Shown here: positions 1 to 64,000 of the stretch, piece by piece
Numbering within the stretch: the first letter of the stretch is position 1
How the letters are laid out: each line of letters begins with the position of its first letter
Source of the DNA: Micrococcaceae bacterium Sec5.1
Lineage (GTDB): Bacteria > Actinomycetota > Actinomycetes > Actinomycetales > Micrococcaceae
Reading direction: 5' to 3'
DNA length: 64,000 nucleotides
NCBI GenBank assembly: GCA_039636795.1
Contig: CP143430.1
Coordinates: forward strand, 3,968,001 to 4,032,000
Program-made: the position numbers and the translations under genes
Notes under the pieces: generated by a model
Seen by the model: the letters and a program-made list of their open reading frames with translations, nothing else
The model's database searches: none
Told to the model about the DNA's origin: nothing

Positions 1-423
1 GTTGGTGACGATGCCCAGCAGGCGTCCGTCGGTGTCCACCACGGGAAGGCCGGAGACGCGATAACGGGAACACAGCTCGTCCAGTTCCTGCAACGTGGCC
101 TGCGGGCCGATGGTCAGCGGGTTGGTGATCATGCCGGATTCGCTGCGCTTGACGCGGTCCACATGCTCAGCCTGGTCATCGATGGACAGGTTGCGGTGCA
201 CGACGCCCAGACCACCCTGGCGGGCCATGGCGATGGCCATGCGGGACTCAGTGACGGTGTCCATGGCAGCGGAAAGCAACGGCGTCTGCACCGTGATGCG
301 CTTGGAAATCCGGGAGGACGTGTCCGCGTCAGAAGGGATGACATCGGTGTGTCCGGGGAGGAGCAGGACGTCGTCGTAGGTCAGGCCTACGAAGCCGAAG
401 GGATCGTGTTCGGGCTGGGTCAT
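1..423 (-). CDS. guaB: IMP dehydrogenase, N-terminal part (cut by window edge)
   Basis: Inosine-5'-monophosphate dehydrogenase oxidises IMP to XMP, the committed step of GMP synthesis. Only residues 1-141 lie in the window and the frame stays open to base 1. The N-terminal barrel segment is recognisable from LTYDDVLLLP near residue 14 and the SAAMDTVTE strand near residue 51. The first CBS domain starts near residue 97 (MITNPLTI) and includes RVSGLPVVD. The start ATG has a weak AGAGG ribosome site about 10 bases upstream. A 23-base hairpin-forming sequence (483-505) lies in the presumed leader. The catalytic Cys loop is outside the window. Confidence 0.95.
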   Translation of the reverse strand, partial: MTQPEHDPFGFVGLTYDDVLLLPGHTDVIPSDADTSSRISKRITVQTPLLSAAMDTVTESRMAIAMARQGGLGVVHRNLSIDDQAEHVDRVKRSESGMITNPLTIGPQATLQELDELCSRYRVSGLPVVDTDGRLLGIVTN

Positions 424-678
424 GAGTGCGGCCTCTTACCTGGGTTCTGGGGGCTTTAACTGGTAGGGGTTGCAACTGATGACCAGCCCGTCATTACGGG
501 ACTGGCCTGTGCATAAATTGGCCTATGCATGAGGTACTGCAAGGCAAAGGTGCTTCGGGTATTGAATAAATAGTAGAACCTCGGCGGCCATCGCCATATT
601 CCGCGGCGCCTGAGTGTGAGCAACAGCACTGGCGGAAGGTCGGCGTCGTGCGTTCCGTGCTCCCGCGGGGCGGCGAGG

Positions 679-2805
679 CTAGCGCCCGGACTGACCAGTC
701 GAGTCGGACCAGCCCGTCGCGGCGAGGAGCCGCTCCTCGAACATCGGAATCATGCTCTGGACATAGGTCTTGGTGAGATGGTTGTCGTCCTTGTAGACGT
801 ACACATTCCCCACCACTGCCGGACACGTGCCCCGCTCGCAGATGAAGTCGCTCATGTCCACCAGGTACAACCGATCCACCTTGCCCGCGTAGTCGTCCAG
901 AGGCGAGGACGCAGCCAGGGAATCTTCCAGCGGAGGGTTGCAGTCGGGCGAGTCAGGGCCCTTCTTCTGCACGCACTCGGGCATGTTGATGCTGAACCGC
1001 GGGTTGTCACGGATGCCCACGACGTCGATTCCGGCATCCGTGAAGGGCTTGATGCCGTCCAAATACCCGGGCACTTCGGTCTCGAAAGGGGCCGTCACAT
1101 GAGTCAGAGACGCCACAGTGAACACAGCATCGGGTTTGTGTTCCATGACATAAGCGGCACTTGCCTTGTTGAAGTCGTTGCAATCACTGGTCCGCTCAGG
1201 CGAGTCGGCGCCGAACCGGCAGTTCCCCTTAAGCAGTGTGACCACTTCCCAACCGTGCTCCTTGGCGATGGGGCCCAGGGCCGCCATGTACTGCTGGGCG
1301 TGGGAATCGCCGAGGACCACAATCCTCTTGGTCACCACCTCGGGCTCGTCATTCTGGAGGCAACCCTGCAGCAACGGATCCGAGGGGACGTTGCCGCCAG
1401 TACAGAGGCCATCGATGTCCGCCCATTCATCCTTCATGGCGGCGGGTGCGGGAATGATCATCGCCTTGGGTGTCGGTTGGCCCGCAAACTCAGGCGAGAG
1501 CGCTGCAGCACCGGGCGTCAGTTCCTTGGGCTGATCCGCAATCGCCACGCCTTGGGCGGCGATAGCACCTTGCCAGGCGGTCATCGGCAGCGCGAGCAGC
1601 GCACCACAGGAAACAACGACGACGGCGGCCCGCCAGGACTGCGCGTCGGGCCACTGCCAGCGGCGCATGGGAACCTCGACAAACCGTGTGGTGGCAACGG
1701 CCAACGCCATCGATGCTGCCATGATGCCCAAGCCCTGCAGGAGGTTCGGGCTGGTGGTCTCCGTGACGAGCAGGAAGAACACCAGGACCGGCCAATGCCA
1801 CAAGTACAAGGCGTAGGAATTGTTGCCCACCACGACCAAGGGCTTTGAGCTGAGCACACGGTCCGCACCAAATCGGCTGTTGCTCTGGCCCGCAACGATA
1901 ACCGCCGCGGCTGCGAGGGTTGGCCAGAGAGCCACGAATCCCGGGAAGGAACGGTCCACCGTCAGGATCAGGCCGCACGAGAGCATGGCGAGCAGCCCCG
2001 CCCAACCCAGGAATACCCGAAGCCGCTGTCCTGGTTTGAGGTACGGGAGAGCCAGTGCCAGCAGGGAACCCAGCGCAAATTCCCACAGCCTTGTCCGGGT
2101 ATCGAAATACGCATACGCCTGATTGTGGGCAGTCTGGTCGATGGAATAGACCAGCGAGGCCACAAAGACCAGGCCGAACGCCATGAACAGCAGCTGCCGG
2201 TGTTCTGTGGCCTTGCGGCCTGGGAACAGCTTTGCAAGTTGCGGCTGCAGCAGGGCCACCGCTGCGAAAATCAGTGGCCACAGGATAAAGACCTGGCCTT
2301 GCACGGACAGGGACCAAAAGTGCTGCAGGGGACTCGCTCCGGAATGGTCCTGCGCATAGTAATCAACGGCAGAATCCGCGAGCTGCCAGTTCTGCCGGTA
2401 CAGCAGGGAGGCCCAAGCCTCGGCGAGCACATCCGGCCACCGGCTCTGCGGGATAAAGGCCCAGGTTCCGGCCAGGACTGCCAGCAGGACCACGACGACC
2501 GCGGGCAACAGCCGCTTGAACACATGGAGCCAGTGCTGCAGGAGCCTCAGGGGCTTACGGTTTTCGAGCTTCCGCGTAAAGGACAGGGTCATCAGGAAAG
2601 CCGAGATGAGTAAAAAGACGTCTACGCCGCCGGACACCCGGCCGAGCCAAATGTGGTAAGCCGCCACCATCAACACAGCCAAGGCACGCAGTCCCTGGAC
2701 CTCCGGGCGGAAGGTTCGTTCCGCCGTCGTGGTCCTCGCTGAAGTGGGCTTCGCTGTTGTGGGCTTGCCACGCAAAGGTGCTGTTGCTTTCACCTGTCCG
2801 CTCAT
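679..2805 (-). CDS. Acyltransferase-3 / SGNH-domain membrane O-acyltransferase (paralogue 1)
   Basis: A 708-residue fusion of an N-terminal multi-pass acyltransferase-3 domain (about residues 35-400, with GGVDVFLLISAFL) and a C-terminal extracytoplasmic SGNH esterase-like domain. The SGNH domain shows the GDSH nucleophile motif (VLGDSHAQQ) and the catalytic DxxH pair (DDNHL) near the C-terminus. This is the OatA-like architecture, which carries acyl groups across the membrane onto cell-surface glycans. The acceptor, whether peptidoglycan, teichoic or other polysaccharide, cannot be told from sequence. I chose the ATG at 2805 because it forms a 4-base ATGA overlap with the stop of the upstream paralogue; an earlier in-frame start at 2832 is less likely. 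It is translationally coupled to its paralogue. Confidence 0.88.
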   Translation of the reverse strand: MSGQVKATAPLRGKPTTAKPTSARTTTAERTFRPEVQGLRALAVLMVAAYHIWLGRVSGGVDVFLLISAFLMTLSFTRKLENRKPLRLLQHWLHVFKRLLPAVVVVLLAVLAGTWAFIPQSRWPDVLAEAWASLLYRQNWQLADSAVDYYAQDHSGASPLQHFWSLSVQGQVFILWPLIFAAVALLQPQLAKLFPGRKATEHRQLLFMAFGLVFVASLVYSIDQTAHNQAYAYFDTRTRLWEFALGSLLALALPYLKPGQRLRVFLGWAGLLAMLSCGLILTVDRSFPGFVALWPTLAAAAVIVAGQSNSRFGADRVLSSKPLVVVGNNSYALYLWHWPVLVFFLLVTETTSPNLLQGLGIMAASMALAVATTRFVEVPMRRWQWPDAQSWRAAVVVVSCGALLALPMTAWQGAIAAQGVAIADQPKELTPGAAALSPEFAGQPTPKAMIIPAPAAMKDEWADIDGLCTGGNVPSDPLLQGCLQNDEPEVVTKRIVVLGDSHAQQYMAALGPIAKEHGWEVVTLLKGNCRFGADSPERTSDCNDFNKASAAYVMEHKPDAVFTVASLTHVTAPFETEVPGYLDGIKPFTDAGIDVVGIRDNPRFSINMPECVQKKGPDSPDCNPPLEDSLAASSPLDDYAGKVDRLYLVDMSDFICERGTCPAVVGNVYVYKDDNHLTKTYVQSMIPMFEERLLAATGWSDSTGQSGR

Positions 2806-4865
2806 TGCGCCCACCCCGTCGCGGCAAACCACCTTTCGTCGAACATCTCGCCCATGCTGGTGACGTAGGTCTTGGACAGGTGGTTGTCATCCAGGTAGAC
2901 GAACACATTTCCTATGACGCTGGGGCACTGGACGCCGTTGCAAAGGAGGTCCGTCATATCCAGGAATGCCGCATTTCCAAACTTTCCCTGTTCGGCCGCG
3001 AAGGGGCTCTCCGCAGCCAGGACGTCCTGCAGGTCAGACTTGCAGTCAGGGCTGTCCACGCCCTTGGACAGGGCACATTCTGTGACGTTGTGGTCGTAGC
3101 GTGGGTTGTCACGAATGGCCACCACCTGGATGCCGAGGTCGTTGAAGTTGGTGACCGACTGTTCAAAGCCGTACACCAACTCCTCATCCGGTGATGAGGG
3201 GGCCGCCTTGGTTCCCACCATGAACACGGAATCCGGGGTGTGGGCTGCCACGTATTTGAAAGCCGCCGAGTTGAAATCATTGCAGTGCTGGTCAGCGTCA
3301 GGGTTCTCCGGCATGAACGGACAACCGCCCAACAGGAGGGCCGTGACCTTCCAATGCTCAGCCTCAGCGAGAGGGCCGAGTGCGGCCAGCCACTGCTGGG
3401 CATGGGAGTCCCCCAGGACCACAATGCTCTTGGTGGCGTCATCGCCCACGCCGTTTTGCTGGCAGTTCTCCTGCAGAGTCTTGTCTTCCGGCTTGGAAAC
3501 TCCCTCGCACGTCCCACCCAGGTGTGCCCAGTCTTCAGGCAACTGTTCTGCCGTGGGAAGTGTCTTGGCATCCTTGCCGACTTGGTTTACATAGCCTGGA
3601 AGGAGGGCATGGGCTCCAGGGTTGTCGTTGAATGCCTGCGTGTCAGCGGCCTTCTGGTCCAGATACTGCTTGTACTGGAAGCCGAGCAACGGCGCACACG
3701 CCACGGCCAGGCAGACGGCGATGGAGATGGCTGCGCGGCGACGTTTCACCTCCGGCCACTTCCACTCCCGGAATGGCTTCTCCACGTACTTCGTGGTCAG
3801 GAAGGCCAGGACCAATGCCAACGCCACAATCGCGGTGCCGGACAGCCACCCGGCGTGGTCCTTGCCGCTCCAAGCCAGGGCGATCACCAGGATAGGCCAG
3901 TGCCAGAGATACAGGGCATAGGAGTTATCGCCAAGACGTACCAGGAATTTGGAACTCAGGATCCGATCCACGCCGAAGCGGCTGCCGGTCTGTCCCGCTG
4001 CAATCACTGCAACGGCAGCCAGCGTGGGCCAGAGCGCAACAAAGCCGGGGAACGCAGTTTGGACCTGCAGCAGGATGCCGCAGGTAAGCATGGCGGCAAC
4101 GCCGATCCACCCCATCGCCACGCGGACAGGTTTGGAAAAGTCCAGGGCAGGCAGGATCAAGGCAACAAGTGTTCCGAGGGCGAACTCCCAAAGCCGGGCG
4201 AAGGTGTCGAAGTACGCCACAGCCTGGTTGTTGGCCGTAAAAATGATTGAGTATGTCAGGGAAACGACGAAGATGAGCGCAAAAACGTACGCGAGCGAGG
4301 CCCGGTACCGGAGATCGAATTTGCGGCAGATGAACGCCATCACGGCGAAGATCAGCGGCCAGAGAATGAACACCTGGCCCTGGATGGAAAGTGACCAGAA
4401 GTGCTGCACAGGACTGGCGAGGCTGTGGTCCGTGGCGTAGTAATTCACCGCGAGAGTCTGCAGCAGCCAATTTTCGTAGTAGAACAGTGAGGCCCAAGCC
4501 TGATTGACCACTTCCACCCAGCGGGTGGGAGGCAGGAAAGCAAAAGTAGCAGCCAGTGTTCCAAAGAGGACAACCACCACTGCCGGGAGCAGGCGCCTGA
4601 ACAAGTGCAGCCAGTGCCGCAGCAAGTCCATCGGGCGCCGCTGTTTGAAGCGGCTCGTGAACTGAAGGGTCATGAGGAAGGCCGAGATCAGCAGGAAGAC
4701 ATCAACCCCGCCTGACACCCGCCCAATCCAGATGTGGTAGCTCACAACCATGAGCACAGCGAGGGAGCGGAGGCCCTGGATTTCGGGTCGGAACGTGGAC
4801 TTTACAACGGGACCGGTAGCCCGCCTGTTGGGACGGGCGGGCGGTCGGATCGTTGATGTAGTCAC
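2802..4865 (-). CDS. Acyltransferase-3 / SGNH-domain membrane O-acyltransferase (paralogue 2)
   Basis: The protein is 687 residues from the chosen start and has the same two-domain layout as its downstream neighbour. An acyltransferase-3 membrane domain (SYHIWIGRVSGGVDV near the N-terminus) is followed by an SGNH domain with VLGDSHAQQ and DDNHLSKTY. The two proteins align along their whole length, so this is a tandem duplication that has diverged. I chose the GTG at 4865 because GAGGAAC lies 7 bases upstream; in-frame ATGs at 4907 and 4904 lack a ribosome site. The stop overlaps the next start by ATGA. The likely role is O-acylation of an envelope glycan. Confidence 0.86.
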   Translation of the reverse strand: MTTSTIRPPARPNRRATGPVVKSTFRPEIQGLRSLAVLMVVSYHIWIGRVSGGVDVFLLISAFLMTLQFTSRFKQRRPMDLLRHWLHLFRRLLPAVVVVLFGTLAATFAFLPPTRWVEVVNQAWASLFYYENWLLQTLAVNYYATDHSLASPVQHFWSLSIQGQVFILWPLIFAVMAFICRKFDLRYRASLAYVFALIFVVSLTYSIIFTANNQAVAYFDTFARLWEFALGTLVALILPALDFSKPVRVAMGWIGVAAMLTCGILLQVQTAFPGFVALWPTLAAVAVIAAGQTGSRFGVDRILSSKFLVRLGDNSYALYLWHWPILVIALAWSGKDHAGWLSGTAIVALALVLAFLTTKYVEKPFREWKWPEVKRRRAAISIAVCLAVACAPLLGFQYKQYLDQKAADTQAFNDNPGAHALLPGYVNQVGKDAKTLPTAEQLPEDWAHLGGTCEGVSKPEDKTLQENCQQNGVGDDATKSIVVLGDSHAQQWLAALGPLAEAEHWKVTALLLGGCPFMPENPDADQHCNDFNSAAFKYVAAHTPDSVFMVGTKAAPSSPDEELVYGFEQSVTNFNDLGIQVVAIRDNPRYDHNVTECALSKGVDSPDCKSDLQDVLAAESPFAAEQGKFGNAAFLDMTDLLCNGVQCPSVIGNVFVYLDDNHLSKTYVTSMGEMFDERWFAATGWAQ

Positions 4866-5051
4866 GTTAGGCAGTTCCTCAAGGCTATTGCACAAAGCAT
4901 CCATCATACGCTGTTCCGGGCGCCGACCCCAGTTGGGCCGGCCTGCGGAACCGCCTTACGAGTGTCTATTAGTTCAGGTTGGACTATGCGTTTGCAAAGA
5001 TGAAACTGTGCGTTCCCTGTGCTGCGGGCACTTCTTTTTGAAGGTCAGCCA

Positions 5052-6161
5052 CTACGCCAAAGCCGGCCGACGCTCAGCTGTGAGCTGCCGGTCTGCTGTG
5101 ATCTGTCGTGCCAGATAACGGGCGTCACGGCCAACTCCTGGAAGCGTTGCCGAAACTGCCGCGAACAGAAACTCCTGGCCAAGGAAGTAGAGACCGGGCA
5201 CAGATTCCACCACTCCCCTCTTGTGGGTCGGAATCCCATCGCCGTTCTGGTATGGGAGCTTCAGCCACGAGTAATCCTCCCGGTATCCCGTACACCAAAT
5301 GACGTTCGCCACATCCAAAGTCCGGCCCTCTTCCAGCACCGGTTTACCTTGCTTTACCCCGGCTATCCTCGGCAGCAGTTCCACCTTCGCGTCGCGCAGG
5401 TCCTTGGTGCGTGTCCGAATCAAAGGTGCCGCCATCATCTTGAATGCCGGCGCCACCTTCCGGCCAACCGGCGTGTTCAGCGTCAGGATGTGAAGGCCTG
5501 CGAACCGAATCACAGGCAGGACGAACCGGGCTGCAGCGCGTCCATGGCGAACTGGGATTTCACCACTGGCTTTGCCGGCCAGCAACGTGGTGTGCGTCCT
5601 GCTGGCTTCAACGGCAATCTCCGCGCCGGAATTGCCGAGCCCCACCACGAGGACGGGCCCGGGTTGGAGTTGCCCTGGGTTCTTGTATTCCTGCGAGTGA
5701 AGCTGCACGATGCCGGGATCCAGCTGATTGGCGAATGCCGGCCGCTTGGGCAGGCGATATCCACCTGTGGCAACCACCACGTTGTTGGCGATCCAGGACC
5801 GATCCCCGGAGCTCACAAGAAAGCAATCACCCTGTTGCGTCACCCCATCAACACGGACTCCGTGGATCACGGGCAGACTGAACCGCCGTGCATATTGTTC
5901 GAGGTAGTCCGCCAACTCATCCTTACTGGGAAACGCCAACGGGTCCCCTGGGAAAGGTGCGCCCGGCAATCCGTCGTATTTAGCCGGGGTGAAGAGACGA
6001 AGCGAATCCCAGCGTTGACGCCACGAATCCCCGGTCCTGGCGTTCTCATCAAGGATGACGAAGTTGTGGTGTCCTTTGGCCAGCCAATAGCCGAGCGCCA
6101 AGCCAGCCTGGCCACCTCCCACGATCACGGTATCGAACTGCGGGTCACTAACATTTTTCAT
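5052..6161 (-). CDS. FAD-dependent NAD(P)-binding monooxygenase (CzcO/YUCCA-type)
   Basis: A 369-residue flavoprotein of the flavin-containing monooxygenase type. The N-terminal FAD-binding GxGxxG is VIVGGGQAGLALG (residues 12-24). A second Rossmann motif for NAD(P)H is VVGLGNSGAEIA near residue 165, and a CTGYR motif lies in the C-terminal third. The start at 6161 has AAAGGA just upstream; a longer reading from 6197 runs into a palindromic repeat and has no ribosome site. The substrate is unknown; relatives hydroxylate or oxidise small organic molecules. It lies downstream of the SemiSWEET-like gene on the same strand, separated only by the repeat. Confidence 0.85.
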   Translation of the reverse strand: MKNVSDPQFDTVIVGGGQAGLALGYWLAKGHHNFVILDENARTGDSWRQRWDSLRLFTPAKYDGLPGAPFPGDPLAFPSKDELADYLEQYARRFSLPVIHGVRVDGVTQQGDCFLVSSGDRSWIANNVVVATGGYRLPKRPAFANQLDPGIVQLHSQEYKNPGQLQPGPVLVVGLGNSGAEIAVEASRTHTTLLAGKASGEIPVRHGRAAARFVLPVIRFAGLHILTLNTPVGRKVAPAFKMMAAPLIRTRTKDLRDAKVELLPRIAGVKQGKPVLEEGRTLDVANVIWCTGYREDYSWLKLPYQNGDGIPTHKRGVVESVPGLYFLGQEFLFAAVSATLPGVGRDARYLARQITADRQLTAERRPALA

Positions 6162-6186
6162 GGCATTTCCTTTCTCGTTAGTCCAA

Positions 6187-6243
6187 CGCGGGGTCACTTA
6201 TGGCCCATGGCAGCGGCCGACATGGGCCTTAAGTGACCTCGCG
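6187..6243. repeat. REP-like palindromic element
   Basis: A 57-base imperfect palindrome. The left arm (6187-6209) and right arm (6221-6243) match at 21 of 23 positions around an 11-base loop. The core is GGTCACTTA then GGCCCATG, mirrored as CATGGGCC then TAAGTGACC. It overlaps the 3' end of the SemiSWEET-like gene and lies just upstream of the monooxygenase start. It resembles dispersed intergenic palindromes of the REP type, but only one copy is present here, so its repetitive nature is inferred. Confidence 0.7.
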
Positions 6244-6550
6244 TTGCTGGGGTTGCAGTTGCTGGGGTTGCAGTTGCTGGGGTTTCAGCCGGAGCCTTCC
6301 GGTACCGCAGGCACCACACCAACATCAAGACCGACGTCACCACGTAAAAGGAGTGCAACAGCCACACGGGTCCCGCCGGAAGGTCGAAGACGTAGAAGGA
6401 ATGCACTGCGTTGGCGATGTTGGTCAAAGTGATGTTGCTCAAACTGTAGGAGGCCAGGTCCTTGGTGCGGACTGCCTTGACCAACATGGGCAGCATGCTG
6501 GATGCAAAGAGCACGGTGGATACGGTGCCGGCGAGCAGTGGAATGTTCAT
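6194..6550 (-). CDS. SemiSWEET/PQ-loop-like small membrane protein
   Basis: A 118-residue protein with three predicted membrane helices in its first 85 residues: an N-terminal hydrophobic stretch with SSMLPMLVKA, a second around ITLTNIANAVHSF, and a third around LLHSFYVVTSVLMLVW. The layout and the MLPMLVKAVRTKD loop resemble SemiSWEET and PQ-loop sugar-transport half-repeats, which work as dimers. The C-terminal 30 residues are unusual. ATATP repeats are encoded by three 15-bp tandem repeats, and the last 15 residues are encoded by a palindromic element, so the native gene probably ended near LRYRKAP. The transported substrate is unknown. Confidence 0.65.
   Translation of the reverse strand: MNIPLLAGTVSTVLFASSMLPMLVKAVRTKDLASYSLSNITLTNIANAVHSFYVFDLPAGPVWLLHSFYVVTSVLMLVWCLRYRKAPAETPATATPATATPATRGHLRPMSAAAMGHK
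6243..6287. repeat. 15-bp tandem repeat, three copies
   Basis: Three consecutive units of gttgctggggttgca (6243-6257, 6258-6272 and 6273-6287, the last with one change) lie within the 3' end of the SemiSWEET-like gene and encode its ATATP repeats. The array abuts the palindrome at 6187-6243. Confidence 0.9.
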
Positions 6551-6643
6551 AAGCCCAAACTAGGAGTCCGGCGCCCTCTGCCGCGTCGGCCAAATGACGC
6601 ATCCTGCTGGATGGGGCATGGGTATTTATGCGCATGTCGGGAC

Positions 6644-6720
6644 GTGAGAGAAGATCGGGAGAAACCCCGCAGGATGTGAGAGAAGATCGGGAGAAAGGCT
6701 GTGGGATGTGAGAGAAGATC
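6644..6720 (-). repeat. 32-bp-period repeat array A, downstream of the LuxR-type gene
   Basis: GTGAGAGAAGATC recurs at 6644, 6676 and 6708, exactly 32 bases apart. The first two copies extend to GGGAGAAA. On the minus strand the array begins immediately after the stop codon of the LuxR-type gene (6719-6721), so it reads as CTTCTCTCAC in the sense of that transcript. The same period and core occur at 25327-25434 and 25461-25545. Confidence 0.85.
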
Positions 6721-8401
6721 AGTTGGTCAAGTGGTGTTCGAAGGCGTACCTGGTCGCAGCAACCCTGGAGGGCAAGGAGAGTTTGCTGAGGATATTGCTG
6801 ACGTGCCGGGCAACGGTTTTTTCGCTGAGATACAGCTCCCGGGCAATGGACTTGTTGGCTTTTCCGTCAGCTACAAGCCGCAGGACTTCCAGTTCACGGT
6901 TTGTAAGTTCATGGGCGGTGGGCGCAGAACCATTCCCACCACCATCCGCCCCGCCGGCTCCTGCACTGTCGCGTCCAGCGCTGAGGCCCAGCACCTCAGT
7001 CACGGCCGGCACTGCTTCGAGTTCGGCGAACTCGGCTGTGGCTGCTTCGAATTCCATGGCGGCAGAGTCGGGATCGCCCAGTTCCGAACAGGCGCGACCC
7101 GTCAACACCCTGCACGTGGCCGCGCCATAAGGTGCCTCAAGGCTGTACCAGAGCCGCCATGCCTTTCTTGAGGCCACCAGCGCGTCGCCCGCGTTGCCCT
7201 CTGCGAGCAGCACTTGGGCTTCCGCCTGCGCTGCAAGCGCCCGTTCCAGGGGCCTGCCCGTTTCAAGGACCGGAGCCGCCAACTCGTCAGCCGCGGCCCT
7301 TGCCGCTTTTAGGTCACCAGCGGCAAGCTCGACGTCGACGACGGCGGGAAGCAACCGCCGTCGGTTGGCGGGGTCCGAGCCTGCCATGGCCCGTCGCAAC
7401 ATGGCTTGGGCCTGAGACACTTTTTGCTGGCCTGCCAGCACCAGCGCGAGCCCGGGGAGAGCTTCGAAGCCGGTCTCTGCAGCCTTGGCATAAGCCGCGC
7501 TGGCTTCATCAAATTGGCCCTTCAAACGCAGAATCTCGCCCTGCAGATACCACGCACCCCAGGCCGCTTCTGGGTCGCCGCGGCGCGAGCGGTCCTGGGC
7601 AATGTGGACGGCTGCTATGGCGTCATCCCAGGCGCCATGGAGGATGAACAGTTCTGCCCTGTGGGACTGGCACTGCCCGCTGAACATCACCATGTCCGGC
7701 CGGTCCCCGCACCAGCGTTCCAACGCGGCGGTCCATTCATGGGCACGCTGGACGTCGAAGGCGAGGCGGCAGCTGCCGATGACGGAGCAGTAGATGATGC
7801 CTGAAGGGATGGGCGATACTTCCCCCGCCGTCACGGAAACCATGACTTCATCCAGGATCTCCAAGCCCTTGTCCGGGAATCCAAGGGTGATGCTGGCCGT
7901 GCCCAGGCCCAGCCGTCCAAGTGCCATCAGGTCCTTGTCGTGGAATCGCTGCCCCACTGCCAAGGCGCGCCCAAAGAGCTCATTGCTGGCTTCAGGATTT
8001 CCTCCGTACAAGGCTCCCAGCGCAGACGGTATCAGGAGATAACCTTCAGCTTCGGTTGGCTCGTCCAGTTCTTCCACCAAATGCTTCGCCCGGGACATCC
8101 AGCCCGAGCTGCGGGCCGGCTCCCCGATGTCCATGAGGAACAGCACCAGCCACGTTGCGCAACGGGCGGCGGCAGCCATGTCTCCTACCGTGACATATTC
8201 ATCGTGCGCCCGCGTCAGGTAGGCGACGCCTTCGGAGTCCTTGCCCAACAGCATGGCCACCGAGGCGGCGACTTCAATGTCCTGGGGTGGAAGTCCGCCC
8301 TCCGTGTCCGCCCGGGCAAGGCAGTCCAGTGCATCGCTCCAGCGGTGCTCGGAGAACGCCGAGCGTCCCAGATCCAAGGCTGTAACCGGCATAGTCCACA
8401 C
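6719..8401 (-). CDS. LuxR-family transcriptional regulator with helical-repeat sensor region
   Basis: A 560-residue protein. Its last 65 residues form a LuxR/GerE-type helix-turn-helix (LTNRELEVLRLVADG, then KSIARELYLSEKTVARHV). The first 480 residues are helical and alanine-rich, with TPR-like periodicity. I see no Walker A motif, so it is not a full MalT/LAL-type ATPase. It is probably a DNA-binding activator or repressor responding to an unknown signal through the repeat region. It is transcribed alone, with no partner kinase nearby. Its stop codon is directly followed by repeat array A. Confidence 0.82.
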   Translation of the reverse strand: MWTMPVTALDLGRSAFSEHRWSDALDCLARADTEGGLPPQDIEVAASVAMLLGKDSEGVAYLTRAHDEYVTVGDMAAAARCATWLVLFLMDIGEPARSSGWMSRAKHLVEELDEPTEAEGYLLIPSALGALYGGNPEASNELFGRALAVGQRFHDKDLMALGRLGLGTASITLGFPDKGLEILDEVMVSVTAGEVSPIPSGIIYCSVIGSCRLAFDVQRAHEWTAALERWCGDRPDMVMFSGQCQSHRAELFILHGAWDDAIAAVHIAQDRSRRGDPEAAWGAWYLQGEILRLKGQFDEASAAYAKAAETGFEALPGLALVLAGQQKVSQAQAMLRRAMAGSDPANRRRLLPAVVDVELAAGDLKAARAAADELAAPVLETGRPLERALAAQAEAQVLLAEGNAGDALVASRKAWRLWYSLEAPYGAATCRVLTGRACSELGDPDSAAMEFEAATAEFAELEAVPAVTEVLGLSAGRDSAGAGGADGGGNGSAPTAHELTNRELEVLRLVADGKANKSIARELYLSEKTVARHVSNILSKLSLPSRVAATRYAFEHHLTN

Positions 8402-8715
8402 TCATTCTGCGACCGCGAGCAACCCGGTTGGCGCACCCATTCGGCCGTATTAGCGTCAGGGTACCGCCGCCGTCGTAAGCCCACAATGGGTCCACGCATC
8501 CCCGGCGAGACGCGTGGGTCCCTGACCTTCTCTGGGCCCGAGATGCCACTTTGTCACCCTCTTTCGGTTGCATGGCGGGTGCCTGGGGGTTCAAAGAAGG
8601 TCAGGACACCACACGCCCACGCCACAAAGCCGATGCCACACAGCACACATCGGGAAGCGCAAGAGGGCAGAAAAAAGCCCTGGCCACGAGTGACCAGGGC
8701 TTTTCGAACAGGCTG
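8402..8715. other. Intergenic region between groEL and the LuxR-type gene
   Basis: About 310 bases with no convincing gene. It holds the groEL terminator at its right-hand end (8673-8704). A weaker inverted repeat around 8486-8522 (CCACGC pairing with GCGTGG) may lie in the leader of the LuxR-type gene. I see no clear promoter motif. Confidence 0.6.
8673..8704 (-). terminator. Rho-independent terminator of groEL
   Basis: AAAAGCCCTGG pairs with CCAGGGCTTTT around a short loop, giving a 14-base stem with one wobble position. On the minus strand the stem is followed by a run of T. It lies 11 bases past the groEL stop. Confidence 0.9.
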
Positions 8716-10341
<1,626 letters not shown>

Positions 10342-10413
10342 TCAAGACAGAAAACCCGCACCGCAGAAGGTCGGAATGATTCCAACGCGGCTGCGGTGCG
10401 GGGCTCCAGGAAG

Positions 10414-10710
10414 TTACTTTACGACGATCGCAAGGACGTCGCGGGCGGACAGAACGAGGTACTCGTTGCCGCCGGTCTTGACTTCGGTTCCACCGTACTT
10501 GGAGTAGATGACGACGTCGCCAACAGTTACGTCAACCGGCACGCGGTTGCCGTTGTCATCGAAGCGGCCGGGGCCGATTGCAACAACTTCGCCTTCCTGC
10601 GGCTTCTCCTGCGCGGAGTCCGGAATTACCAGGCCGGAAGCCGTGGTCTGCTCTGCTTCGAGCGGGCGAACAACAATACGATCCTCAAGAGGCTTAATCG
10701 AGACCGACAC
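10414..10710 (-). CDS. groS: Co-chaperonin GroES (10 kDa)
   Basis: The 98-residue lid of the GroEL chamber. It starts at a GTG preceded by AAAAGGAGA at good spacing; the in-frame ATG at 10740 would add ten residues not seen in the family. Conserved features are [11 protein letters not shown] at the N-terminus, a mobile loop around [10 protein letters not shown], and KYGGTEVK near the C-terminus. It is the first gene of the groES-groEL operon. Two CIRCE operators and a likely promoter lie 95-170 bases upstream, so HrcA-mediated heat-shock repression is expected. Confidence 0.97.
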
Positions 10711-10804
10711 TCGGACTCTCCTTTTCATGAGCTGATTCATGGACTAAGAACTAGGGTGCCGTGGCGTGCAACCGTCGTCGCGGTGCCGGTGACGCCTGGC
10801 GTGA

Positions 10805-10831
10805 TTAGCACCCTCCGGGGGAGAGTGCTAA
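10805..10831. promoter_or_regulatory. CIRCE operator (proximal)
   Basis: TTAGCACCC, nine bases, then GAGTGCTAA. This matches the CIRCE consensus TTAGCACTC-N9-GAGTGCTAA at 17 of 18 arm positions. CIRCE is the binding site of the heat-shock repressor HrcA. Confidence 0.93.
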
Positions 10832-10835
10832 CACG

Positions 10836-10864
10836 ACTCTATGTAAGCGTTAGCACTCGGTCAA
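10836..10864 (-). promoter_or_regulatory. Probable groES-groEL promoter
   Basis: On the minus strand TTGACC (10864-10859) and TAGAGT (10841-10836) are separated by 17 bases, close to a primary-sigma promoter. The -35 box lies inside the distal CIRCE and the -10 box lies between the two CIRCE elements, so HrcA binding would block polymerase. Confidence 0.55.
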
Positions 10865-10876
10865 GGTGAGTGCCAG
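10850..10876. promoter_or_regulatory. CIRCE operator (distal)
   Basis: TTAGCACTC, nine bases, then GAGTGCCAG. The left arm is perfect and the right arm has two changes. Together with 10805-10831 it gives groESL a double CIRCE. Confidence 0.8.
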
Positions 10877-10900
10877 AATTTCGTCCTGAGTGAACTCCCG

Positions 10901-11329
10901 TTACCGACCGGTGAGGTCGTCCAAATCGTAGTCTTCGCCGTCGTCGTCCTCATCTGCAGGGGCGGATCCGCGGTTCAAATACAGCACGACGGCGGCCGCC
11001 AGGGCCACGACGCCGGAAATCACCAAGGCGATAATCCCGCCAATGCGGGCCCCACTGTAGAGCTCCCGGATGTCGCGGGCTTCATCAGTAGCGTCATTCA
11101 CGCTCTTGCCCGTCACGGAGTACGCCGCAGCGTTGAATGAGTCCAACGCGAAGATGACGATCAGCAGGCCAATGCAGATTACAGCGATCACGGCCCCCGC
11201 GATCAAGGCAGGACGGGCAAAAGCCACGAGGGATCGACCGGAGGAATGCTCTGAAGCTCCCGGGGCAGTGGAGTGGTTCCCGCCCGGGTTGTTTGTGTCG
11301 GAGGGCTGCGGAGCTGCGTTGTCTTCCAT
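10901..11329 (-). CDS. Small two-helix membrane protein, function unknown
   Basis: A 142-residue protein. It has a Pro/Asn/Ser-rich N-terminal tail, two membrane helices (ALIAGAVIAVICIGLLIVIF and IGGIIALVISGVVALAAAV) separated by about 40 polar residues, and a strongly acidic C-terminus (EDDDGEDYDLDD). I took the ATG at 11329; an earlier start at 11359 is possible, but no ribosome site decides between them. I do not recognise a characterised family. It is transcribed divergently from the methyltransferase gene, with about 70 bases between starts. Confidence 0.6.
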   Translation of the reverse strand: MEDNAAPQPSDTNNPGGNHSTAPGASEHSSGRSLVAFARPALIAGAVIAVICIGLLIVIFALDSFNAAAYSVTGKSVNDATDEARDIRELYSGARIGGIIALVISGVVALAAAVVLYLNRGSAPADEDDDGEDYDLDDLTGR

Positions 11330-11397
11330 GAAAACAACCCTATCGTCGCTGGTTCCCAACTCACGGCGTCATGGCGGGCGCCGTTAGGCTTGATCCC

Positions 11398-12624
11398 ATG
11401 TCTCACGCACCGCAGGAACAGATCGCACCCTTGCTGACCACTGAAGGATGGGAACTCCTTGCCTCGCTGGGGCCGTACCGCGAGGCCGATGCATTCAGCG
11501 TGAACGCGGACCTCCGAAAAGCAGGCCACTCCCCTGAACTCGTGGCGGCGGTACTGACGCAGTCCAGGCTCCGGACGCGCGCCGAGGCCAAGTTCGGCGA
11601 GTTCGCCCGTCAGATGCTGTTCACCCAGGCTGGACTCGAGCAGGCAACCCGACTCAACGTGGCGGCCCGGCACGCCGAGCGTTTTGCCAAGGCCGGCATT
11701 TCCCACGTAGCCGACCTCGGCTGCGGCCTCGGAGCTGACTCCATGGCCTTGGCCTCGATGGACATTGCCGTGACCGCCGTGGAAATGGACGAAACCACTG
11801 CCGCCTGCGCCACGATCAACCTCATGCCCTTCCCGCACGCCACGGTGGTGCATTCGGATGCTACGTCGGTGGACCTGGACGGGATCGACGGCGTGTGGCT
11901 GGATCCCGCACGACGCACAACCTCCACGTCCGGGACCAAGAGGATCTGGGATCCGGAAGCCTTCTCTCCCCCGTTGTCGTTCGTTGAAGGCCTGGCCGCG
12001 GCCGGCCGTGCAGTGGGAGTCAAGATGGGTCCGGGGATGCCACACGATTCGGTTCCGGCGAACTGTGAAGCGCAGTGGGTCTCCGTAGGCGGCGACGTCA
12101 CTGAGGTCACCCTGTGGTTCAACGCGGTGGCCCGTCCCGGGGTCCGTCGCGCGGCACTTGTCATCGGCTCGCAGGGCGCTGCCGAGCTCACCAGCGGCGA
12201 GGATTTCGACGGCGGCCCGGCAGCCGCCGTCGGGCCTGTTGAAGGGTTCCTCTACGAACCGGACGGTGCGGTCATCCGCGCAGGGCTGGTGGCCGACGTC
12301 GCAGAACGCCTTGGCGGGCACCTGGTGGACGAACATATCGCCTACATCTGCGCCCCGGAACTCCATGACTCGCCTTTTGCCCGCGCATACAAGGTGCTGG
12401 AAGTGATGCCTTACAACGTGAAGGCGCTCAAAGCCTGGGTCAAAGCGAATGGCGTCACGGTGCTGGACATCAAGAAGCGTGGCACGGCCGTCACTCCCGA
12501 AGAACTGCGGAAGCAACTGCTTCCCTCCAAGCGCGACACCAAGCCCGCAAAAACGGCCACCCTGGTCCTCACCAGGATTGGCGAGGAAAGAGTGGCCGTG
12601 GTGGTAGAGCCTGTGACCTTCTAG
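11398..12624 (+). CDS. Class I SAM-dependent methyltransferase with THUMP-like C-terminal domain
   Basis: A 408-residue protein. The Rossmann methyltransferase core has motif I VADLGCGLGADSMALA near residue 106 and a DPARR motif IV (VWLDPARR) near residue 164. The C-terminal part, from about residue 300, corresponds to the THUMP-like domain found in this actinobacterial family, which suggests an RNA substrate. The actual substrate is not known to me. Start ATG at 11398; the longer reading from 11371 is less likely. It is convergent with the AroE-like gene, with only six bases between stops. Confidence 0.75.
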   Translation: MSHAPQEQIAPLLTTEGWELLASLGPYREADAFSVNADLRKAGHSPELVAAVLTQSRLRTRAEAKFGEFARQMLFTQAGLEQATRLNVAARHAERFAKAGISHVADLGCGLGADSMALASMDIAVTAVEMDETTAACATINLMPFPHATVVHSDATSVDLDGIDGVWLDPARRTTSTSGTKRIWDPEAFSPPLSFVEGLAAAGRAVGVKMGPGMPHDSVPANCEAQWVSVGGDVTEVTLWFNAVARPGVRRAALVIGSQGAAELTSGEDFDGGPAAAVGPVEGFLYEPDGAVIRAGLVADVAERLGGHLVDEHIAYICAPELHDSPFARAYKVLEVMPYNVKALKAWVKANGVTVLDIKKRGTAVTPEELRKQLLPSKRDTKPAKTATLVLTRIGEERVAVVVEPVTF

Positions 12625-12630
12625 ACCACG

Positions 12631-13443
12631 TCAGCGACGGGAGAACTCTGAGGCTTCGCGGACCTGGTCAGCACTCGGGCGGACACCCGTGTACAGGACG
12701 AACTGTTCCTCCGCCTGGATGGCGATAACTTCGGCTCCCGTGATCACCGGCTTGCCTGCTTGACGGGCCGCTGTGATGAGCGATGTCTCGGAGGGGAGGG
12801 CGACGACGTCGAACACTATCTTCGCAGCGGCAATGGTTGCGTCGTCAAAGGACTGTGCCCGTTCGTCCGCGCCCGCCATCCCCAACGGCGTGACATTGAT
12901 GATGAGGTCCGCCGTTGATCCGTTGACGTCGTCCTGCCAGCCGAAACCATAAAGGTCCGCGAGCGCACGTCCGGTGGTTTCGTTGCGGGCCACGATTGTC
13001 ACGGACGTAAAGCCTGCATCGCGGAGAGCTGCGGCCACCGCTTTTGCCATTCCTCCTGCTCCACGCAGCAGCACCGTGTGGCTGTTGGGTACTTTGTGGT
13101 CCTTCAGCAGGCGGGCAATGGCTATGTAGTCGGTGTTGTAGGCCGTGAGGACGCCGTCGTCATTGACAATCGTGTTGACCGAGTCGATGGCCCTTGCCGA
13201 TGGATCCATTACATCAACCAGCGGGATGACAGCTTCCTTATAGGGCATGGACACCGCGGCTCCCCTGATGGGGAGGCCGCGGATGCCAGCCACTGCAAGA
13301 GTGATGTCCGCTGGGGCGAAAGCCTTATAGACAAAGTTCAGTCCGAGCAGATCGTACAAATAATTGTGGAACCGGGTCCCGATGTTGCTGGGCCGGGCCG
13401 CAAGCGAAATGCACAGGGACATGTCTTTGTTCAGGATTGGCAT
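12631..13443 (-). CDS. Shikimate 5-dehydrogenase-like protein
   Basis: A 270-residue protein of the shikimate/quinate dehydrogenase superfamily. The N-terminal substrate domain keeps the catalytic Lys (SMPYKE near residue 69) and Asp (YNTDY near residue 104). The NADP-binding domain has GAGGMAKAVAAAL near residue 127. The N-terminal region is divergent from biosynthetic AroE and closer to the HI0607-type subfamily, which has weak shikimate dehydrogenase activity. No other aromatic-amino-acid genes are nearby, so a role outside the main shikimate pathway is plausible. Confidence 0.75.
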   Translation of the reverse strand: MPILNKDMSLCISLAARPSNIGTRFHNYLYDLLGLNFVYKAFAPADITLAVAGIRGLPIRGAAVSMPYKEAVIPLVDVMDPSARAIDSVNTIVNDDGVLTAYNTDYIAIARLLKDHKVPNSHTVLLRGAGGMAKAVAAALRDAGFTSVTIVARNETTGRALADLYGFGWQDDVNGSTADLIINVTPLGMAGADERAQSFDDATIAAAKIVFDVVALPSETSLITAARQAGKPVITGAEVIAIQAEEQFVLYTGVRPSADQVREASEFSRR

Positions 13444-13482
13444 TCACCCATTAAACAACGGCCTCTTTACGCTGCCGTTCTC

Positions 13483-13566
13483 TTAGCCCTGGCGGGCCTT
13501 CATGCGCGGGTTGTTCTTGTTGATGACGAACGTGCGCCCACGCCGCCGGACGATCTGTGCACCCGC
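13483..13566 (-). pseudogene. Truncated second copy of ribosomal protein bL36 (rpmJ remnant)
   Basis: The minus strand encodes GAQIVRRRGRTFVINKN and then NPRMKARQG before TAA, the C-terminal 26 residues of a zinc-free (C-minus) bL36. Just upstream the frame meets TGA (13573-13575), and none of the expected N-terminal residues (MKVRNSLRAL type) is found in any frame. The start is therefore lost, unless an unusual TTG at 13570-13572 is used. The complete zinc-type rpmJ is at 55151-55264. This remnant lies in the leader between ybdK and the AroE-like gene. Confidence 0.7.
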
Positions 13567-13676
13567 CAGCAATCACGCATGCTCCGGCTGCACTAGACTT
13601 GAGCCGACCGCTGACGGCCCCGCAGCGGGTTGCGTCCAGCTGAAACTCCAGCAGAAACAAGCAACGAGGGGACTAC

Positions 13677-14828
13677 GTGCAGATTGAGTTTGCGCCATCC
13701 AGGCAATCGACACTGGGTGTGGAATGGGAGTTGGCGCTCGTCAATGCACGCACCGGGGAACTGGTCTCAGTCGCGAACGACGTCCTCAAGGGCGTGGCCG
13801 CGAACCACCCGGACCTCAACGAAGACGACGAACACCCCCATATCAAGCGCGAACTGCTCCTGAATACCGTGGAGCTCGTTACCGGAATCTGCGAAACGGT
13901 CAAGGAAGCCAAAGAGGACCTCAGCCGCTCTCTCGCCGCTGTCCGCGAAGTCACAGATCCCATGGGAGTCGAGGTGTTCTGCGCAGGCAGCCATCCCTTC
14001 AGCCCTCCCCTGCTCCAGCCGGTCACCGACAAGGAGCGCTACGCCAAGCTGATCGAGCGGACCCAATGGTGGGGACGCCAAATGGTCATCTACGGAGTCC
14101 ACGTCCACGTGGGCATCGATCGCCGGGACAAAGTACTCCCCATCCTGGACGGCCTGGTCAACTACTTCCCGCACTTCCAGGCCCTTAGCGCTTCCAGCCC
14201 CTTCTGGGCCGGCGAAGAAACCGGCTACGCATCCCAGCGCGCCCTCATGTTCCAGCAGCTCCCCACCGCTGGCTTGCCGTTCCAGTTCGAAACCTGGGAA
14301 GCGTACGAGTCCTATGTCCAGGACATGTTCACCACAGGTGTCATCGATGCCACCTCTGAAATTCGTTGGGACATCCGACCCGTCTCCAACCTGGGCACTA
14401 TCGAGATGCGCATTTGCGATGGCCTCGCCACACTAGAGGAAGTGGGCGCGATCGCAGCACTGACGCAGTGCCTCGTGGACGAGTTCTCCTCCATCCTCGA
14501 CGCCGGCGGCAGCATCCCCACGATGCCGCCATGGCACGTCCAGGAAAACAAGTGGCGTGCCGCCCGCTATGGCATGGAAGCCATCATCATCCTCGATGCC
14601 AAGGGCAACGAGCAGTTGGTCACCGAGCACCTGGCAGAAACCGTCGCACGCTTGGAACCCGTGGCAGCCAAGCTCGGGTGCTCTGAGGAACTGGCCGACG
14701 TCCTGAAGATCATCGAACGCGGCGCCAGTTACCAGCGCCAGCGCCGCGTGGCCGCTGAACACAACGGGGACCTGCAGGCAGTGGTCATGGATCTCGTGCA
14801 GCAGATGCGCAAAGGCCCGGACGCTTAA
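13677..14828 (+). CDS. Carboxylate-amine ligase, glutamate-cysteine ligase 2 family (YbdK-type)
   Basis: A 383-residue ATP-grasp-like enzyme of the GCS2 family. It begins with the family signature TLGVEWELALV (residues 11-21), followed by GSHPFSPP near residue 102 and VHVHVGIDRR near residue 141. Members ligate glutamate to an amine or cysteine. Because mycothiol producers do not depend on glutathione, the physiological substrate is uncertain. The start is GTG at 13677 with GAGGGGAC upstream. Its stop is convergent with tsaD, 11 bases apart. Confidence 0.85.
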   Translation: MQIEFAPSRQSTLGVEWELALVNARTGELVSVANDVLKGVAANHPDLNEDDEHPHIKRELLLNTVELVTGICETVKEAKEDLSRSLAAVREVTDPMGVEVFCAGSHPFSPPLLQPVTDKERYAKLIERTQWWGRQMVIYGVHVHVGIDRRDKVLPILDGLVNYFPHFQALSASSPFWAGEETGYASQRALMFQQLPTAGLPFQFETWEAYESYVQDMFTTGVIDATSEIRWDIRPVSNLGTIEMRICDGLATLEEVGAIAALTQCLVDEFSSILDAGGSIPTMPPWHVQENKWRAARYGMEAIIILDAKGNEQLVTEHLAETVARLEPVAAKLGCSEELADVLKIIERGASYQRQRRVAAEHNGDLQAVVMDLVQQMRKGPDA

Positions 14829-14839
14829 GTCCAGGAAAC

Positions 14840-15967
14840 TTACGCCGCCACCGACACCGTAGTAACGGGCATGGAGGAATCCGGCGCGAAGGCTATTCCG
14901 CTGGGCCCGATTCCGGCCATGATCAGTTGAGCACCAAGTGCTGCCACCATGGCACCGTTGTCCGTGCAGAGATCCAGCGGCGGCACGTGCAGCTTGATGC
15001 CCGCCGACACGCACCGTTGACCGGTTAATTCACGCAGCCTTGAGTTGGCGGCAACGCCACCACCGAGCAGCACGTCAGTGATGCCGTTCTCCTTGCAGGC
15101 CAGGACCGCCTTGGAACTAATGACGTCCACCACGGCTTCCTGGAATGCCGCTGCAATATCGGCTACAGGTACTTCCTCACCGCGGGCTTCGAATTGCTCC
15201 ACGCATCTGGCCACCGCGGTTTTCAGGCCGCTGAAGGACCAGTCGTAGCGATGCGGTCCCTTTTCCTCCGCCGTGCCCATGTATTTGGGCTGGCTGAGGC
15301 CGCGCGGAAAGCGGATCGACTTGGGATTGCCCTGACGCGCCAGCTTATCGATCGCTGGACCACCGGGGTACCCAAGGCCCAGGATCCGGGCCACTTTGTC
15401 GTAGGCTTCGCCCGCGGCGTCATCGATGGTGGAACCCAGAAGTTCCACGTCGTCCGTGATGCTGCGGATGCGGAGGATCTCCGTGTGGCCACCCGAAACC
15501 AGAAGTGCACCGAGGTTCTGCGGCAACTGGCCGGCACCCAAGCCGGCGGCAGCACCGGCGTCGGGCCTTGCCTCCAGCAGCCCCACGCCAACGTGCGCTA
15601 CAAGGTGGTTGATCGCGTAGAGCGGCTTGCCCGTGGCGACGGCCAAGGCCTTCGCGGCGCAGACACCCACCATGAGCGCGCCGGCCAGGCCGGGACCGGA
15701 GGTGACAGCAATGGCATCGATGTCCTCCAAGGTCACCCCGGCTTCGTGCAGCGCTTCCTGGAGGGTGGGGACAAAGGCGTCAAGGTGGGCGCGCGAAGCG
15801 ATCTCCGGGATGACGCCACCAAAGCGCACGTGCTCATCCATGGACGAGGACACCGTGTTGGTCAGCAGCGTTGTACCGCGCACGATTCCGACGCCCGTTT
15901 CGTCGCAGGACGATTCGATGCCCAGCACCAACGGCTGCTTCGGCTGTTCCGGGTAAGCGCCGTTCAC
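14840..15967 (-). CDS. tsaD: tRNA N6-adenosine threonylcarbamoyltransferase TsaD
   Basis: A 375-residue catalytic subunit that transfers threonylcarbamoyl to A37 of ANN-decoding tRNAs. It shows [12 protein letters not shown] at the N-terminus, the metal-binding HLVAH (H-x3-H) near residue 124, and ASNK-fold segments such as LLVSGGHTE and [11 protein letters not shown]. It starts with GTG inside the rimI stop (GTGA overlap). Last gene of the alr-tsaE-tsaB-rimI-tsaD operon, so the three t6A proteins TsaB, TsaD and TsaE are co-expressed. Confidence 0.97.
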
Positions 15968-16467
15968 GCGTTGGCTCCTTCTGTGGAATGTGGCTCTTTG
16001 AGGGGCAGACGCATGATCAACGCGTCCGTACCGTCCCGGTAGTACCGGGGACGGACGTGGATCTGTTCGAATCCGAAGCGCAGATACAACTGCTGTGCGC
16101 GGGGGTTATCCGCACGCACTTCCAGCAGGACGTCCGCCGCACGACGCCGCCGCGACTCTTCAATCAGTTCGGTCAGAATGGCAGAACCGATGCCCTTGCC
16201 TTCGAATTCGGGAACGACGGCGATCGTCTGGACGTCCGCGATCGGCTCAATGCACATCAAGCCGGCGTACGCCACGATCTGGCCCGCAACCTCGGCCACG
16301 ACATAACGGCGGGTCTCCGGCTGGGACAACTCGTCGAAGAACATTTGCAGCGGCCAGGCATCCACGGGGAACAATCGTCGTTCCAAGGCTTCCACGGCCG
16401 GGACGTCAGCCTCCGTCATGTCGCGCAGGGAAACTCCGGCGAGCTCCAGGTTGGGCGAAAGTTTCAC
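15964..16467 (-). CDS. rimI: Ribosomal-protein-alanine N-acetyltransferase RimI
   Basis: A 167-residue GNAT acetyltransferase. The acetyl-CoA loop is [12 protein letters not shown] near residue 95, and the C-terminal strand is [16 protein letters not shown]. RimI acetylates the N-terminus of ribosomal protein bS18 and is habitually encoded between tsaB and tsaD. I placed the start at the GTG preceded by AAAGGGGAACT, giving an intergenic gap of 13 bases after tsaB; the track-length start at 16491 would overlap tsaB. Confidence 0.9.
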
Positions 16468-16480
16468 AGTTCCCCTTTCA

Positions 16481-17152
16481 TCACAGGGCACGCTTCCTGG
16501 GACCCGGCACTTGGGCGTCCGATTCGCGCAAGTACAAAGGCGTGGAGTCCAGGAGTTCCTGCCCTGCCGTTAACCGGGCCAGCGCGACCTGGCCAAGGGA
16601 GGCCGCGTCCGGCTGTGTGTCCGCAAAGTCTTCGTCCGCGCGGACAACGTCGGCATACAGGCCAGCGCCCGCACCAAACACGGGCAGGTCCGGTAATTCC
16701 GAGGCGAAACCAACATGCGGTCCGTCGATGAGCTGCGGTAGCTGGCCCTCTTCCAGGACGTAGCGTGCCCAGTAGACCTCTTTACGCCGGGCGTCAGTGG
16801 CCACCAGGAATTCGGGAACAGCGGCAGTGGACTCCGCTACTTCGAGGGCGATCGCATCAAGGCTCATCAGGCCATACAGCGGCTTGTTCCAGACGAAGGC
16901 CAGGGTGCGTGCGGTTGCAATACCCGAGCGCAACCCGGTAAACGGTCCGGGCCCCACCCCTGTGACGATCACGTCAATGTCCGCGCCGGTGACCCCTGCT
17001 CGGGCCAGGAGTTTCTCGATGCCGGGCGCAAGGACTTCGGCATGGCTTCGCGTGTCCTCAGTGGCGAAGGAATCCAGCACGCCTTCCATGGCAACGTCCG
17101 AAATCAGCGCAGCACTGGCCACTGCAGAGGTATCGATGGCCAGGATCAGCAT
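16481..17152 (-). CDS. tsaB: tRNA threonylcarbamoyladenosine biosynthesis protein TsaB
   Basis: A 223-residue ASNK-fold scaffold protein that dimerises with TsaD in t6A synthesis. The N-terminus LILAIDTSAVASAAL and the segment VGVGPGPFTGLRSGIA (near residue 65) are typical. It lacks the metal-binding histidines of TsaD, as expected for the non-catalytic partner. Its ATG overlaps the tsaE stop by one base. Confidence 0.95.
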   Translation of the reverse strand: MLILAIDTSAVASAALISDVAMEGVLDSFATEDTRSHAEVLAPGIEKLLARAGVTGADIDVIVTGVGPGPFTGLRSGIATARTLAFVWNKPLYGLMSLDAIALEVAESTAAVPEFLVATDARRKEVYWARYVLEEGQLPQLIDGPHVGFASELPDLPVFGAGAGLYADVVRADEDFADTQPDAASLGQVALARLTAGQELLDSTPLYLRESDAQVPGPRKRAL

Positions 17153-17763
17153 CAGTGGCCTCCTTCAGAGATCGTGGTTTCAAGAAGCTTCGGAGCCTCG
17201 GCCCAGCGTGGGCCGAAACAGCGGAAAACGATGGTGCGCGGTTCGTCGTCGTCATCAGTGTCAAAGTCCAGGACCGTGCCGCTGTCCGCAACATTGGTGG
17301 CCGGCACAACGCCTGCGCCACCTACAGATCGGTGAAGATCAACTTCCAGGCGGCTGTCCGAGAGGTGCTCCACCCGGTCCCTCCCCCACTCCACCACCGT
17401 TACGGACGAGTCCATGGTGTTCTCGAGATCAATGTCATCGATCTCGGCGGCCGATTCCAGCCTGTAGGCATCGACGTGGACCAGGTCCGGGCCACCGGGG
17501 CGCGGGCCATCCGGAAGGTTGGGATGGATCCGAACCAGCACGAACGTAGGCGAGATGATCCCGGCACGCACGCCCAAGCCCTCTCCCAGCCCCTGGGTGA
17601 AGGTCGTCTTCCCCGCACCCAACTCTCCGGTCAGGACAAGGAGGTCCCCCGCCTGAAGCACCCCGCCCAGTGCTGCACCGAGCGCGTGGGTCTGCTCCGA
17701 CGTCGTGACCTTCAGGCTGCGTTCCCACAGCGGTTCGCTTGGTTCGATCAGTGGTTCGTTCAC
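17152..17763 (-). CDS. tsaE: tRNA threonylcarbamoyladenosine biosynthesis ATPase TsaE
   Basis: A 203-residue P-loop ATPase needed for turnover of the TsaBDE complex. It has Walker A GELGAGKTT near residue 45, then SPTFVLVRIHP, and the DAYRLES motif near residue 94. I set the start at the GTG overlapping the alr stop (GTGA). The longer open frame to 17916 lies entirely within alr and is not family-like. An insert between residues 150 and 180 (acidic, TDDDDE) is a little longer than usual. Confidence 0.93.
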   Translation of the reverse strand: MNEPLIEPSEPLWERSLKVTTSEQTHALGAALGGVLQAGDLLVLTGELGAGKTTFTQGLGEGLGVRAGIISPTFVLVRIHPNLPDGPRPGGPDLVHVDAYRLESAAEIDDIDLENTMDSSVTVVEWGRDRVEHLSDSRLEVDLHRSVGGAGVVPATNVADSGTVLDFDTDDDDEPRTIVFRCFGPRWAEAPKLLETTISEGGH

Positions 17764-19025
17764 AGCTTCGCCGATTCCGATGCTGTCTGGGTATCGCGTT
17801 GTACCTTCGGTTGTGCCTCCGGCCGCGCCGGAGCCTCGTTGACATAGGTGCGGGGCACGCGGGGGCTGATGCGCGTGACGATCTCGTAGTTGATGGTTCC
17901 CGCTGCGGCCGCCCAATCATCCGCGGTGGGGCCGCCATCGGCACCGTCGCCGAACATGACGGCTTCAGTGCCCTTGAGTCCGGCAGCTTCTTCAGGGGTG
18001 AGCGGTCCAAGATCAATCACCATCTGGTCCATCGCGATCTGGCCCACCACAGGGTAGTTGACGCCGTTGACGCGAACTGGTCCGCCCGTGGCGATACGCG
18101 GGACACCATCGGCATAGCCCAAGGGAATCAGGCCCAGCGTGCTCTCCTGGCTGGTGTGGTACTTCAGGCCATAGGAAACGCCTTGCCCTTTCGGCACCTT
18201 TTTGCAGTTGGAGAGGAGTGTGCGGACGCTCATGGCAGCGTGCAGGCCAAGTTCGGCGGAGGTAACCCCTTCGAAGGGCGACAACCCGTAGATGCCGAGC
18301 CCGACGCGGATGAGGTCAAAGTGCGAATCCGGCCGGGACAGGGCTGCGGGAGTGTTGGCGATATGCCTGACCTCAGTATCGACGCCGGCATCCTCAGCAA
18401 TGGCGAGCGCGTCACGGAAAACCGCCAATTGCTGATCCGTTTCGGGCCGGTGAGGCTCGTCGGCCACGGCAAGGTGGGAGAAAATGCCAACGACGCGAAG
18501 CAGGCCCTCGTCCTGGTATTCCATGGCCTGGCCCACCAACTGGTCCCAGTCGCTGATGGGGCAGCCGTTGCGGCCCAGCCCTGTGTCCACCTTCAGATGG
18601 ACCCGCGCGGGACGCTCCTGTTCGCGGGCGGCCGCCACGACGGCGTCGAGTTCCCAACCGGAAATCCCGACGTCGATGCCGGCGGCAACTGCGGCTTGGA
18701 AGTTGCTTTCACGGGTGTGCAGCCACGCCAACAGGGGTGCTTCAATGCCGGCGGCACGTAAGGCGAGCGCCTCGGAAATGTGGGCGACGCCGAGCCAGGC
18801 CGCTCCGGCGTCGAGGGCGGCACGTGCCACCTGCAAGACGCCATGGCCATAAGCGTCGGCCTTCACCACAGCCATGACGGAAGCCGGGGAGGCAATAGCA
18901 ACAAACTGGCGAACGTTGTGCCGCACGGCCTCAAGATCGATCACGGCGGAACGCTCCAGCACCGCTGACTTGGCTATGGAGGCCTTGGACCCGATCCCGA
19001 TATCTGCAGCTGCTTCGTAAGTCAC
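17760..19025 (-). CDS. alr: Alanine racemase
   Basis: A 421-residue PLP enzyme that interconverts L- and D-alanine for peptidoglycan. The PLP lysine is in VVKADAYGHG near residue 55. Further family segments are RVGLGIYGLSPF and the C-terminal-domain YGLKYH with VGQIAMDQMVIDLG. A Ala/Glu-rich C-terminal tail of about 25 residues (PARPEAQPK) follows the domain. First gene of the tsa operon in this window. Confidence 0.96.
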   Translation of the reverse strand: MTYEAAADIGIGSKASIAKSAVLERSAVIDLEAVRHNVRQFVAIASPASVMAVVKADAYGHGVLQVARAALDAGAAWLGVAHISEALALRAAGIEAPLLAWLHTRESNFQAAVAAGIDVGISGWELDAVVAAAREQERPARVHLKVDTGLGRNGCPISDWDQLVGQAMEYQDEGLLRVVGIFSHLAVADEPHRPETDQQLAVFRDALAIAEDAGVDTEVRHIANTPAALSRPDSHFDLIRVGLGIYGLSPFEGVTSAELGLHAAMSVRTLLSNCKKVPKGQGVSYGLKYHTSQESTLGLIPLGYADGVPRIATGGPVRVNGVNYPVVGQIAMDQMVIDLGPLTPEEAAGLKGTEAVMFGDGADGGPTADDWAAAAGTINYEIVTRISPRVPRTYVNEAPARPEAQPKVQRDTQTASESAKL

Positions 19026-19074
19026 CCTAGAGATTCTAGTGGTGTGGGTGAAGAGGGGTTAACTGCCGGCTCTG

Positions 19075-20169
19075 CTACTGGGCATCTGACAAGTGGGCGA
19101 TCGTGGCGCGGGCTCGCCGTTGGGCTTCGGCGGGGATGTCCTTCACGATCGGCTCAAGGAAGGCGAAACGCCGCAGCCACTGGCTCGATTGGCGTTCCTT
19201 CCTCGCGTTGGCACGCTGCCACCAGTCCGCGATGTCGCCCCAGCCAGGTGCAGCGAGGGATCCGCCAACTTGTTGTACGGCCAGCGAGGCACAGAGGTTC
19301 GCGAACCGGAGGCGGTCCCCCAATCTCCACCCTGCCAGAGAGCCCACAATGAAGGCTGCCCCGAAACAATCACCGGCGCCGGTCGGATCGTACGCAGACA
19401 CAGGCAACGACGGCACCCATTCCTCTTCGCCCGTCTCCGAGTCCACGGCCATGGCGCCCTGCGCACCTAATGTCACCACAGCCACTGGAACGCGATCGGC
19501 CAAGGAATACAGCGCAGCCCAGGGATCAGTCTTGCCAGTGAAGGCCATGGCCTCCGGCGCGTTGGGCAGGAAAGCGTAAAAGTGTTCCAGTTGGTCCAGC
19601 CTGCGCTGGGACCACTCTCCGCTCGGGTCCCAGCCCACCACGCCGAAAAGCTTGGTTCCCCCTGTCTTCGCCGCCAACATCCACGGTTCCAACTCCTCGT
19701 CCAGATCCGCGACGGCGGCGAGTGCCTTGGGCGGCTGTCCGATCAGCTCCGAGGCCTTGATCGGCGCCGGGTGCCCGTGGGTGACCATGGATCGATCCTG
19801 GTTCACGCACATGGACACCGTCACCGGCGAGTGCCAGCCCGGGACGCGGCGCGACAGGGACAAGTCCACGTGCTCCTGGCTTTCAAGGATCTGCCAGTTG
19901 TAATCCCCGTAACCGTCGTCGCCAAACGCTGCCGCCAGGTTGGTCCTCAGGCCAAGCCGGGCTGCTGCGATCGCTTGGTTGGCAACCCCGCCCGGGCAGC
20001 TGCCCATGCCTTCGCTCCACACTTCAGTGCCGGGCTCGGGAGAATGCGGGAGTCCCGTGAAAATGATGTCCTGGAAGACCGTTCCTGCCAGGAGAAGGTC
20101 GCATTGGCCATCGCTCTCCGTGCGCACGGCGGCAAGGGGATCAAAACGTCGCTGGGGCATAGCGTCCAT
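19075..20169 (-). CDS. PfkB-family carbohydrate kinase
   Basis: A 364-residue ribokinase-type sugar kinase. The N-terminal glycine-rich signature is GGVANQAIAAARLG. The C-terminal PfkB signature with the catalytic Asp is DPTGAGDCFGAAF near residue 265. The start at 20169 was chosen because an upstream ATG at 20226 overlaps the divergent GH4 gene. Pairing with a GH4 phosphoglycosidase suggests use of a sugar or glycoside, but the substrate cannot be named. About 45 bases separate the two divergent starts, so they probably share control. Confidence 0.8.
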   Translation of the reverse strand: MDAMPQRRFDPLAAVRTESDGQCDLLLAGTVFQDIIFTGLPHSPEPGTEVWSEGMGSCPGGVANQAIAAARLGLRTNLAAAFGDDGYGDYNWQILESQEHVDLSLSRRVPGWHSPVTVSMCVNQDRSMVTHGHPAPIKASELIGQPPKALAAVADLDEELEPWMLAAKTGGTKLFGVVGWDPSGEWSQRRLDQLEHFYAFLPNAPEAMAFTGKTDPWAALYSLADRVPVAVVTLGAQGAMAVDSETGEEEWVPSLPVSAYDPTGAGDCFGAAFIVGSLAGWRLGDRLRFANLCASLAVQQVGGSLAAPGWGDIADWWQRANARKERQSSQWLRRFAFLEPIVKDIPAEAQRRARATIAHLSDAQ

Positions 20170-20215
20170 GCACGGCACACTACGCTGCGCCTTCCGGGCT
20201 GCATAGACTCGGATC

Positions 20216-21592
20216 ATGCGGCTCATGATCGCCGGTGGCGGCGGATTCCGGGTACCCCTTGTGTACCGTGCCTTATGTACGGGTCCGTTCGCAGGACTGG
20301 TGGACGAGGTGGTGCTCTACGACGTCGATCCCGCACGTCTCGCGGCCATCGAAGCTGTCCTCCGCGATATGCCCACCCCGGAAGGCTCCCGGCCCGCCGT
20401 CGTGATTTCCACGGACCTGTTGCAGGCACTCAAGGGCACCAATATGGTCTTTGCGGCGATCCGCCCTGGTGGAACGGAAGGCCGGATCGCGGACGAACGC
20501 GTGGCCTTGGACCTGGGTTTGCTGGGCCAGGAGACCACGGGCGCGGGCGGTATCTCTTACGCCCTCCGCACCATTCCGCACATGCTGGAGCTTGCCGAGG
20601 CCATGCTGCATCACTGCCCGGATGCGTGGCTCATCAACTTCACCAACCCCGCCGGGATGGTGACCGAGGCACTCGTGCCGGTGCTGGGACGAAAGGTCAT
20701 TGGGATCTGTGATTCCGCCGGCGGCCTGGTCCAGCGCGCGGCACGGGCTGCCGGTTCGCCCCTTCAAGAAGGAACGCTCGACGGCGTGGGCTACTTCGGG
20801 TTGAACCACCTCGGCTGGCTATACCGGCTGGCACCCGGTGGCCGGGACCTCCTGCCTGGCCTGCTATCGGATCGTGGGGCGCTCGAAACAATCGAGGAAG
20901 GGCGTTTGTTCGGCCAGCACACCCTGGAGAAACTCGGTTGCCTGCCCAATGAATACCTTTACTACTACTACGAAACCGAGCAGGCGACGCAAGCCATCCT
21001 GAAGCAACGCGAAACACGCGGGGCGTCCATCCACCAGCAACAGAGCTCCCTCTACCCTTCCCTTGTGGAGTCCTCGAACGCCTACGCCATGTGGGATGCG
21101 GCCCGGCGCTCCCGCGAGGAAGGCTACCTGGCCGAGGCCCGCACACGCGGGGAGCACCGCGACGAGGAAGACCTCGCCGGGGGCGGCTATGAGCGTGTGG
21201 CGTTGTCCGTGATGCGGGCTCTATCCGGAGGTGGGACCGCCCAGTTGATCCTCAATGTCCCCAATTCACCCGTCTCCCCGTCCTCGGCTGGTGAGGCGGG
21301 AGTCGCCGTGCCCGGGCTGCCGGGGGACGCCGTCGTCGAAGTTCCCTGCGAGGTAACGCCCGACGGCGCCCTGCCGCTTGCGCAGGAACGGCCCGGAGGC
21401 CAGTTCCTCACCCTGATGCAACACGTCAAGGAAGTGGAGCGGCTGACGGTCCGGGCAGTGCGGGACGGTGACCGCGACGCTGCAGTGGAAGCCTTTGCCG
21501 CCCACCCGCTGGTAGGTTCGGCGTCGCTGGGCGCGCAACTCCTTGACGGCTATGAGGCAGCCTTCCCGGATCTGCGGGGACTCTGGAAATGA
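20216..21592 (+). CDS. GH4-family glycosidase (6-phospho-beta-glucosidase-like)
   Basis: A 458-residue NAD- and Mn-dependent glycosidase of family GH4. The N-terminal Rossmann motif is MIAGGGGFRVP. NFTNPAGM (residues about 142-149) and GLNHLGW (near residue 188) carry family metal- and substrate-binding residues. Where many members have a Cys-Asn metal site, this protein reads GICDSAGG. GH4 enzymes cleave phosphorylated or free glycosides by an oxidation-elimination route. No PTS transporter gene is seen nearby, so uptake of a phosphorylated substrate is not explained here. Confidence 0.85.
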   Translation: MRLMIAGGGGFRVPLVYRALCTGPFAGLVDEVVLYDVDPARLAAIEAVLRDMPTPEGSRPAVVISTDLLQALKGTNMVFAAIRPGGTEGRIADERVALDLGLLGQETTGAGGISYALRTIPHMLELAEAMLHHCPDAWLINFTNPAGMVTEALVPVLGRKVIGICDSAGGLVQRAARAAGSPLQEGTLDGVGYFGLNHLGWLYRLAPGGRDLLPGLLSDRGALETIEEGRLFGQHTLEKLGCLPNEYLYYYYETEQATQAILKQRETRGASIHQQQSSLYPSLVESSNAYAMWDAARRSREEGYLAEARTRGEHRDEEDLAGGGYERVALSVMRALSGGGTAQLILNVPNSPVSPSSAGEAGVAVPGLPGDAVVEVPCEVTPDGALPLAQERPGGQFLTLMQHVKEVERLTVRAVRDGDRDAAVEAFAAHPLVGSASLGAQLLDGYEAAFPDLRGLWK

Positions 21593-21605
21593 TTTGTGTG
21601 GGCTC

Positions 21606-22157
21606 CTAGAGCTTCCGGTACATCACGTGCAGGCCGACGTAGCCGATTTCAGGGTGATCGAAGGCCTCAGGGACCGTGGCCAGGATGCGGAAACCCATCG
21701 ATTGCCACAACCACACAGCCCGGACGTTACTCTCCACAACGGCATTGAATTGCATGGCGCGGAATCCTGCTGTTTTGGCTTCCTGCAATGAGTAGGCACA
21801 CAGCGCCCGTGCAATTCCCTGGCCAGAATGTTTGGAGCTCACCATATACCCGGCGTTCGCCACATGGCTGCCGCCACCGGCCTGGTTCGCGTGGAACTCG
21901 CCGGTGCCCAGGACCTCGCCTCCGGGGTGCGGCCCATCCGCAGTACGCACCGCCACAAACGTTTGGCCGGGCGCTTCCTTCATCCACTTCAAACGGGCAG
22001 CTTCTTCAGTGGTGTCGCGGTCCCAGGTGAAGGTCTCCCCCTCACGGAGGATGGGCTCCATGACGGACCAGATACCGGGCCAATCTTCGGATGTGGCTGG
22101 GCGAATGTCGAAAAGGGTTTCTTGGCTCACAGCGCACACGCTAGCAGCCTTGTCCAC
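21606..22157 (-). CDS. GNAT-family N-acetyltransferase
   Basis: A 183-residue acetyltransferase with the acetyl-CoA loop SSKHSGQGIARAL near residue 105 and VWLWQSMGFRI near residue 147. It resembles the phosphinothricin-acetyltransferase and YncA group, but the substrate is unknown. The start is uncertain: GTGs at 22157 and further in lack clear ribosome sites. Convergent with the GH4 gene, 13 bases between stops, and divergent from mshA. Confidence 0.75.
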   Translation of the reverse strand: MDKAASVCAVSQETLFDIRPATSEDWPGIWSVMEPILREGETFTWDRDTTEEAARLKWMKEAPGQTFVAVRTADGPHPGGEVLGTGEFHANQAGGGSHVANAGYMVSSKHSGQGIARALCAYSLQEAKTAGFRAMQFNAVVESNVRAVWLWQSMGFRILATVPEAFDHPEIGYVGLHVMYRKL

Positions 22158-22191
22158 TTAGCCGGGATTGCTTGTCCACATAGCCGGGATC
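22150..22191. repeat. 22-bp-period direct repeat upstream of mshA
   Basis: TTGTCCACTTAGCCGGGAT at 22150 is repeated as TTGTCCACATAGCCGGGAT at 22172, exactly 22 bases (about two helical turns) apart. It lies between the divergent GNAT and mshA genes. The first copy overlaps the annotated start of the GNAT gene. Confidence 0.75.
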
Positions 22192-22284
22192 GGCGCCATG
22201 TAGTGCTCGGCTTCAGGAGTAGTGTTTTCTGCAGGGCAAAAGTGGTTTGGCTTCAGAAGTTGGCTTCACGCGAAGGAGGAAAGT

Positions 22285-23529
22285 GTGCCGTTGATCCGGC
22301 GGGTGGCATTCCTATCACTGCACACCTCCCCCATGGAGCAGCCAGGGGCAGGTGACGCTGGGGGGATGAACGTCTATGTGCGGGCCCTGGCCCTCGCACT
22401 GGCGGAGTCCGGCGTAGAGGTAGAGATTTTTACCCGTTCCACCAAAGCCGGCCAGGCCGCCGTCGAACATCCCGGTCCAGGTGTATGCGTCCACAACGTC
22501 CTGGCCGGACCGCGGCGGAAAGTCCCGAAGGAAGAATTGCCTGCCCTGCTCCATCAGATGGTGGAGCAGATCGATCGAATCCGGCACGAGCAACCGAACG
22601 GCCGCTACGACGCCATCCATTCGCATTACTGGGTGTCCGGGGTTGCGGGTCTGGAACTGTCTGAGCTCTGGGGTGTTCCGCTGATCCACACCATGCACAC
22701 CATGGCGAAGGTCAAGAACCTTGTTCTCGAGTCCGGTGAGCGCCCCGAGCCGCGGCGTCGGGAGGAGGGCGAGCAGAGGATCGTTGATGGAGCTAGCCGT
22801 CTCATCGCCAATACAGCTTCCGAGGCAGACGAGCTGGTCTCCCACTACGGTGCAGATATCGACAGGATCGACATCGCGCCTCCGGGGGTCGACCTCCAGA
22901 TCTTCACGCCGTCATTCCGTCGTAAATCCCGAGCCCAGCGCGATGTCAGGCGGGACAGTTTCCATATTCTGTTCGCGGGCCGGATCCAACGGCTCAAGGG
23001 TCCCCAGGTCTTCGTCAAAGCAGCCGGCATCCTGCGAAAGCGCAGGCCAGACATCGATTTGGAAATGACCATTCTGGGCTCGCTCAGCGGCGCCAAGGAC
23101 TTCAACCTGCAGCACATCATCGAGGAGGCCGGGCTGGCTGACATCGTCACGCATCGTCCGCCGGTTGTAGCGCCCGAGCTTGCCAGCTGGTTCCGCTCCG
23201 CCGACGTCGTAGTGATGCCCTCTTTCAGCGAATCCTTCGGACTTGTGGCCTTGGAAGCACAAGCGTGCGGGACCCCCGTGGTAGCCACCAACGTTGGTGG
23301 GCTCTCACGCGCCATCTCCGATGGCCGGACAGGCATCCTCGTGGATGGTCACGATCCTTCCGACTGGGCTGATGCCCTTGAGGATTTGTACGACGACGTC
23401 CAGACACGCGAGGACATGGGCCGTTTGGCCGCAACCCATGCCGAATCCTTCGGCTGGCAGCGCACTGCTGCGATCACTTTGGAAAGCTACCGCGAATCTG
23501 TCAGCGGCCTGCTGGTCCCCCGGCGGTGA
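22285..23529 (+). CDS. mshA: D-inositol-3-phosphate glycosyltransferase (mycothiol step 1)
   Basis: A 414-residue GT4-type enzyme. MshA transfers GlcNAc to inositol-3-phosphate, the first step of mycothiol synthesis. Diagnostic features are SPMEQPGAGDAGGMNVY at the N-terminus and the retaining-GT E-x7-E motif SFSESFGLVALEAQACG near residue 315. The start is the GTG with GAAGGAGG directly upstream; an earlier frame start at 22222 has none. Its inositol-3-phosphate substrate is the product of Ino1, encoded about 2 kb downstream at 25629-26714. Confidence 0.92.
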   Translation: MPLIRRVAFLSLHTSPMEQPGAGDAGGMNVYVRALALALAESGVEVEIFTRSTKAGQAAVEHPGPGVCVHNVLAGPRRKVPKEELPALLHQMVEQIDRIRHEQPNGRYDAIHSHYWVSGVAGLELSELWGVPLIHTMHTMAKVKNLVLESGERPEPRRREEGEQRIVDGASRLIANTASEADELVSHYGADIDRIDIAPPGVDLQIFTPSFRRKSRAQRDVRRDSFHILFAGRIQRLKGPQVFVKAAGILRKRRPDIDLEMTILGSLSGAKDFNLQHIIEEAGLADIVTHRPPVVAPELASWFRSADVVVMPSFSESFGLVALEAQACGTPVVATNVGGLSRAISDGRTGILVDGHDPSDWADALEDLYDDVQTREDMGRLAATHAESFGWQRTAAITLESYRESVSGLLVPRR

Positions 23530-23633
23530 ACCTCACGCAGTTACTGGCTGTTGACTGATAGATTGTCGCGCACAGCGCAGGCGGGCGCGGAGCGTCTGCC
23601 CACACAGCGTAAGCACTAAGCCGAAGGACAACG

Positions 23634-25322
23634 ATGTCTGAAAACAAGGGCCTGAGCGATCTTGAGATAGCCCATAGCGCCACCATCCTGCCCATCGAAG
23701 AGATTGCACGACGGGCGGGCATCAACGTGGACGCATTGGAACTGTATGGGCCTTACAAAGCCAAGATCAATCCGGCCAAGCTTGTGCTCCCTCAGGGCAA
23801 GGCGCCCGGCAAGGTAGTCCTCGTTTCAGCCATGTCCCCCACCCCTGCGGGCGAAGGCAAATCGACAACCACTGTAGGCCTCGCCGATTCCCTCGCACGC
23901 GCCGGCCACAAAGTGATGATCGCGCTCCGCGAACCGTCACTTGGGCCCATCCTCGGCATGAAGGGAGGAGCAACTGGAGGCGGCTACTCACAGGTACTGC
24001 CCATGGACGATATCAACCTTCACTTCACTGGCGACTTCCACGCCGTCACCTCGGCCAACAACGCCCTCATGGCACTCGTGGACAACCACATCTTCCAAGG
24101 CAACCACCTCGGAATCGACCCCCGCCGCATGACGTTCAAGCGGGTCATCGACATGAACGACCGCTCCCTACGGGAAATCATTATCGGGCTCGGCGGTCCC
24201 GCCCAGGGCGTACCCCGGCAAGATGGCTTTGACATCACAGTGGCCTCCGAAATCATGGCCGTTTTCTGCCTGGCCACGGACTTGGACGACCTCCGCACGC
24301 GCTTGGGCCGGATCACCTTCGGCTACACCTTCGACCGGCAACCGGTAACTGTTGCGGACCTTGGTGTGGAAGGTGCCCTGACATTGCTCTTGAAGGATGC
24401 CATCAAACCAAACCTTGTCCAGACCATCGCCGGGACGCCGGCGCTGGTCCACGGTGGCCCCTTCGCCAACATTGCCCACGGCTGTAACTCGCTCATCGCA
24501 ACGCGGACTGCCCAGCAACTTGCCGACATCGTGGTCACCGAGGCCGGATTCGGCGCGGACCTGGGTGCCGAAAAGTACATGGACATCAAGTCGCGCATCG
24601 CTGACGTGGCGCCGTCCGCCGTCGTTCTTGTTGCCACGATCCGTGCGCTCAAGATGCAAGGCGGAGTTCCGAAGGACAAACTCAGCGAGCCCAACGTCGA
24701 CGCCGTGGCCGCTGGGGTGGAAAACCTCAAACGCCATGTTGGGAATGTTGCCAAGTTCGGTATCTCGCCGGTCGTCGCCATCAACAAATTCGCCACCGAC
24801 ACCGACGAAGAACTTCAGTGGCTGCTGACGTGGTGCGCAGCGGAAGGCGTGGAAGCCGCCGTCGCCGATGTCTGGGGCCGTGGCGGCGGAGGCGACGGCG
24901 GGGACGAGCTCGCATCCAAGGTGGCGGCGGCAGTGCAAGGGCCATCAAATTTCCACCACTTGTATTCGCTGGAGCTTTCTGTGGAGGACAAGATCCGGAC
25001 GATAGTGCAGGAGATCTACGGCGCCGACGGCGTTGAATTTTCCGTTCCGGCACAGAAGCGGCTTGTCGACATCCAAAAGAATGGGTGGGGTGGCCTGCCC
25101 GTCTGCATGGCCAAGACGCAATACTCATTCACCGATGATGCGTCAAAGCTCGGGGCGCCAAAGGGATTCCGGGTACACGTGCGCGAACTCATTCCAAAAA
25201 CAGGCGCGGGCTTCATCGTCGCGCTGACCGGAGCCGTCATGACCATGCCCGGCCTGCCCAAAGAACCGGCCGCCATGCGCATGGACGTCGATGCCGACGG
25301 CAAACCAACGGGCCTCTTCTGA
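23634..25322 (+). CDS. fhs: Formate-tetrahydrofolate ligase
   Basis: A 562-residue ATP-dependent enzyme that makes 10-formyl-THF from formate. The P-loop is [18 protein letters not shown] near residue 69, and the conserved [19 protein letters not shown] follows. Length and motifs match the family throughout. No neighbouring folate genes are present. The stop codon is followed within a few bases by the 32-bp-period repeat array. Confidence 0.97.
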
Positions 25323-25326
25323 CCTT

Positions 25327-25434
25327 CTCTCACATCGTGGCCGCTTTCCTCCGATCCTCTATCACCTCCAGGCCACTTTCCACCGATGCTCTATCACCTC
25401 CAGGCCACTTTCCACCGATGCTCTATCACCTCCA
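25327..25434 (+). repeat. 32-bp-period repeat array B, downstream of fhs
   Basis: CTCTATCACCTCC recurs at 25357, 25389 and 25421, 32 bases apart. The unit from 25357 to 25388 is repeated identically at 25389-25420. A degenerate copy (CTCTCACATC) begins at 25327, a few bases after the fhs stop. On the opposite strand the core reads GTGATAGAGCATCGG, the same family as arrays A and C. Confidence 0.9.
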
Positions 25435-25460
25435 CCCGGTCCCCAAAAGGTTGACGGTAC

Positions 25461-25545
25461 GTGAGAGAGCAACCGTCCAAATCCGGTGGTAAGTGAGAGA
25501 GGGACCGGCGAAAAGCGTCAGGATGTGAGAGAGCATCGGAAGCAC
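25461..25545 (-). repeat. 32-bp-period repeat array C, distal to the ino1 terminator
   Basis: GTGAGAGA recurs at 25461, 25493 and 25525, again 32 bases apart; the last copy continues as GTGAGAGAGCATCGG. Orientation is opposite to array B and the same, relative to ino1, as array A is to the LuxR-type gene. Confidence 0.85.
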
Positions 25546-25583
25546 AAAAAACGCCCTCCCACGGGAGTGGGAAGGCGTCTTTT
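25545..25583. terminator. Bidirectional terminator between fhs and ino1
   Basis: ACGCC and TCCCAC pair with GTGGGA and GGCGT around a GGGA loop, with one mismatch. Six A precede the stem and TCTTTT follows it, so it can end both the + strand fhs transcript and the - strand ino1 transcript. Confidence 0.88.
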
Positions 25584-25628
25584 GTCAGCGCTCGGTCTTA
25601 AAGGGCGCGGGCTTTAGCGCTCGAGGGT

Positions 25629-26714
25629 TTAGCGCTCGATGTCGCCGCGGATGAAGGCTTCAACCTTGTCGCGGGCGATGTCGTCGTTGAACTGCTCCGG
25701 CGGGGACTTCATGAAGTAGCTGGACGCGGAGAGCAGCGGGCCGCCGATGCCGCGGTCCAGGCCAATCTTGGCGGCGCGGATGGCGTCGATGATCACACCA
25801 GCGGAGTTGGGGGAATCCCATACTTCGAGCTTGTATTCGAGGGAAACGGGAGCATCACCGAAGTTGCGGCCCTCGAGGCGGACGAAGGCCCACTTGCGGT
25901 CGTCAAGCCAGGCAACGTAATCAGACGGCCCGATGTGGACGTCGTCAGCGTGAAGCTCGGCCTCAACGTTGGAGGTGACGGCCTGAGTCTTGGAGATCTT
26001 CTTGGACTCGAGGCGATCGCGCTCAAGCATGTTCTTGAAGTCCATGTTGCCGCCAACGTTCAGCTGGTACGTGCGGTCCAAAGTGACGCCGCGGTCCTCG
26101 AACAGCTTGGCCATCACGCGGTGGGTGATGGTGGCGCCGATCTGGCTCTTGATGTCGTCGCCCACGATCGGAACACCGGCTGCAGTGAACTTGTCAGCCC
26201 ACTCCTTGGTTCCGGCAATGAAGACGGGGAGAGCATTGACGAAAGCCACGCCAGCGTCGATGGCGCACTGGGCGTAGAACTTGGCAGCCTGCTCCGAACC
26301 AACGGGCAGGTAGCAAACCATGACGTCTACCTTGGCTTCGCGGAGGACAGCAACGATGTCGACGTCCTCCTCGGGAGCTTCGACGATGGTCTCGCGGTAG
26401 TACTTGCCCAAGCCGTCAAGGGTATGTCCACGCTGGACGGTCACCCCGGTGGCAGGGACGTCGGCGATCTTGATGGTGTTGTTTTCGCTGGCGCCGATGG
26501 CGTCGGCCAGGTCCAGTCCAACCTTCTTGCTATCAACATCGAAAGCAGCAACGAACTGAACATCGTTGACGTGGTACTGGCCGAACTCGACGTGCATCAG
26601 ACCCGGAATCGTGGCCTTGGGGTCAGCGTCGCGATAGTACTGAACACCTTGGACCAGCGATGCGGCGCAGTTTCCTACGCCGACAATGGCAACACGAATC
26701 GGATGTGAAGACAC
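25629..26714 (-). CDS. ino1: Inositol-3-phosphate synthase
   Basis: A 361-residue NAD-dependent enzyme that cyclises glucose-6-phosphate to inositol-3-phosphate, which supplies mycothiol and phosphatidylinositol in actinobacteria. The N-terminal NAD motif is [16 protein letters not shown]. Active-site segments are [16 protein letters not shown] near residue 134, and [11 protein letters not shown] and [11 protein letters not shown] further on. Length matches the actinobacterial type. A likely operator and -10 box lie upstream (26792-26819). Confidence 0.96.
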
Positions 26715-26791
26715 GGAACTCCTTTTGAGAACTAAACCTCAGGTGCCAGGCGCAAACTCTGACTGAGCTCAGAGCACGACTGATTGGCACG

Positions 26792-26819
26792 GCGCCAGTT
26801 GGCGCACACTTGCATTGTA
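26792..26819 (-). promoter_or_regulatory. Possible ino1 promoter -10 box and palindromic operator
   Basis: On the minus strand TACAAT (26819-26814) resembles a -10 box. Nine bases further toward ino1 lies a perfect 14-base palindrome, GCGCCAACTGGCGC (26805-26792). A palindrome just after the presumed start site suits a repressor. No convincing -35 box is seen. Confidence 0.4.
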
Positions 26820-26828
26820 GCCAACAGA

Positions 26829-26861
26829 GGAGGGGCCGGCTTTGTTCCCGCCGGCCCCTCC
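26829..26861. terminator. Strong hairpin between ino1 and the aldo/keto reductase gene
   Basis: GGAGGGGCCGGC and GCCGGCCCCTCC form a perfect 12-bp stem with a 9-base loop. It lies 23 bases beyond the aldo/keto reductase stop. The T-rich tail is better on the + strand (TGTTTTATG) than on the - strand where the gene is, but its position fits a terminator. Confidence 0.75.
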
Positions 26862-26884
26862 TGTTTTATGTCTTTTCCCTCGGT

Positions 26885-27922
26885 TTACTTCTGCGCCCAC
26901 AGATTGATGTCGGATTCGACCGCGAACTCATCGATCGCAGTCAGCTCATCTGTGGTGAACTTCAGGTTGTTGATGGCACTCAGCGTGTCTTCAAGCTGCG
27001 CAACGCTGGACGCTCCAACAAGCGCGGATGTTACGGGAGAGCCCTTCGGCTGGTCACGGAGAATCCATGCAATGGCCATCTGTGCGAGGGTCTGTCCACG
27101 GCCTTCGGCGATGGCGTTGAGCCCCCGAACGCGGTCCAGCTTGTCCTCCGTCAATGCGGATTCGGAGAGGAACCGTTCCTTTGCGGCCCGCGAGTCAGCC
27201 GGAACACCATTGAGGTATCGGTTGGTCAGCATCCCCTGGGCAAGAGGCGAGAAGGCGATGGAGCCGGCGCCCACTTGGTCCAGTGCCTCGTAGAGGTTCG
27301 GCGAACCATTCTCGGTCCATCGGTTCAGCATGGAGTAGCTGGGCTGGTGGATCAGCAGTGGCGTGCCGAGTTCCTTCAGGATCCGCGCCGCCTCGAGCGT
27401 TTGCTCGGGCGTGTAGGAAGAGATACCCGCGTACAAGGCTTTGCCGGACCGGACCGCGTAGTCCAGCGCCCCCATGGTTTCCTCCAACGGAGTTTCGGGG
27501 TCAGGACGGTGGCTGTAGAAGATGTCCACGTAATCCAGGCCCATGCGCTGCAGGGACTGGTCAAGGCTGGAGATCAGGTACTTGCGGGATCCCCATTCAC
27601 CATAGGGACCCGGCCACATGTAGTAGCCGGCCTTCGTGGAGATGACCAGCTCATCACGGTACGGCTTGAAGTCGTCCTTCAGGTGACGTCCGAAGTTCGT
27701 TTCTGCCGATCCATCCGGCGGGCCATAGTTGTTGGCGAGGTCGAAGTGGTTGACGCCCAGATCGAATGCACGGCGCAGGATGGCGCGCTGTTCTTCGAAC
27801 CGCTTGTCGTCGCCGAAGTTGTGCCAAAGGCCCAGCGAGATAGCGGGGAGCTTGAGACCACTGCGTCCGACGCGGCGGTAGGGCATGGTTTCGTAGCGGT
27901 TTTCCGCAGCCGAATAAGTCAT
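26885..27922 (-). CDS. Aldo/keto reductase (YghZ/Gpr-like)
   Basis: A 345-residue NADPH-dependent reductase of the AKR superfamily. The catalytic tetrad can be seen: Asp in DLANNYG near residue 55, Tyr in the same loop, Lys in STKAGYY near residue 93, and His in FYSHRPD near residue 129. The sequence resembles the E. coli YghZ (L-glyceraldehyde-3-phosphate reductase) group, whose members detoxify aldehydes. I used the second ATG (27922), preceded by AGGATGG; an ATG at 27931 is also possible. Confidence 0.87.
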   Translation of the reverse strand: MTYSAAENRYETMPYRRVGRSGLKLPAISLGLWHNFGDDKRFEEQRAILRRAFDLGVNHFDLANNYGPPDGSAETNFGRHLKDDFKPYRDELVISTKAGYYMWPGPYGEWGSRKYLISSLDQSLQRMGLDYVDIFYSHRPDPETPLEETMGALDYAVRSGKALYAGISSYTPEQTLEAARILKELGTPLLIHQPSYSMLNRWTENGSPNLYEALDQVGAGSIAFSPLAQGMLTNRYLNGVPADSRAAKERFLSESALTEDKLDRVRGLNAIAEGRGQTLAQMAIAWILRDQPKGSPVTSALVGASSVAQLEDTLSAINNLKFTTDELTAIDEFAVESDINLWAQK

Positions 27923-27991
27923 ACGTACCATCCTGCCACTGCACAGATCACCGTGTTCGGGCTGTCCGCAATGTGGGCGCCGTCACCGTCG

Positions 27992-29776
27992 TTACTGCTC
28001 GCCTTGCTGGACACGCACCACGGCGGCGCTCCCACCGGGCAGGGTCAGCGAACCGTCGTCGAGGACTACTTCCGTGTCGGTGGCCAGCAGCAGGGACCCG
28101 CTCATGGGCGAATCCAGCGGCTCGTCCCCAAAGTTGCACACTACGCGGATGGGGCCACGGGTCAACTCCAACCAATGCTCGTCGTCGTCGAACTCCACCG
28201 TGGTCTCGCCAAAACCTCCGTTCACCAGCTCCGGCGTGTTCCGGCGCAGCTGTGCTAAATCCCGATACAGCTGCAGCAGGCGGGCGTGGTCTCCGCTGGT
28301 GGGCTCGTTCCAGTCCAGCTTCGAGCGCTTGAAAGTTTCGGGGTCCTGGGGGTCCGGCACAACGGCAGGGTCCCAGCCCATCCGTTCAAATTCCTTGATC
28401 CGGCCCTTCGCTGTGGCCTCCCCTAATTCCGGCTCGGGGTGGGAGGTGAAGAACTGCCACGGCGTGGAAGCCCCAAATTCCTCGCCCATGAAAAGCATGG
28501 GTGTGAAGGGTGATGTCATGGTCAGCACTGCGCCGATCGCCAACCGACCATATGACAGTGATGCAGTAAGCCGGTCACCGGTGGCACGGTTGCCTATCTG
28601 ATCGTGGTTTTGCAGGCAAACGACCAATGCGGAAGGATGTGCGAGCTCGTGCCGGATCGGCCGGCCGTGGTGGCGTCCCCGGAAACTTGAGTAGCTGCCA
28701 TCGTGGAGGAAGCCGTGCTCAAGGACCTTGGCGAGGACAGCGAGGGACTCGAAGTCCGCGTAGTACCCGGTGGTTTCACCGCTGAGGTTTACGTGCAGCG
28801 CGTGGTGAAAGTCGTCGCTCCATTGGCCTTCCAGGCCATAACCGTTGTCCTTACGGGGATAGATGAGCCGCGGATTGTTCAGATCCGATTCTGCGATCAG
28901 GGTTTTTGTCACCCCGGTTTCCGCTTCGATCTGGTCTCCCAGCGCACCAAAGTCCTCAAGGATGTGCACGGCCCGTTCATCGCGCAGGGCGTGCACGGCG
29001 TCGAGCCTGAGCCCATCCACGTGATAGTCGCGGAGCCACATCGCCGCGTTCTCCAGGATGTAACGGCGTACCTCGTCGGAGCCCGGGCCATCGAGGTTTA
29101 CCGAGTCGCCCCACGTGTTCCCCTCCCCGGATTTCAGGTAGGGGCCAAATTTGGGCAGGTAATTGCCGCTGGGGCCAAGATGGTTGTAGACCACATCCTG
29201 GATAACGCCCAAGCCCGCGGCGTGGGCGGCATCGACGAATCGCTGGTAGGCCTCCGGGCCACCGTAGGGCTCGTGGATGGCGTACCACAGCACGCCGTCG
29301 TAGCCCCAGTTGTGAACTCCGTTGAAAGCATTGACTGGCAGCAGTTCGATGAAGTCGACGCCCAGGTTAACCAAGTAGTCCAGTTTCCGGGCGGCAGCGT
29401 CAAGTGTGCCTTCGGGAGTGAACGTGCCCAGGTGGAGCTCATAAATGACGGATCCTTTGAGGCTGCGCCCCTTCCACTCACCATCCGCCCATTGGTAGGC
29501 GGCAGGATCGAAGGTCGCAGACAATCCATGCACTCCCTCAGGCTGCCGCCTCGAGCGTGGATCGGGAAACGGCCCTTCCCCGTCCACGACGTAACCGTAA
29601 GCAACCGCGTTGCCTTCCTGACCCGCGACGTCGGCGGACGCGCGCCACCAACCTGTCGCGCCGCCGTCGTGAATTTGCTCCATGACGTGCTCGCTGCCTC
29701 CCGCGAGCATCTTCACTGATCCTGCGTTGGGCGCCCAGACGTCGTAGCGGTTTTTTCCGGCAGCATGCTCCAGCAT
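27992..29776 (-). CDS. treZ: Malto-oligosyltrehalose trehalohydrolase
   Basis: A 594-residue GH13 enzyme that releases trehalose from maltooligosyl-trehalose. An N-terminal beta-sandwich (about residues 1-100) precedes the barrel. Catalytic regions are [12 protein letters not shown], the nucleophile loop [11 protein letters not shown] near residue 250, the acid/base AESDLNNPR near residue 285, and QNHDQIGNR near residue 376. Last gene of treX-treY-treZ, 70 bases after treY. Confidence 0.96.
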
Positions 29777-29846
29777 CGTTTCCCCTGTGATTGTTTTAGC
29801 TTTGCGTTGCAGTGGCGGTGTTGGTGGGTGTTCGTGTTCCAGCGGA

Positions 29847-32159
29847 TCAGTCAGCGGGCACCAGCAGTGCCACCGGGTAGTGCTCCAGCAGCCTGGCGAC
29901 CGCGACCGAACCGGCGTCGTAGGTGGTTCCGGTCAGTTCATCGTGGCAGTTCACCGGCAAGTCGATGGCCGTGTCCCGCCAACCGCCTTCCCGGGCCAGG
30001 CGCTTGGGCAGGCGCGTGCCAACGGTAACGGCACCGGGCGTGTCCGCACCACGGCTGAATGCAACCACATGCTCAGCTGCCGCGCCGTTCGCGCGCAAAG
30101 GCCCGTAGCCGCCGAACAGTTCCGGCCGGTCTCGACGCAACCTGAGCGCCCTGGACACCACCAACAGTTTGGCAGCTTCCTCCGTGAACTCAGGCCGCGC
30201 ACCAGTATCGAGTTCCGTCAGCGCCGCGATCCGCGCTTGGAAGTCCACTGGCCGCCGATTGTCGGGGTCGGTCAATGAACCGTCCCGGAACTCGGTGCCC
30301 TGGTAGACATCCGGAACGCCAGGCATGGTCAATTGAATGAGCTTGGCTGAGAGCGAGTTCGAGGTTCCATAAGGTTCCAGTTCCTCGACGAAATTCTCCA
30401 GCGCGGCAGCAACCTCGGGGACGTCAAAAACGGCGTCGACGGCGGCAGCCAAGTGACGCTCGAAGTCCAGGTTGGGGTCGGTCCAGTTGGTCGAATTTCC
30501 GGCTTCGCGGGCGGCCTTGAGCGCATACGATTGGAGGCGCCCACGATCGGCGGGCCAAGCGCCTGCAATGGACTGCCAAACAAGGGCGGCCAGCGGACCG
30601 TCCGGGATGGGCGCCAGCTCCTGGACAGTGCCAAGGAAGAGTTCCCATTCGGGGACAGATTCGGAAATGACCGAAATCCTGGCCCGGGCGTCCTCGCTGC
30701 GCTTGGTGTCGTGGGTGCTCAGCGTGGTCATGGAGAGGGGGATCTCTGCCTGACGACGTGCCATGCGCTCGTGGAACTCATCAGAGGAAAGCGCAAACTC
30801 AGTGGGATCGGCGCCCACTTCGGTGAGCGTCCCCAACCGTGTGTAGCGGAAGAATGCGGTGTCCTCCACACCCTTGGCCATAACCATGCCGGAGGTCTGT
30901 TGGAAGCGGCGGGCGAGTTCCCCAGTGGTATCAGTCAGGAGTGGACTTAGCCCGTTCAGCACAGACCGGAGCTCCGGCCGATGTTGTCCTGCCCGTTCCA
31001 TGGCTTCTTCCAGGATCTCCTGGCCGTGCGGAAGGTAGGTCCTGTAGACGGGGAAGCAGCAAATAATCTCGGCCAGGGCATCGGCTACCTCAGCGCGCGG
31101 CAATGCGGATGACTCGGGAACAAGCCGGGACAACCGCAGGATTTCAGACCTCAGGATGCCATCGGCGATGCGCCGTTTGGTCCCGTGGATCATGTCCGCA
31201 TAGTCAGTTGGCTGGGCCGCATCCCGCAGACGGGCATCGAGGGAGTCCAGATATTCCTCGGCTGCGGGGTCGACGAACAGACGGTCAACGTCTGCCAGCG
31301 CGTCATACCCTGTGGTGCCTTCGCAATCAAAGGTTTCCGGCAGTTTCTCTCCGGGCTCAAGGATCTTCTCCACCAGGAGGTACGCCCCGCCAGTCTCCTT
31401 GCGAAGCCTTGCCAGGTACCCTTCAGGATCCGCCAGCCCATCGGGGTGATCGATCCTGAGACCATCCACCAGCTCTTCGCGGAACCATCGCACGATTTCC
31501 TCATGCGCCTCGTCAAAGACCCACGGAACCTCGACGCGGACGCCTGCCAGCGTGTTCACCGCGAAGAAGCGGCGATAGTTCAGTTCAGCGTCCGCCCGGC
31601 GCCAGCCCACCAGTTCATAGTGCTGTCGCGAATGAACCTCCTGCGGGCTGTCTCCAGCGCTGAAGCTGCCCTCGGCCAACGGGAAACGGTGATCGTAGTA
31701 GTGCAGTTCGCCGTCCACCACAGTGAGTTGCCCAAGGTCGTCATCGCTGCCGAGCACGGGGATACGGATCTTTCCGCCGCCGAAGTCCCAGTCGACGTCG
31801 AACGCTTCCGCGTACTTGGACGAGCGACCCTCCTTCAGGAGCTGCCACCACCAGGCATTCTGTCCTGGCGAGGCGACACCCATGTGGTTGGGAACGATGT
31901 CCGCCAGGATGCCAAGTCCTTTCGAGCGCGCGGCCTTGGACAACGCAGCCAGACCCTCGGCTCCGCCACGGGCAGGATCCACGGACGAAGGATCCGTGAC
32001 GTCATAACCGTGGTCTGAGCCTTCTTCCGCGGTGAGGATCGGCGATACGTAGACCCAATCGACCCCAAGGTTGTGCAGGTACCCGGTGAGTTCCGCGGCG
32101 TCCTGAAGCGTAAAGCTTTGGCGGATTTGCAGCCTGTACGTTGACACTGGGGTCCTCAT
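29847..32159 (-). CDS. treY: Malto-oligosyltrehalose synthase
   Basis: A 770-residue GH13 enzyme that rearranges the reducing-end alpha-1,4 bond of maltodextrins to the alpha,alpha-1,1 bond. Visible motifs are ADIVPNHMG near residue 86, the nucleophile loop [10 protein letters not shown] near residue 235, VEKILEPGE near residue 263 and [17 protein letters not shown] C-terminal barrel residues. Its ATG overlaps the treX stop (ATGA), so the two are translationally coupled. Confidence 0.96.
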
Positions 32160-34501
32160 GAGTCCGCCTTCTTCGAAGTACGGCGCCTCCGTGCGGGTTT
32201 TGATTCCGCAACGGGTGGATCTCCCCCGTCGGAAGCGCTGACCGCCTCTGACCCATTCGTAGACCGAGCGTTCGTCGGCGAATCTGTCCGTTTCGAATCC
32301 ACCGCAGGAGCCGTGAGCGACGCCGTTTCGGGCGTGCTCGTCTGACTTAGGGCGGCAAGGGAGGCGGCCACAGAGTGGTCCGGCTCAGACTCTGGTGTGC
32401 TGTGGGCACGAAGCACCACCAGTGACTTCGCAGCGATCATCAGGATCTGATCCGCCTTAACGACGTCGGAATCAGCCCCTTCGCCGCCGGTGTCGATCAT
32501 GACGTCCCAGGCAGGAGCGTACTCATCGGATGGTACTCGGAACCCAACCTCGTCCTCGTCCGCATTGAAGTACAGCAGGAAATTGACGTCAGTGATCCGG
32601 CGGCCTTGAGTGTCACGCCCGTGGATACCGTCGCCGTTCAAGAACACTCCAACGGAACGGCCCAGCGCCGTGTCCCAGTCCGACGGCGTCATGGTGCTGG
32701 CGTCGGCATCCAGCCATACGATGTCCGGAAGCCGCTCCCCCTCGCCTCGCAGCACGGGCCGTCCGTCAAAGAATCTGCTTCGGCGGAGGCTGGGGTGCTT
32801 GGCCCGCAGGGCGCTAACAGCAGCCGTGAACTCCACCAAGGGCTGGTCAACGCTATCCCAATTGATCCAGGTGAGCTCGGAGTCCTGACAGTAACCGTTG
32901 TTATTGCCCTGCTGCGTCCTTCCAAGTTCATCGCCATGCAGGAGCATGGGAACGCCCTGCGACAGGAAGAGCGAGGCGATGAAGTTCCGCTGCTGGCGGG
33001 CCCTGAGGCCTAGAACCTTGGGGTCATCCGTGGGGCCTTCGACGCCACAGTTCCACGAGCGATTATGCGATTCGCCGTCGTTATTGCCCTCACCGTTGGC
33101 CTCGTTGTGTTTCTCGTTGTACGACACGAGGTCGGCCAATGTGAAGCCATCGTGGGCAGTGACGAAGTTGATGGATGCCACAGGCCGGCGCCCGGAGTGT
33201 TCGTAGAGGTCGGCAGAGCCTGTCAGACGCGAGGCAAATTCACCGAGCGTGGAGGGCTCTCCGCGCCAGAAGTCGCGGACAGTGTCCCGGTACTGGCCGT
33301 TCCATTCTGTCCATTGGGGCGGGAAGTTGCCCACCTGATACCCACCCGGACCCACATCCCACGGTTCGGCAATGAGCTTCACCTGAGACACGACGGGGTC
33401 CTGCTGGATGAGTTCGAAGAAGGTTGACAGCTTGTCCACGTCATAGAATTCGCGGGCCAGCGTGGACGCGAGGTCGAACCGGAACCCGTCCACATGCATC
33501 TCCGTCACCCAGTAGCGGAGCGAATCCATCAGCAGCTGGAGTGAATGCGGACTGCGGACATTCAATGAGTTGCCGGTGCCGGTGTAGTCCATGTAGTACT
33601 TTTGGTCGTTCTCCACCAGGCGGTAGTACGCGGAATTGTCGATGCCCTTAAAGGACAACGTGGGCCCCAGATGGTTGCCCTCAGCCGTGTGGTTGTAAAC
33701 GACGTCCAGGATGACTTCGATCCCGGCGTTGTGCAGGGAACGCACCATGGCCTTGAAATCCTGGACCTGCTGGCCGGTATCACCCTTGGAGCTGTAACTG
33801 TTATGCGGGGCGAAGAAGCCGATGGTGTTGTAGCCCCAGTAGTTGTTCAGGCCCTTATCCTGCAGGATGCCGTCGTTGACGAACTGGTGCACCGGCATGA
33901 GTTCAATGGCAGTAATACCCAACTTTTGAAGGTGGGAGATGACTGCGGGGTGAGCCACGCCAGCGTACGTTCCGCGCTGTTCCTCGGGAACCTCTGGATG
34001 CAGCTGGGTAAGTCCCTTGACGTGTGCCTCGTAGATGACGGACTTGTGGTATGGAATCTTCAGTAGTTTGTCGCCGTCCCAGTCGAAGAACGGGTTAATG
34101 ACGACGCCCAGCATCATGTGCGGTGCGGAGTCGGCGTCGTTCCGGGAGTCCGGGTCCCCCATGTTGTAGGAGAACAGTGCCGGGTCCCAGTCGATCTGCC
34201 GGTGGATGGCCTTGGCATATGGGTCGAGCAACAGCTTGTTGGGGTTGAACCGTTGGCCGGCATCGGGGTTGTAAGGTCCGTGCACCCGATAGCCATATTT
34301 CTGTCCCGGTTGGACTTGCGGCAGGTAGCAGTGCCACACGTAGCCGTCCACCTCGCTGACATCTACGCGGACTTCCCCGCCGTCGTCGTCGAAGAGGCAC
34401 AGTTCCACTTTCTCGGCCTTCTCGCTGAACAGCGCGAAGTTGGTGCCGGTGCCGTCAAAGGTGGCTCCAAGCGGATAGGCCGATCCAGGCCAGACTTCCA
34501 T
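32156..34501 (-). CDS. treX: Glycogen debranching enzyme TreX/GlgX
   Basis: A 781-residue GH13 isoamylase-type debranching enzyme that cuts alpha-1,6 branches of glycogen to supply TreY. Landmarks are the N-terminal CBM48 region ([17 protein letters not shown]), the nucleophile loop [10 protein letters not shown] near residue 345, the acid/base [15 protein letters not shown] near residue 379, and VTAHDGF near residue 450. Start at 34501 with AGAGGAGAAC upstream; the ATG at 34537 lacks one. About 70 C-terminal residues are a Ser/Thr/Pro-rich, then Arg/Lys-rich tail (ARRRRTSKK) not needed for catalysis. Confidence 0.95.
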
Positions 34502-34570
34502 GCGTTCTCCTCTGGTGATGCGGATAACTTGCTGCAAGCCTACTCATGACCCCTGACACGGACAGTAACC

Positions 34571-36142
34571 TTACGGTCTTGTGCGGTCGTATTCCGCAGT
34601 CAGCGAACCTATGACGCTCGGTACCGCTGCCAAGATCGCCGAGGCTGTAAGGGGGCCACCATCAAAATCTTTCGACGCGATCGCGCCTGCTCGGCCATGA
34701 ACACTGGCGGCAACCGCGGCCACAGCAGCCCAGCGGTCGTCCAGTTTCAAACCCATGGCCGCGTACGCGCCGTCGTCGTCCTTGACCGAGTCCACAGATT
34801 GCGCCAGTAATGCACCCAGCAGGCCGGCCAGGACATCGCCGCTGCCTGCAGTCGCCATCCAGGCGGTGCCCTCGGACTGGCTGAAAACAACGCCCGACGG
34901 CGAGGCCACCAGTGTGGTGGCACCCTTCAGCAGGACGGTGGCGCCGGTTTGCTCGGCTGCTTGCCGTACGAAGTGCAGCGGCCGGGACTCGACATCCTCG
35001 CGGGACACGGCGACCTCACCCGTGGATGGAAGGGACGCCAGCAACGTGGCCAGCTCCCCAGCGTGAGGCGTGAGGATCCAATGCGCAGGACAACGCTCCG
35101 GCAGGATGCTCAGTGCTCCGGCATCGACGACGCATGGCAGCTCAGCGGCAATCGCTGACTCCGCGGCGTCCCCGGCACGTCCGAGTTGGTCCTCCCCGTC
35201 CACACCAGGACCAAGCAACCACGCTTGGACGCGGCCAGGCTCGTCCGTCTCCCACAGGGCCTCCGGCGTCCGCGTCAGAACTTGGCGTGCCGCAGATTCC
35301 GGCCCTACATAGCGGACCATCCCAGCGCCGGTCACTGCTGCCGCATGGACGCTCAGCACGGCCGCCCCGGCAAAACGAGACGAGCCGGCGACTACGCCCA
35401 GCACTCCACGGGAGTATTTATGGGAGCGGCGTCCGGGCTTGGGGAGCACGGATTGCATATCTGTGGCAGTAAGCCGGCGCAACTCAGGGGTAGCCAGGGA
35501 GTCTTCGATCCCAATCTGCACCAGAACCACGCGTCCCGCACAGCCTTCGCCGGGGTCTGTCATCAAACCGGCCTTGATGCCACCGAAAGTCACAGTGACG
35601 TCGGCGTCCAACACCGGCCAGTGGACTTCCCCTGTGGTCGCATCCAGTCCGCTGGGGAGATCGCACGCCACCACACAACGGGGCTTCAGCTCCTGAAGCG
35701 AAGCAACCAACTCCGCAGAAGCATCACGCAATCCGCCCCGCGCGCCGGTGCCCAGGAGGGCATCGATAATGACATCGTCACCAGCGCAGAGGACGGCAAG
35801 CTCCTCGGCATTGCCGGGATCCAGTCGCAGCACAAGGCCACCCGCCGCCAGAAAAGCCGCCAGCGCGTCAGGGTGGACCTCCGCTGAGGCGAGGACCGCC
35901 GTCGTCCGCATTCCGCGGCCGGCAAGCATGGAAGCCGCGAAGAGGCCGTCACCGCCGTTATTGCCTTTGCCTGCAAGAACTGTGACGCTGGCGCCGGTCA
36001 GCTTGCGCCGGGCCTTGACCACGCGAACCACTTCCTGCGCCAGGCCATAAGCGGCCCGTTGCATGAGTACAGCGCCCTCACCGGAGTCCAGGAGCGGTTG
36101 TTCCGCGTCCCTGATCTGTTGTCCGGTGAAGGCGCTGATCAT
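34571..36142 (-). CDS. nnr: Bifunctional NAD(P)HX epimerase/dehydratase
   Basis: A 523-residue fusion that repairs hydrated NADH and NADPH. The N-terminal YjeF-type epimerase (NnrE, residues 1 to about 215) contains AGKGNNGGDGLFAA near residue 58. The C-terminal ADP-dependent dehydratase (NnrD) contains TPHAGELATLL near residue 366 and GSGDVLAGLLGALL near residue 431. Followed by acpS after 18 bases (reading direction: acpS then nnr), on the same strand as glmS. Confidence 0.94.
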   Translation of the reverse strand: MISAFTGQQIRDAEQPLLDSGEGAVLMQRAAYGLAQEVVRVVKARRKLTGASVTVLAGKGNNGGDGLFAASMLAGRGMRTTAVLASAEVHPDALAAFLAAGGLVLRLDPGNAEELAVLCAGDDVIIDALLGTGARGGLRDASAELVASLQELKPRCVVACDLPSGLDATTGEVHWPVLDADVTVTFGGIKAGLMTDPGEGCAGRVVLVQIGIEDSLATPELRRLTATDMQSVLPKPGRRSHKYSRGVLGVVAGSSRFAGAAVLSVHAAAVTGAGMVRYVGPESAARQVLTRTPEALWETDEPGRVQAWLLGPGVDGEDQLGRAGDAAESAIAAELPCVVDAGALSILPERCPAHWILTPHAGELATLLASLPSTGEVAVSREDVESRPLHFVRQAAEQTGATVLLKGATTLVASPSGVVFSQSEGTAWMATAGSGDVLAGLLGALLAQSVDSVKDDDGAYAAMGLKLDDRWAAVAAVAASVHGRAGAIASKDFDGGPLTASAILAAVPSVIGSLTAEYDRTRP

Positions 36143-36160
36143 CGTTATATGAAGGTCCGT

Positions 36161-36508
36161 TTAGCCCTCGGCGAGGACATACGCCGTAGCGATGCCGCCA
36201 TCATGGCTCATGGACAGGTGCCAGCGCTTGACGCCCTTGGCATCAGACACGGCCAAGACCGTTCCCTTGACCTGGACGGTAGGACCGTTCTGGTCAAGAC
36301 CGATCCAGCAGTCCTGCCAGTTCATGCCTGCGGGAGCACCCAGGACCTTGGCCACCGCTTCCTTGGCAGCGAAGCGGGCCGCGAGTGATCTGGTGTTGAG
36401 TTCGCGCTCCGCAGGAACGAACAGCCTGTCCCGAAGCCCGGGGGTCCGCTCGAGTTGCCGGGCGAACCGCTCGATGTCTACGACGTCTACGCCAATGCCA
36501 ACAATCAT
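36161..36508 (-). CDS. acpS: Holo-[acyl-carrier-protein] synthase
   Basis: A 115-residue phosphopantetheinyl transferase that activates ACP for fatty acid synthesis. The two family motifs are present: [12 protein letters not shown] at residues 4-15 and [13 protein letters not shown] near residue 45. It lies four bases after the glmS stop and 18 bases before nnr, forming a glmS-acpS-nnr transcription unit. Confidence 0.95.
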
Positions 36509-36512
36509 GCGG

Positions 36513-38396
36513 TTATTCTACGGTCACGCTCTTGGCGAGGTTACGCGGCTGATCGACGTCGTAACCCTTCGCCCCGGCCAGTTCAGCAGCAAAGATCTGC
36601 AGTGGCACGGTGGTGAGCAGCGGCATGAGCAACGTGGGCGTCTCGGGGACGTAGAACACGTGCTCTGCGTAATCCTTGACAGACTCGTCGCCTTCTTCAG
36701 CAATGACCAGCGTACGGGCACCACGTGCGCGGACTTCCTGGATGTTGCTGACAACCTTGGAATGCAGGGAGTCACGACCACGAGGGGACGGCACAACCAC
36801 GAAAACGGGCTGGCCGTCGTCGATCAAGGCGATCGGTCCGTGCTTGAGTTCACCGGCGGCGAAGCCCTCAGCGTGGATGTAGGCAATTTCCTTGAGTTTC
36901 AAGGCGCCTTCCAGGGCCACCGGGTAGCCAACGTGGCGGCCCAGGAACAAGACGGACTTTTCATCCTTCATGCTGCGAGCGAGTTCGCGCAAGGGACCTG
37001 CGTTGTCCAGGATCTTCTGAATCTTGGCCGGGATCTTGTTCAGGTCCGCGAGGACGTCCTTGATCTGGCCGGAGAAGATGTTGCCACGCAGCTGGGCCAG
37101 GTAAAGGCCAAGCAGGTAGGCGGCAGTGATCTGGGCGAGGAACGCCTTCGTGGAGGCAACCGCGATTTCCGGACCAGCGTGGGTGTAGAGCACGGCATCG
37201 GATTCACGCGGGATGGTGGAACCGTTGGTGTTGCAGATGGAGATCGTCTTGGCGCCCTGTTCGCGGGCGTAGCGGACGGCCATGAGCGTGTCCATGGTCT
37301 CGCCGGACTGGCTGATGGAAACCACCAGGGTGTTGGCGTCGACGATCGGATCGCGGTAACGGAACTCGTGCGCGAGCTCTACTTCCGTGGGGATACGGCA
37401 CCAGTTTTCGATGGCGTACTTGGCAACCAGCCCAGCGTAGGCTGCGGTCCCGCATGCCAGAACGATGATCTTGTCAACCTGCTTGAGGAGCTCAGGATCG
37501 ATGCGGACTTCGTCCAGCGTCAGCTTTCCGTTGAGGTCCGAACGGCCCAGGAGAGTCTGCGCTACGGCGTCGGGCTGGTCGTGGATTTCCTTCTCCATGA
37601 AGGAGCTGAAGCCACCCTTTTCGGCAGAAGCCGGGTCCCAGTCAACGTGGTATTCCTTGCCTTCAGCGGGAGCGCCGAAGAAGTCTGTGATCTCCACGGA
37701 GTCCGCGGTGATGGTGACGATCTGGTCCTGACCGAGTTCCACGGCACGGCGCGTGTAATCGATGAAGCCGGAAACGTCCGAGCCGAGGAAGTTCTCGCCG
37801 TCGCCAAGGCCAACCACGAGCGGGGAGTTGCGGCGGGCGGCCACGACGACGTCGGGCTGGTCCGCGTGGACGGCGAGGAGGGTGAATGCACCTTCGAGGC
37901 GCTGGCAGGCCAGTCGCATCGCGTGGGTGAGGTCGCCGCCGTTGCCGTTGAGTTCGTTGCGGAAGATGTCGCCAACCAGTGCGGCAGCAACTTCGGTGTC
38001 TGTCTCCGACTCGAAGGTGACGCCCTTACCCAGCAGTTCCTGCTTAAGCTCGGCGAAGTTTTCGATGATGCCGTTGTGAATCAACGCCAGACGCCCGCCG
38101 TCGGAAAGGTGGGGGTGTGCGTTACGGTCGGTGGGCCCACCATGCGTGGCCCAACGGGTGTGGCCAATGCCGGTCAGGGATTCGGGAACCGGGTTTGCTT
38201 CCAGTTCACTGATCAGGTTGCTCAACTTGCCGGACTTTTTACGGGACGAGATGGTTCCATCAGCCACCACTGCGACGCCAGCGGAGTCATAGCCGCGGTA
38301 CTCAAGACGACGCAGCCCCTCCACGACGACGTCAAGGGCGCTGTGACCAGCTGCCTTACGAGACGAATTGCCAACATAGCCTACGATTCCACACAT
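36513..38396 (-). CDS. glmS: Glutamine-fructose-6-phosphate aminotransferase (isomerizing)
   Basis: A 627-residue enzyme making glucosamine-6-phosphate, the entry to UDP-GlcNAc. The start is fixed by the need for a Cys after Met (MCGIVGYVG); the longer frame to 38426 is rejected. The N-terminal Ntn glutaminase domain is followed by two SIS domains ([10 protein letters not shown] near residue 357). The C-terminus ends in NLAKSVTVE, as expected. glmM, the next step in the pathway, is at 40465-41829. No glmS ribozyme is expected or seen. Confidence 0.97.
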
Positions 38397-38540
38397 GGGT
38401 ATAAGCCTAACGGCTAGCTCAAACAACTGATGTGGGACATCCCTTCTCCTCCTCTTGCCTGCGTGGCATTAATCACCCACAATTCACCTTCACGTCGTCG
38501 CGCATTTCCTGATCAGCCGGGCTAAGGGCAGAATCAGAAC

Positions 38541-39506
38541 GTGACTTTGCAACGCACCGAAGCAAACGGCGACGGCGCTTCCCCCTTTGTTGAGCTGGAC
38601 CGCCAAACCTGGTCCCGGCTTGCAGCACAGATGGAGCAGCCCCTCAACGAAGAGGATATCTTCCGCCTCCGAGGCCTCGGCGATCCCCTCGATATGAAGG
38701 AAGTGCGGGAGGTATACCTCCCCCTTTCGCGGCTTCTGCACCTCTACGTCCAGGCTTCCCATCAACTTCACGCGGCGACAACCACGTTCTTGGGTGAGCA
38801 AACGCAGCGCACCCCGTTCGTCATCGGTGTGGCCGGTTCAGTGGCTGTCGGTAAGTCCACCATCGCCCGCGTGCTCCGTGAAATGTTGCGGCGCTGGCCG
38901 GGAACACCCAACGTAGAACTCATCACCACAGACGGCTTCCTGTACCCGCTGGCCGAGCTGAAGCGCCGGCATCTGCTGGAGCGCAAAGGTTTTCCGGAGT
39001 CCTACGACCGCAGGGCGCTATTGCGTTTTGTGTCGGAAATCAAAGGCGGAGCCGAGGAAGTCCGGGCACCGTGGTACTCCCACGTCACCTACGACATCGT
39101 CCCGGGCAAGGAAGTTGTAGTGCGTCGCCCTGACGTACTGATCGTGGAAGGCCTCAACGTTCTGGCCCCTGCAAGACCCCGCATGGATGGCAAGCAAGGC
39201 CTCGCGCTGAGCGACTTCTTTGACTTCTCCATCTACGTTGACGCCAAGACCTCGTACATCGAGGAGTGGTACGTAGATCGGTTCCGAAAGCTCCGCACCA
39301 CGGCCTTCGCTCAGCCTGAGTCCTACTTCCACCGCTACGCCACGCTCTCCGACGAAGATGCCGAATCAACAGCCCGCGGCATCTGGAAGCGCATCAACGA
39401 GCCGAACCTCGAAGAGAACGTGCTCCCCACCCGTGGCCGCGCCCAGCTGGTACTCACCAAGGATGCCGACCACTCCATACGCCGCATGCTTTTGCGGAAG
39501 GTCTAA
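38541..39506 (+). CDS. coaA: Pantothenate kinase, type I
   Basis: A 321-residue kinase that phosphorylates pantothenate, the first step of coenzyme A synthesis. Walker A is [15 protein letters not shown] near residue 96, and type I segments [15 protein letters not shown] and FDFSIYVDA follow. The start is GTG at 38541. It is divergent from glmS (144 bases between starts) and directly followed by the VanY-like gene with no spacer. Confidence 0.95.
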
Positions 39507-40361
39507 GTGGACATCCAACCTCAGCCGATGCCCAGCCGCAGGGCATTCGCGGGTTTCCTCACAGCCGGGGCAGGCCTGGCCGCACTGGCTGCCTGCACTC
39601 CGGATGGATCCGCCGCCTCACCTGCTGGGGCTTCGGCGACACCGTCCGCAGCTGCCTCGGGCGCCACGCCAACCCAAGTCACTGCCGTTACGCCCGCTGC
39701 GGCTACCGAGCCTTCCAGCAGTCCTTCCAGCGCAGCGCCCTCACAAGCCGCAGCCAAGCAGTTCTCGCTGACCGATCCAGCCAGCCCATGGGTGGTGGTC
39801 AACAAACACCGGCCGTTGAACCCGCAGAACTACGTCCCGGCGGATTTGGTTCAGCCAAACATCCGGCTCGCCGTCAGCGGCGAAGCCACACAAATGAACA
39901 GCACGACGGCGACTGCCGCAGAAAAGATGTTCGCCGCAGCTGCGGCCGAAGGCGTCATCATGGCGTTGGCATCCGGATACCGTTCCTATTCCACCCAGGT
40001 GGTCACCTACAACGGCTACGTCGCAAGCAGCGGCCAGGTTGCAGCCGACCGGGCTTCGGCACGCCCCGGTCATTCCGAACACCAAACGGGCTGGTCCTTT
40101 GACATAGCCGACGGCGGGGGTGCGTGCAGTTTCCAACCCTGCTTCGCCGACCAGCCCGCGGCTATCTGGGCCAAAGCCAACGCGCACAAATTCGGTTTCA
40201 TCGTCCGCTATCCGTGGATGTTCCATGAAACCACCGGATACTTCTACGAGTCCTGGCACCTGCGCTACATCGGCGTCGAAGCAGCGACAGAGATGAACAC
40301 CCGAGGCATCGCAACGCTTGAGGAGTACTTCGGGTTGGAAGCAGCGCCGGACTACCTGTAG
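39507..40361 (+). CDS. D-alanyl-D-alanine carboxypeptidase, VanY/LAS family, probable lipoprotein
   Basis: A 284-residue secreted peptidase. The N-terminus is SRRAFAGFLTAGAGLAALAAC, a signal with twin Arg and a lipobox-like LAAC (Cys near residue 30). An Ala/Ser/Thr/Pro-rich spacer runs to about residue 85. The LAS metallopeptidase domain has the zinc motif SEHQTGWSFD (H-x6-D) near residue 190 and the second His in WHLRYIG near residue 250. It should trim D-Ala from peptidoglycan peptides at the cell surface. Its GTG begins immediately after the coaA stop. Confidence 0.88.
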   Translation: MDIQPQPMPSRRAFAGFLTAGAGLAALAACTPDGSAASPAGASATPSAAASGATPTQVTAVTPAAATEPSSSPSSAAPSQAAAKQFSLTDPASPWVVVNKHRPLNPQNYVPADLVQPNIRLAVSGEATQMNSTTATAAEKMFAAAAAEGVIMALASGYRSYSTQVVTYNGYVASSGQVAADRASARPGHSEHQTGWSFDIADGGGACSFQPCFADQPAAIWAKANAHKFGFIVRYPWMFHETTGYFYESWHLRYIGVEAATEMNTRGIATLEEYFGLEAAPDYL

Positions 40362-40401
40362 AGCCGGTTCTATTAAAGGCCGCTCCTTTTAAACCAGCTC
40401 G

Positions 40402-40447
40402 GCCCGCTCTCCTGGAAACCAGTAAACCGGTAATCAGGAAAGCGGGC
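40402..40447. terminator. Hairpin between convergent VanY-like gene and glmM
   Basis: GCCCGCT and TCCTG pair with CAGGA and AGCGGGC, 12 of 13 positions, around a 20-base loop. There is no long T run, so it may be a bidirectional hairpin terminator of moderate strength. Confidence 0.6.
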
Positions 40448-40464
40448 TGAAATTGCTTGGGTAC

Positions 40465-41829
40465 TTATACAGCCAGTTCGCTGGGAGCGCTAAGGCGTTC
40501 TTTGACTACAGCAGCCAGGCTGTTGCAAATTCGTTCAGCAGTCTCCATGTCCGCAGCTTCCACCATGACGCGGACCAGGGCCTCGGTGCCGGACGGCCGG
40601 AGCAGCACGCGCCCGGTTTCACCCAGTTCCAGTTCAGCAGCAGCTACCGCGGCGGCGACACCTTCGTCGGTGCCTGCACGGGCCTTGTCCACGCCCTTGA
40701 CGTTGATCATAAGCTGCGGGAGCTTGGTCATCGCAGTAGCGAGTTCTTTCAAACTACGGCCAGTCAGGGCCACCTGCGCAGCAAGCTGCAGCCCGGTGAG
40801 CACTCCATCGCCGGTGGTTGCGTAATCGGAGAAGATCACGTGGCCGGACTGTTCGCCACCCAGGTTGTAGCCGCCGTCGCGCATTTCCTCCAGCACGTAG
40901 CGGTCGCCAACAGCGGTTTCGCGGATGGTGATGCCAGCATTGCGAAGGGCGATCTTGAGTCCGAGGTTGCTCATGACCGTGGCAACCAGGATGCTGTCCT
41001 TGAGTTTGCCCGCTTCATTGAGTGCCAGCGCCAGGATCGCCATGATCTGGTCGCCATCTACTTCGTTGCCTTCGTGGTCTACAGCGAGGCAGCGGTCGGC
41101 GTCGCCGTCGTGGGCAATGCCGAGGTTCGCACCGTGCTTGACCACCGCTTCCTTCAACGGACCCAGGTGGGTGGAGCCCACGCCGTCGTTGATGTTCAGT
41201 CCGTCCGGCTCGGCGCCGATGACGACCACGTCCGCCCCGGCGTCCTTGAACACCTGCGGTGAACAACCACTCGCCGCCCCGTGAGCGCAGTCCAGGACAA
41301 CCTTCAGGCCCTCGAGGCGCTTGGGGAGGGTGCCGAGCAGGTGGACGATGTAGCGGTCCTCAGCGTCGGAGAAGCGCTGGATGCGTCCGACGTCGCCGCC
41401 CACGGGCCGCTGAGGCTCTTTGCCCAGCTGAGCTTCGATAGCGTCCTCGACGTGGTCGGGGAGCTTCTGGCCGCCGCGGGCGAAGAACTTGATCCCGTTG
41501 TCCGGGGCAGGGTTGTGGGAGGCCGAGAGCATAACGCCGAAATCGGCGTCGAGGTCTGCCACTAAGTAGGCCGCAGCCGGGGTGGGCAGAACACCAGCGT
41601 CATAGACATCGATGCCGGAGCTCGAGAGCCCCGCTTCGACGGCGGCGGCAAGGAACTCGCCACTCGCTCTGGGGTCCCGGGCGACGACGGCGCGTGGCCG
41701 CTTGCCATCGGTTGTACGGTCATGGCCGAGTACGACGGCGGCGGCCTGGGCGAGCTGCATAGCCAGCTCGGCGGTGAGCAATCCGTTCGCGAGACCGCGC
41801 ACGCCATCTGTTCCAAATAATCTAGACAT
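40465..41829 (-). CDS. glmM: Phosphoglucosamine mutase
   Basis: A 454-residue enzyme that converts glucosamine-6-phosphate to glucosamine-1-phosphate. The active-site phosphoserine motif is SASHNP near residue 106. Mg binding is DGDADRCL near residue 246, and the sugar-binding loop is GGEQSGH near residue 331. The start [12 protein letters not shown] at 41829 is the family start; the frame upstream to 41943 runs into other sequence. It stands apart from glmS but completes the same pathway. Confidence 0.97.
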
Positions 41830-41955
41830 CGGCTCAAGTTTAGACGACGACGGGACAGCACCCGTCCAGCAGCGTGTCGGAACGTCATGTGTGCAGGTCA
41901 AATCCGGCTCAAAGCAAGCCTCTTCGAACTGCTTAAAGCGCAACTTCTTAAACGG

Positions 41956-41994
41956 CGAAAGCCCGCCCCGCCAAAACGGCGGAACGGGCTTTCG
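41956..41994 (-). terminator. Terminator hairpin after rpsI
   Basis: CGAAAGCCCG pairs with CGGGCTTTCG, and an inner CCGCC pairs with GGCGG around AAAA. It starts 12 bases past the rpsI stop. Confidence 0.8.
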
Positions 41995-42006
41995 AGCAAG
42001 CGCAGA

Positions 42007-42513
42007 TTAACGCTTGGAGTACTGCTGAGCCTTACGTGCCTTCTTGAGACCAGCCTTCTTACGCTCGATGACGCGGGCGTCACGGCGCAGGTAACCGGCC
42101 TTCTTGAGGGTGGCGCGGTTGTTGTCGACGTCGATCTCGTTCAGCGAGCGAGCAACACCGAGGCGCAGTGCACCGGCCTGGCCGGAGATGCCACCGCCGT
42201 GGATGCGGGCGATGACGTCGTAGGCGCCTTCAAGATCAAGGATCTTGAAGGGCTCGTTGACGTCCTGCTGGTGCAGCTTGTTCGGGAAGTAGTTCTCCAG
42301 CGTGCGGCCGTTGATGATCCACTTGCCGGAACCCGGGATGACGCGAACGCGTGCAACGGCTTCCTTGCGGCGGCCAACAGCTGCACCGGCAACGGTCAGT
42401 GCCGGGCGCTCCTTCTTGGGCGCATCTTCAACAGATGTGCTTTCAGAGGTGTAGCTGGTGAGGGTTTCCTCAGCCTCGACGGCTTCGGCGGTCAGTTCTT
42501 CGTTCTGAGCCAC
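42007..42513 (-). CDS. rpsI: 30S ribosomal protein uS9
   Basis: A 168-residue ribosomal protein that contacts P-site tRNA through its C-terminal tail. The conserved region runs from [10 protein letters not shown] to the basic end [12 protein letters not shown]. About 45 N-terminal residues are an acidic extension ([12 protein letters not shown]), as found in several actinobacteria. Downstream partner of rplM, 38 bases apart. Confidence 0.97.
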
Positions 42514-42551
42514 GGTTCTCCTTGTAATAAAAAGTTGTTTGGTGGCCAGGA

Positions 42552-42995
42552 CTACTGGGCGACCTGGGTGATTTCGAAAGTCTTCGGCTGCTGTGCAGCG
42601 TGCGGGTGCTCGGGGCCTGCGTAGACCTTGAGCTTGCCCAGCTGCTGAGCGGCGAGGGAGTTCTTGGGGAGCATGCCCTTGATGGCCTTCTCAACAGCGC
42701 GAACCGGGTTGGATTCCAGCAGCTCGGCGTAGTTGACGGAGCTCAGGCCGCCCGGGTAACCGGAGTGGCGGTATGCGCGCTTCTGCTCCAGCTTGGCGCC
42801 GGTGAGGGCAACCTTTTCAGCGTTGATGATGATGACGAAGTCGCCCATGTCCATGTGGGACGCAAAGGTCGGCTTGTGCTTTCCGCGCAGCAGTGTTGCG
42901 GTCTGGCTGGCAAGACGACCAAGGACAACGTCGGTGGCGTCAATGACGTGCCACTGGCGGTTGATATCGCCGGGCTTCGGGGTGTACGTACGCAC
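42552..42995 (-). CDS. rplM: 50S ribosomal protein uL13
   Basis: A 147-residue protein that assembles early into the large subunit. It has [16 protein letters not shown] near residue 15, the [12 protein letters not shown] strand near residue 51 and the GMLPKNSLA segment near residue 106. First gene of rplM-rpsI. A 287-base region to the prepilin peptidase start contains its promoter region; I see no protein gene there. Confidence 0.97.
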
Positions 42996-43282
42996 GGTTT
43001 TGCCTCGTTCTTGTTCTGGCGTTCATGTTTTAGGCGACACGCAGTGAGGCGTGTACCTACTATGTATGCGTTACCGGAGCAGAGGTGAGGGCTCTATAGA
43101 CCAGTCATCCCAGAATCTCGATATGCCTCTTGAGTTAGCGACCCTGCAACTGGATCCCCGAGAAGGCATGTGTCATCGAGATAGGACACGCACAACGACT
43201 ATAAACAATACCTTCAACGGGCCGTCCGGGTCAAAATGGGGTATCCGCCCCTCGGGGTCGCATGCGCTTTGAGGGAGAGTAC

Positions 43283-43927
43283 ATGACCAACGGTCCCGTT
43301 TTCCTGCTCCTGCTCGCCGTTGCCGGCTTGCTGTTGAGCCCGGCCGTCGAGTTCGTGATCGCCCGTACCCTTCCGCGACTCGGCGAGCCACCTTCCCTTA
43401 AGGTCCGGATCACGACGGCGGCAGTCACCGCGCTGCTGTTTGTCTTGCTGGGGTGGCGCTTTGGTTTTACCGCGGAATTGCCGGCGTTCCTTTTATTGGC
43501 ACTTCTTGGGGTGCAGCTTTCTCGAATTGATTTCACCCTCCATTTGCTGCCAAACCCCCTCGTTTTGCTCCTGCTTGGGGGTGGTTTTGTCCTCCTTGCA
43601 GCTTCCGCTGCACTCGCTCCGGCCTGGCCCGAGCTGCTCCGAGCACTCGCCGGCGGCCTCATACTCTTCGTTGGCTACCTGATTATGGGACTTATTTCCC
43701 CGAGAAGCCTCGGAATGGGCGATGTGAAGCTGGCAGCACCCGTCGGACTGTACTTGGGGTACTTGGGTTGGAAGCAAGTACTCTACGGCGGACTACTGGG
43801 ATTCGTGGTGGGTGGCGTGCTCACGGTGCTGCTGTGGCGGCTGAGTCGCAAGGAAAAGCCTGCAGAAACAGCCCACGGACCGGCCATGGTTGTTGCGGCT
43901 CTGGGTGTGGCTCTGCTACTTCAGTAG
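43283..43927 (+). CDS. Prepilin peptidase (A24 family, TadV/CpaA-type)
   Basis: A 214-residue multi-pass membrane aspartic protease that cleaves Flp prepilin leaders. The two catalytic aspartates are in SRIDFTLHLLPN near residue 80 and GMGDVKLAAP near residue 144. It lacks the N-terminal cytoplasmic methylase domain of PilD, as TadV/CpaA enzymes do. Start at 43283 with GGGAGA upstream; an ATG at 43262 is possible. It precedes the Flp pilin by a 329-base gap and probably serves it. Confidence 0.88.
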   Translation: MTNGPVFLLLLAVAGLLLSPAVEFVIARTLPRLGEPPSLKVRITTAAVTALLFVLLGWRFGFTAELPAFLLLALLGVQLSRIDFTLHLLPNPLVLLLLGGGFVLLAASAALAPAWPELLRALAGGLILFVGYLIMGLISPRSLGMGDVKLAAPVGLYLGYLGWKQVLYGGLLGFVVGGVLTVLLWRLSRKEKPAETAHGPAMVVAALGVALLLQ

Positions 43928-44256
43928 GCCTGCGCCCGTTGGCATTTCCGAGGCTCTTCATGGGCTCAAAAATCTAAGGCTGCTGTCTATTCCAAGTAGT
44001 CGCTTGCCCTTTTTGACTTCCAAACTGAGTACTCCCCTGCCCTTCTACGGGTGACAACTGGATTTGTGTTGCAGGAATTCGAGTACGACTACGCATTGTT
44101 CAGCGGTACGTCCAGGGTGAATTCTTATCTCATCGAATTCCGAACCGCTAAAGGCAACATGGGGGTAGTTCGGGAATCGAAGGCAAATTCCGATAATTTG
44201 CTGGACCTATATCCATTATTTACCAAACCCAAAATTCATCTGGGAAGGATTTTCCA
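43928..44256. other. AT-richer leader region upstream of the Flp pilin gene
   Basis: About 330 bases between the peptidase and the pilin gene. It is visibly lower in GC than its surroundings (for example 44160-44250). I find no open frame with a ribosome site. It probably holds the promoter and leader of the pilus operon; AT-rich stretches such as TATATCCATTATTTACC near 44209-44225 would suit promoter elements, but no clear -35/-10 pair can be assigned. Confidence 0.5.
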
Positions 44257-44451
44257 ATGTCTGCTCTTATGTTCACCATCACTTCATACATCGCCGGCGT
44301 CAAGGACCGTTTCACCTCCGAGGAGAAGGGCGCGACGATGGTTGAATACGGCCTCATGGTCGCCCTAATCGCTGTTGTGGTTGCTGTTGCGGTTGGTCCC
44401 TTGGGCACGGCCATCGCAGCCCTGTTCAGTGGCGTGACTGCCTCGCTCTGA
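44257..44451 (+). CDS. flp: Flp/Fap-type IVb pilin
   Basis: The 64-residue major pilin of the Tad system. A 24-residue leader ends in EEKG, followed by the mature start ATMVEYGLMVALIAVVV with Glu at +5 and Tyr at +6, the classic Flp processing site. One hydrophobic helix spans most of the mature protein. A ribosome site GGGAAGGA precedes the start. It is the only pilin gene at this locus. Confidence 0.93.
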   Translation: MSALMFTITSYIAGVKDRFTSEEKGATMVEYGLMVALIAVVVAVAVGPLGTAIAALFSGVTASL

Positions 44452-44567
44452 CACACATGTTGCAGTGGCCGGCGGCTTTGGCATAAACACAAGCCTCAGC
44501 CGCCGGCCACTCCTCTTAAGCGCTACTACCGCAAACCCCACTGGGGATCCGGGTCTGGGAGACAGTC

Positions 44568-44975
44568 GTGAAATCGAAGAAGAAAGAGCGTGGCGCAGTA
44601 GCCGTGGAAATGGCAATTCTGTTGCCACTGCTACTGCTGATCTTAATCGGGATTATGGAATTTGGGCGGGTGCTCAACGTCCAAGTGTCCCTCACAGAAG
44701 CAGCGCGGGAGGGCGCTCGTTATGCAGCCGTTCACTACAAGGATGGTGGTCTGAACGTATCTGGTAAAGCTCTGGCTGCAGCACCCTCCCTTAACGGCCT
44801 GGGAGTTTCAGTTAGCGATAATGCCTCAAGCTGTGCCCCCGGCTCCAACGTCACTGTGACAACCAGTGTCTCCTTGCCTTCCATGTCCGGCTTCCTTGAT
44901 GCCGGATTCTTTGGCGGCCCGGGCATTTTCCCTCTGAACATGACTGGGGTAGGAGTGATGAGATGCGGTGGCTAA
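44568..44975 (+). CDS. TadE-type pseudopilin
   Basis: A 135-residue protein with a short basic leader (KSKKKERG) and then AVAVEMAILLPLLLLILIGI, with Glu at +5 from the Gly as in prepilin peptidase substrates. EFGRVLNVQVSLTEAAREGAR is the TadE family core. It is likely processed by the peptidase at 43283 and acts in pilus assembly. GTG start at 44568. The stop overlaps the next start by 13 bases. Confidence 0.87.
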   Translation: MKSKKKERGAVAVEMAILLPLLLLILIGIMEFGRVLNVQVSLTEAAREGARYAAVHYKDGGLNVSGKALAAAPSLNGLGVSVSDNASSCAPGSNVTVTTSVSLPSMSGFLDAGFFGGPGIFPLNMTGVGVMRCGG

Positions 44976-46009
44976 GGCATTTCCAAAGTCTTCGCCGGTT
45001 GCAGGGCGATGCCAGGGAGTCCGGGGAGCGCGGTGCTGCCACGATCATCGTCGCCGGGCTCATGGTGGCCCTCTTGGGCTTTGCCGCCTTGGCTGTTGAT
45101 GTAGGGGCTCTGTATGCGGAGAAGGCGCAATTGCAAAATGGTGCCGATGCCGCCGCACTGGCGATTGCCACCGACTGCGCCGGGGGAAGCTGTGGCAACA
45201 GCACAACAACAGGAAATCAATTCGCCAATAGCAACGCGAATGACAACTCTAGCGGTGCCGTCGTCACATTCCCGGCAGCCACAACAGTTCGGGTAGTGAC
45301 TAATGCCCGGGATGCAGGCTCCGGTGCAAACAGTTTCTCACTGTTCTTCGCGCAGGCCTTCGGGATTGAAACTGCCACTGTAAATGCAACAGCGGAAGCG
45401 TCCTGGGGTGCGCCGTCGGCTGCAACTACTCTCCCGTGGACCGTCAGTGAGTGTGTGTTCAAAAAATACCTCTCTCCAGCGCAACTTGCCTCCCTTAATT
45501 CCACCGGCAATTTCACGGGCGATCCAATACCCACGCACCTTCTGTTGCGTTACGACACCAATGCACCGACCGTTCCGGGCTGCGCCGCACAAAACGGCTA
45601 TCAGCCGGGGGGCTTTGGTTGGCTCGTCACTAATTCTGGGTGCACCACAGATGTCTCAATCAGCGCAACGGTGAACGGCCAAACCGGGAATCATTTTCCC
45701 AACGCTGCAGCATGCAATACGGCGCTCGCCCACATCATGGACGAACCTGCCCTCATCCCTCTTTTCAAGACGGCCACAGGGAATGGTTCCAACGCGAAGT
45801 ACACGTTAGTCGGTTTCGCGGCCTTCAAAGTGACGGGATACAAGTTCAGCGGCTCTGGAGGCGTAGTGGATCCCGCTGCCCCGAGTTGCACTGGCAACTG
45901 CCGCGGCTTGCAAGGCTACTTCGATCGGTTTGTATCGCTTGAGGACGGCATGACAAGCACCGGAGGTACCCCAAATTACGGAGCGTCTGTCGTGACGCTC
46001 ACCAAGTAG
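44963..46009 (+). CDS. TadG-like pilus assembly protein
   Basis: A 348-residue protein with a leader ending GERG and a single N-terminal helix (AATIIVAGLMVALLGFAALAV), then DVGALYAEKAQLQNGADAAALA, the motif of TadG/TadE-like secreted proteins. It lacks the Glu at +5 after the Gly that its neighbour TadE has. The rest is an extracytoplasmic Ser/Thr/Asn-rich domain with several Cys. It starts inside tadE, so the two are translationally coupled. No von Willebrand domain is recognised. Confidence 0.75.
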   Translation: MRWLRHFQSLRRLQGDARESGERGAATIIVAGLMVALLGFAALAVDVGALYAEKAQLQNGADAAALAIATDCAGGSCGNSTTTGNQFANSNANDNSSGAVVTFPAATTVRVVTNARDAGSGANSFSLFFAQAFGIETATVNATAEASWGAPSAATTLPWTVSECVFKKYLSPAQLASLNSTGNFTGDPIPTHLLLRYDTNAPTVPGCAAQNGYQPGGFGWLVTNSGCTTDVSISATVNGQTGNHFPNAAACNTALAHIMDEPALIPLFKTATGNGSNAKYTLVGFAAFKVTGYKFSGSGGVVDPAAPSCTGNCRGLQGYFDRFVSLEDGMTSTGGTPNYGASVVTLTK

Positions 46010-46063
46010 CCGCTCCAGGAGCGACTGCCACCAACCTCAAAAAAGTTCGAAAGGAGTTACAAA

Positions 46064-46831
46064 GTGAAAACACGCCTACTGGGAGGCATTGCAGCACTGC
46101 TTCTGGCAGTCATTGGCACCGTCTTGCTGGTCACCTACGTTCAGGGGGCCGACAAGCGGGCGCAGCAAGGGCTTGATCCCGTAAACGTCCTTGTGGTTAA
46201 GGAACGTATTCCGGCCGGTACTAAGGCCGAGGAAATCGGTTCGAAGGTCAAAGTGGAAACTTTGCCACAATCCGCAGTTGCGCCCGGCACTATCAATGCC
46301 TTGACGGATCAAAAGGGCAAGGTCACTTCCGCTGAACTGCAGCCTGGCGAACAGTTGTTGGGAGTCAAGCTTGTTAATCCCAAGGATCTAGCTCCCGGAA
46401 CGGTACCTGTGCCGGAAGGCCTGCAAGAATCTACCTTTGTTCTGGCACCCGAGCGCATACTGGGCGGTCGGATCGAGGCCGGCGACACAGTTACGGTGTT
46501 TGCCTCATTCAAGTTGGACGACGCCGTTCCTGCCGGTGCGAACCTGCCAGCCGGTCTGACGGGCTGGAAAAACTTCACTGAGCTGCTCTACCACGATGTT
46601 CTCGTCACCGCTGTCCAACAAGCGGCCCCTGACGCGGAAAAATCCGCCGGGGCTGACAAGGGTGTAGCACTCCCGAACGGTTCAGCCTACGTGACCGTCG
46701 CCCTGAGTGATGCCAACGCCGCCAAAATGGTTTTCGGTGCAGAGTTCGGGACGTTGTGGCTCTCCAAGCAGACGGACAAAACCGCAAAGAGTGATCCACC
46801 GACGACAACCTTCGGAGGGCTGGTCCAATGA
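46064..46831 (+). CDS. CpaB/RcpC-type SAF-domain pilus protein
   Basis: A 255-residue protein with one N-terminal membrane helix (IAALLLAVIGTVLLVTYV), then a SAF-like domain (VNVLVVKERIPAGTKAEEI near residue 41) and the RcpC-type C-terminal part (ERILGGRIEAGDTVTVFASF). CpaB/RcpC proteins act at the cell envelope in Tad pilus biogenesis. GTG start with GAAAGGAG upstream. The stop overlaps the next start by ATGA. Confidence 0.87.
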   Translation: MKTRLLGGIAALLLAVIGTVLLVTYVQGADKRAQQGLDPVNVLVVKERIPAGTKAEEIGSKVKVETLPQSAVAPGTINALTDQKGKVTSAELQPGEQLLGVKLVNPKDLAPGTVPVPEGLQESTFVLAPERILGGRIEAGDTVTVFASFKLDDAVPAGANLPAGLTGWKNFTELLYHDVLVTAVQQAAPDAEKSAGADKGVALPNGSAYVTVALSDANAAKMVFGAEFGTLWLSKQTDKTAKSDPPTTTFGGLVQ

Positions 46832-48027
46832 GCCGCTTTGTAGCGATCACTGCAGTTCGTGATTTCGAAGGCCGTGTGCGTCAGGCCATCGCTGGGGCAC
46901 TCCATGGGGACCTGCAAACGCTCTCCCCCGAAGTACTCCGAGGTGGGACGGATGATGTCTTCAAGGAACTCACTGGGGCGCCACCGGAGGTGATGATTCT
47001 GGGACCGGGCGTGAGTCCGGACGACGCTTTGAAGCTGGCCACGGTCTTCGACCTGCAATATCCGGAAATCAGCCTGCTGCTGGTGGCCGAACCCAGCCCG
47101 GAGATCGTCCTTCGTGCAATGCATTCGGGCATCCGGGACGTTGTGACACCCGAGATTGAGGTAAACGAGCTGCGTATACTCCTGGAACGCGCCTGCCTGG
47201 CCTCCGCCAGCCGGCGCCGTGGAATGCAGCCAGCCGCTGAATCCGGACAGGATAGAGGCCGCGTCATTGCCGTCATGTCCCCGAAGGGCGGAGTTGGCAA
47301 GACCACAGTTGCAACTAATTTGGCCGTCGGTCTTGGAGCCTTGGCGCCTATGAGCGTGGTCATTGTGGACCTTGACTTGCAATTCGGTGATGTTGCGTCG
47401 GGACTCCTATTGGAACCAGAACACTCGATTACCGAGGCCGTTCATGGAGCAGCGGCTCAGGACTCTATGGTGCTCAAGGCATTTCTCACCGTCCATCCCG
47501 CAGGAATCTATGCACTTTGTGCACCGCAGAAGCCCTCGGAGTCCGATTACATCACGGCTGACCACGTCACCCGGCTCCTCAACCAGCTGGCCACGGAATT
47601 CAAATACGTGGTGGTGGACACCGCGCCGGGCCTTGGCGAACACTGTCTGGCTACTCTAGAGCTTGCCACGGACGGGGTTTGGGTCTGCGGCATGGACGTC
47701 CCCAGCATCCGAGGCCTCCGAAAGTGCTTCAGCGTACTGAGGGAGCTACAGCTCTTGCCACAAGGTAGGCACACGGTGCTGAACTTCGCGGACCGCAAGA
47801 GCGGCATTTCAGTGCAGGATGTGGAAGCGACCATTGGTGTCCCCATAGACACTGTCATCCCCCGTTCCCGGAACCTCCCGTTCTCGACGAATCGGGGCGT
47901 CCCAGTACTCCAAGGCACCACGCGCGATTCAGCAACTAAGGGTCTGAAGAAGCTTGTTGAACGCTTCGATCCACGTCTGGAAACAGTTACCCCTAACAAG
48001 CTGCACCGGAGGGTGGTGGTGTCATGA
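46828..48027 (+). CDS. CpaE/TadZ-type AAA ATPase
   Basis: A 399-residue MinD/ParA-like ATPase that localises Tad machinery. The N-terminal 135 residues form a receiver-like domain. The deviant Walker A is SPKGGVGKTTVATNLA near residue 152, with VVIVDLDLQFGDV following it. Coupled by ATGA overlaps to the genes on both sides. Confidence 0.9.
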   Translation: MSRFVAITAVRDFEGRVRQAIAGALHGDLQTLSPEVLRGGTDDVFKELTGAPPEVMILGPGVSPDDALKLATVFDLQYPEISLLLVAEPSPEIVLRAMHSGIRDVVTPEIEVNELRILLERACLASASRRRGMQPAAESGQDRGRVIAVMSPKGGVGKTTVATNLAVGLGALAPMSVVIVDLDLQFGDVASGLLLEPEHSITEAVHGAAAQDSMVLKAFLTVHPAGIYALCAPQKPSESDYITADHVTRLLNQLATEFKYVVVDTAPGLGEHCLATLELATDGVWVCGMDVPSIRGLRKCFSVLRELQLLPQGRHTVLNFADRKSGISVQDVEATIGVPIDTVIPRSRNLPFSTNRGVPVLQGTTRDSATKGLKKLVERFDPRLETVTPNKLHRRVVVS

Positions 48028-49454
48028 AACTGTCAGAACGGCTCACGAAAAACAACCCGATGGCCGCCGTCGAAATCAAGGATTCGGAGCCAGGTGGACA
48101 GGGCACTATGGAAACTCCACCAGCGAATTCTCCGATGTTAGGCGGGGCTCCGTCTGCACCAGTAGTTGATGCCCTTTCAGGACTTAAACAAAGGGCCGCG
48201 TCTGCACTCTTTGAGCGAATGGGCTCAAGGCTTGGGGACGCGTCCTCCTCCGAGGAAGACCTTCGGTCCTTCGCGGTGGACGAACTCTCAGCTGTCATCG
48301 ACGACGAGCAGGTGCCTCTTTCCCCCGAAGAACGCCGGCGACTGATCCGTGAGATCTCGGATGAAGTCATGGGCTATGGTCCTTTGCAGCGTTTGTTGGA
48401 GGATCCCTCTGTTACGGAAGTGATGGTCAATCGTTTTGATCAGATCTACGTTGAGCGCCACGGTCATTTGGCATTGACCGATTTGCAATTCAGCTCGGAC
48501 GCGCACCTCAGGAAAGTCATCGAACGGATCGTGTCAAAGGTCGGACGACGGATAGACGAGTCTTCCCCGCTCGTGGATGCGCGCCTCGAGGACGGCTCCC
48601 GCGTCAATGCGATTATCCCGCCGCTTGCTGTCAATGGACCATCACTAACGATCAGGAAGTTCAGCCACGTTCCACTCACAGTCCGCAACCTGATCGAGTG
48701 GGAATCCATCAGCCACGAAATGGCAGAGCTGCTGAGCGCCTGTGTGGTTGCCCGTCTCAACGTCATCGTCTCTGGGGGCACAGGAACAGGGAAGACGACT
48801 CTCCTGAATGTATTGTCGTCCTTCATCCCGGAGTCCGACCGCATCGTCACCATTGAGGACGCAGTGGAGCTTCAATTGCAGCAGCGGCACGTGGTCAGAT
48901 TGGAGAGCCGTCCACCCAACATCGAAGGCAAGGGCGCCATCACCATTCGGGATCTGGTCCGCAACTCGCTGCGTATGCGGCCCGATCGGATCATCGTAGG
49001 CGAGGTTCGTGGCGGAGAATCCCTGGACATGTTGCAGGCTATGAACACCGGCCACGATGGCTCATTGTCGACCGTCCATGCAAACTCGCCGCGGGATGCG
49101 ATCGCCCGCCTTGAGACGCTCGTGTTGATGGCTGGCATGGACCTGCCGCTCAGGGCTATCCGGGAGCAGGTGTCCTCCGCCGTGGACCTGATCGTCCAAG
49201 TGACCCGATTCCGGGATGGCAGCCGCCGCGTCACGCACGTGACAGAAGTGCAGGGCATGGAGGGAGACGTCGTCACACTGCAGGACGCATTCCTCTTTGA
49301 CTATTCTGCTGGCTTGGATGCCCAAGGGCGTTTCCTCGGCAGGGCACTGCCCACGGGTATCCGGCCAAGGTTCCTGGACCGTTTTGCCGAACTTGGTATC
49401 ACGGTGTCGCCAGCCGTGTTTGGGGTCGCTCCCGTAACTATGGGGAGGCGATAG
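48024..49454 (+). CDS. tadA: Tad secretion ATPase TadA/CpaF
   Basis: A 476-residue hexameric ATPase driving pilus extension. Walker A is [13 protein letters not shown] near residue 251. The Walker B and Asp box regions are [16 protein letters not shown] near residue 315, followed by the His box [15 protein letters not shown]. The N-terminal 100 residues vary, as in other CpaF proteins. Coupled to cpaE by ATGA overlap. Confidence 0.95.
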
Positions 49455-49456
49455 CC

Positions 49457-50398
49457 GTGGATACGCCGGCGCTCTTTTTTGCAGCCATCGGACTTTGCGT
49501 CGTGGCCCTCATGGTGCTTGTCATCGTCGTCCTGAAGCCCCGGAACGGAAGCATTCCCTTGGAACGCCGACGCCTGGGCACGGCGCCAGACGATTCCGCA
49601 GTGGGCCGCGTTTCGCAGTCTGCAGTCCAATTTATGGACACTGCACTCGGCCGCTCGGGTGGGCCCTTCAATCGCGAGGTTCTGTATAACGCCGGTGTCA
49701 AGCAAGCACCTGCCGACTTCACCGTGATGGTTGTCGTCGGCACAGTGGTCGTGGGTGTTATCGGTTCCTTCCTCATCAACGTCTTTATCGGCATTCTACT
49801 GGCACTCGCCGCACCATTCGTTGCGAAACTGCTGCTGGTGTTCAAGACCGAAAAACGCCGGGGAAAATTTGAGTCGCAGCTAACAGACACCATCCAGATG
49901 TTGATTGGTGGCCTCCGTGTCGGCCACAGCATCATGCGGTCATTCGAAGCAGCCGCGCAGGAAGCGCAAGCTCCCACGTCAGAAGATTTAGGCCGGATCG
50001 TCAATGAAGTGAGGATCGGCAAGGACGCCCGCCAAGCCATCGATGACTGCGCCGACCGCATGGACAGCGAGGACTTCCGCTGGATTGGCCAGGCCATACA
50101 AATCAATCGGGAAGTCGGCGGTGATTTGGCAGAGGTACTGGAGCAAGTCGCCGGCACAATTCGGGAGCGCAGCGAAGTCAAGGGACACGTTCGTTCCCTC
50201 AGTGCCGAAGGCAAGATGTCGGCAGTCATTCTCATGGCTCTCCCCGTGGCAGTCGGACTGTTTGTGACAGCCATCAACCCGGGCTACATGAAAGTCTTCG
50301 TCCAACATCCCATGGGAATTGCATTGATGGTTGTCAGTGCGATCCTATTCACCGTCGGTGGCTTCTGGATGAGCCGCACCGTAAAGATTAAGTTTTAG
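49457..50398 (+). CDS. tadB: Tad inner-membrane platform protein TadB
   Basis: A 313-residue type II secretion F-domain protein. It has membrane helices near residues 5-23, 88-120 and at the C-terminus (residues 250-305). The F-domain segment is DTIQMLIGGLRVGHSIMRSFEAAAQ near residue 140. GTG start two bases after the tadA stop. It forms the membrane platform with TadC. Confidence 0.9.
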   Translation: MDTPALFFAAIGLCVVALMVLVIVVLKPRNGSIPLERRRLGTAPDDSAVGRVSQSAVQFMDTALGRSGGPFNREVLYNAGVKQAPADFTVMVVVGTVVVGVIGSFLINVFIGILLALAAPFVAKLLLVFKTEKRRGKFESQLTDTIQMLIGGLRVGHSIMRSFEAAAQEAQAPTSEDLGRIVNEVRIGKDARQAIDDCADRMDSEDFRWIGQAIQINREVGGDLAEVLEQVAGTIRERSEVKGHVRSLSAEGKMSAVILMALPVAVGLFVTAINPGYMKVFVQHPMGIALMVVSAILFTVGGFWMSRTVKIKF

Positions 50399-50410
50399 GA
50401 GGCTGTTCTC

Positions 50411-51289
50411 ATGACTCCCCTGGCCTGGCTGATCATCGCGGTGATCGTCCTCCCCGTCGCCTATTTCGCGTGGTCGTTAGCCACCATCGACCGCAAGTCA
50501 GTGGTGGCCATTCAGACTAATCTTGGTTCCGGATTTGCCCAGGGCGTTGGCGTGAATATCCAACGCACCCCGCTTTTATTGGGGTTGGCCCGGAAACTCA
50601 CACCTGGCAGTTATGAAGCCAAGCTTGATCAATGGCTGGCGGTTGCCGGACGCCCCAAGTCGATGCCCCTGACCAAACTCATCGCCGTCAAACCAGCTCT
50701 CGCCTTTGCGGGCGCTCTAGGCGGAGTCTTGCTGGTCACCAGCAACCCGAGCCCCACACTGATCGGCCTTGGGTTGTTCCTGACAATCCTTTTGTACTTC
50801 CTTCCGGATCTCCTGATCTATAACACCGGCATCAAGCGCCAAGAAGCCATACAGCTGGAGTTCCCCAACACGTTGGACCAAATGCTCATCTCCGTTGAGG
50901 CGGGACTTGGTTTCGAAGCGGCAATGGAACGAGCCTCCTCTTACGGCACGGGACCTTTGGCCATGGAATTGATGCGAACACTCCAAGACATCCAAGTGGG
51001 CCGTCCGCGGCAAGAAGCCTACGAGGCTATGGCCGAACGATCCACTGTCCACGACGTCCGTAGCTTCGTCCTTGCAGTGGTCCAGGCCGACAAATATGGC
51101 ATCGGCATCGCCAACGTCCTCCGTGCACAAGCGAAGCAAGCCCGGGTCAAGCGTCGTCAGAAAGCAGAAGAGAAAGCGATGAAGTTACCCGTCAAGGTAC
51201 TTTTTCCGTTGATGTTCTGTATCTTCCCGGTGTTGTTCATAGTCCTTCTGGGTCCTGCAGCCATCAAGATCATCCAGATGTTCTCCTGA
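50411..51289 (+). CDS. tadC: Tad inner-membrane platform protein TadC
   Basis: A 292-residue F-domain membrane protein. The conserved core is FPNTLDQMLISVEAGLGFEAA near residue 150 and DKYGIGIANVLRAQAKQAR near residue 222, with C-terminal helices ending in KIIQMFS. It lies 12 bases after tadB, with GGAGGC upstream, and is the last gene of the pilus operon. Confidence 0.9.
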   Translation: MTPLAWLIIAVIVLPVAYFAWSLATIDRKSVVAIQTNLGSGFAQGVGVNIQRTPLLLGLARKLTPGSYEAKLDQWLAVAGRPKSMPLTKLIAVKPALAFAGALGGVLLVTSNPSPTLIGLGLFLTILLYFLPDLLIYNTGIKRQEAIQLEFPNTLDQMLISVEAGLGFEAAMERASSYGTGPLAMELMRTLQDIQVGRPRQEAYEAMAERSTVHDVRSFVLAVVQADKYGIGIANVLRAQAKQARVKRRQKAEEKAMKLPVKVLFPLMFCIFPVLFIVLLGPAAIKIIQMFS

Positions 51290-51350
51290 TCTTGACCTCG
51301 GGAAATAGACCGGCCGTTCGCGGATCCCAGACCGTGGACGGCCACAACGG

Positions 51351-51381
51351 CCCCCTTCCGGTACCCAGAGCCGGGAGGGGG
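51351..51381. terminator. Hairpin between tadC and truA
   Basis: CCCCCTTCCGG pairs with CCGGGAGGGGG (one mismatch) around a 9-base loop, between two convergent genes. There is no clear T run, so terminator function is inferred from position. Confidence 0.6.
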
Positions 51382-51398
51382 TCCTCCAACGTCCGGAC

Positions 51399-52229
51399 CT
51401 ACTCGCGCCGGGCCCTGGTCAGCTCAGCCCGTGCCAGCAACTGGCTATCCGATGGGTACGCTACTTTTTCCAACACCAACGGGTGCGGTGCGGCCAACAC
51501 GGACTTCGCATCACGCTTACGTTCCAGAAGCCGCTCATGCAGCCAGCCCGGCTGCTCCAGGCCTTCGCCCACACGCAGGGCCGAGCCCACCAAGGACCTG
51601 ACCATGTTGTGGCAGAACGCATCCGCCTGAACAGTAGCGACAATGACCCCGTCGCTCTCCCGTTCGAACTCAAACTTCTGCAGTTCGCGGATGGTGGTGG
51701 CACCCTCGCGGGGCTTGCAGTAGGAACGGAAATCCTGCAGCCCCAGCAACTGGGAAGCACCTTCATTCATCAGCGCAGCGTTCAATGGCGCCTTGTGCCA
51801 CAGCGTAATTCCTCGAAGCACCGGATCCCAACGCTCCGCGCCGTCGGCAATGCGGTAACTGTAACGACGCCACAAGGCAGAAAACCGGGCGTCGAATCCT
51901 TCAGGCGCCAGACCGGCGTCGTGCACTTCTATGGCACCGGTCAGGTCACCGAGAATGCGGCTGAGGGCTCCGCGAAGGCGACGCAAAAGCGCGACAGCGG
52001 GGTCCAGTTCGTGCCCGCGCGGAAGTCCAAGCCACTCGGCTTCCGTCAGATCCAGATGGACCACCTGGCCGCGGGCGTGGACGCCAGCGTCAGTGCGACC
52101 AGCAACCGTGACCCGGACCGGACGGCGCACGAGGAGGGCCAGCGCTTCCTCAAGTGCTCCCTGCACTGTGACCAAGCCGGGCTGGAGTGCCCAGCCGTTG
52201 AAGGGTCCTCCGTCATAGGAAAGATCCAT
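51399..52229 (-). CDS. truA: tRNA pseudouridine synthase A
   Basis: A 276-residue enzyme forming pseudouridine at positions 38-40 of tRNA. The catalytic Asp is in VAGRTDAGVHARGQV near residue 45, and the start MDLSYDGGPFNGWA is family-like. I chose 52229 because the longer frame to 52289 is occupied by the rplQ terminator. Its distance from rplQ (92 bases) and the intervening terminator mean it depends on read-through or its own promoter. Confidence 0.94.
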   Translation of the reverse strand: MDLSYDGGPFNGWALQPGLVTVQGALEEALALLVRRPVRVTVAGRTDAGVHARGQVVHLDLTEAEWLGLPRGHELDPAVALLRRLRGALSRILGDLTGAIEVHDAGLAPEGFDARFSALWRRYSYRIADGAERWDPVLRGITLWHKAPLNAALMNEGASQLLGLQDFRSYCKPREGATTIRELQKFEFERESDGVIVATVQADAFCHNMVRSLVGSALRVGEGLEQPGWLHERLLERKRDAKSVLAAPHPLVLEKVAYPSDSQLLARAELTRARRE

Positions 52230-52240
52230 GCGGACACGCA

Positions 52241-52278
52241 AAAACCCGCCGCCCCCCAAAGCGGGGGCAGCGGGTTTT
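52241..52278 (-). terminator. rplQ terminator
   Basis: AAAACCCGC and GCCCCC pair with GGGGGC and GCGGGTTTT, with one mismatch and a 6-base loop. On the minus strand it is followed by TTTTTGCG. It lies 44 bases after the rplQ stop and ends only 12 bases before the chosen truA start. Confidence 0.9.
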
Positions 52279-52321
52279 CGTTCGTTCATAGACTTAAGTC
52301 TACTGTGAAGAATTCAGTGAA

Positions 52322-52897
52322 TTACTTCTTGTCCTCAGCGGCCGGAGCCTCTTCGGTCTCCGCAACTTCAGCGTCAGCAGCCTCGGCCTCAGCGGCCGGA
52401 GCCTCTTCGGTCTCAGCAACTTCGGTTTCAGCAGCTTCGGTCTCTACAGCCTCGGTCTCAACAACCTCTTCGTCAGCAGCCGGGGCAGCCTTGGCAGCAG
52501 CAGCAGTTGCTTCAGCAACTACGGCCTGCTTTGGGGAAACCGGCTCGAGGACGAGCTCGATGACAGCCATGGGAGCGTTGTCGCCCTTACGGTTGCCGAT
52601 CTTGGTGATACGGGTGTAGCCACCATCGCGGTTGGCAACGGCGCCGGCGATGTCGGTGAACAGCTCGTGGACGATGCCCTTGTCGCTGATCAGGCCGAGA
52701 ACGCGGCGGCGGGAAGAGAGGTCGCCACGCTTGGCGAAGGTGACCAAACGCTCTGCGTACGGCTTCAGGCGCTTGGCCTTGGTAACCGTGGTGGTGATGC
52801 GCTTGTGCTCAAACAGAGCAGCTGCCAGGTTCGCGAGCATCAGGCGCTCGTGAGCCGGGCCGCCTCCGAGGCGCGGACCCTTAGTGGGGGTAGGCAT
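52322..52897 (-). CDS. rplQ: 50S ribosomal protein bL17 with acidic C-terminal extension
   Basis: A 191-residue protein. The first 125 residues are standard bL17 ([19 protein letters not shown] at residue 11). The last 60 are an extension rich in Glu, Ala, Thr and Val. The tail contains an 18-residue repeat, [11 protein letters not shown] with flanks, encoded by a 54-bp tandem duplication (52335 and 52389). Such tails occur in other actinobacterial L17 proteins, but the repeat itself is striking. Follows rpoA after 66 bases containing a hairpin. Confidence 0.96.
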
Positions 52898-52923
52898 AAT
52901 AATTTCTCCTGTTGTGTAAGCCT

Positions 52924-52947
52924 GTCAGGTCCATTGCTGGACCTGAC
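52924..52947 (-). terminator. Hairpin in the rpoA-rplQ spacer
   Basis: GTCAGGTCCA pairs perfectly with TGGACCTGAC around a TTGC loop. There is no T run after it, so it is more likely a processing or attenuation site than a full terminator. Confidence 0.55.
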
Positions 52948-52963
52948 GGCCAAGATCTGCTTT

Positions 52964-53974
52964 TTAGAGCTCGTCGTCGCTGAACGCGGCGTCGTCCTCT
53001 TCGATGGCTGCGGCGCGGGCTGCGAGATCGAAACCGGGAGGGGAGTCCTTGAGGGACAGACCCAGTTCGACGAGCTTTGCCTTGACCTCGTCAATGGACT
53101 TCGCACCGAAGTTACGGATGTCCATCAGGTCAGCCTCGGAGCGGGCAACGAGTTCACCCACGGTGTGGATGCCCTCACGCTTGAGGCAGTTGTAGGAACG
53201 GACGGTAAGGTCCAGATCCTCGATCGGCAGAGCCATGTCCGCTGCCAGGGCAGCGTCCGTCGGCGACGGGCCAATCTCGATACCTTCAGCTGCGGTGTTC
53301 AGCTCACGAGCCAGACCGAACAGTTCCACCAGGGTGGTGCCTGCAGAAGCAACGGCATCGCGCGGAGCGATTGCCTGCTTGGTCTCGACGTCGACAATGA
53401 GCTTGTCGAAGTCGGTGCGCTGCTCAACACGGGTAGCTTCCACGCGGAAGGTTACCTTCATGACCGGCGAGTAGATCGAGTCAACCGGAATACGGCCGAT
53501 CTCGGAGTCGCCGGACTTGTTCTGAGCTGCCGAAACGTAGCCACGGCCGCGCTCGATGGTCAGTTCGAGTTCGAACTTGCCCTTCGAGTTCAGAGTGGCA
53601 ATGTGCAGATCCGGGTTGTGGAATTCGACGCCGGCCGGCGGAGCAATGTCCGCGGCGGTGACGACTCCGGGGCCCTGCTTGCGCAGGTAAGCAACAACCG
53701 GCTCGTCGTGCTCGGAGGAAACCGAAAGGTTCTTGATGTTCAGGATGATCTCGGTGACATCTTCCTTGACACCCGGAACCGTGGTGAACTCGTGCAGCAC
53801 GCCATCGATCCGGATGCTGGTTACAGCGGCACCGGGGATGGAGGAGAGCAGGGTACGGCGGAGGGAGTTTCCGAGGGTGTAGCCGAAGCCCGGCTCCAGC
53901 GGTTCAATGATGAAACGGGAGCGGTTCTCGGATACAACTTCTTCAGACAGGGTGGGGCGCTGTGCAATGAGCAC
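52964..53974 (-). CDS. rpoA: RNA polymerase alpha subunit
   Basis: A 336-residue subunit. The N-terminal dimerisation domain (residues 1-230) contains [25 protein letters not shown] near residue 25. After a flexible linker, the C-terminal DNA-binding domain has [15 protein letters not shown] near residue 258. The acidic tail ([12 protein letters not shown]) is typical of actinobacteria. It follows rpsK after 149 bases that contain a long hairpin and no rpsD. Confidence 0.98.
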
Positions 53975-54048
53975 TTAGGTTTCCTTTCGGCGAGCATCCG
54001 CTATATGACGCAACACAGGTGGTGGAAATCGGCTTCGGTTTCCAGCCT

Positions 54049-54106
54049 GACCAGCCGGGCCATGCTTGTAGATGGTCTAAACCATGTACAGCAGGCCCGG
54101 CCGGTC
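54049..54106 (-). other. Long near-perfect hairpin in the rpsK-rpoA spacer
   Basis: A 58-base stem-loop. The outer stem pairs GACCAGCCGGGCC with GGCCCGGCCGGTC (12 of 13). Inner segments TGC/GCA, TGTA/TACA and ATGGT/ACCAT continue it to a CTAA tetraloop, with two bulged bases and one G-G mismatch. In all about 24 base pairs form. No T run follows. It occupies the position where rpsD lies in many relatives. Confidence 0.75.
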
Positions 54107-54123
54107 AGACAGGGAATACCTAA

Positions 54124-54525
54124 TTAGACGCGGCGGCGCTTGGGCGGGCGGCAACCGTTGTGGGCGCTGGGGGTGACGTCCTGGATGGAGCCAACCTCAA
54201 GGCCAGCAGCCTGAAGCGAACGGATTGCGGTTTCGCGTCCGGATCCCGGACCCTTGACGAATACGTCAACCTTGCGCAGACCGTGCTCCTGAGCGCGCTT
54301 TGCAGCAGCTTCAGCAGCCATCTGGGCAGCGAACGGGGTGGACTTACGGGAGCCCTTGAAGCCAACCTCACCGGCGGAAGCCCAGGAGATTACAGCACCG
54401 TTCGGGTCCGTGATGGACACGATGGTGTTGTTAAAGGTGCTCTTGATGTGCGCCTGGCCAAGCGCAATGTTCTTCTTATCCTTGCGACGCGGCTTACGAA
54501 CCGCTCCACGAGTCTTCGGGGGCAT
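54124..54525 (-). CDS. rpsK: 30S ribosomal protein uS11
   Basis: A 133-residue platform protein of the small subunit. Conserved segments are [18 protein letters not shown] near residue 22, and [18 protein letters not shown] near residue 92. It ends in the usual PPKRRRV. 51 bases after rpsM. Confidence 0.98.
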
Positions 54526-54576
54526 TGTTTCTCCTACAGAAAGTTATCGGGGGAAAACCAGGTCAATCCCGAGGGA

Positions 54577-54954
54577 TTAACGTCCGGCCTTCTTCTTGCC
54601 GGCGACGGTGCGCTTCGGGCCCTTACGGGTACGAGCGTTGGTCTTCGTACGCTGTCCGCGTACGGGCAGGCCCTTGCGGTGGCGCAGGCCTTCGTAGCTG
54701 CCGATCTCAACCTTGCGGCGGATGTCAGCGGCTACCTCGCGGCGAAGGTCACCCTCAACCTTGTAGTTGCCTTCAATGTAGTCACGCAGCTGGACCAGCT
54801 CGGCGTCAGTCAGGTCCTTGACGCGAACGTCAGCGCTGATGCCGGTGGCAGCCAGGGTTTCGTGTGCACGGGTCTTGCCCACGCCGTAGATGTAAGTAAG
54901 CGCAATTTCCAACCGCTTTTCGCGGGGAATGTCTACGCCAGCGAGACGAGCCAT
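54577..54954 (-). CDS. rpsM: 30S ribosomal protein uS13
   Basis: A 125-residue head protein. The start [14 protein letters not shown] is conserved; the frame upstream to 55071 is not part of the gene. [16 protein letters not shown] and [24 protein letters not shown] are the family cores. First of the rpsM-rpsK-rpoA-rplQ group. Confidence 0.98.
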
Positions 54955-55150
54955 AGTGGCGGTACTCCTTGAATAAACCGGAGGTCGTAGGCAGTACACC
55001 CACACGATCCGTGTGGCCCCAGCCTCCGACCGGGGGTACGTTGACCAGGCTCTGTAATGCAGTCCTGGCACAACTTGTGCTGCCTTTATTTACTTGCGTG
55101 GGCTAGCAACCCAGGTTTGCCCTTGCGGGCGCTGATTCCCTGAAGGGGAA

Positions 55151-55264
55151 TTAGCCCTGGCGCTGCTTGTGGCGCGGGTTCTCGCAGATCACCATGACCC
55201 GGCCGTTACGGCGGATCACTTTGCACTTGTCGCAGATCTGCTTGACGCTCGGCTTGACCTTCAT
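55151..55264 (-). CDS. rpmJ: 50S ribosomal protein bL36, zinc-binding form
   Basis: A 37-residue protein, [14 protein letters not shown] followed by [15 protein letters not shown] and PRHKQRQG. It has three Cys and one His (11, 14, 27, 32), the zinc-binding C-plus form. Located in the standard place between infA and rpsM. A small hairpin (ATTCCC-TGAA-GGGAAT) overlaps its stop. Confidence 0.97.
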
Positions 55265-55337
55265 GGCGTTCCTTTGCGTGTTTTGCAGTTGATCTGCTGG
55301 AGCGGCTTGGCACTATTGCCTTCGGCCGCCCAGCAAT

Positions 55338-55559
55338 TTACTTGTAGCGGTAGACGATACGACCACGTGTGAGGTCGTATGGGCTTAGCTCCACCACTAC
55401 GCGGTCCTCGGGGAGGATTCGAATGTAGTGCTGACGCATCTTCCCAGAGATGTGTGCGAGAACGACGTGCTTGTTGGTGAGCTCAACACGAAACATCGCG
55501 TTGGGCAGCGCCTCAGTCACAACGCCCTCGATCTCAATGACCCCGTCCTTCTTGGCCAT
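55338..55559 (-). CDS. infA: Translation initiation factor IF-1
   Basis: A 73-residue S1-domain factor that binds the 30S A site. It begins [12 protein letters not shown] and contains [27 protein letters not shown] OB-fold residues, ending RGRIVYRYK. The frame upstream to 55688 is non-coding. It precedes rpmJ by 73 bases. Confidence 0.98.
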
Positions 55560-55753
55560 ATCCTCCGCTAACTGTTGTTTGCCGCTGTCCTCCGGTAGGC
55601 ACCGAAAATCCAACGGACGTTTTTTGTTTGCTTGGCCCTCTTGGAACCACGACACTAAAAAGGGCGTGGCTGCACAGACAACCAACAAATAACTCTACGC
55701 CAATGGGGCCGGAAAGTTAAATCCGTCCATGGTAGCGCACGTACCGCCGCCCG

Positions 55754-56749
55754 TCACTCCCCTACGGTCCGGTAAGCAGGGAAGTCTCCCGCCGCCGTCG
55801 AGACACTTTCGGCCGACTCAACACCGTCCAGGATCGCCAACCGCACTGCTTCGGCTGCGGCACTTTGGAGCGTAATCAGCGATACTTGCCGTGCCTGCTC
55901 GGTACTGCGATCAAGCCCGACGGCGCCAGTCGCCAGGGCGAACACGGTGTCACCGTCCGCCAAAGTATGGGACGGATCCAAGGCCCGCGCCAGGCCGGCA
56001 TGTCCAGAGCTGGCGGTCCGCTTGCACTCAGCAACATCCAGCGCAGCATTCGTAGCGATGACGACGAGCGTGGTGTTGAGCCCTTCCGTAGAAGCCACTG
56101 GGTCTGCGACCCTCTGCGCGCTCGGTCGTGCCTCCCTTAGACGCGCGCTGCCGGGCCCCAGCCCCACCGGCGTCCCGAGCGCGTTCACGACCGCGATCGC
56201 GCCAACGATCACCGGGCCGTCAGGAGAGATGCCGTCGAGCGTGATCGAGGATGTACCGACGCCGCCTTTGTACTGCCCGCGCGCAATCACTGCACCCGTG
56301 CCAGCACCAACGTTTCCGCGTTCGACGGCGGCATGGTCACCTGAGGCGAACGCTGCGGCGGCTGCCTGGTAGCCCATGTCGGCGTCGGGTCGCGCTTTCA
56401 CGTCACCACCGCGTCCGAGGTCGAAGATGGCGGCCGCCGGAACAATCGGCACCACGGTCCCGGGAACGGCAAAGCCCCGGCCCTGCTCCTCACACCAGAG
56501 TTGGGCACCAGTAGCGGAGGCCAGCCCAAAAGCACTGCCACCCGTCAGCACGATGGCGTCGACCGTGGATACCAATGTTGTCGGATCAAGAGCGTCAGAT
56601 TCGTGCGTACCAGGACCTCCCCCGCGCACATCCACCGATCCCACGGTTCCCACGGGCGGAAGGACGACGGTCACGCCACTGAGCCACCCGCCGTCGTTCT
56701 TCTGAACGTGGCCAATACGGATGCCTGGCACATCGGTGATAGCACTCAT
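55754..56749 (-). CDS. P1-family (S58) peptidase, L-aminopeptidase/D-esterase type
   Basis: A 331-residue DmpA-like enzyme. The N-terminal part (DVPGIRIGHVQ, then DVRGGGPGTHESDAL) matches the family. The autoprocessing region is KGGVGTSSITLDG near residue 175, where cleavage before a Ser/Thr would create the N-terminal nucleophile. Members cleave N-terminal or beta-amino acids from small peptides. It sits between map and infA, which is not a usual position. Map, a methionine aminopeptidase, lies just upstream (62 bases), so both N-terminal peptidases could be co-transcribed. Confidence 0.85.
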   Translation of the reverse strand: MSAITDVPGIRIGHVQKNDGGWLSGVTVVLPPVGTVGSVDVRGGGPGTHESDALDPTTLVSTVDAIVLTGGSAFGLASATGAQLWCEEQGRGFAVPGTVVPIVPAAAIFDLGRGGDVKARPDADMGYQAAAAAFASGDHAAVERGNVGAGTGAVIARGQYKGGVGTSSITLDGISPDGPVIVGAIAVVNALGTPVGLGPGSARLREARPSAQRVADPVASTEGLNTTLVVIATNAALDVAECKRTASSGHAGLARALDPSHTLADGDTVFALATGAVGLDRSTEQARQVSLITLQSAAAEAVRLAILDGVESAESVSTAAGDFPAYRTVGE

Positions 56750-56811
56750 GGCACCATTGTCCACCTCGAGGCAACGCCCTGAGCCGGATGCCTGGGCAGG
56801 GAGCGTTCAGG

Positions 56812-57639
56812 TTACGGGATGGGGACAGGCACGACGCCGAGCGGCGCCAACTTCTCCGCGCCTCCGTCCGGGGCAGACAAGACCCAGATGCCCTTTTCGT
56901 GCACAGCCACGGAGTGCTCCCACTGGCAGGAGCGCTTGCCGTCGGTGGTGACAACGGTCCAGTCGTCGTCCAAGGTGGCAGTCTCGATGCCACCGCGCAC
57001 CAACATGGGTTCGATCGCGAGGCACAGCCCCGGGCGGATCTTCGGGCCGCGGTGATTGGTGCGGTAATTCAGGACGTCCGGGGCCATGTGCATTTCCGAA
57101 CCGATGCCGTGGCCCACGTAATCCTCCAGGATGCCCAGCGGCTTACCGGGGACGGAAGAAACGTAGTCATCAATGGCGTTGCCGATATCGCCCACGAACT
57201 TGCCCTTGGCCAGCGCAGCAATCCCTCGCCACATGGCGGCCTCGGTGACATCCGAGAGCCGCTGGTCCTCAGGGTCTGCCGTGCCAACGATGACAGTGCG
57301 GGCGGAGTCCGAGTGCCATCCGTCAACGATGCAGCCGCCGTCGATGGAAATAATGTCACCATCGTGGAGGACGCGCTTTCCGGGGATGCCGTGGACGACT
57401 TCCTCGTTGACGGACGTGCAGATGGTGGCGGGGAAGCCGTGGTAACCAAGGAAGTTGGACTTAGCGCCGGCGTCATTCAGGACGGCAGCAAATACCTCGT
57501 CGAGGTCCTTGGTGGTGACGCCTGCCTTGGCCGCCGCAACGGCAGCGTCAAGGGCACGGCTGAGGACCAAACCGGCCTCGTGCATCTTGCGCATTTGCTC
57601 GTTGGTTTTGTACTCGATGCGGGGCTGACCGAACGCCAT
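56812..57639 (-). CDS. map: Methionine aminopeptidase, type I
   Basis: A 275-residue metalloprotease that removes initiator methionine. All five metal ligands can be placed: Asp and Asp in DIISIDGGCIVDGWHSDSA, His in YVGHGIGSEMH, Glu in CLAIEPMLV and Glu in QWEHSVAVHEKG. Start at 57639 with AGAGGAGAAC upstream; the frame extending to 57999 is inside the neighbouring gene. 32 bases after the OleD-like gene. Confidence 0.97.
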   Translation of the reverse strand: MAFGQPRIEYKTNEQMRKMHEAGLVLSRALDAAVAAAKAGVTTKDLDEVFAAVLNDAGAKSNFLGYHGFPATICTSVNEEVVHGIPGKRVLHDGDIISIDGGCIVDGWHSDSARTVIVGTADPEDQRLSDVTEAAMWRGIAALAKGKFVGDIGNAIDDYVSSVPGKPLGILEDYVGHGIGSEMHMAPDVLNYRTNHRGPKIRPGLCLAIEPMLVRGGIETATLDDDWTVVTTDGKRSCQWEHSVAVHEKGIWVLSAPDGGAEKLAPLGVVPVPIP

Positions 57640-57671
57640 GTTCTCCTCTGGATGTTTGCTGTAGGGGCCGA

Positions 57672-58583
57672 TCAGGCCCCGTGCTCCAACCATTTTCCCG
57701 CATCGGAGAGCGTGGTCGAAATTGGTTCGATTCCCAGCTCGTCGCGGAGTCGGTCCAAACGGTAAGTTCTGTCCCGTCCGAGCTGGCTGACCGCATAGCG
57801 CGTGAGGCGTGGTGCCCGTCCGGAAACGAGGGCAGCGGCTTCGGAAATACCGGCAAGAACCATGGCAGCGGGCTCGGGGACGTACCTGATGCCGACTCCG
57901 GCATGGCCAGTGACAGCAAGCACCTGCCTGAGCACGGTCCCGAGCTCCACAGGCTCCGCGTCCGCCACGTTGATAGCCCCGCGGGCATCGGACTGGCAAG
58001 CTGCCAGCGCTGCCTTTGTCAGGTTGTCCACGTGCGTGAGTTGATGACGAATACCGGCATGGCCAACGGTGAGAAGCCGTCCGTGGCGGACATTGCTGAT
58101 CAGGCGCGGCAGCAGCGTCCGGTCCCCCGGTCCGTAAACTCCGTGGGGCCGAAGAACCACGGCATTGCGATGCCGTCGGGTCTCCACGTCGGCGAGCGCT
58201 TTACTCCTTGCGTAGGCGTTGAGGTGGCGCACAGCCACGTCTTCTTCGCCGCGGTTGGTGCAGGGCTCCCACCACGGGTAGACGCTGGAACTGGAAATGT
58301 GCACCAGTCGTGTTGTTGCATAGGCCTCAGCGACGGCACGGGTTCCCAGCACATTCGTTCGGTGGAACGTCCGGGCGTCGCCCCAGTCCGCCACATGGGC
58401 GGCTGCGTGGATCACGGCGTCCACACCCGGTACACGGGCAGATGGTACGCCGGTCAGATCCCAATACGTCAGCCCGGGGCCTTGGCGCCGTGCGAAACGA
58501 ACAACTTCCCAGCCTTGGGCCTCAGCGGCGGCGGCGACTGCTCCCCCAATGAAGCCTGTTGCCCCGGTAACCGCGATTTTCAC
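57672..58583 (-). CDS. NAD(P)-dependent epimerase/dehydratase, OleD/3beta-HSD-like reductase
   Basis: A 303-residue extended short-chain dehydrogenase. The N-terminal nucleotide motif is VTGATGFIGGAVAAAAE and the catalytic pair is YARSK (Tyr-x3-Lys) near residue 128, with the Ser in SSSSVYP near residue 98. It starts with GTG inside the ligase stop (GTGA). In olefin and beta-lactone pathways OleD reduces the 2-alkyl-3-ketoacid made by OleA. That assignment here is an inference from the neighbours plus family resemblance; a sugar or sterol-type reductase cannot be excluded. Confidence 0.75.
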   Translation of the reverse strand: MKIAVTGATGFIGGAVAAAAEAQGWEVVRFARRQGPGLTYWDLTGVPSARVPGVDAVIHAAAHVADWGDARTFHRTNVLGTRAVAEAYATTRLVHISSSSVYPWWEPCTNRGEEDVAVRHLNAYARSKALADVETRRHRNAVVLRPHGVYGPGDRTLLPRLISNVRHGRLLTVGHAGIRHQLTHVDNLTKAALAACQSDARGAINVADAEPVELGTVLRQVLAVTGHAGVGIRYVPEPAAMVLAGISEAAALVSGRAPRLTRYAVSQLGRDRTYRLDRLRDELGIEPISTTLSDAGKWLEHGA

Positions 58584-60340
58584 CGTGCGCCGGCTTTGTC
58601 AGCGGACATGCGGGCAAATTCGCATCGAAGTGCTTCCCGATCCGGCTTTTTGTGGCGTCCGCTGTGGGGGATGGCATCCAGGATTTCGATGTGATTGGGG
58701 AGAGCGGATTCGTCAATCATCGCCGGGAGGACCTTGGTTAGCTTTGCTTTCAGCTGCCTCCCCAGTGTCTCTGACAGCCCCTGCGCAGGCACGACCGCCA
58801 GCCACACAGCTTCATCACCGATCCCGTCCGGAACCCCCACCATCACGGCCTGCTGAACTCCGGGCACAGAAGCGATCAGCGGCTCATACAGTGCAGGGTA
58901 GATGTTGGTCTTGCCCCGGATGATCATGTCCTTCTTACGCCCAATCATCACCAATCGTGCGGGACCCGTTCCGGGGCCTCCCGCGCCGTGGTCCAGCCGC
59001 ACCAGGTCTCCGGTGGCGTGTTCAATCATGGCTTCCTCGCCCAGATATCCGTGGCACATGTTCGCTCCGCGGGCGTACAGTTCGTGGTCCTCCCCCACCC
59101 GGATCCCGACGGCGGGTAGCGGCTCTCCGAGGAAATCGCCTTCGCCGCTCCCATCCGGCGACGTGAATTCGGCTTCAGCGCCGGATGCAAAGGCCAGCTT
59201 CTCCCTACCATCAGCGACGGCGATTGGCAGCAACTCCGTCATACCGTAGATGAGTTTGAACTCGACGCCGGGAAGCAGCGCCGTTGCCCGTTTCAGGAAC
59301 GGAGCCAGAACCGGCGCGGCTCCAAGCATCACGGTCCGCAGTGTTCCGGGGAGCCTGACGCTGCCGTCCTCGACCGCATCCAGGATGGGCGCCAACTGGG
59401 ACGGCACGAGGAAAAGGTGCGTCGCGCCGTCGTACGAGTCTTCTTTGCCAGCCACCGGCCCAAGCTCGCGTGCCAAGCGAAGAGGATCAATGTGCGCGGA
59501 GAAGCCATAGCCGGGCATGGTCCAGTGCGCGCCGGCGATGAGTGCCGGCAAGCCCATCATCAGCTGCTCGGAGTGGATGCGATCGCCCTCGCCAAACGTA
59601 CAGCGCTGGTTGAGCTGCTCGAATCCTGCCCCGAGCGAACCTCGTGTATGTACTACGCCCTTGGGCGCACCGGTGGTCCCGGACGTAAAAATAATCACGG
59701 CTTCCTGACTGGAGGAAGCCCCTGTAGAAGGCGCAACTCTATCTCTAAGAAGCGCCGTACTGGCCAGTCGCTTCACCGGCGTCGCGCCTCGAGGTACGCC
59801 GGGGAGCCACGGTCCGGAGTAGTAGTGCCGGACGTCCATGGCACCGTAATCCGGCAGCAGCAATCCCCTCCGCCGGGCCAGTGGCCGTAGCGGGCTCTTG
59901 GTACTCACCCCGTAGAGGAGAGACTCGGCGGCCGCCCACCGAGGGGCAGCCAGCCTGGCCCGGTCATGGAAAAGCGACGGTCCGATTCCTGGATCGATGA
60001 ACACCACAGAACCACCGGCCCGGACGGCCCCCAGGGCCAGGATGAACGCTGCCGGGCTGGGGCGGACCGAGAACAGCATCCGTTCACCGGCACCGAAGCC
60101 ATCATCCTGGAGATGCCGGGCAGTGGCATCTATACCTTTCACCAGTTCGCGGTATGTGATGGTCCGTCCTGGTCGCAGTCGGTCTGAACGTCGTAGTCGC
60201 CCTGGAGCATGGTTCCAGGGAGAAAATCTGCCGGGCGCCGTGATTGCCGGGCTCTCAGGCACGCGTTCCGCTGCCGCGTAGACCGCCTCGATGAGATCCG
60301 TGCCGGACACGGTATCTTCCAACAATGCGTCACCAAGCAT
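58580..60340 (-). CDS. AMP-forming acyl synthetase, OleC-like
   Basis: A 586-residue ANL-superfamily enzyme. The P-loop is FTSGTTGAPKGVVHTRGS near residue 230. Then come YGMTELLP, the hinge region IGRKKDMIIRGKTNIYP, and a C-terminal RHKKPDREAL in place of the usual PxxxxGK lysine motif. A C-terminal arrangement of the RHxxK type is what I recall of OleC beta-lactone synthetases, so OleC is favoured over a fatty-acyl-CoA ligase, with moderate confidence. The start at 60340 overlaps the P450 stop by 11 bases; a longer frame to 60649 lies inside the P450 gene. Confidence 0.8.
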   Translation of the reverse strand: MLGDALLEDTVSGTDLIEAVYAAAERVPESPAITAPGRFSPWNHAPGRLRRSDRLRPGRTITYRELVKGIDATARHLQDDGFGAGERMLFSVRPSPAAFILALGAVRAGGSVVFIDPGIGPSLFHDRARLAAPRWAAAESLLYGVSTKSPLRPLARRRGLLLPDYGAMDVRHYYSGPWLPGVPRGATPVKRLASTALLRDRVAPSTGASSSQEAVIIFTSGTTGAPKGVVHTRGSLGAGFEQLNQRCTFGEGDRIHSEQLMMGLPALIAGAHWTMPGYGFSAHIDPLRLARELGPVAGKEDSYDGATHLFLVPSQLAPILDAVEDGSVRLPGTLRTVMLGAAPVLAPFLKRATALLPGVEFKLIYGMTELLPIAVADGREKLAFASGAEAEFTSPDGSGEGDFLGEPLPAVGIRVGEDHELYARGANMCHGYLGEEAMIEHATGDLVRLDHGAGGPGTGPARLVMIGRKKDMIIRGKTNIYPALYEPLIASVPGVQQAVMVGVPDGIGDEAVWLAVVPAQGLSETLGRQLKAKLTKVLPAMIDESALPNHIEILDAIPHSGRHKKPDREALRCEFARMSADKAGAR

Positions 60341-61631
60341 TGACCAACTCCAACTTCCTGTACGCCGGAATGAGCACACCCTTGCTAACTCGACGTGACG
60401 AGATGACCCACGGATGGTGGGCGTACATGTCCAGAAGCAAAGACAGCGTGGCGTTGATCTCGGCCATGGCCAACGGCATGCCGATGCAAAAGTGCGGACC
60501 CGCGCCGAACCAAAGCTGACGCGCATGGGGCGGGGTGGGAATCCCAGGTTCGAATCCGCCCAGGCTTTTAGACGCGTGAACAGTCGACAGCAAAAGACGA
60601 TCTCCGGCGCGGATAGCGACTCCGCCAAGGGTGCCAGGAGAAACAGCATCCCTCAGCATCATCGGGGACGGCACGGTGAACCGTAATGCCTCGTTCACGG
60701 CCGAGGCAACACCGGACCGATCCTCAACGAGGCCCGCAATGCGTCCGCTGTCAGCGAGCAGGGCAATCAGCCGTGGAACAAAGGACACCAACGTCTCTGT
60801 TCCCACCATCACGAACGCGCTGATGATGCCCATGGCTTCTTCCTCGGTCATGCCGAGTCCGCGCAGCCGCCCTGGAAACGTTTGGGGATCGCCCTTCCGG
60901 TACGCTTCCCTCGCCGGTCCAGCCAGGACCCCGACGGCGGATCTTCCCTTGGCGACCTGCCTCACCGTCAACGTGGGGCGCCCCAGGCGAACGAGCGAAG
61001 AGATGGAAGACCCCAGATTGAAGAGTTCCCTGTTGGGCAACCGGCCAGGTGCATCATCCGGCACGCCCAGCAGCTTGGAGATGACTCCCCCAGCAAGCTC
61101 CTTAACGCAGTCCACCAGGTCCACGTGGCCACCTGCGTCCAATCCGTGGTGTAGGCGATCATGAAGCGAAGCAGCGGCCGGCTCAACGATTGTCGCCACC
61201 GAGCCTGGAGTGAAGAGGTCCCCGAGCTTCCGCCGCAGCTCCCTGTGCTCGGTGCCGTCCATGTTCACCAACGCCTTTGGTCCCACTACGGGAGTCCAGA
61301 GCGCACCCGAACCGGACGGTCCGTTCTTGATGAATCGTTGGCTATCCATGAGAACGTCACGCACCAAGGCGGCTTCGCTGACGAGGATCCCCAGGCCGGG
61401 CAAACGCATCACCGGCCGCAGGCTCCCCAGCCCCCGGATCGCCGGGTACAGCAATGGATGCGCCCCCAGCTGAACGCGCTGTTCCCAGCGTTCGGCCTTG
61501 CTGATGACGCCGCCGGGCATCCTGCCGCTAGGCATCTTGCCGCTAGGCATGCTGCCGTTGGGCATCCCTCCGTTGGATATCAAAGCGTCACCGAATGTCC
61601 ACGTGCTCTGGGCGGTACCGGTGGTCCGCAT
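60330..61631 (-). CDS. Cytochrome P450
   Basis: A 433-residue haem monooxygenase. The haem-binding loop is FGAGPHFCIG with Cys382. The ExxR pair is Glu314 and Arg317 (NEALR), and the I-helix is VMVGTETLV near residue 275. It is soluble-type, without a membrane anchor. Residues 20-41 are a low-complexity stretch of (S/N)GxMP repeats encoded by four 15-bp units. Its start is uncertain: the ATG at 61631 lies 44 bases inside the preceding gene, and later Met codons in the repeat are candidates. No ferredoxin is nearby. Confidence 0.88.
   Translation of the reverse strand: MRTTGTAQSTWTFGDALISNGGMPNGSMPSGKMPSGRMPGGVISKAERWEQRVQLGAHPLLYPAIRGLGSLRPVMRLPGLGILVSEAALVRDVLMDSQRFIKNGPSGSGALWTPVVGPKALVNMDGTEHRELRRKLGDLFTPGSVATIVEPAAASLHDRLHHGLDAGGHVDLVDCVKELAGGVISKLLGVPDDAPGRLPNRELFNLGSSISSLVRLGRPTLTVRQVAKGRSAVGVLAGPAREAYRKGDPQTFPGRLRGLGMTEEEAMGIISAFVMVGTETLVSFVPRLIALLADSGRIAGLVEDRSGVASAVNEALRFTVPSPMMLRDAVSPGTLGGVAIRAGDRLLLSTVHASKSLGGFEPGIPTPPHARQLWFGAGPHFCIGMPLAMAEINATLSLLLDMYAHHPWVISSRRVSKGVLIPAYRKLELVNAW
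61516..61575. repeat. 15-bp tandem repeat, four copies, in the P450 gene
   Basis: Units ggcatcctgccgcta, ggcatcttgccgcta, ggcatgctgccgttg and ggcatccctccgttg follow each other exactly. They encode (S/N)-G-x-M-P repeats near the P450 N-terminus. Confidence 0.9.
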
Positions 61632-62376
61632 ACCAAGCCAGGGTGTTCTTCAAGCCCCAGGCTTTGACCCGCCGTGAGGAGCCGTAAACCACAACATCCC
61701 GGCGCGACGCGTAATTGCGGGTCAGCTTTCGCACGCGGTTGGACAGTGCGCGGTCTTCGTGGAGGTCTTCGATGCTGGTCCGCGGGAATCCGCCGGAACG
61801 GTCATACATGTCTGCCGTGATCGCCATATTGCATCCCGGAAGCATCTGATAAGGGCCGAGGTACCCGTCACCCTTATTGCCGGGGCGGATCCGGCCGAAG
61901 AAAGATGCGATCTCGACGGCGAGCAACATCATCCTCCGCTCCCCAGTACTGATCCCTTCGTCCTCGCGGGGCACAAGCTGGCCGGCGATGAGTTCCAGAC
62001 CGTCGTGGAATGCCTGAACAATTTTGGCGGTCCAATCCGGCGCAGCGAGACAATCGGCATCCGTCCGGGCGAGCCACGTTGCGCCGTGCTCCAAGCCGAA
62101 GCGCATGCCCGTGTCTGCGGCCACGCCCGTCCCCTTCTCGGCTTCATGCACAAGCCTGATATCCATGTGGGGATGAGCCGCGGCAAACTCTGCCACGATC
62201 GAACAGCTGGCGTCCGTCGATCCGTTATCGACCACCACCACCGTGAAGTCCTGATGTTCCTGGGCCGCAAGAGAGTCCAGCGTCTGCCGGACCAGCTTCT
62301 CTTCGTTCAGCATGGGCACAGCGATGGACAGCGGCCGGGTAGGGGGCGTGCTTCCCAGATGGCCTTCCAGCATCAC
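61588..62376 (-). CDS. Family 2 glycosyltransferase
   Basis: A 262-residue GT-A fold enzyme without membrane helices. The nucleotide-sugar site is VDNGSTDAS near residue 50, and the metal-binding DxD is Asp106-Ala-Asp108 (RTDADC). A conserved acidic region (SIEDLHEDRALSNR) serves as the ED-type acceptor motif. It begins within the ketosynthase stop (ATGA) and ends inside the P450 start. A GT2 enzyme inside a ketosynthase/P450/ligase operon suggests a glycosylated product, or a different acyl-glycan role. Confidence 0.85.
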   Translation of the reverse strand: MMLEGHLGSTPPTRPLSIAVPMLNEEKLVRQTLDSLAAQEHQDFTVVVVDNGSTDASCSIVAEFAAAHPHMDIRLVHEAEKGTGVAADTGMRFGLEHGATWLARTDADCLAAPDWTAKIVQAFHDGLELIAGQLVPREDEGISTGERRMMLLAVEIASFFGRIRPGNKGDGYLGPYQMLPGCNMAITADMYDRSGGFPRTSIEDLHEDRALSNRVRKLTRNYASRRDVVVYGSSRRVKAWGLKNTLAWYADHRYRPEHVDIR

Positions 62377-63428
62377 AGCCGCACCACCGCCATGCCCAGG
62401 CTCACGCCGCCCGCGAGTCCCACCAAGGCCACAAGATCTCCCGGACCACAGCGGCCACTGTCCACGGCAAGTTTCAGTTGCAGGGGCAAGCTAACGGAGG
62501 CCAAGTTTCCGAAGTCCTCTACCGATGGAACCAGAAGCTCCCTCGGAACACCGGCCCGCTCCGCAAAGACTTCCCGGTACGGTGCACTCACCTGATGCAC
62601 ACAAACCACGGCAAAGTCCGTCCACTGCAATTCCAGCCGGTCCAATGTTTCGTCCAGGACGCCGCAGCCCAGATCCAGAAATGCGTCCTTGAGCTTCTCC
62701 CCGTCCATGGTGAAATAGGTCGCTTCCGGATCGCGCGGATACGCAGATCCACCTGCAGCCAAGGTGCCGACCGACCAGTGGCTGCTGCGGGCTGTGAAGC
62801 CCATGCCAAGAATGCCTCCCGGACCGACCTCCAGTCGGTTCGTCTCCATTGCCGCTGAATCCGCAGGTTCGAGCAACACCGCCGCGCCGCCGTCGCTCAT
62901 GGTGTACCCGGGAAAGCTTGACGCGAAAGTGTCAAAGTCCGGAACTCTCCAGCGGATGGCCCGCGACGGCGACTCCCCTGTGACCACCAGGACCCTGACA
63001 TACCGGCCCGTGGCAATCAGGGCATCGCCCACCTCCAAGCCGTTCAGGAAACTGTTGCACGCATTCTTCACGTCCATCACAGGGCAGGCGAGTCCGAGCT
63101 TGGCGGCCGCCATGTGGCCCGTGGCCGGTTCCACCATGTCCTGGCTGGCGGACGCGAAGATCAGGAGGTCTATATCCGAGGGCTGCAGTCCGCATTCAGC
63201 CAGCAGCTTTGCGGCTGCATGGGCCGCAAGGTCCGACGCCTGTTCCGAGTCCGCCATGACGCTCCGGGACCGGATACCGGTAACGCGGGAGATCAAGCCC
63301 TTCGGGACACGGAACCCCGGACTCGACTCACCAATACGGCGTTCGACGGCGGCAGTGTCCAGGCGCGCAGGCGGAAGGTAGACCTCCAAACCTGCAATCC
63401 TGCTGTGCCCGGAAAGAGCTGTTTGCAT
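62373..63428 (-). CDS. 3-oxoacyl-ACP synthase III / OleA-like thiolase
   Basis: A 351-residue thiolase-fold condensing enzyme. The catalytic triad is complete: Cys124 (NACNSF), His278 (CVHQVS) and Asn308 (FGNLAS). The sequence opens SRIAGLEVYLPPARL, typical of FabH and OleA. Whether it uses acyl-CoA plus malonyl-ACP (FabH) or joins two acyl chains (OleA) cannot be told by eye; the OleC- and OleD-like neighbours favour the second. Start at 63428 with GGGGGAA upstream; the frame beyond it runs into the adk terminator. Confidence 0.85.
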   Translation of the reverse strand: MQTALSGHSRIAGLEVYLPPARLDTAAVERRIGESSPGFRVPKGLISRVTGIRSRSVMADSEQASDLAAHAAAKLLAECGLQPSDIDLLIFASASQDMVEPATGHMAAAKLGLACPVMDVKNACNSFLNGLEVGDALIATGRYVRVLVVTGESPSRAIRWRVPDFDTFASSFPGYTMSDGGAAVLLEPADSAAMETNRLEVGPGGILGMGFTARSSHWSVGTLAAGGSAYPRDPEATYFTMDGEKLKDAFLDLGCGVLDETLDRLELQWTDFAVVCVHQVSAPYREVFAERAGVPRELLVPSVEDFGNLASVSLPLQLKLAVDSGRCGPGDLVALVGLAGGVSLGMAVVRL

Positions 63429-63457
63429 GCGGTTCCCCCAAAAACTGCCGCGAAACG

Positions 63458-63500
63458 AAAAGGGTGTGTCCCGCACCAATGGTACGGGACACACCCTTTT
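63458..63500 (-). terminator. Terminator of adk
   Basis: AAAAGGGTGTGTCCCG and CGGGACACACCCTTTT form a perfect 16-bp inverted repeat with an 11-base loop. It lies between adk and the five-gene cluster, so the cluster is insulated from adk transcription and probably has its own promoter in the short region between 63428 and 63458 or reads through. Confidence 0.92.
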
Positions 63501-63539
63501 GCTCCAGCGCCGACGATCCGGCTATGTGGAAAAGCCTTG

Positions 63540-64000
63540 CTAGACGGCCTTGGCCGACTCGATGGCTGTGAGGACGCGGTCGGTGACTTCGTCGATGCCG
63601 CCGATGCCGTCAACCTGCGTCAGGATGCCACGCTCGGCATACTTGGCGACAACGGCCTCAGTCTGCTCGTGGTACAGGTCCAGCCGGTGACGGATGACGG
63701 CCTCATTGTCGTCAGAGCGTCCGGTTTCCTTCGCACGGCCCAGGAGGCGGGACACCAGTTCTTCGTCGTCGGCGGTCAGCTGGAGCACGACGTCGAGCTC
63801 CTGCTCGCCTTCAGCGAGGATCTGGTCGAGGTAGTCAACCTGCGCCGTGGTGCGCGGGTATCCATCCAGCAGGAAGCCATTCTCGACGTCGCTCTGGCTC
63901 AGACGGTCACGAACCATGTTGTTCGTGACGCTGTCCGGAACGAAGTCGCCTGCATCCATGTATTTCTTGGCTTCGATGCCCAAAGGGGTTTCGCCCTTTA
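63540..64000 (-). CDS. adk: Adenylate kinase, C-terminal part (cut by window edge)
   Basis: The C-terminal about 150 residues of adenylate kinase, which balances AMP, ADP and ATP. Visible segments are GIEAKKYMDAGDFVPD, the AMP-binding and lid-adjacent GFLLDGYPRT, then DDEELVSRLLGR and a short lid region (KETGRSDDNEAVIRHRL). The lid lacks the Cys residues of zinc-binding adenylate kinases. The P-loop start is outside the window, and the frame stays open to base 64000. Confidence 0.96.
   Translation of the reverse strand, partial: KGETPLGIEAKKYMDAGDFVPDSVTNNMVRDRLSQSDVENGFLLDGYPRTTAQVDYLDQILAEGEQELDVVLQLTADDEELVSRLLGRAKETGRSDDNEAVIRHRLDLYHEQTEAVVAKYAERGILTQVDGIGGIDEVTDRVLTAIESAKAV

Follow-up and report, generated by a model that had tools for sequence, protein, structure and literature searches.

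A five-gene actinobacterial cluster with Ole-related enzymes, a cytochrome P450 and a glycosyltransferase: a candidate route to an oxidised, glycosylated lipid

Five adjacent genes of Micrococcaceae bacterium Sec5.1 encode a condensing enzyme (KS), a family 2 glycosyltransferase (GT2), a cytochrome P450, an adenylating enzyme of the ANL superfamily and an extended SDR. Judged from sequence, they form an operon, common to many other actinobacteria, that probably links two fatty acids head to head, with later oxidation and glycosylation of the product. The fuller proposal, a conserved operon that makes an Ole-type lipid, oxidised and glycosylated, by steps ending in a beta-lactone, is given about even odds (roughly 0.5); it draws on sequence and phylogeny, together with gene order and the predicted fold, and the lactone step is its weakest. 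The genes lie in a 64,000-nucleotide stretch of DNA, here called the window (Table 1).

Table 1. Genes and other features of the locus, in window positions
Feature	Position	Strand	Remarks
KS, OleA-type condensing enzyme	62373..63428	minus	351 aa; E100-P101, N122-A123-C124-N125, H278, N308
GT2, family 2 glycosyltransferase	61588..62376	minus	262 aa; GT-A fold core, D106-x-D108
Cytochrome P450	60330..61631	minus	433 aa; intact haem loop C382, E314-x-x-R317, E279-T280; start codon uncertain
ANL-superfamily adenylating enzyme	58580..60340	minus	586 aa; OleC-related, CoA-ligase-type hinge/A8 motif
Extended SDR	57672..58583	minus	303 aa; best family match OleD (2-alkyl-3-oxoalkanoate reductase); GxxGxxG, Y124-x3-K128
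Adenylate kinase ORF (flank)	63540 upward		truncated by window end
Type I methionyl aminopeptidase ORF (flank)	56812..57639		
15-base tandem repeat	61509..61567	minus	codes MPxGx units at P450 N-terminus
16-base inverted repeat	63458..63500	minus	arms 63485-63500 and 63458-63473, loop 11, ends TTTT; between adk and KS

All five minus-strand open reading frames are present and intact where the preliminary description placed them, and the flanking ORFs are, as it said, those of adenylate kinase (adk) and type I methionyl aminopeptidase (map). The overlaps it listed hold only in part. The KS/GT2 junction is not ATGA: it reads GTGATG, so that the overlap is either GTGA (GTG start) or a single base (ATG start). 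The 44-base GT2/P450 overlap hangs on the first ATG as the P450 start; four further in-frame ATGs (codons 23, 28, 33 and 38) lie inside the tandem repeat, and conservation in the family alignment sets in near residue 50; therefore, the start may be later and this overlap absent. The inverted repeat may be the terminator of adk; the operon would then require a promoter of its own. A consensus promoter scan found no promoter-like site. A terminator scan, which permits only loops shorter than that of this repeat, returned 3 terminator-like sites, below the mean of 4.1 for shuffled sequence.

The assignment of the KS as OleA-type is upheld by its residues, which include C124, H278, N308 and E100. 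KAS III (FabH) enzymes have the same fold and Cys-His-Asn triad, but lack two features of the family: a Glu-Pro pair whose Glu corresponds to X. campestris E117 (this Glu stands in 90/90 family rows and 43/43 OleA, but 0/20 FabH), and the Asn two residues before the Cys (Asn122; common to the family and OleA, 0/20 FabH rows). The KS does not carry the FabH-type residues at either the Glu117 or the NAC position. Tree and AU test agree: 31 of the 90 family rows, taken into a tree, group with OleA (support 97/98), and grouping with FabH, the placement that the preliminary description counted towards a refutation, is rejected (p-AU 0.030), with the caveat of long branches and of an outgroup of one row, apparently type III PKS-like from its sequence (a usable ORF came from one of the four loci considered for the outgroup). 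A three-group tree was dropped in favour of this one: three clades have a single unrooted shape, so such a tree says nothing on the nearest neighbour.

The family KS reads DxxNACN where OleA has NACL. For this reason the published OleA search pattern, EPxx[AS]x(14,18)DxxNACL (PMC7158056), misses all rows examined (0/90 family rows, against 43/43 canonical OleA; 0/20 FabH), and a survey built on the pattern would overlook a widespread actinobacterial family. The NACN motif and its escape from the pattern are new here. Against NCBIfam PRK09258 the KS scores 159 bits, under the curated cut-off of 285; a canonical Micrococcaceae OleA scores 465.

Phylogeny likewise bears out the ANL enzyme as OleC-like. 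Of 91 ORFs for which the cluster ANL (P0004) was the best query, 25 were placed in a tree, where they share a single clade with 20 OleC rows, apart from 10 other ANL enzymes (support 100/96, with a long-branch warning); in trees each built without the other, family ANL and OleC both fall outside the remaining nine ANLs. A placement with fatty-acyl-CoA ligases was examined as a possible refutation and did not emerge as one. In the alignment made in this analysis, the A5 motif sides with OleC; the hinge/A8 region reads GRxxDMxxR...YP in 25/25 family ANLs versus GRxxH in 20/20 OleC (Micrococcaceae OleBC). PRK09274, the best family of canonical OleBC, scores 131 bits, versus 118 for PRK06187, long-chain acyl-CoA ligase.

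The SDR, described as OleD-like, does score best against OleD models: 117 bits with NF042422 (OleD), next to 80 for the following non-OleD model, and below a cut-off of 580 that a canonical Micrococcaceae OleD, at 276, also falls under. An SDR tree was left unused, as 47 rows of its ‘other’ group are family SDRs and its two real outsiders have very long branches. At least 97% of rows keep the motif residues listed in Table 1 for the SDR (69 rows), the P450 (78) and GT2 (79). A match of the P450 (P0003) to a ‘P450-derived glycosyltransferase activator’ model reached 45 bits against a cut-off of 343, and was discounted, since this P450 has its haem Cys. OleB is not among the products of the five genes. 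A search of the same genome with OleBC residues 1-318, run without a positive control, gave no match at E <= 0.001, in keeping with the reported lack of OleB; nor did it detect an oleB-like hydrolase elsewhere.

The five-gene set is present across many actinobacterial genera; among 394 genomes sampled from the class, 32 have the cluster, and the order KS-GT2-P450-ANL-SDR is kept in 67 of 80 fetched relatives. The position between adk and map recurs in 16/16 Micrococcaceae loci; neither gene was found in the sequence stretches around the other 64 of the 80. GT2 and P450 are naturally fused in two genomes. Four clusters (L139, L140, L063 and L064) carry the KS with a family-type P450 and an SDR, without ANL or GT2 nearby; in the two Herbiconiux loci among them the SDR matches weakly (76-85 bits), and in L139 and L140 a protein with ATP-grasp and Acetyltransf_6 domains (761/787 aa) directly precedes the KS. 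A second P450 lies near 34 of the 80 loci; three of these, compared with the window proteins, matched none except the cluster P450. The wide distribution, the fusion, the second P450 and the ligase-free trios are new here.

In the pathway proposed, the KS would condense two fatty acyl-CoAs to a 2-alkyl-3-ketoacid by a non-decarboxylative Claisen reaction, as its OleA signature residues and phylogeny suggest; the SDR, from its relationship to OleD, would reduce the ketone to a 3-hydroxy acid; the P450 would hydroxylate an alkyl chain and GT2 would then glycosylate that hydroxyl, a coupling supported by the natural fusion; finally, the ANL enzyme would convert the carboxylate to an acyl-AMP, as expected of its family, and close the beta-lactone as in OleC. 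The lactone would persist because OleB is lacking. A glycosylated beta-lactone would be a new type in a drug-relevant class.

Lactone closure is made insecure by the CoA-ligase-type hinge, which the ANL enzyme keeps and OleC lacks, and a carboxyl-conjugated, mycolate-like lipid without a lactone becomes a serious rival. KS and SDR would yield a 2-alkyl-3-hydroxy acid with the skeleton of a short mycolic acid, which the P450 would oxidise; the ANL enzyme, a CoA- or AMP-ligase with the normal two-conformation hinge, would pass the acyl group to another acceptor; GT2 would add the sugar. The KS and SDR steps are common to this scheme and the main proposal. The hinge (25/25 family ANLs, 0/20 OleC), the nearness of the PRK06187 and PRK09274 scores, and the ATP-grasp protein in L139 and L140, placed as if a carboxyl-activating module had been swapped in, all point towards conjugation; but phylogeny and the A5 motif favour OleC, a beta-lactone synthetase could have retained the ancestral hinge, and the ATP-grasp neighbour, of putative role, occurs in just two loci of one genus. 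Such a product, which would widen the range of roles of Ole enzymes, seems possible, at a chance well short of even.

Two further readings leave the Ole scheme at other points. The KS might belong to KAS III and, using malonyl units, prime a small fatty or polyketide product, the ANL enzyme being an ordinary acyl ligase. FabH-type models score almost as high as PRK09258, the solved structure closest in sequence, 4ryb, is a FabH, and FabH comes first by Foldseek E-values; however, Glu100 and Asn122 are held in common with OleA and missing from 20/20 FabH rows, the AU test rejects family plus FabH, and the ANL and SDR, too, are related to Ole enzymes, which makes starter condensation decidedly unlikely. 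Very improbable is a P450 that replaces OleB, converting the 3-hydroxy acid to an alkene or ketone by oxidative decarboxylation or cleavage, with ANL and GT2 on a side branch: in the four clusters devoid of ANL and GT2 the P450 does stay with the KS, and an SDR lies close by (two of the SDR matches being weak), but the GT2-P450 fusion suggests that a hydroxyl is introduced and then glycosylated.

The beta-lactone route itself is plausible, and it is not new. Smith et al. 2020 (PMC7064751) described an oleA/GT/oleC/P450/oleD region in Actinoplanes atraurantiacus, with no oleB candidate in the genome, predicted for it the product inferred here, and found its OleA active in a p-nitrophenyl hexanoate screen. 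The likeness, in one genome and compared by description only, extends to the same five domain types, the lack of oleB and the inferred product. Of the pathway in the preliminary description, the OleA/OleC/OleD-type enzymes and the failure to detect OleB thus stand; the novelty of the GT2 and P450 combination does not, given Actinoplanes and the many actinobacterial genera that carry the set. Dactylosporangium, of the same family as Actinoplanes, has an NACN-type KS (P0124). A protein search from this homologue returned no protein named for A. atraurantiacus among the best 120 of 1628 matches. The lipstatin and nocardiolactone clusters also have OleA/C/D-like enzymes, no OleB and a beta-lactone product (PMC7064751). 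By description only, they resemble this operon in that enzyme set without OleB. Neither is known to have a P450/GT2 pair of this kind.

With the canonical oleA-oleBC-oleD clusters of Micrococcaceae, which encode the olefin pathway, the enzymes match over most or part of their length: identity is 23-28% for the KS (20/20 loci), 23-28% for the ANL (19/20) and 26-34% for the SDR (20/20). Unlike them, the present cluster has no OleB domain, an extra P450 and GT2, NACN for NACL, and the CoA-ligase-type hinge. An OleBC-OleD fusion suspected in L123 was ruled out; the two sit in different frames.

The two kinds of cluster seldom meet. Sec5.1 has no OleA above the family cut-off; within the genus, canonical OleA occurs in 5 of 33 cluster-bearing genomes versus 112 of 173 cluster-free ones, by Fisher tests that ignore relatedness, and 61 of the 173 likewise lack it. 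All five genomes with both are at 83-85% KS identity, and may therefore be one lineage. This rarity is new here. A speculative and rather unlikely extension is that the NACN clade forms its own branch of Ole chemistry, with a KS-P450-SDR core that would make a hydroxylated, mycolate-like 2-alkyl-3-hydroxy acid; interchangeable modules (ANL and GT2 here, ATP-grasp/GNAT elsewhere) would conjugate it to a glycolipid or amide, which in Micrococcaceae would replace the oleABCD membrane hydrocarbon rather than serve as an added secondary metabolite. The rarity opens the substitution hypothesis to a direct test through the lipids of sister species.

Values of dN/dS are low: 0.05-0.12 for all five genes against the relative L006, and 0.05-0.15 for four genes against L012, where GT2 was not computable and dS above 2 makes the values rough.

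All five minus-strand ORFs of the preliminary description lie where it had placed them, with intact catalytic residues, and examination of the flanking ORFs bore out the neighbours, adenylate kinase at one end and type I methionyl aminopeptidase at the other. Encoded are an OleA-type condensing enzyme (KS; Pfam ACP_syn_III), a glycosyltransferase (GT2; Glycos_transf_2), a P450 (p450), an OleC-related adenylating enzyme (ANL; AMP-binding with AMP-binding_C) and an OleD-like reductase (SDR; Epimerase). dN/dS is 0.05-0.12 for all five genes against locus L006, and 0.05-0.15 for four against L012, GT2 being not computable. The overlaps need partial correction: the KS/GT2 junction reads GTGATG; the 44-base P450 overlap is uncertain, as is the P450 start, because a 15-base repeat (see table) offers further in-frame ATGs. 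The repeat may give the P450 an N-terminus of variable length. The operon is real, conserved and chemically interpretable.

The headline pathway idea is already published, for one likely relative: PMC7064751 describes OleA, glycosyltransferase, OleC, P450 and OleD without OleB in A. atraurantiacus, and proposes hydroxylation, glycosylation and beta-lactone closure. The GT2/P450 combination, at first taken as unknown, was thus in print. No further paper was recognised as treating the cluster in the open literature, subscription journals being mostly outside that scope; so far as the same search shows, what is not in print is the clade-defining motif (NACN where the OleA pattern of PMC7158056 has NACL), the breadth of distribution, the GT2-P450 fusion, the reduced clusters and the negative association with canonical OleA, the KS of the oleA-oleBC-oleD olefin pathway.

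The likeness of the ligase to OleC held up: in a tree with 10 other ANLs from Sec5.1 and related genomes, the 25 ANLs of the family that were included fall together with 20 OleC domains in a single clade (support 100/96, with a long-branch warning), and in trees with family ANLs or OleC singly each falls outside the nine remaining ANLs. TE-x-L/V-P follows the A5 motif in 25/25 family ANLs, 17/20 OleC and 0/10 others. The hinge/A8 region, GRxxDMxxR...YP in 25/25 family ANLs and similar in 8/10 others, differs from the GRxxH of OleC (20/20). Phylogeny and the A5 region favour common descent with OleC; lactone formation is a candidate function only. The SDR scores best with OleD models (117 and 106 bits; next HpnA, 80).

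A scan of a collection that has a single genome for each species gave 144 loci encoding a KS relative, of which the best 80 were retained. KS-GT2-P450-ANL-SDR on a single strand is the order in 67 of these best 80 of 144; the others are KS-GT2-P450-ANL (six), KS-GT2 (two), KS-GT2-P450-SDR (two), and KS-GT2-P450, SDR-KS-P450 and KS-P450 (one each). Six of the 13 deviating loci (L028, L037, L049, L069, L079, L081) stop at or near a contig end, with right flanks of 615-3895 bases. No SDR match (E <= 1e-5) lies within 9 kb in L043, L055 or L067; the ANL of L035 is on the opposite strand; neither GT2 nor ANL was matched in the stretch examined of Herbiconiux L063 and L064; and the L076 cluster is possibly decayed or misassembled. 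Exporter genes inside the L038 cluster hint that the product may be exported.

Genera with the cluster include Arthrobacter, Paenarthrobacter, Saccharopolyspora, Lentzea, Pseudonocardia, Streptomyces, Cellulosimicrobium, Promicromonospora, Salinibacterium and Nonomuraea. By KS match alone (E <= 1e-60, identities as low as 41%), 32 of 394 sampled genomes of the class, Sec5.1 included, are positive, in 13 of 137 genera. As expected from the window, adk and map stand on either side in 16/16 Micrococcaceae loci; they were not found in the examined stretches of the remaining 64 of the best 80, and L042 (Cellulosimicrobium) has its cluster among a pair of ilvD-like genes and a gene for a TPP enzyme. 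It is therefore the neighbourhood, and not the five-gene unit, that is specific to a lineage.

Features located by coordinates
Feature	Source	Position	Remark
15-base tandem repeat	window	61509-61567	5' end of P450 gene; encodes MPxGx units, several in-frame ATGs
P450 and SDR in pieces only, ANL absent	L076 (Promicromonospora kroppenstedtii)	1-5700	
FtsX/ABC/MacB-type exporter genes	L038 (Antribacter gilvus)	10148-13285	between KS and GT2
ATP-grasp plus Acetyltransf_6 protein	L139	2317-4599	directly upstream of KS
ATP-grasp plus Acetyltransf_6 protein	L140	1947-4307	directly upstream of KS
GT2-P450 fusion ORF	L137	1916-4144	another genus, same bacterial family
GT2-P450 fusion ORF	L138	3670-6651	another genus, same bacterial family

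Reduced versions lack both glycosyltransferase and ligase nearby. Genomes G129 and G026 carry KS-P450-SDR, the 15-kb stretch containing neither GT2 nor ANL; a family-type ANL is absent genome-wide from these and G144 (best match 73 bits). In L139 and L140 the trio, without ANL and GT2, adjoins an ATP-grasp plus Acetyltransf_6 protein; because this directly precedes the KS where the ANL is missing, the carboxyl-activating module may tentatively be read as exchanged.

Both genomes of genus g10 in which the cluster was found (G064, G040) encode GT2 and P450 as a single ORF, a natural fusion which suggests that the two would work in succession on one intermediate. Confidence in the GT2 model is only partial (pLDDT 69.5); the model's closest folds are GT-A enzymes, PcManGT at the top, a likeness that fixes neither donor nor acceptor. 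In 34 of the best 80 of 144 loci (L042, L059 and L019, for example) the opposite strand carries a second P450 near the cluster, with 31-36% identity and at least 140 bits to the window's P450. Three of these, from different families, share 52-56% identity with one another, which makes the second P450 a probable recurrent partner. The 16 Micrococcaceae loci among the 80 showed none.

Searches of the Sec5.1 genome gave no OleB match, in keeping with the absence first noted, and no OleA over the cut-off (PRK09258 curated threshold, 285 bits). Among 206 genomes of its genus, canonical OleA above the cut-off, the only ole gene counted (oleBC and oleD were observed in 20 fetched loci), occurs in 117, the family KS in 33 and both in 5, OleA being present in 112 of the 173 lacking the family KS (Fisher p = 1.4e-7, by a test that ignores relatedness). 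For 245 genomes sampled from the bacterial family the numbers are 201 with OleA above the cut-off, nine with the family KS and one with both (p = 4.8e-6).
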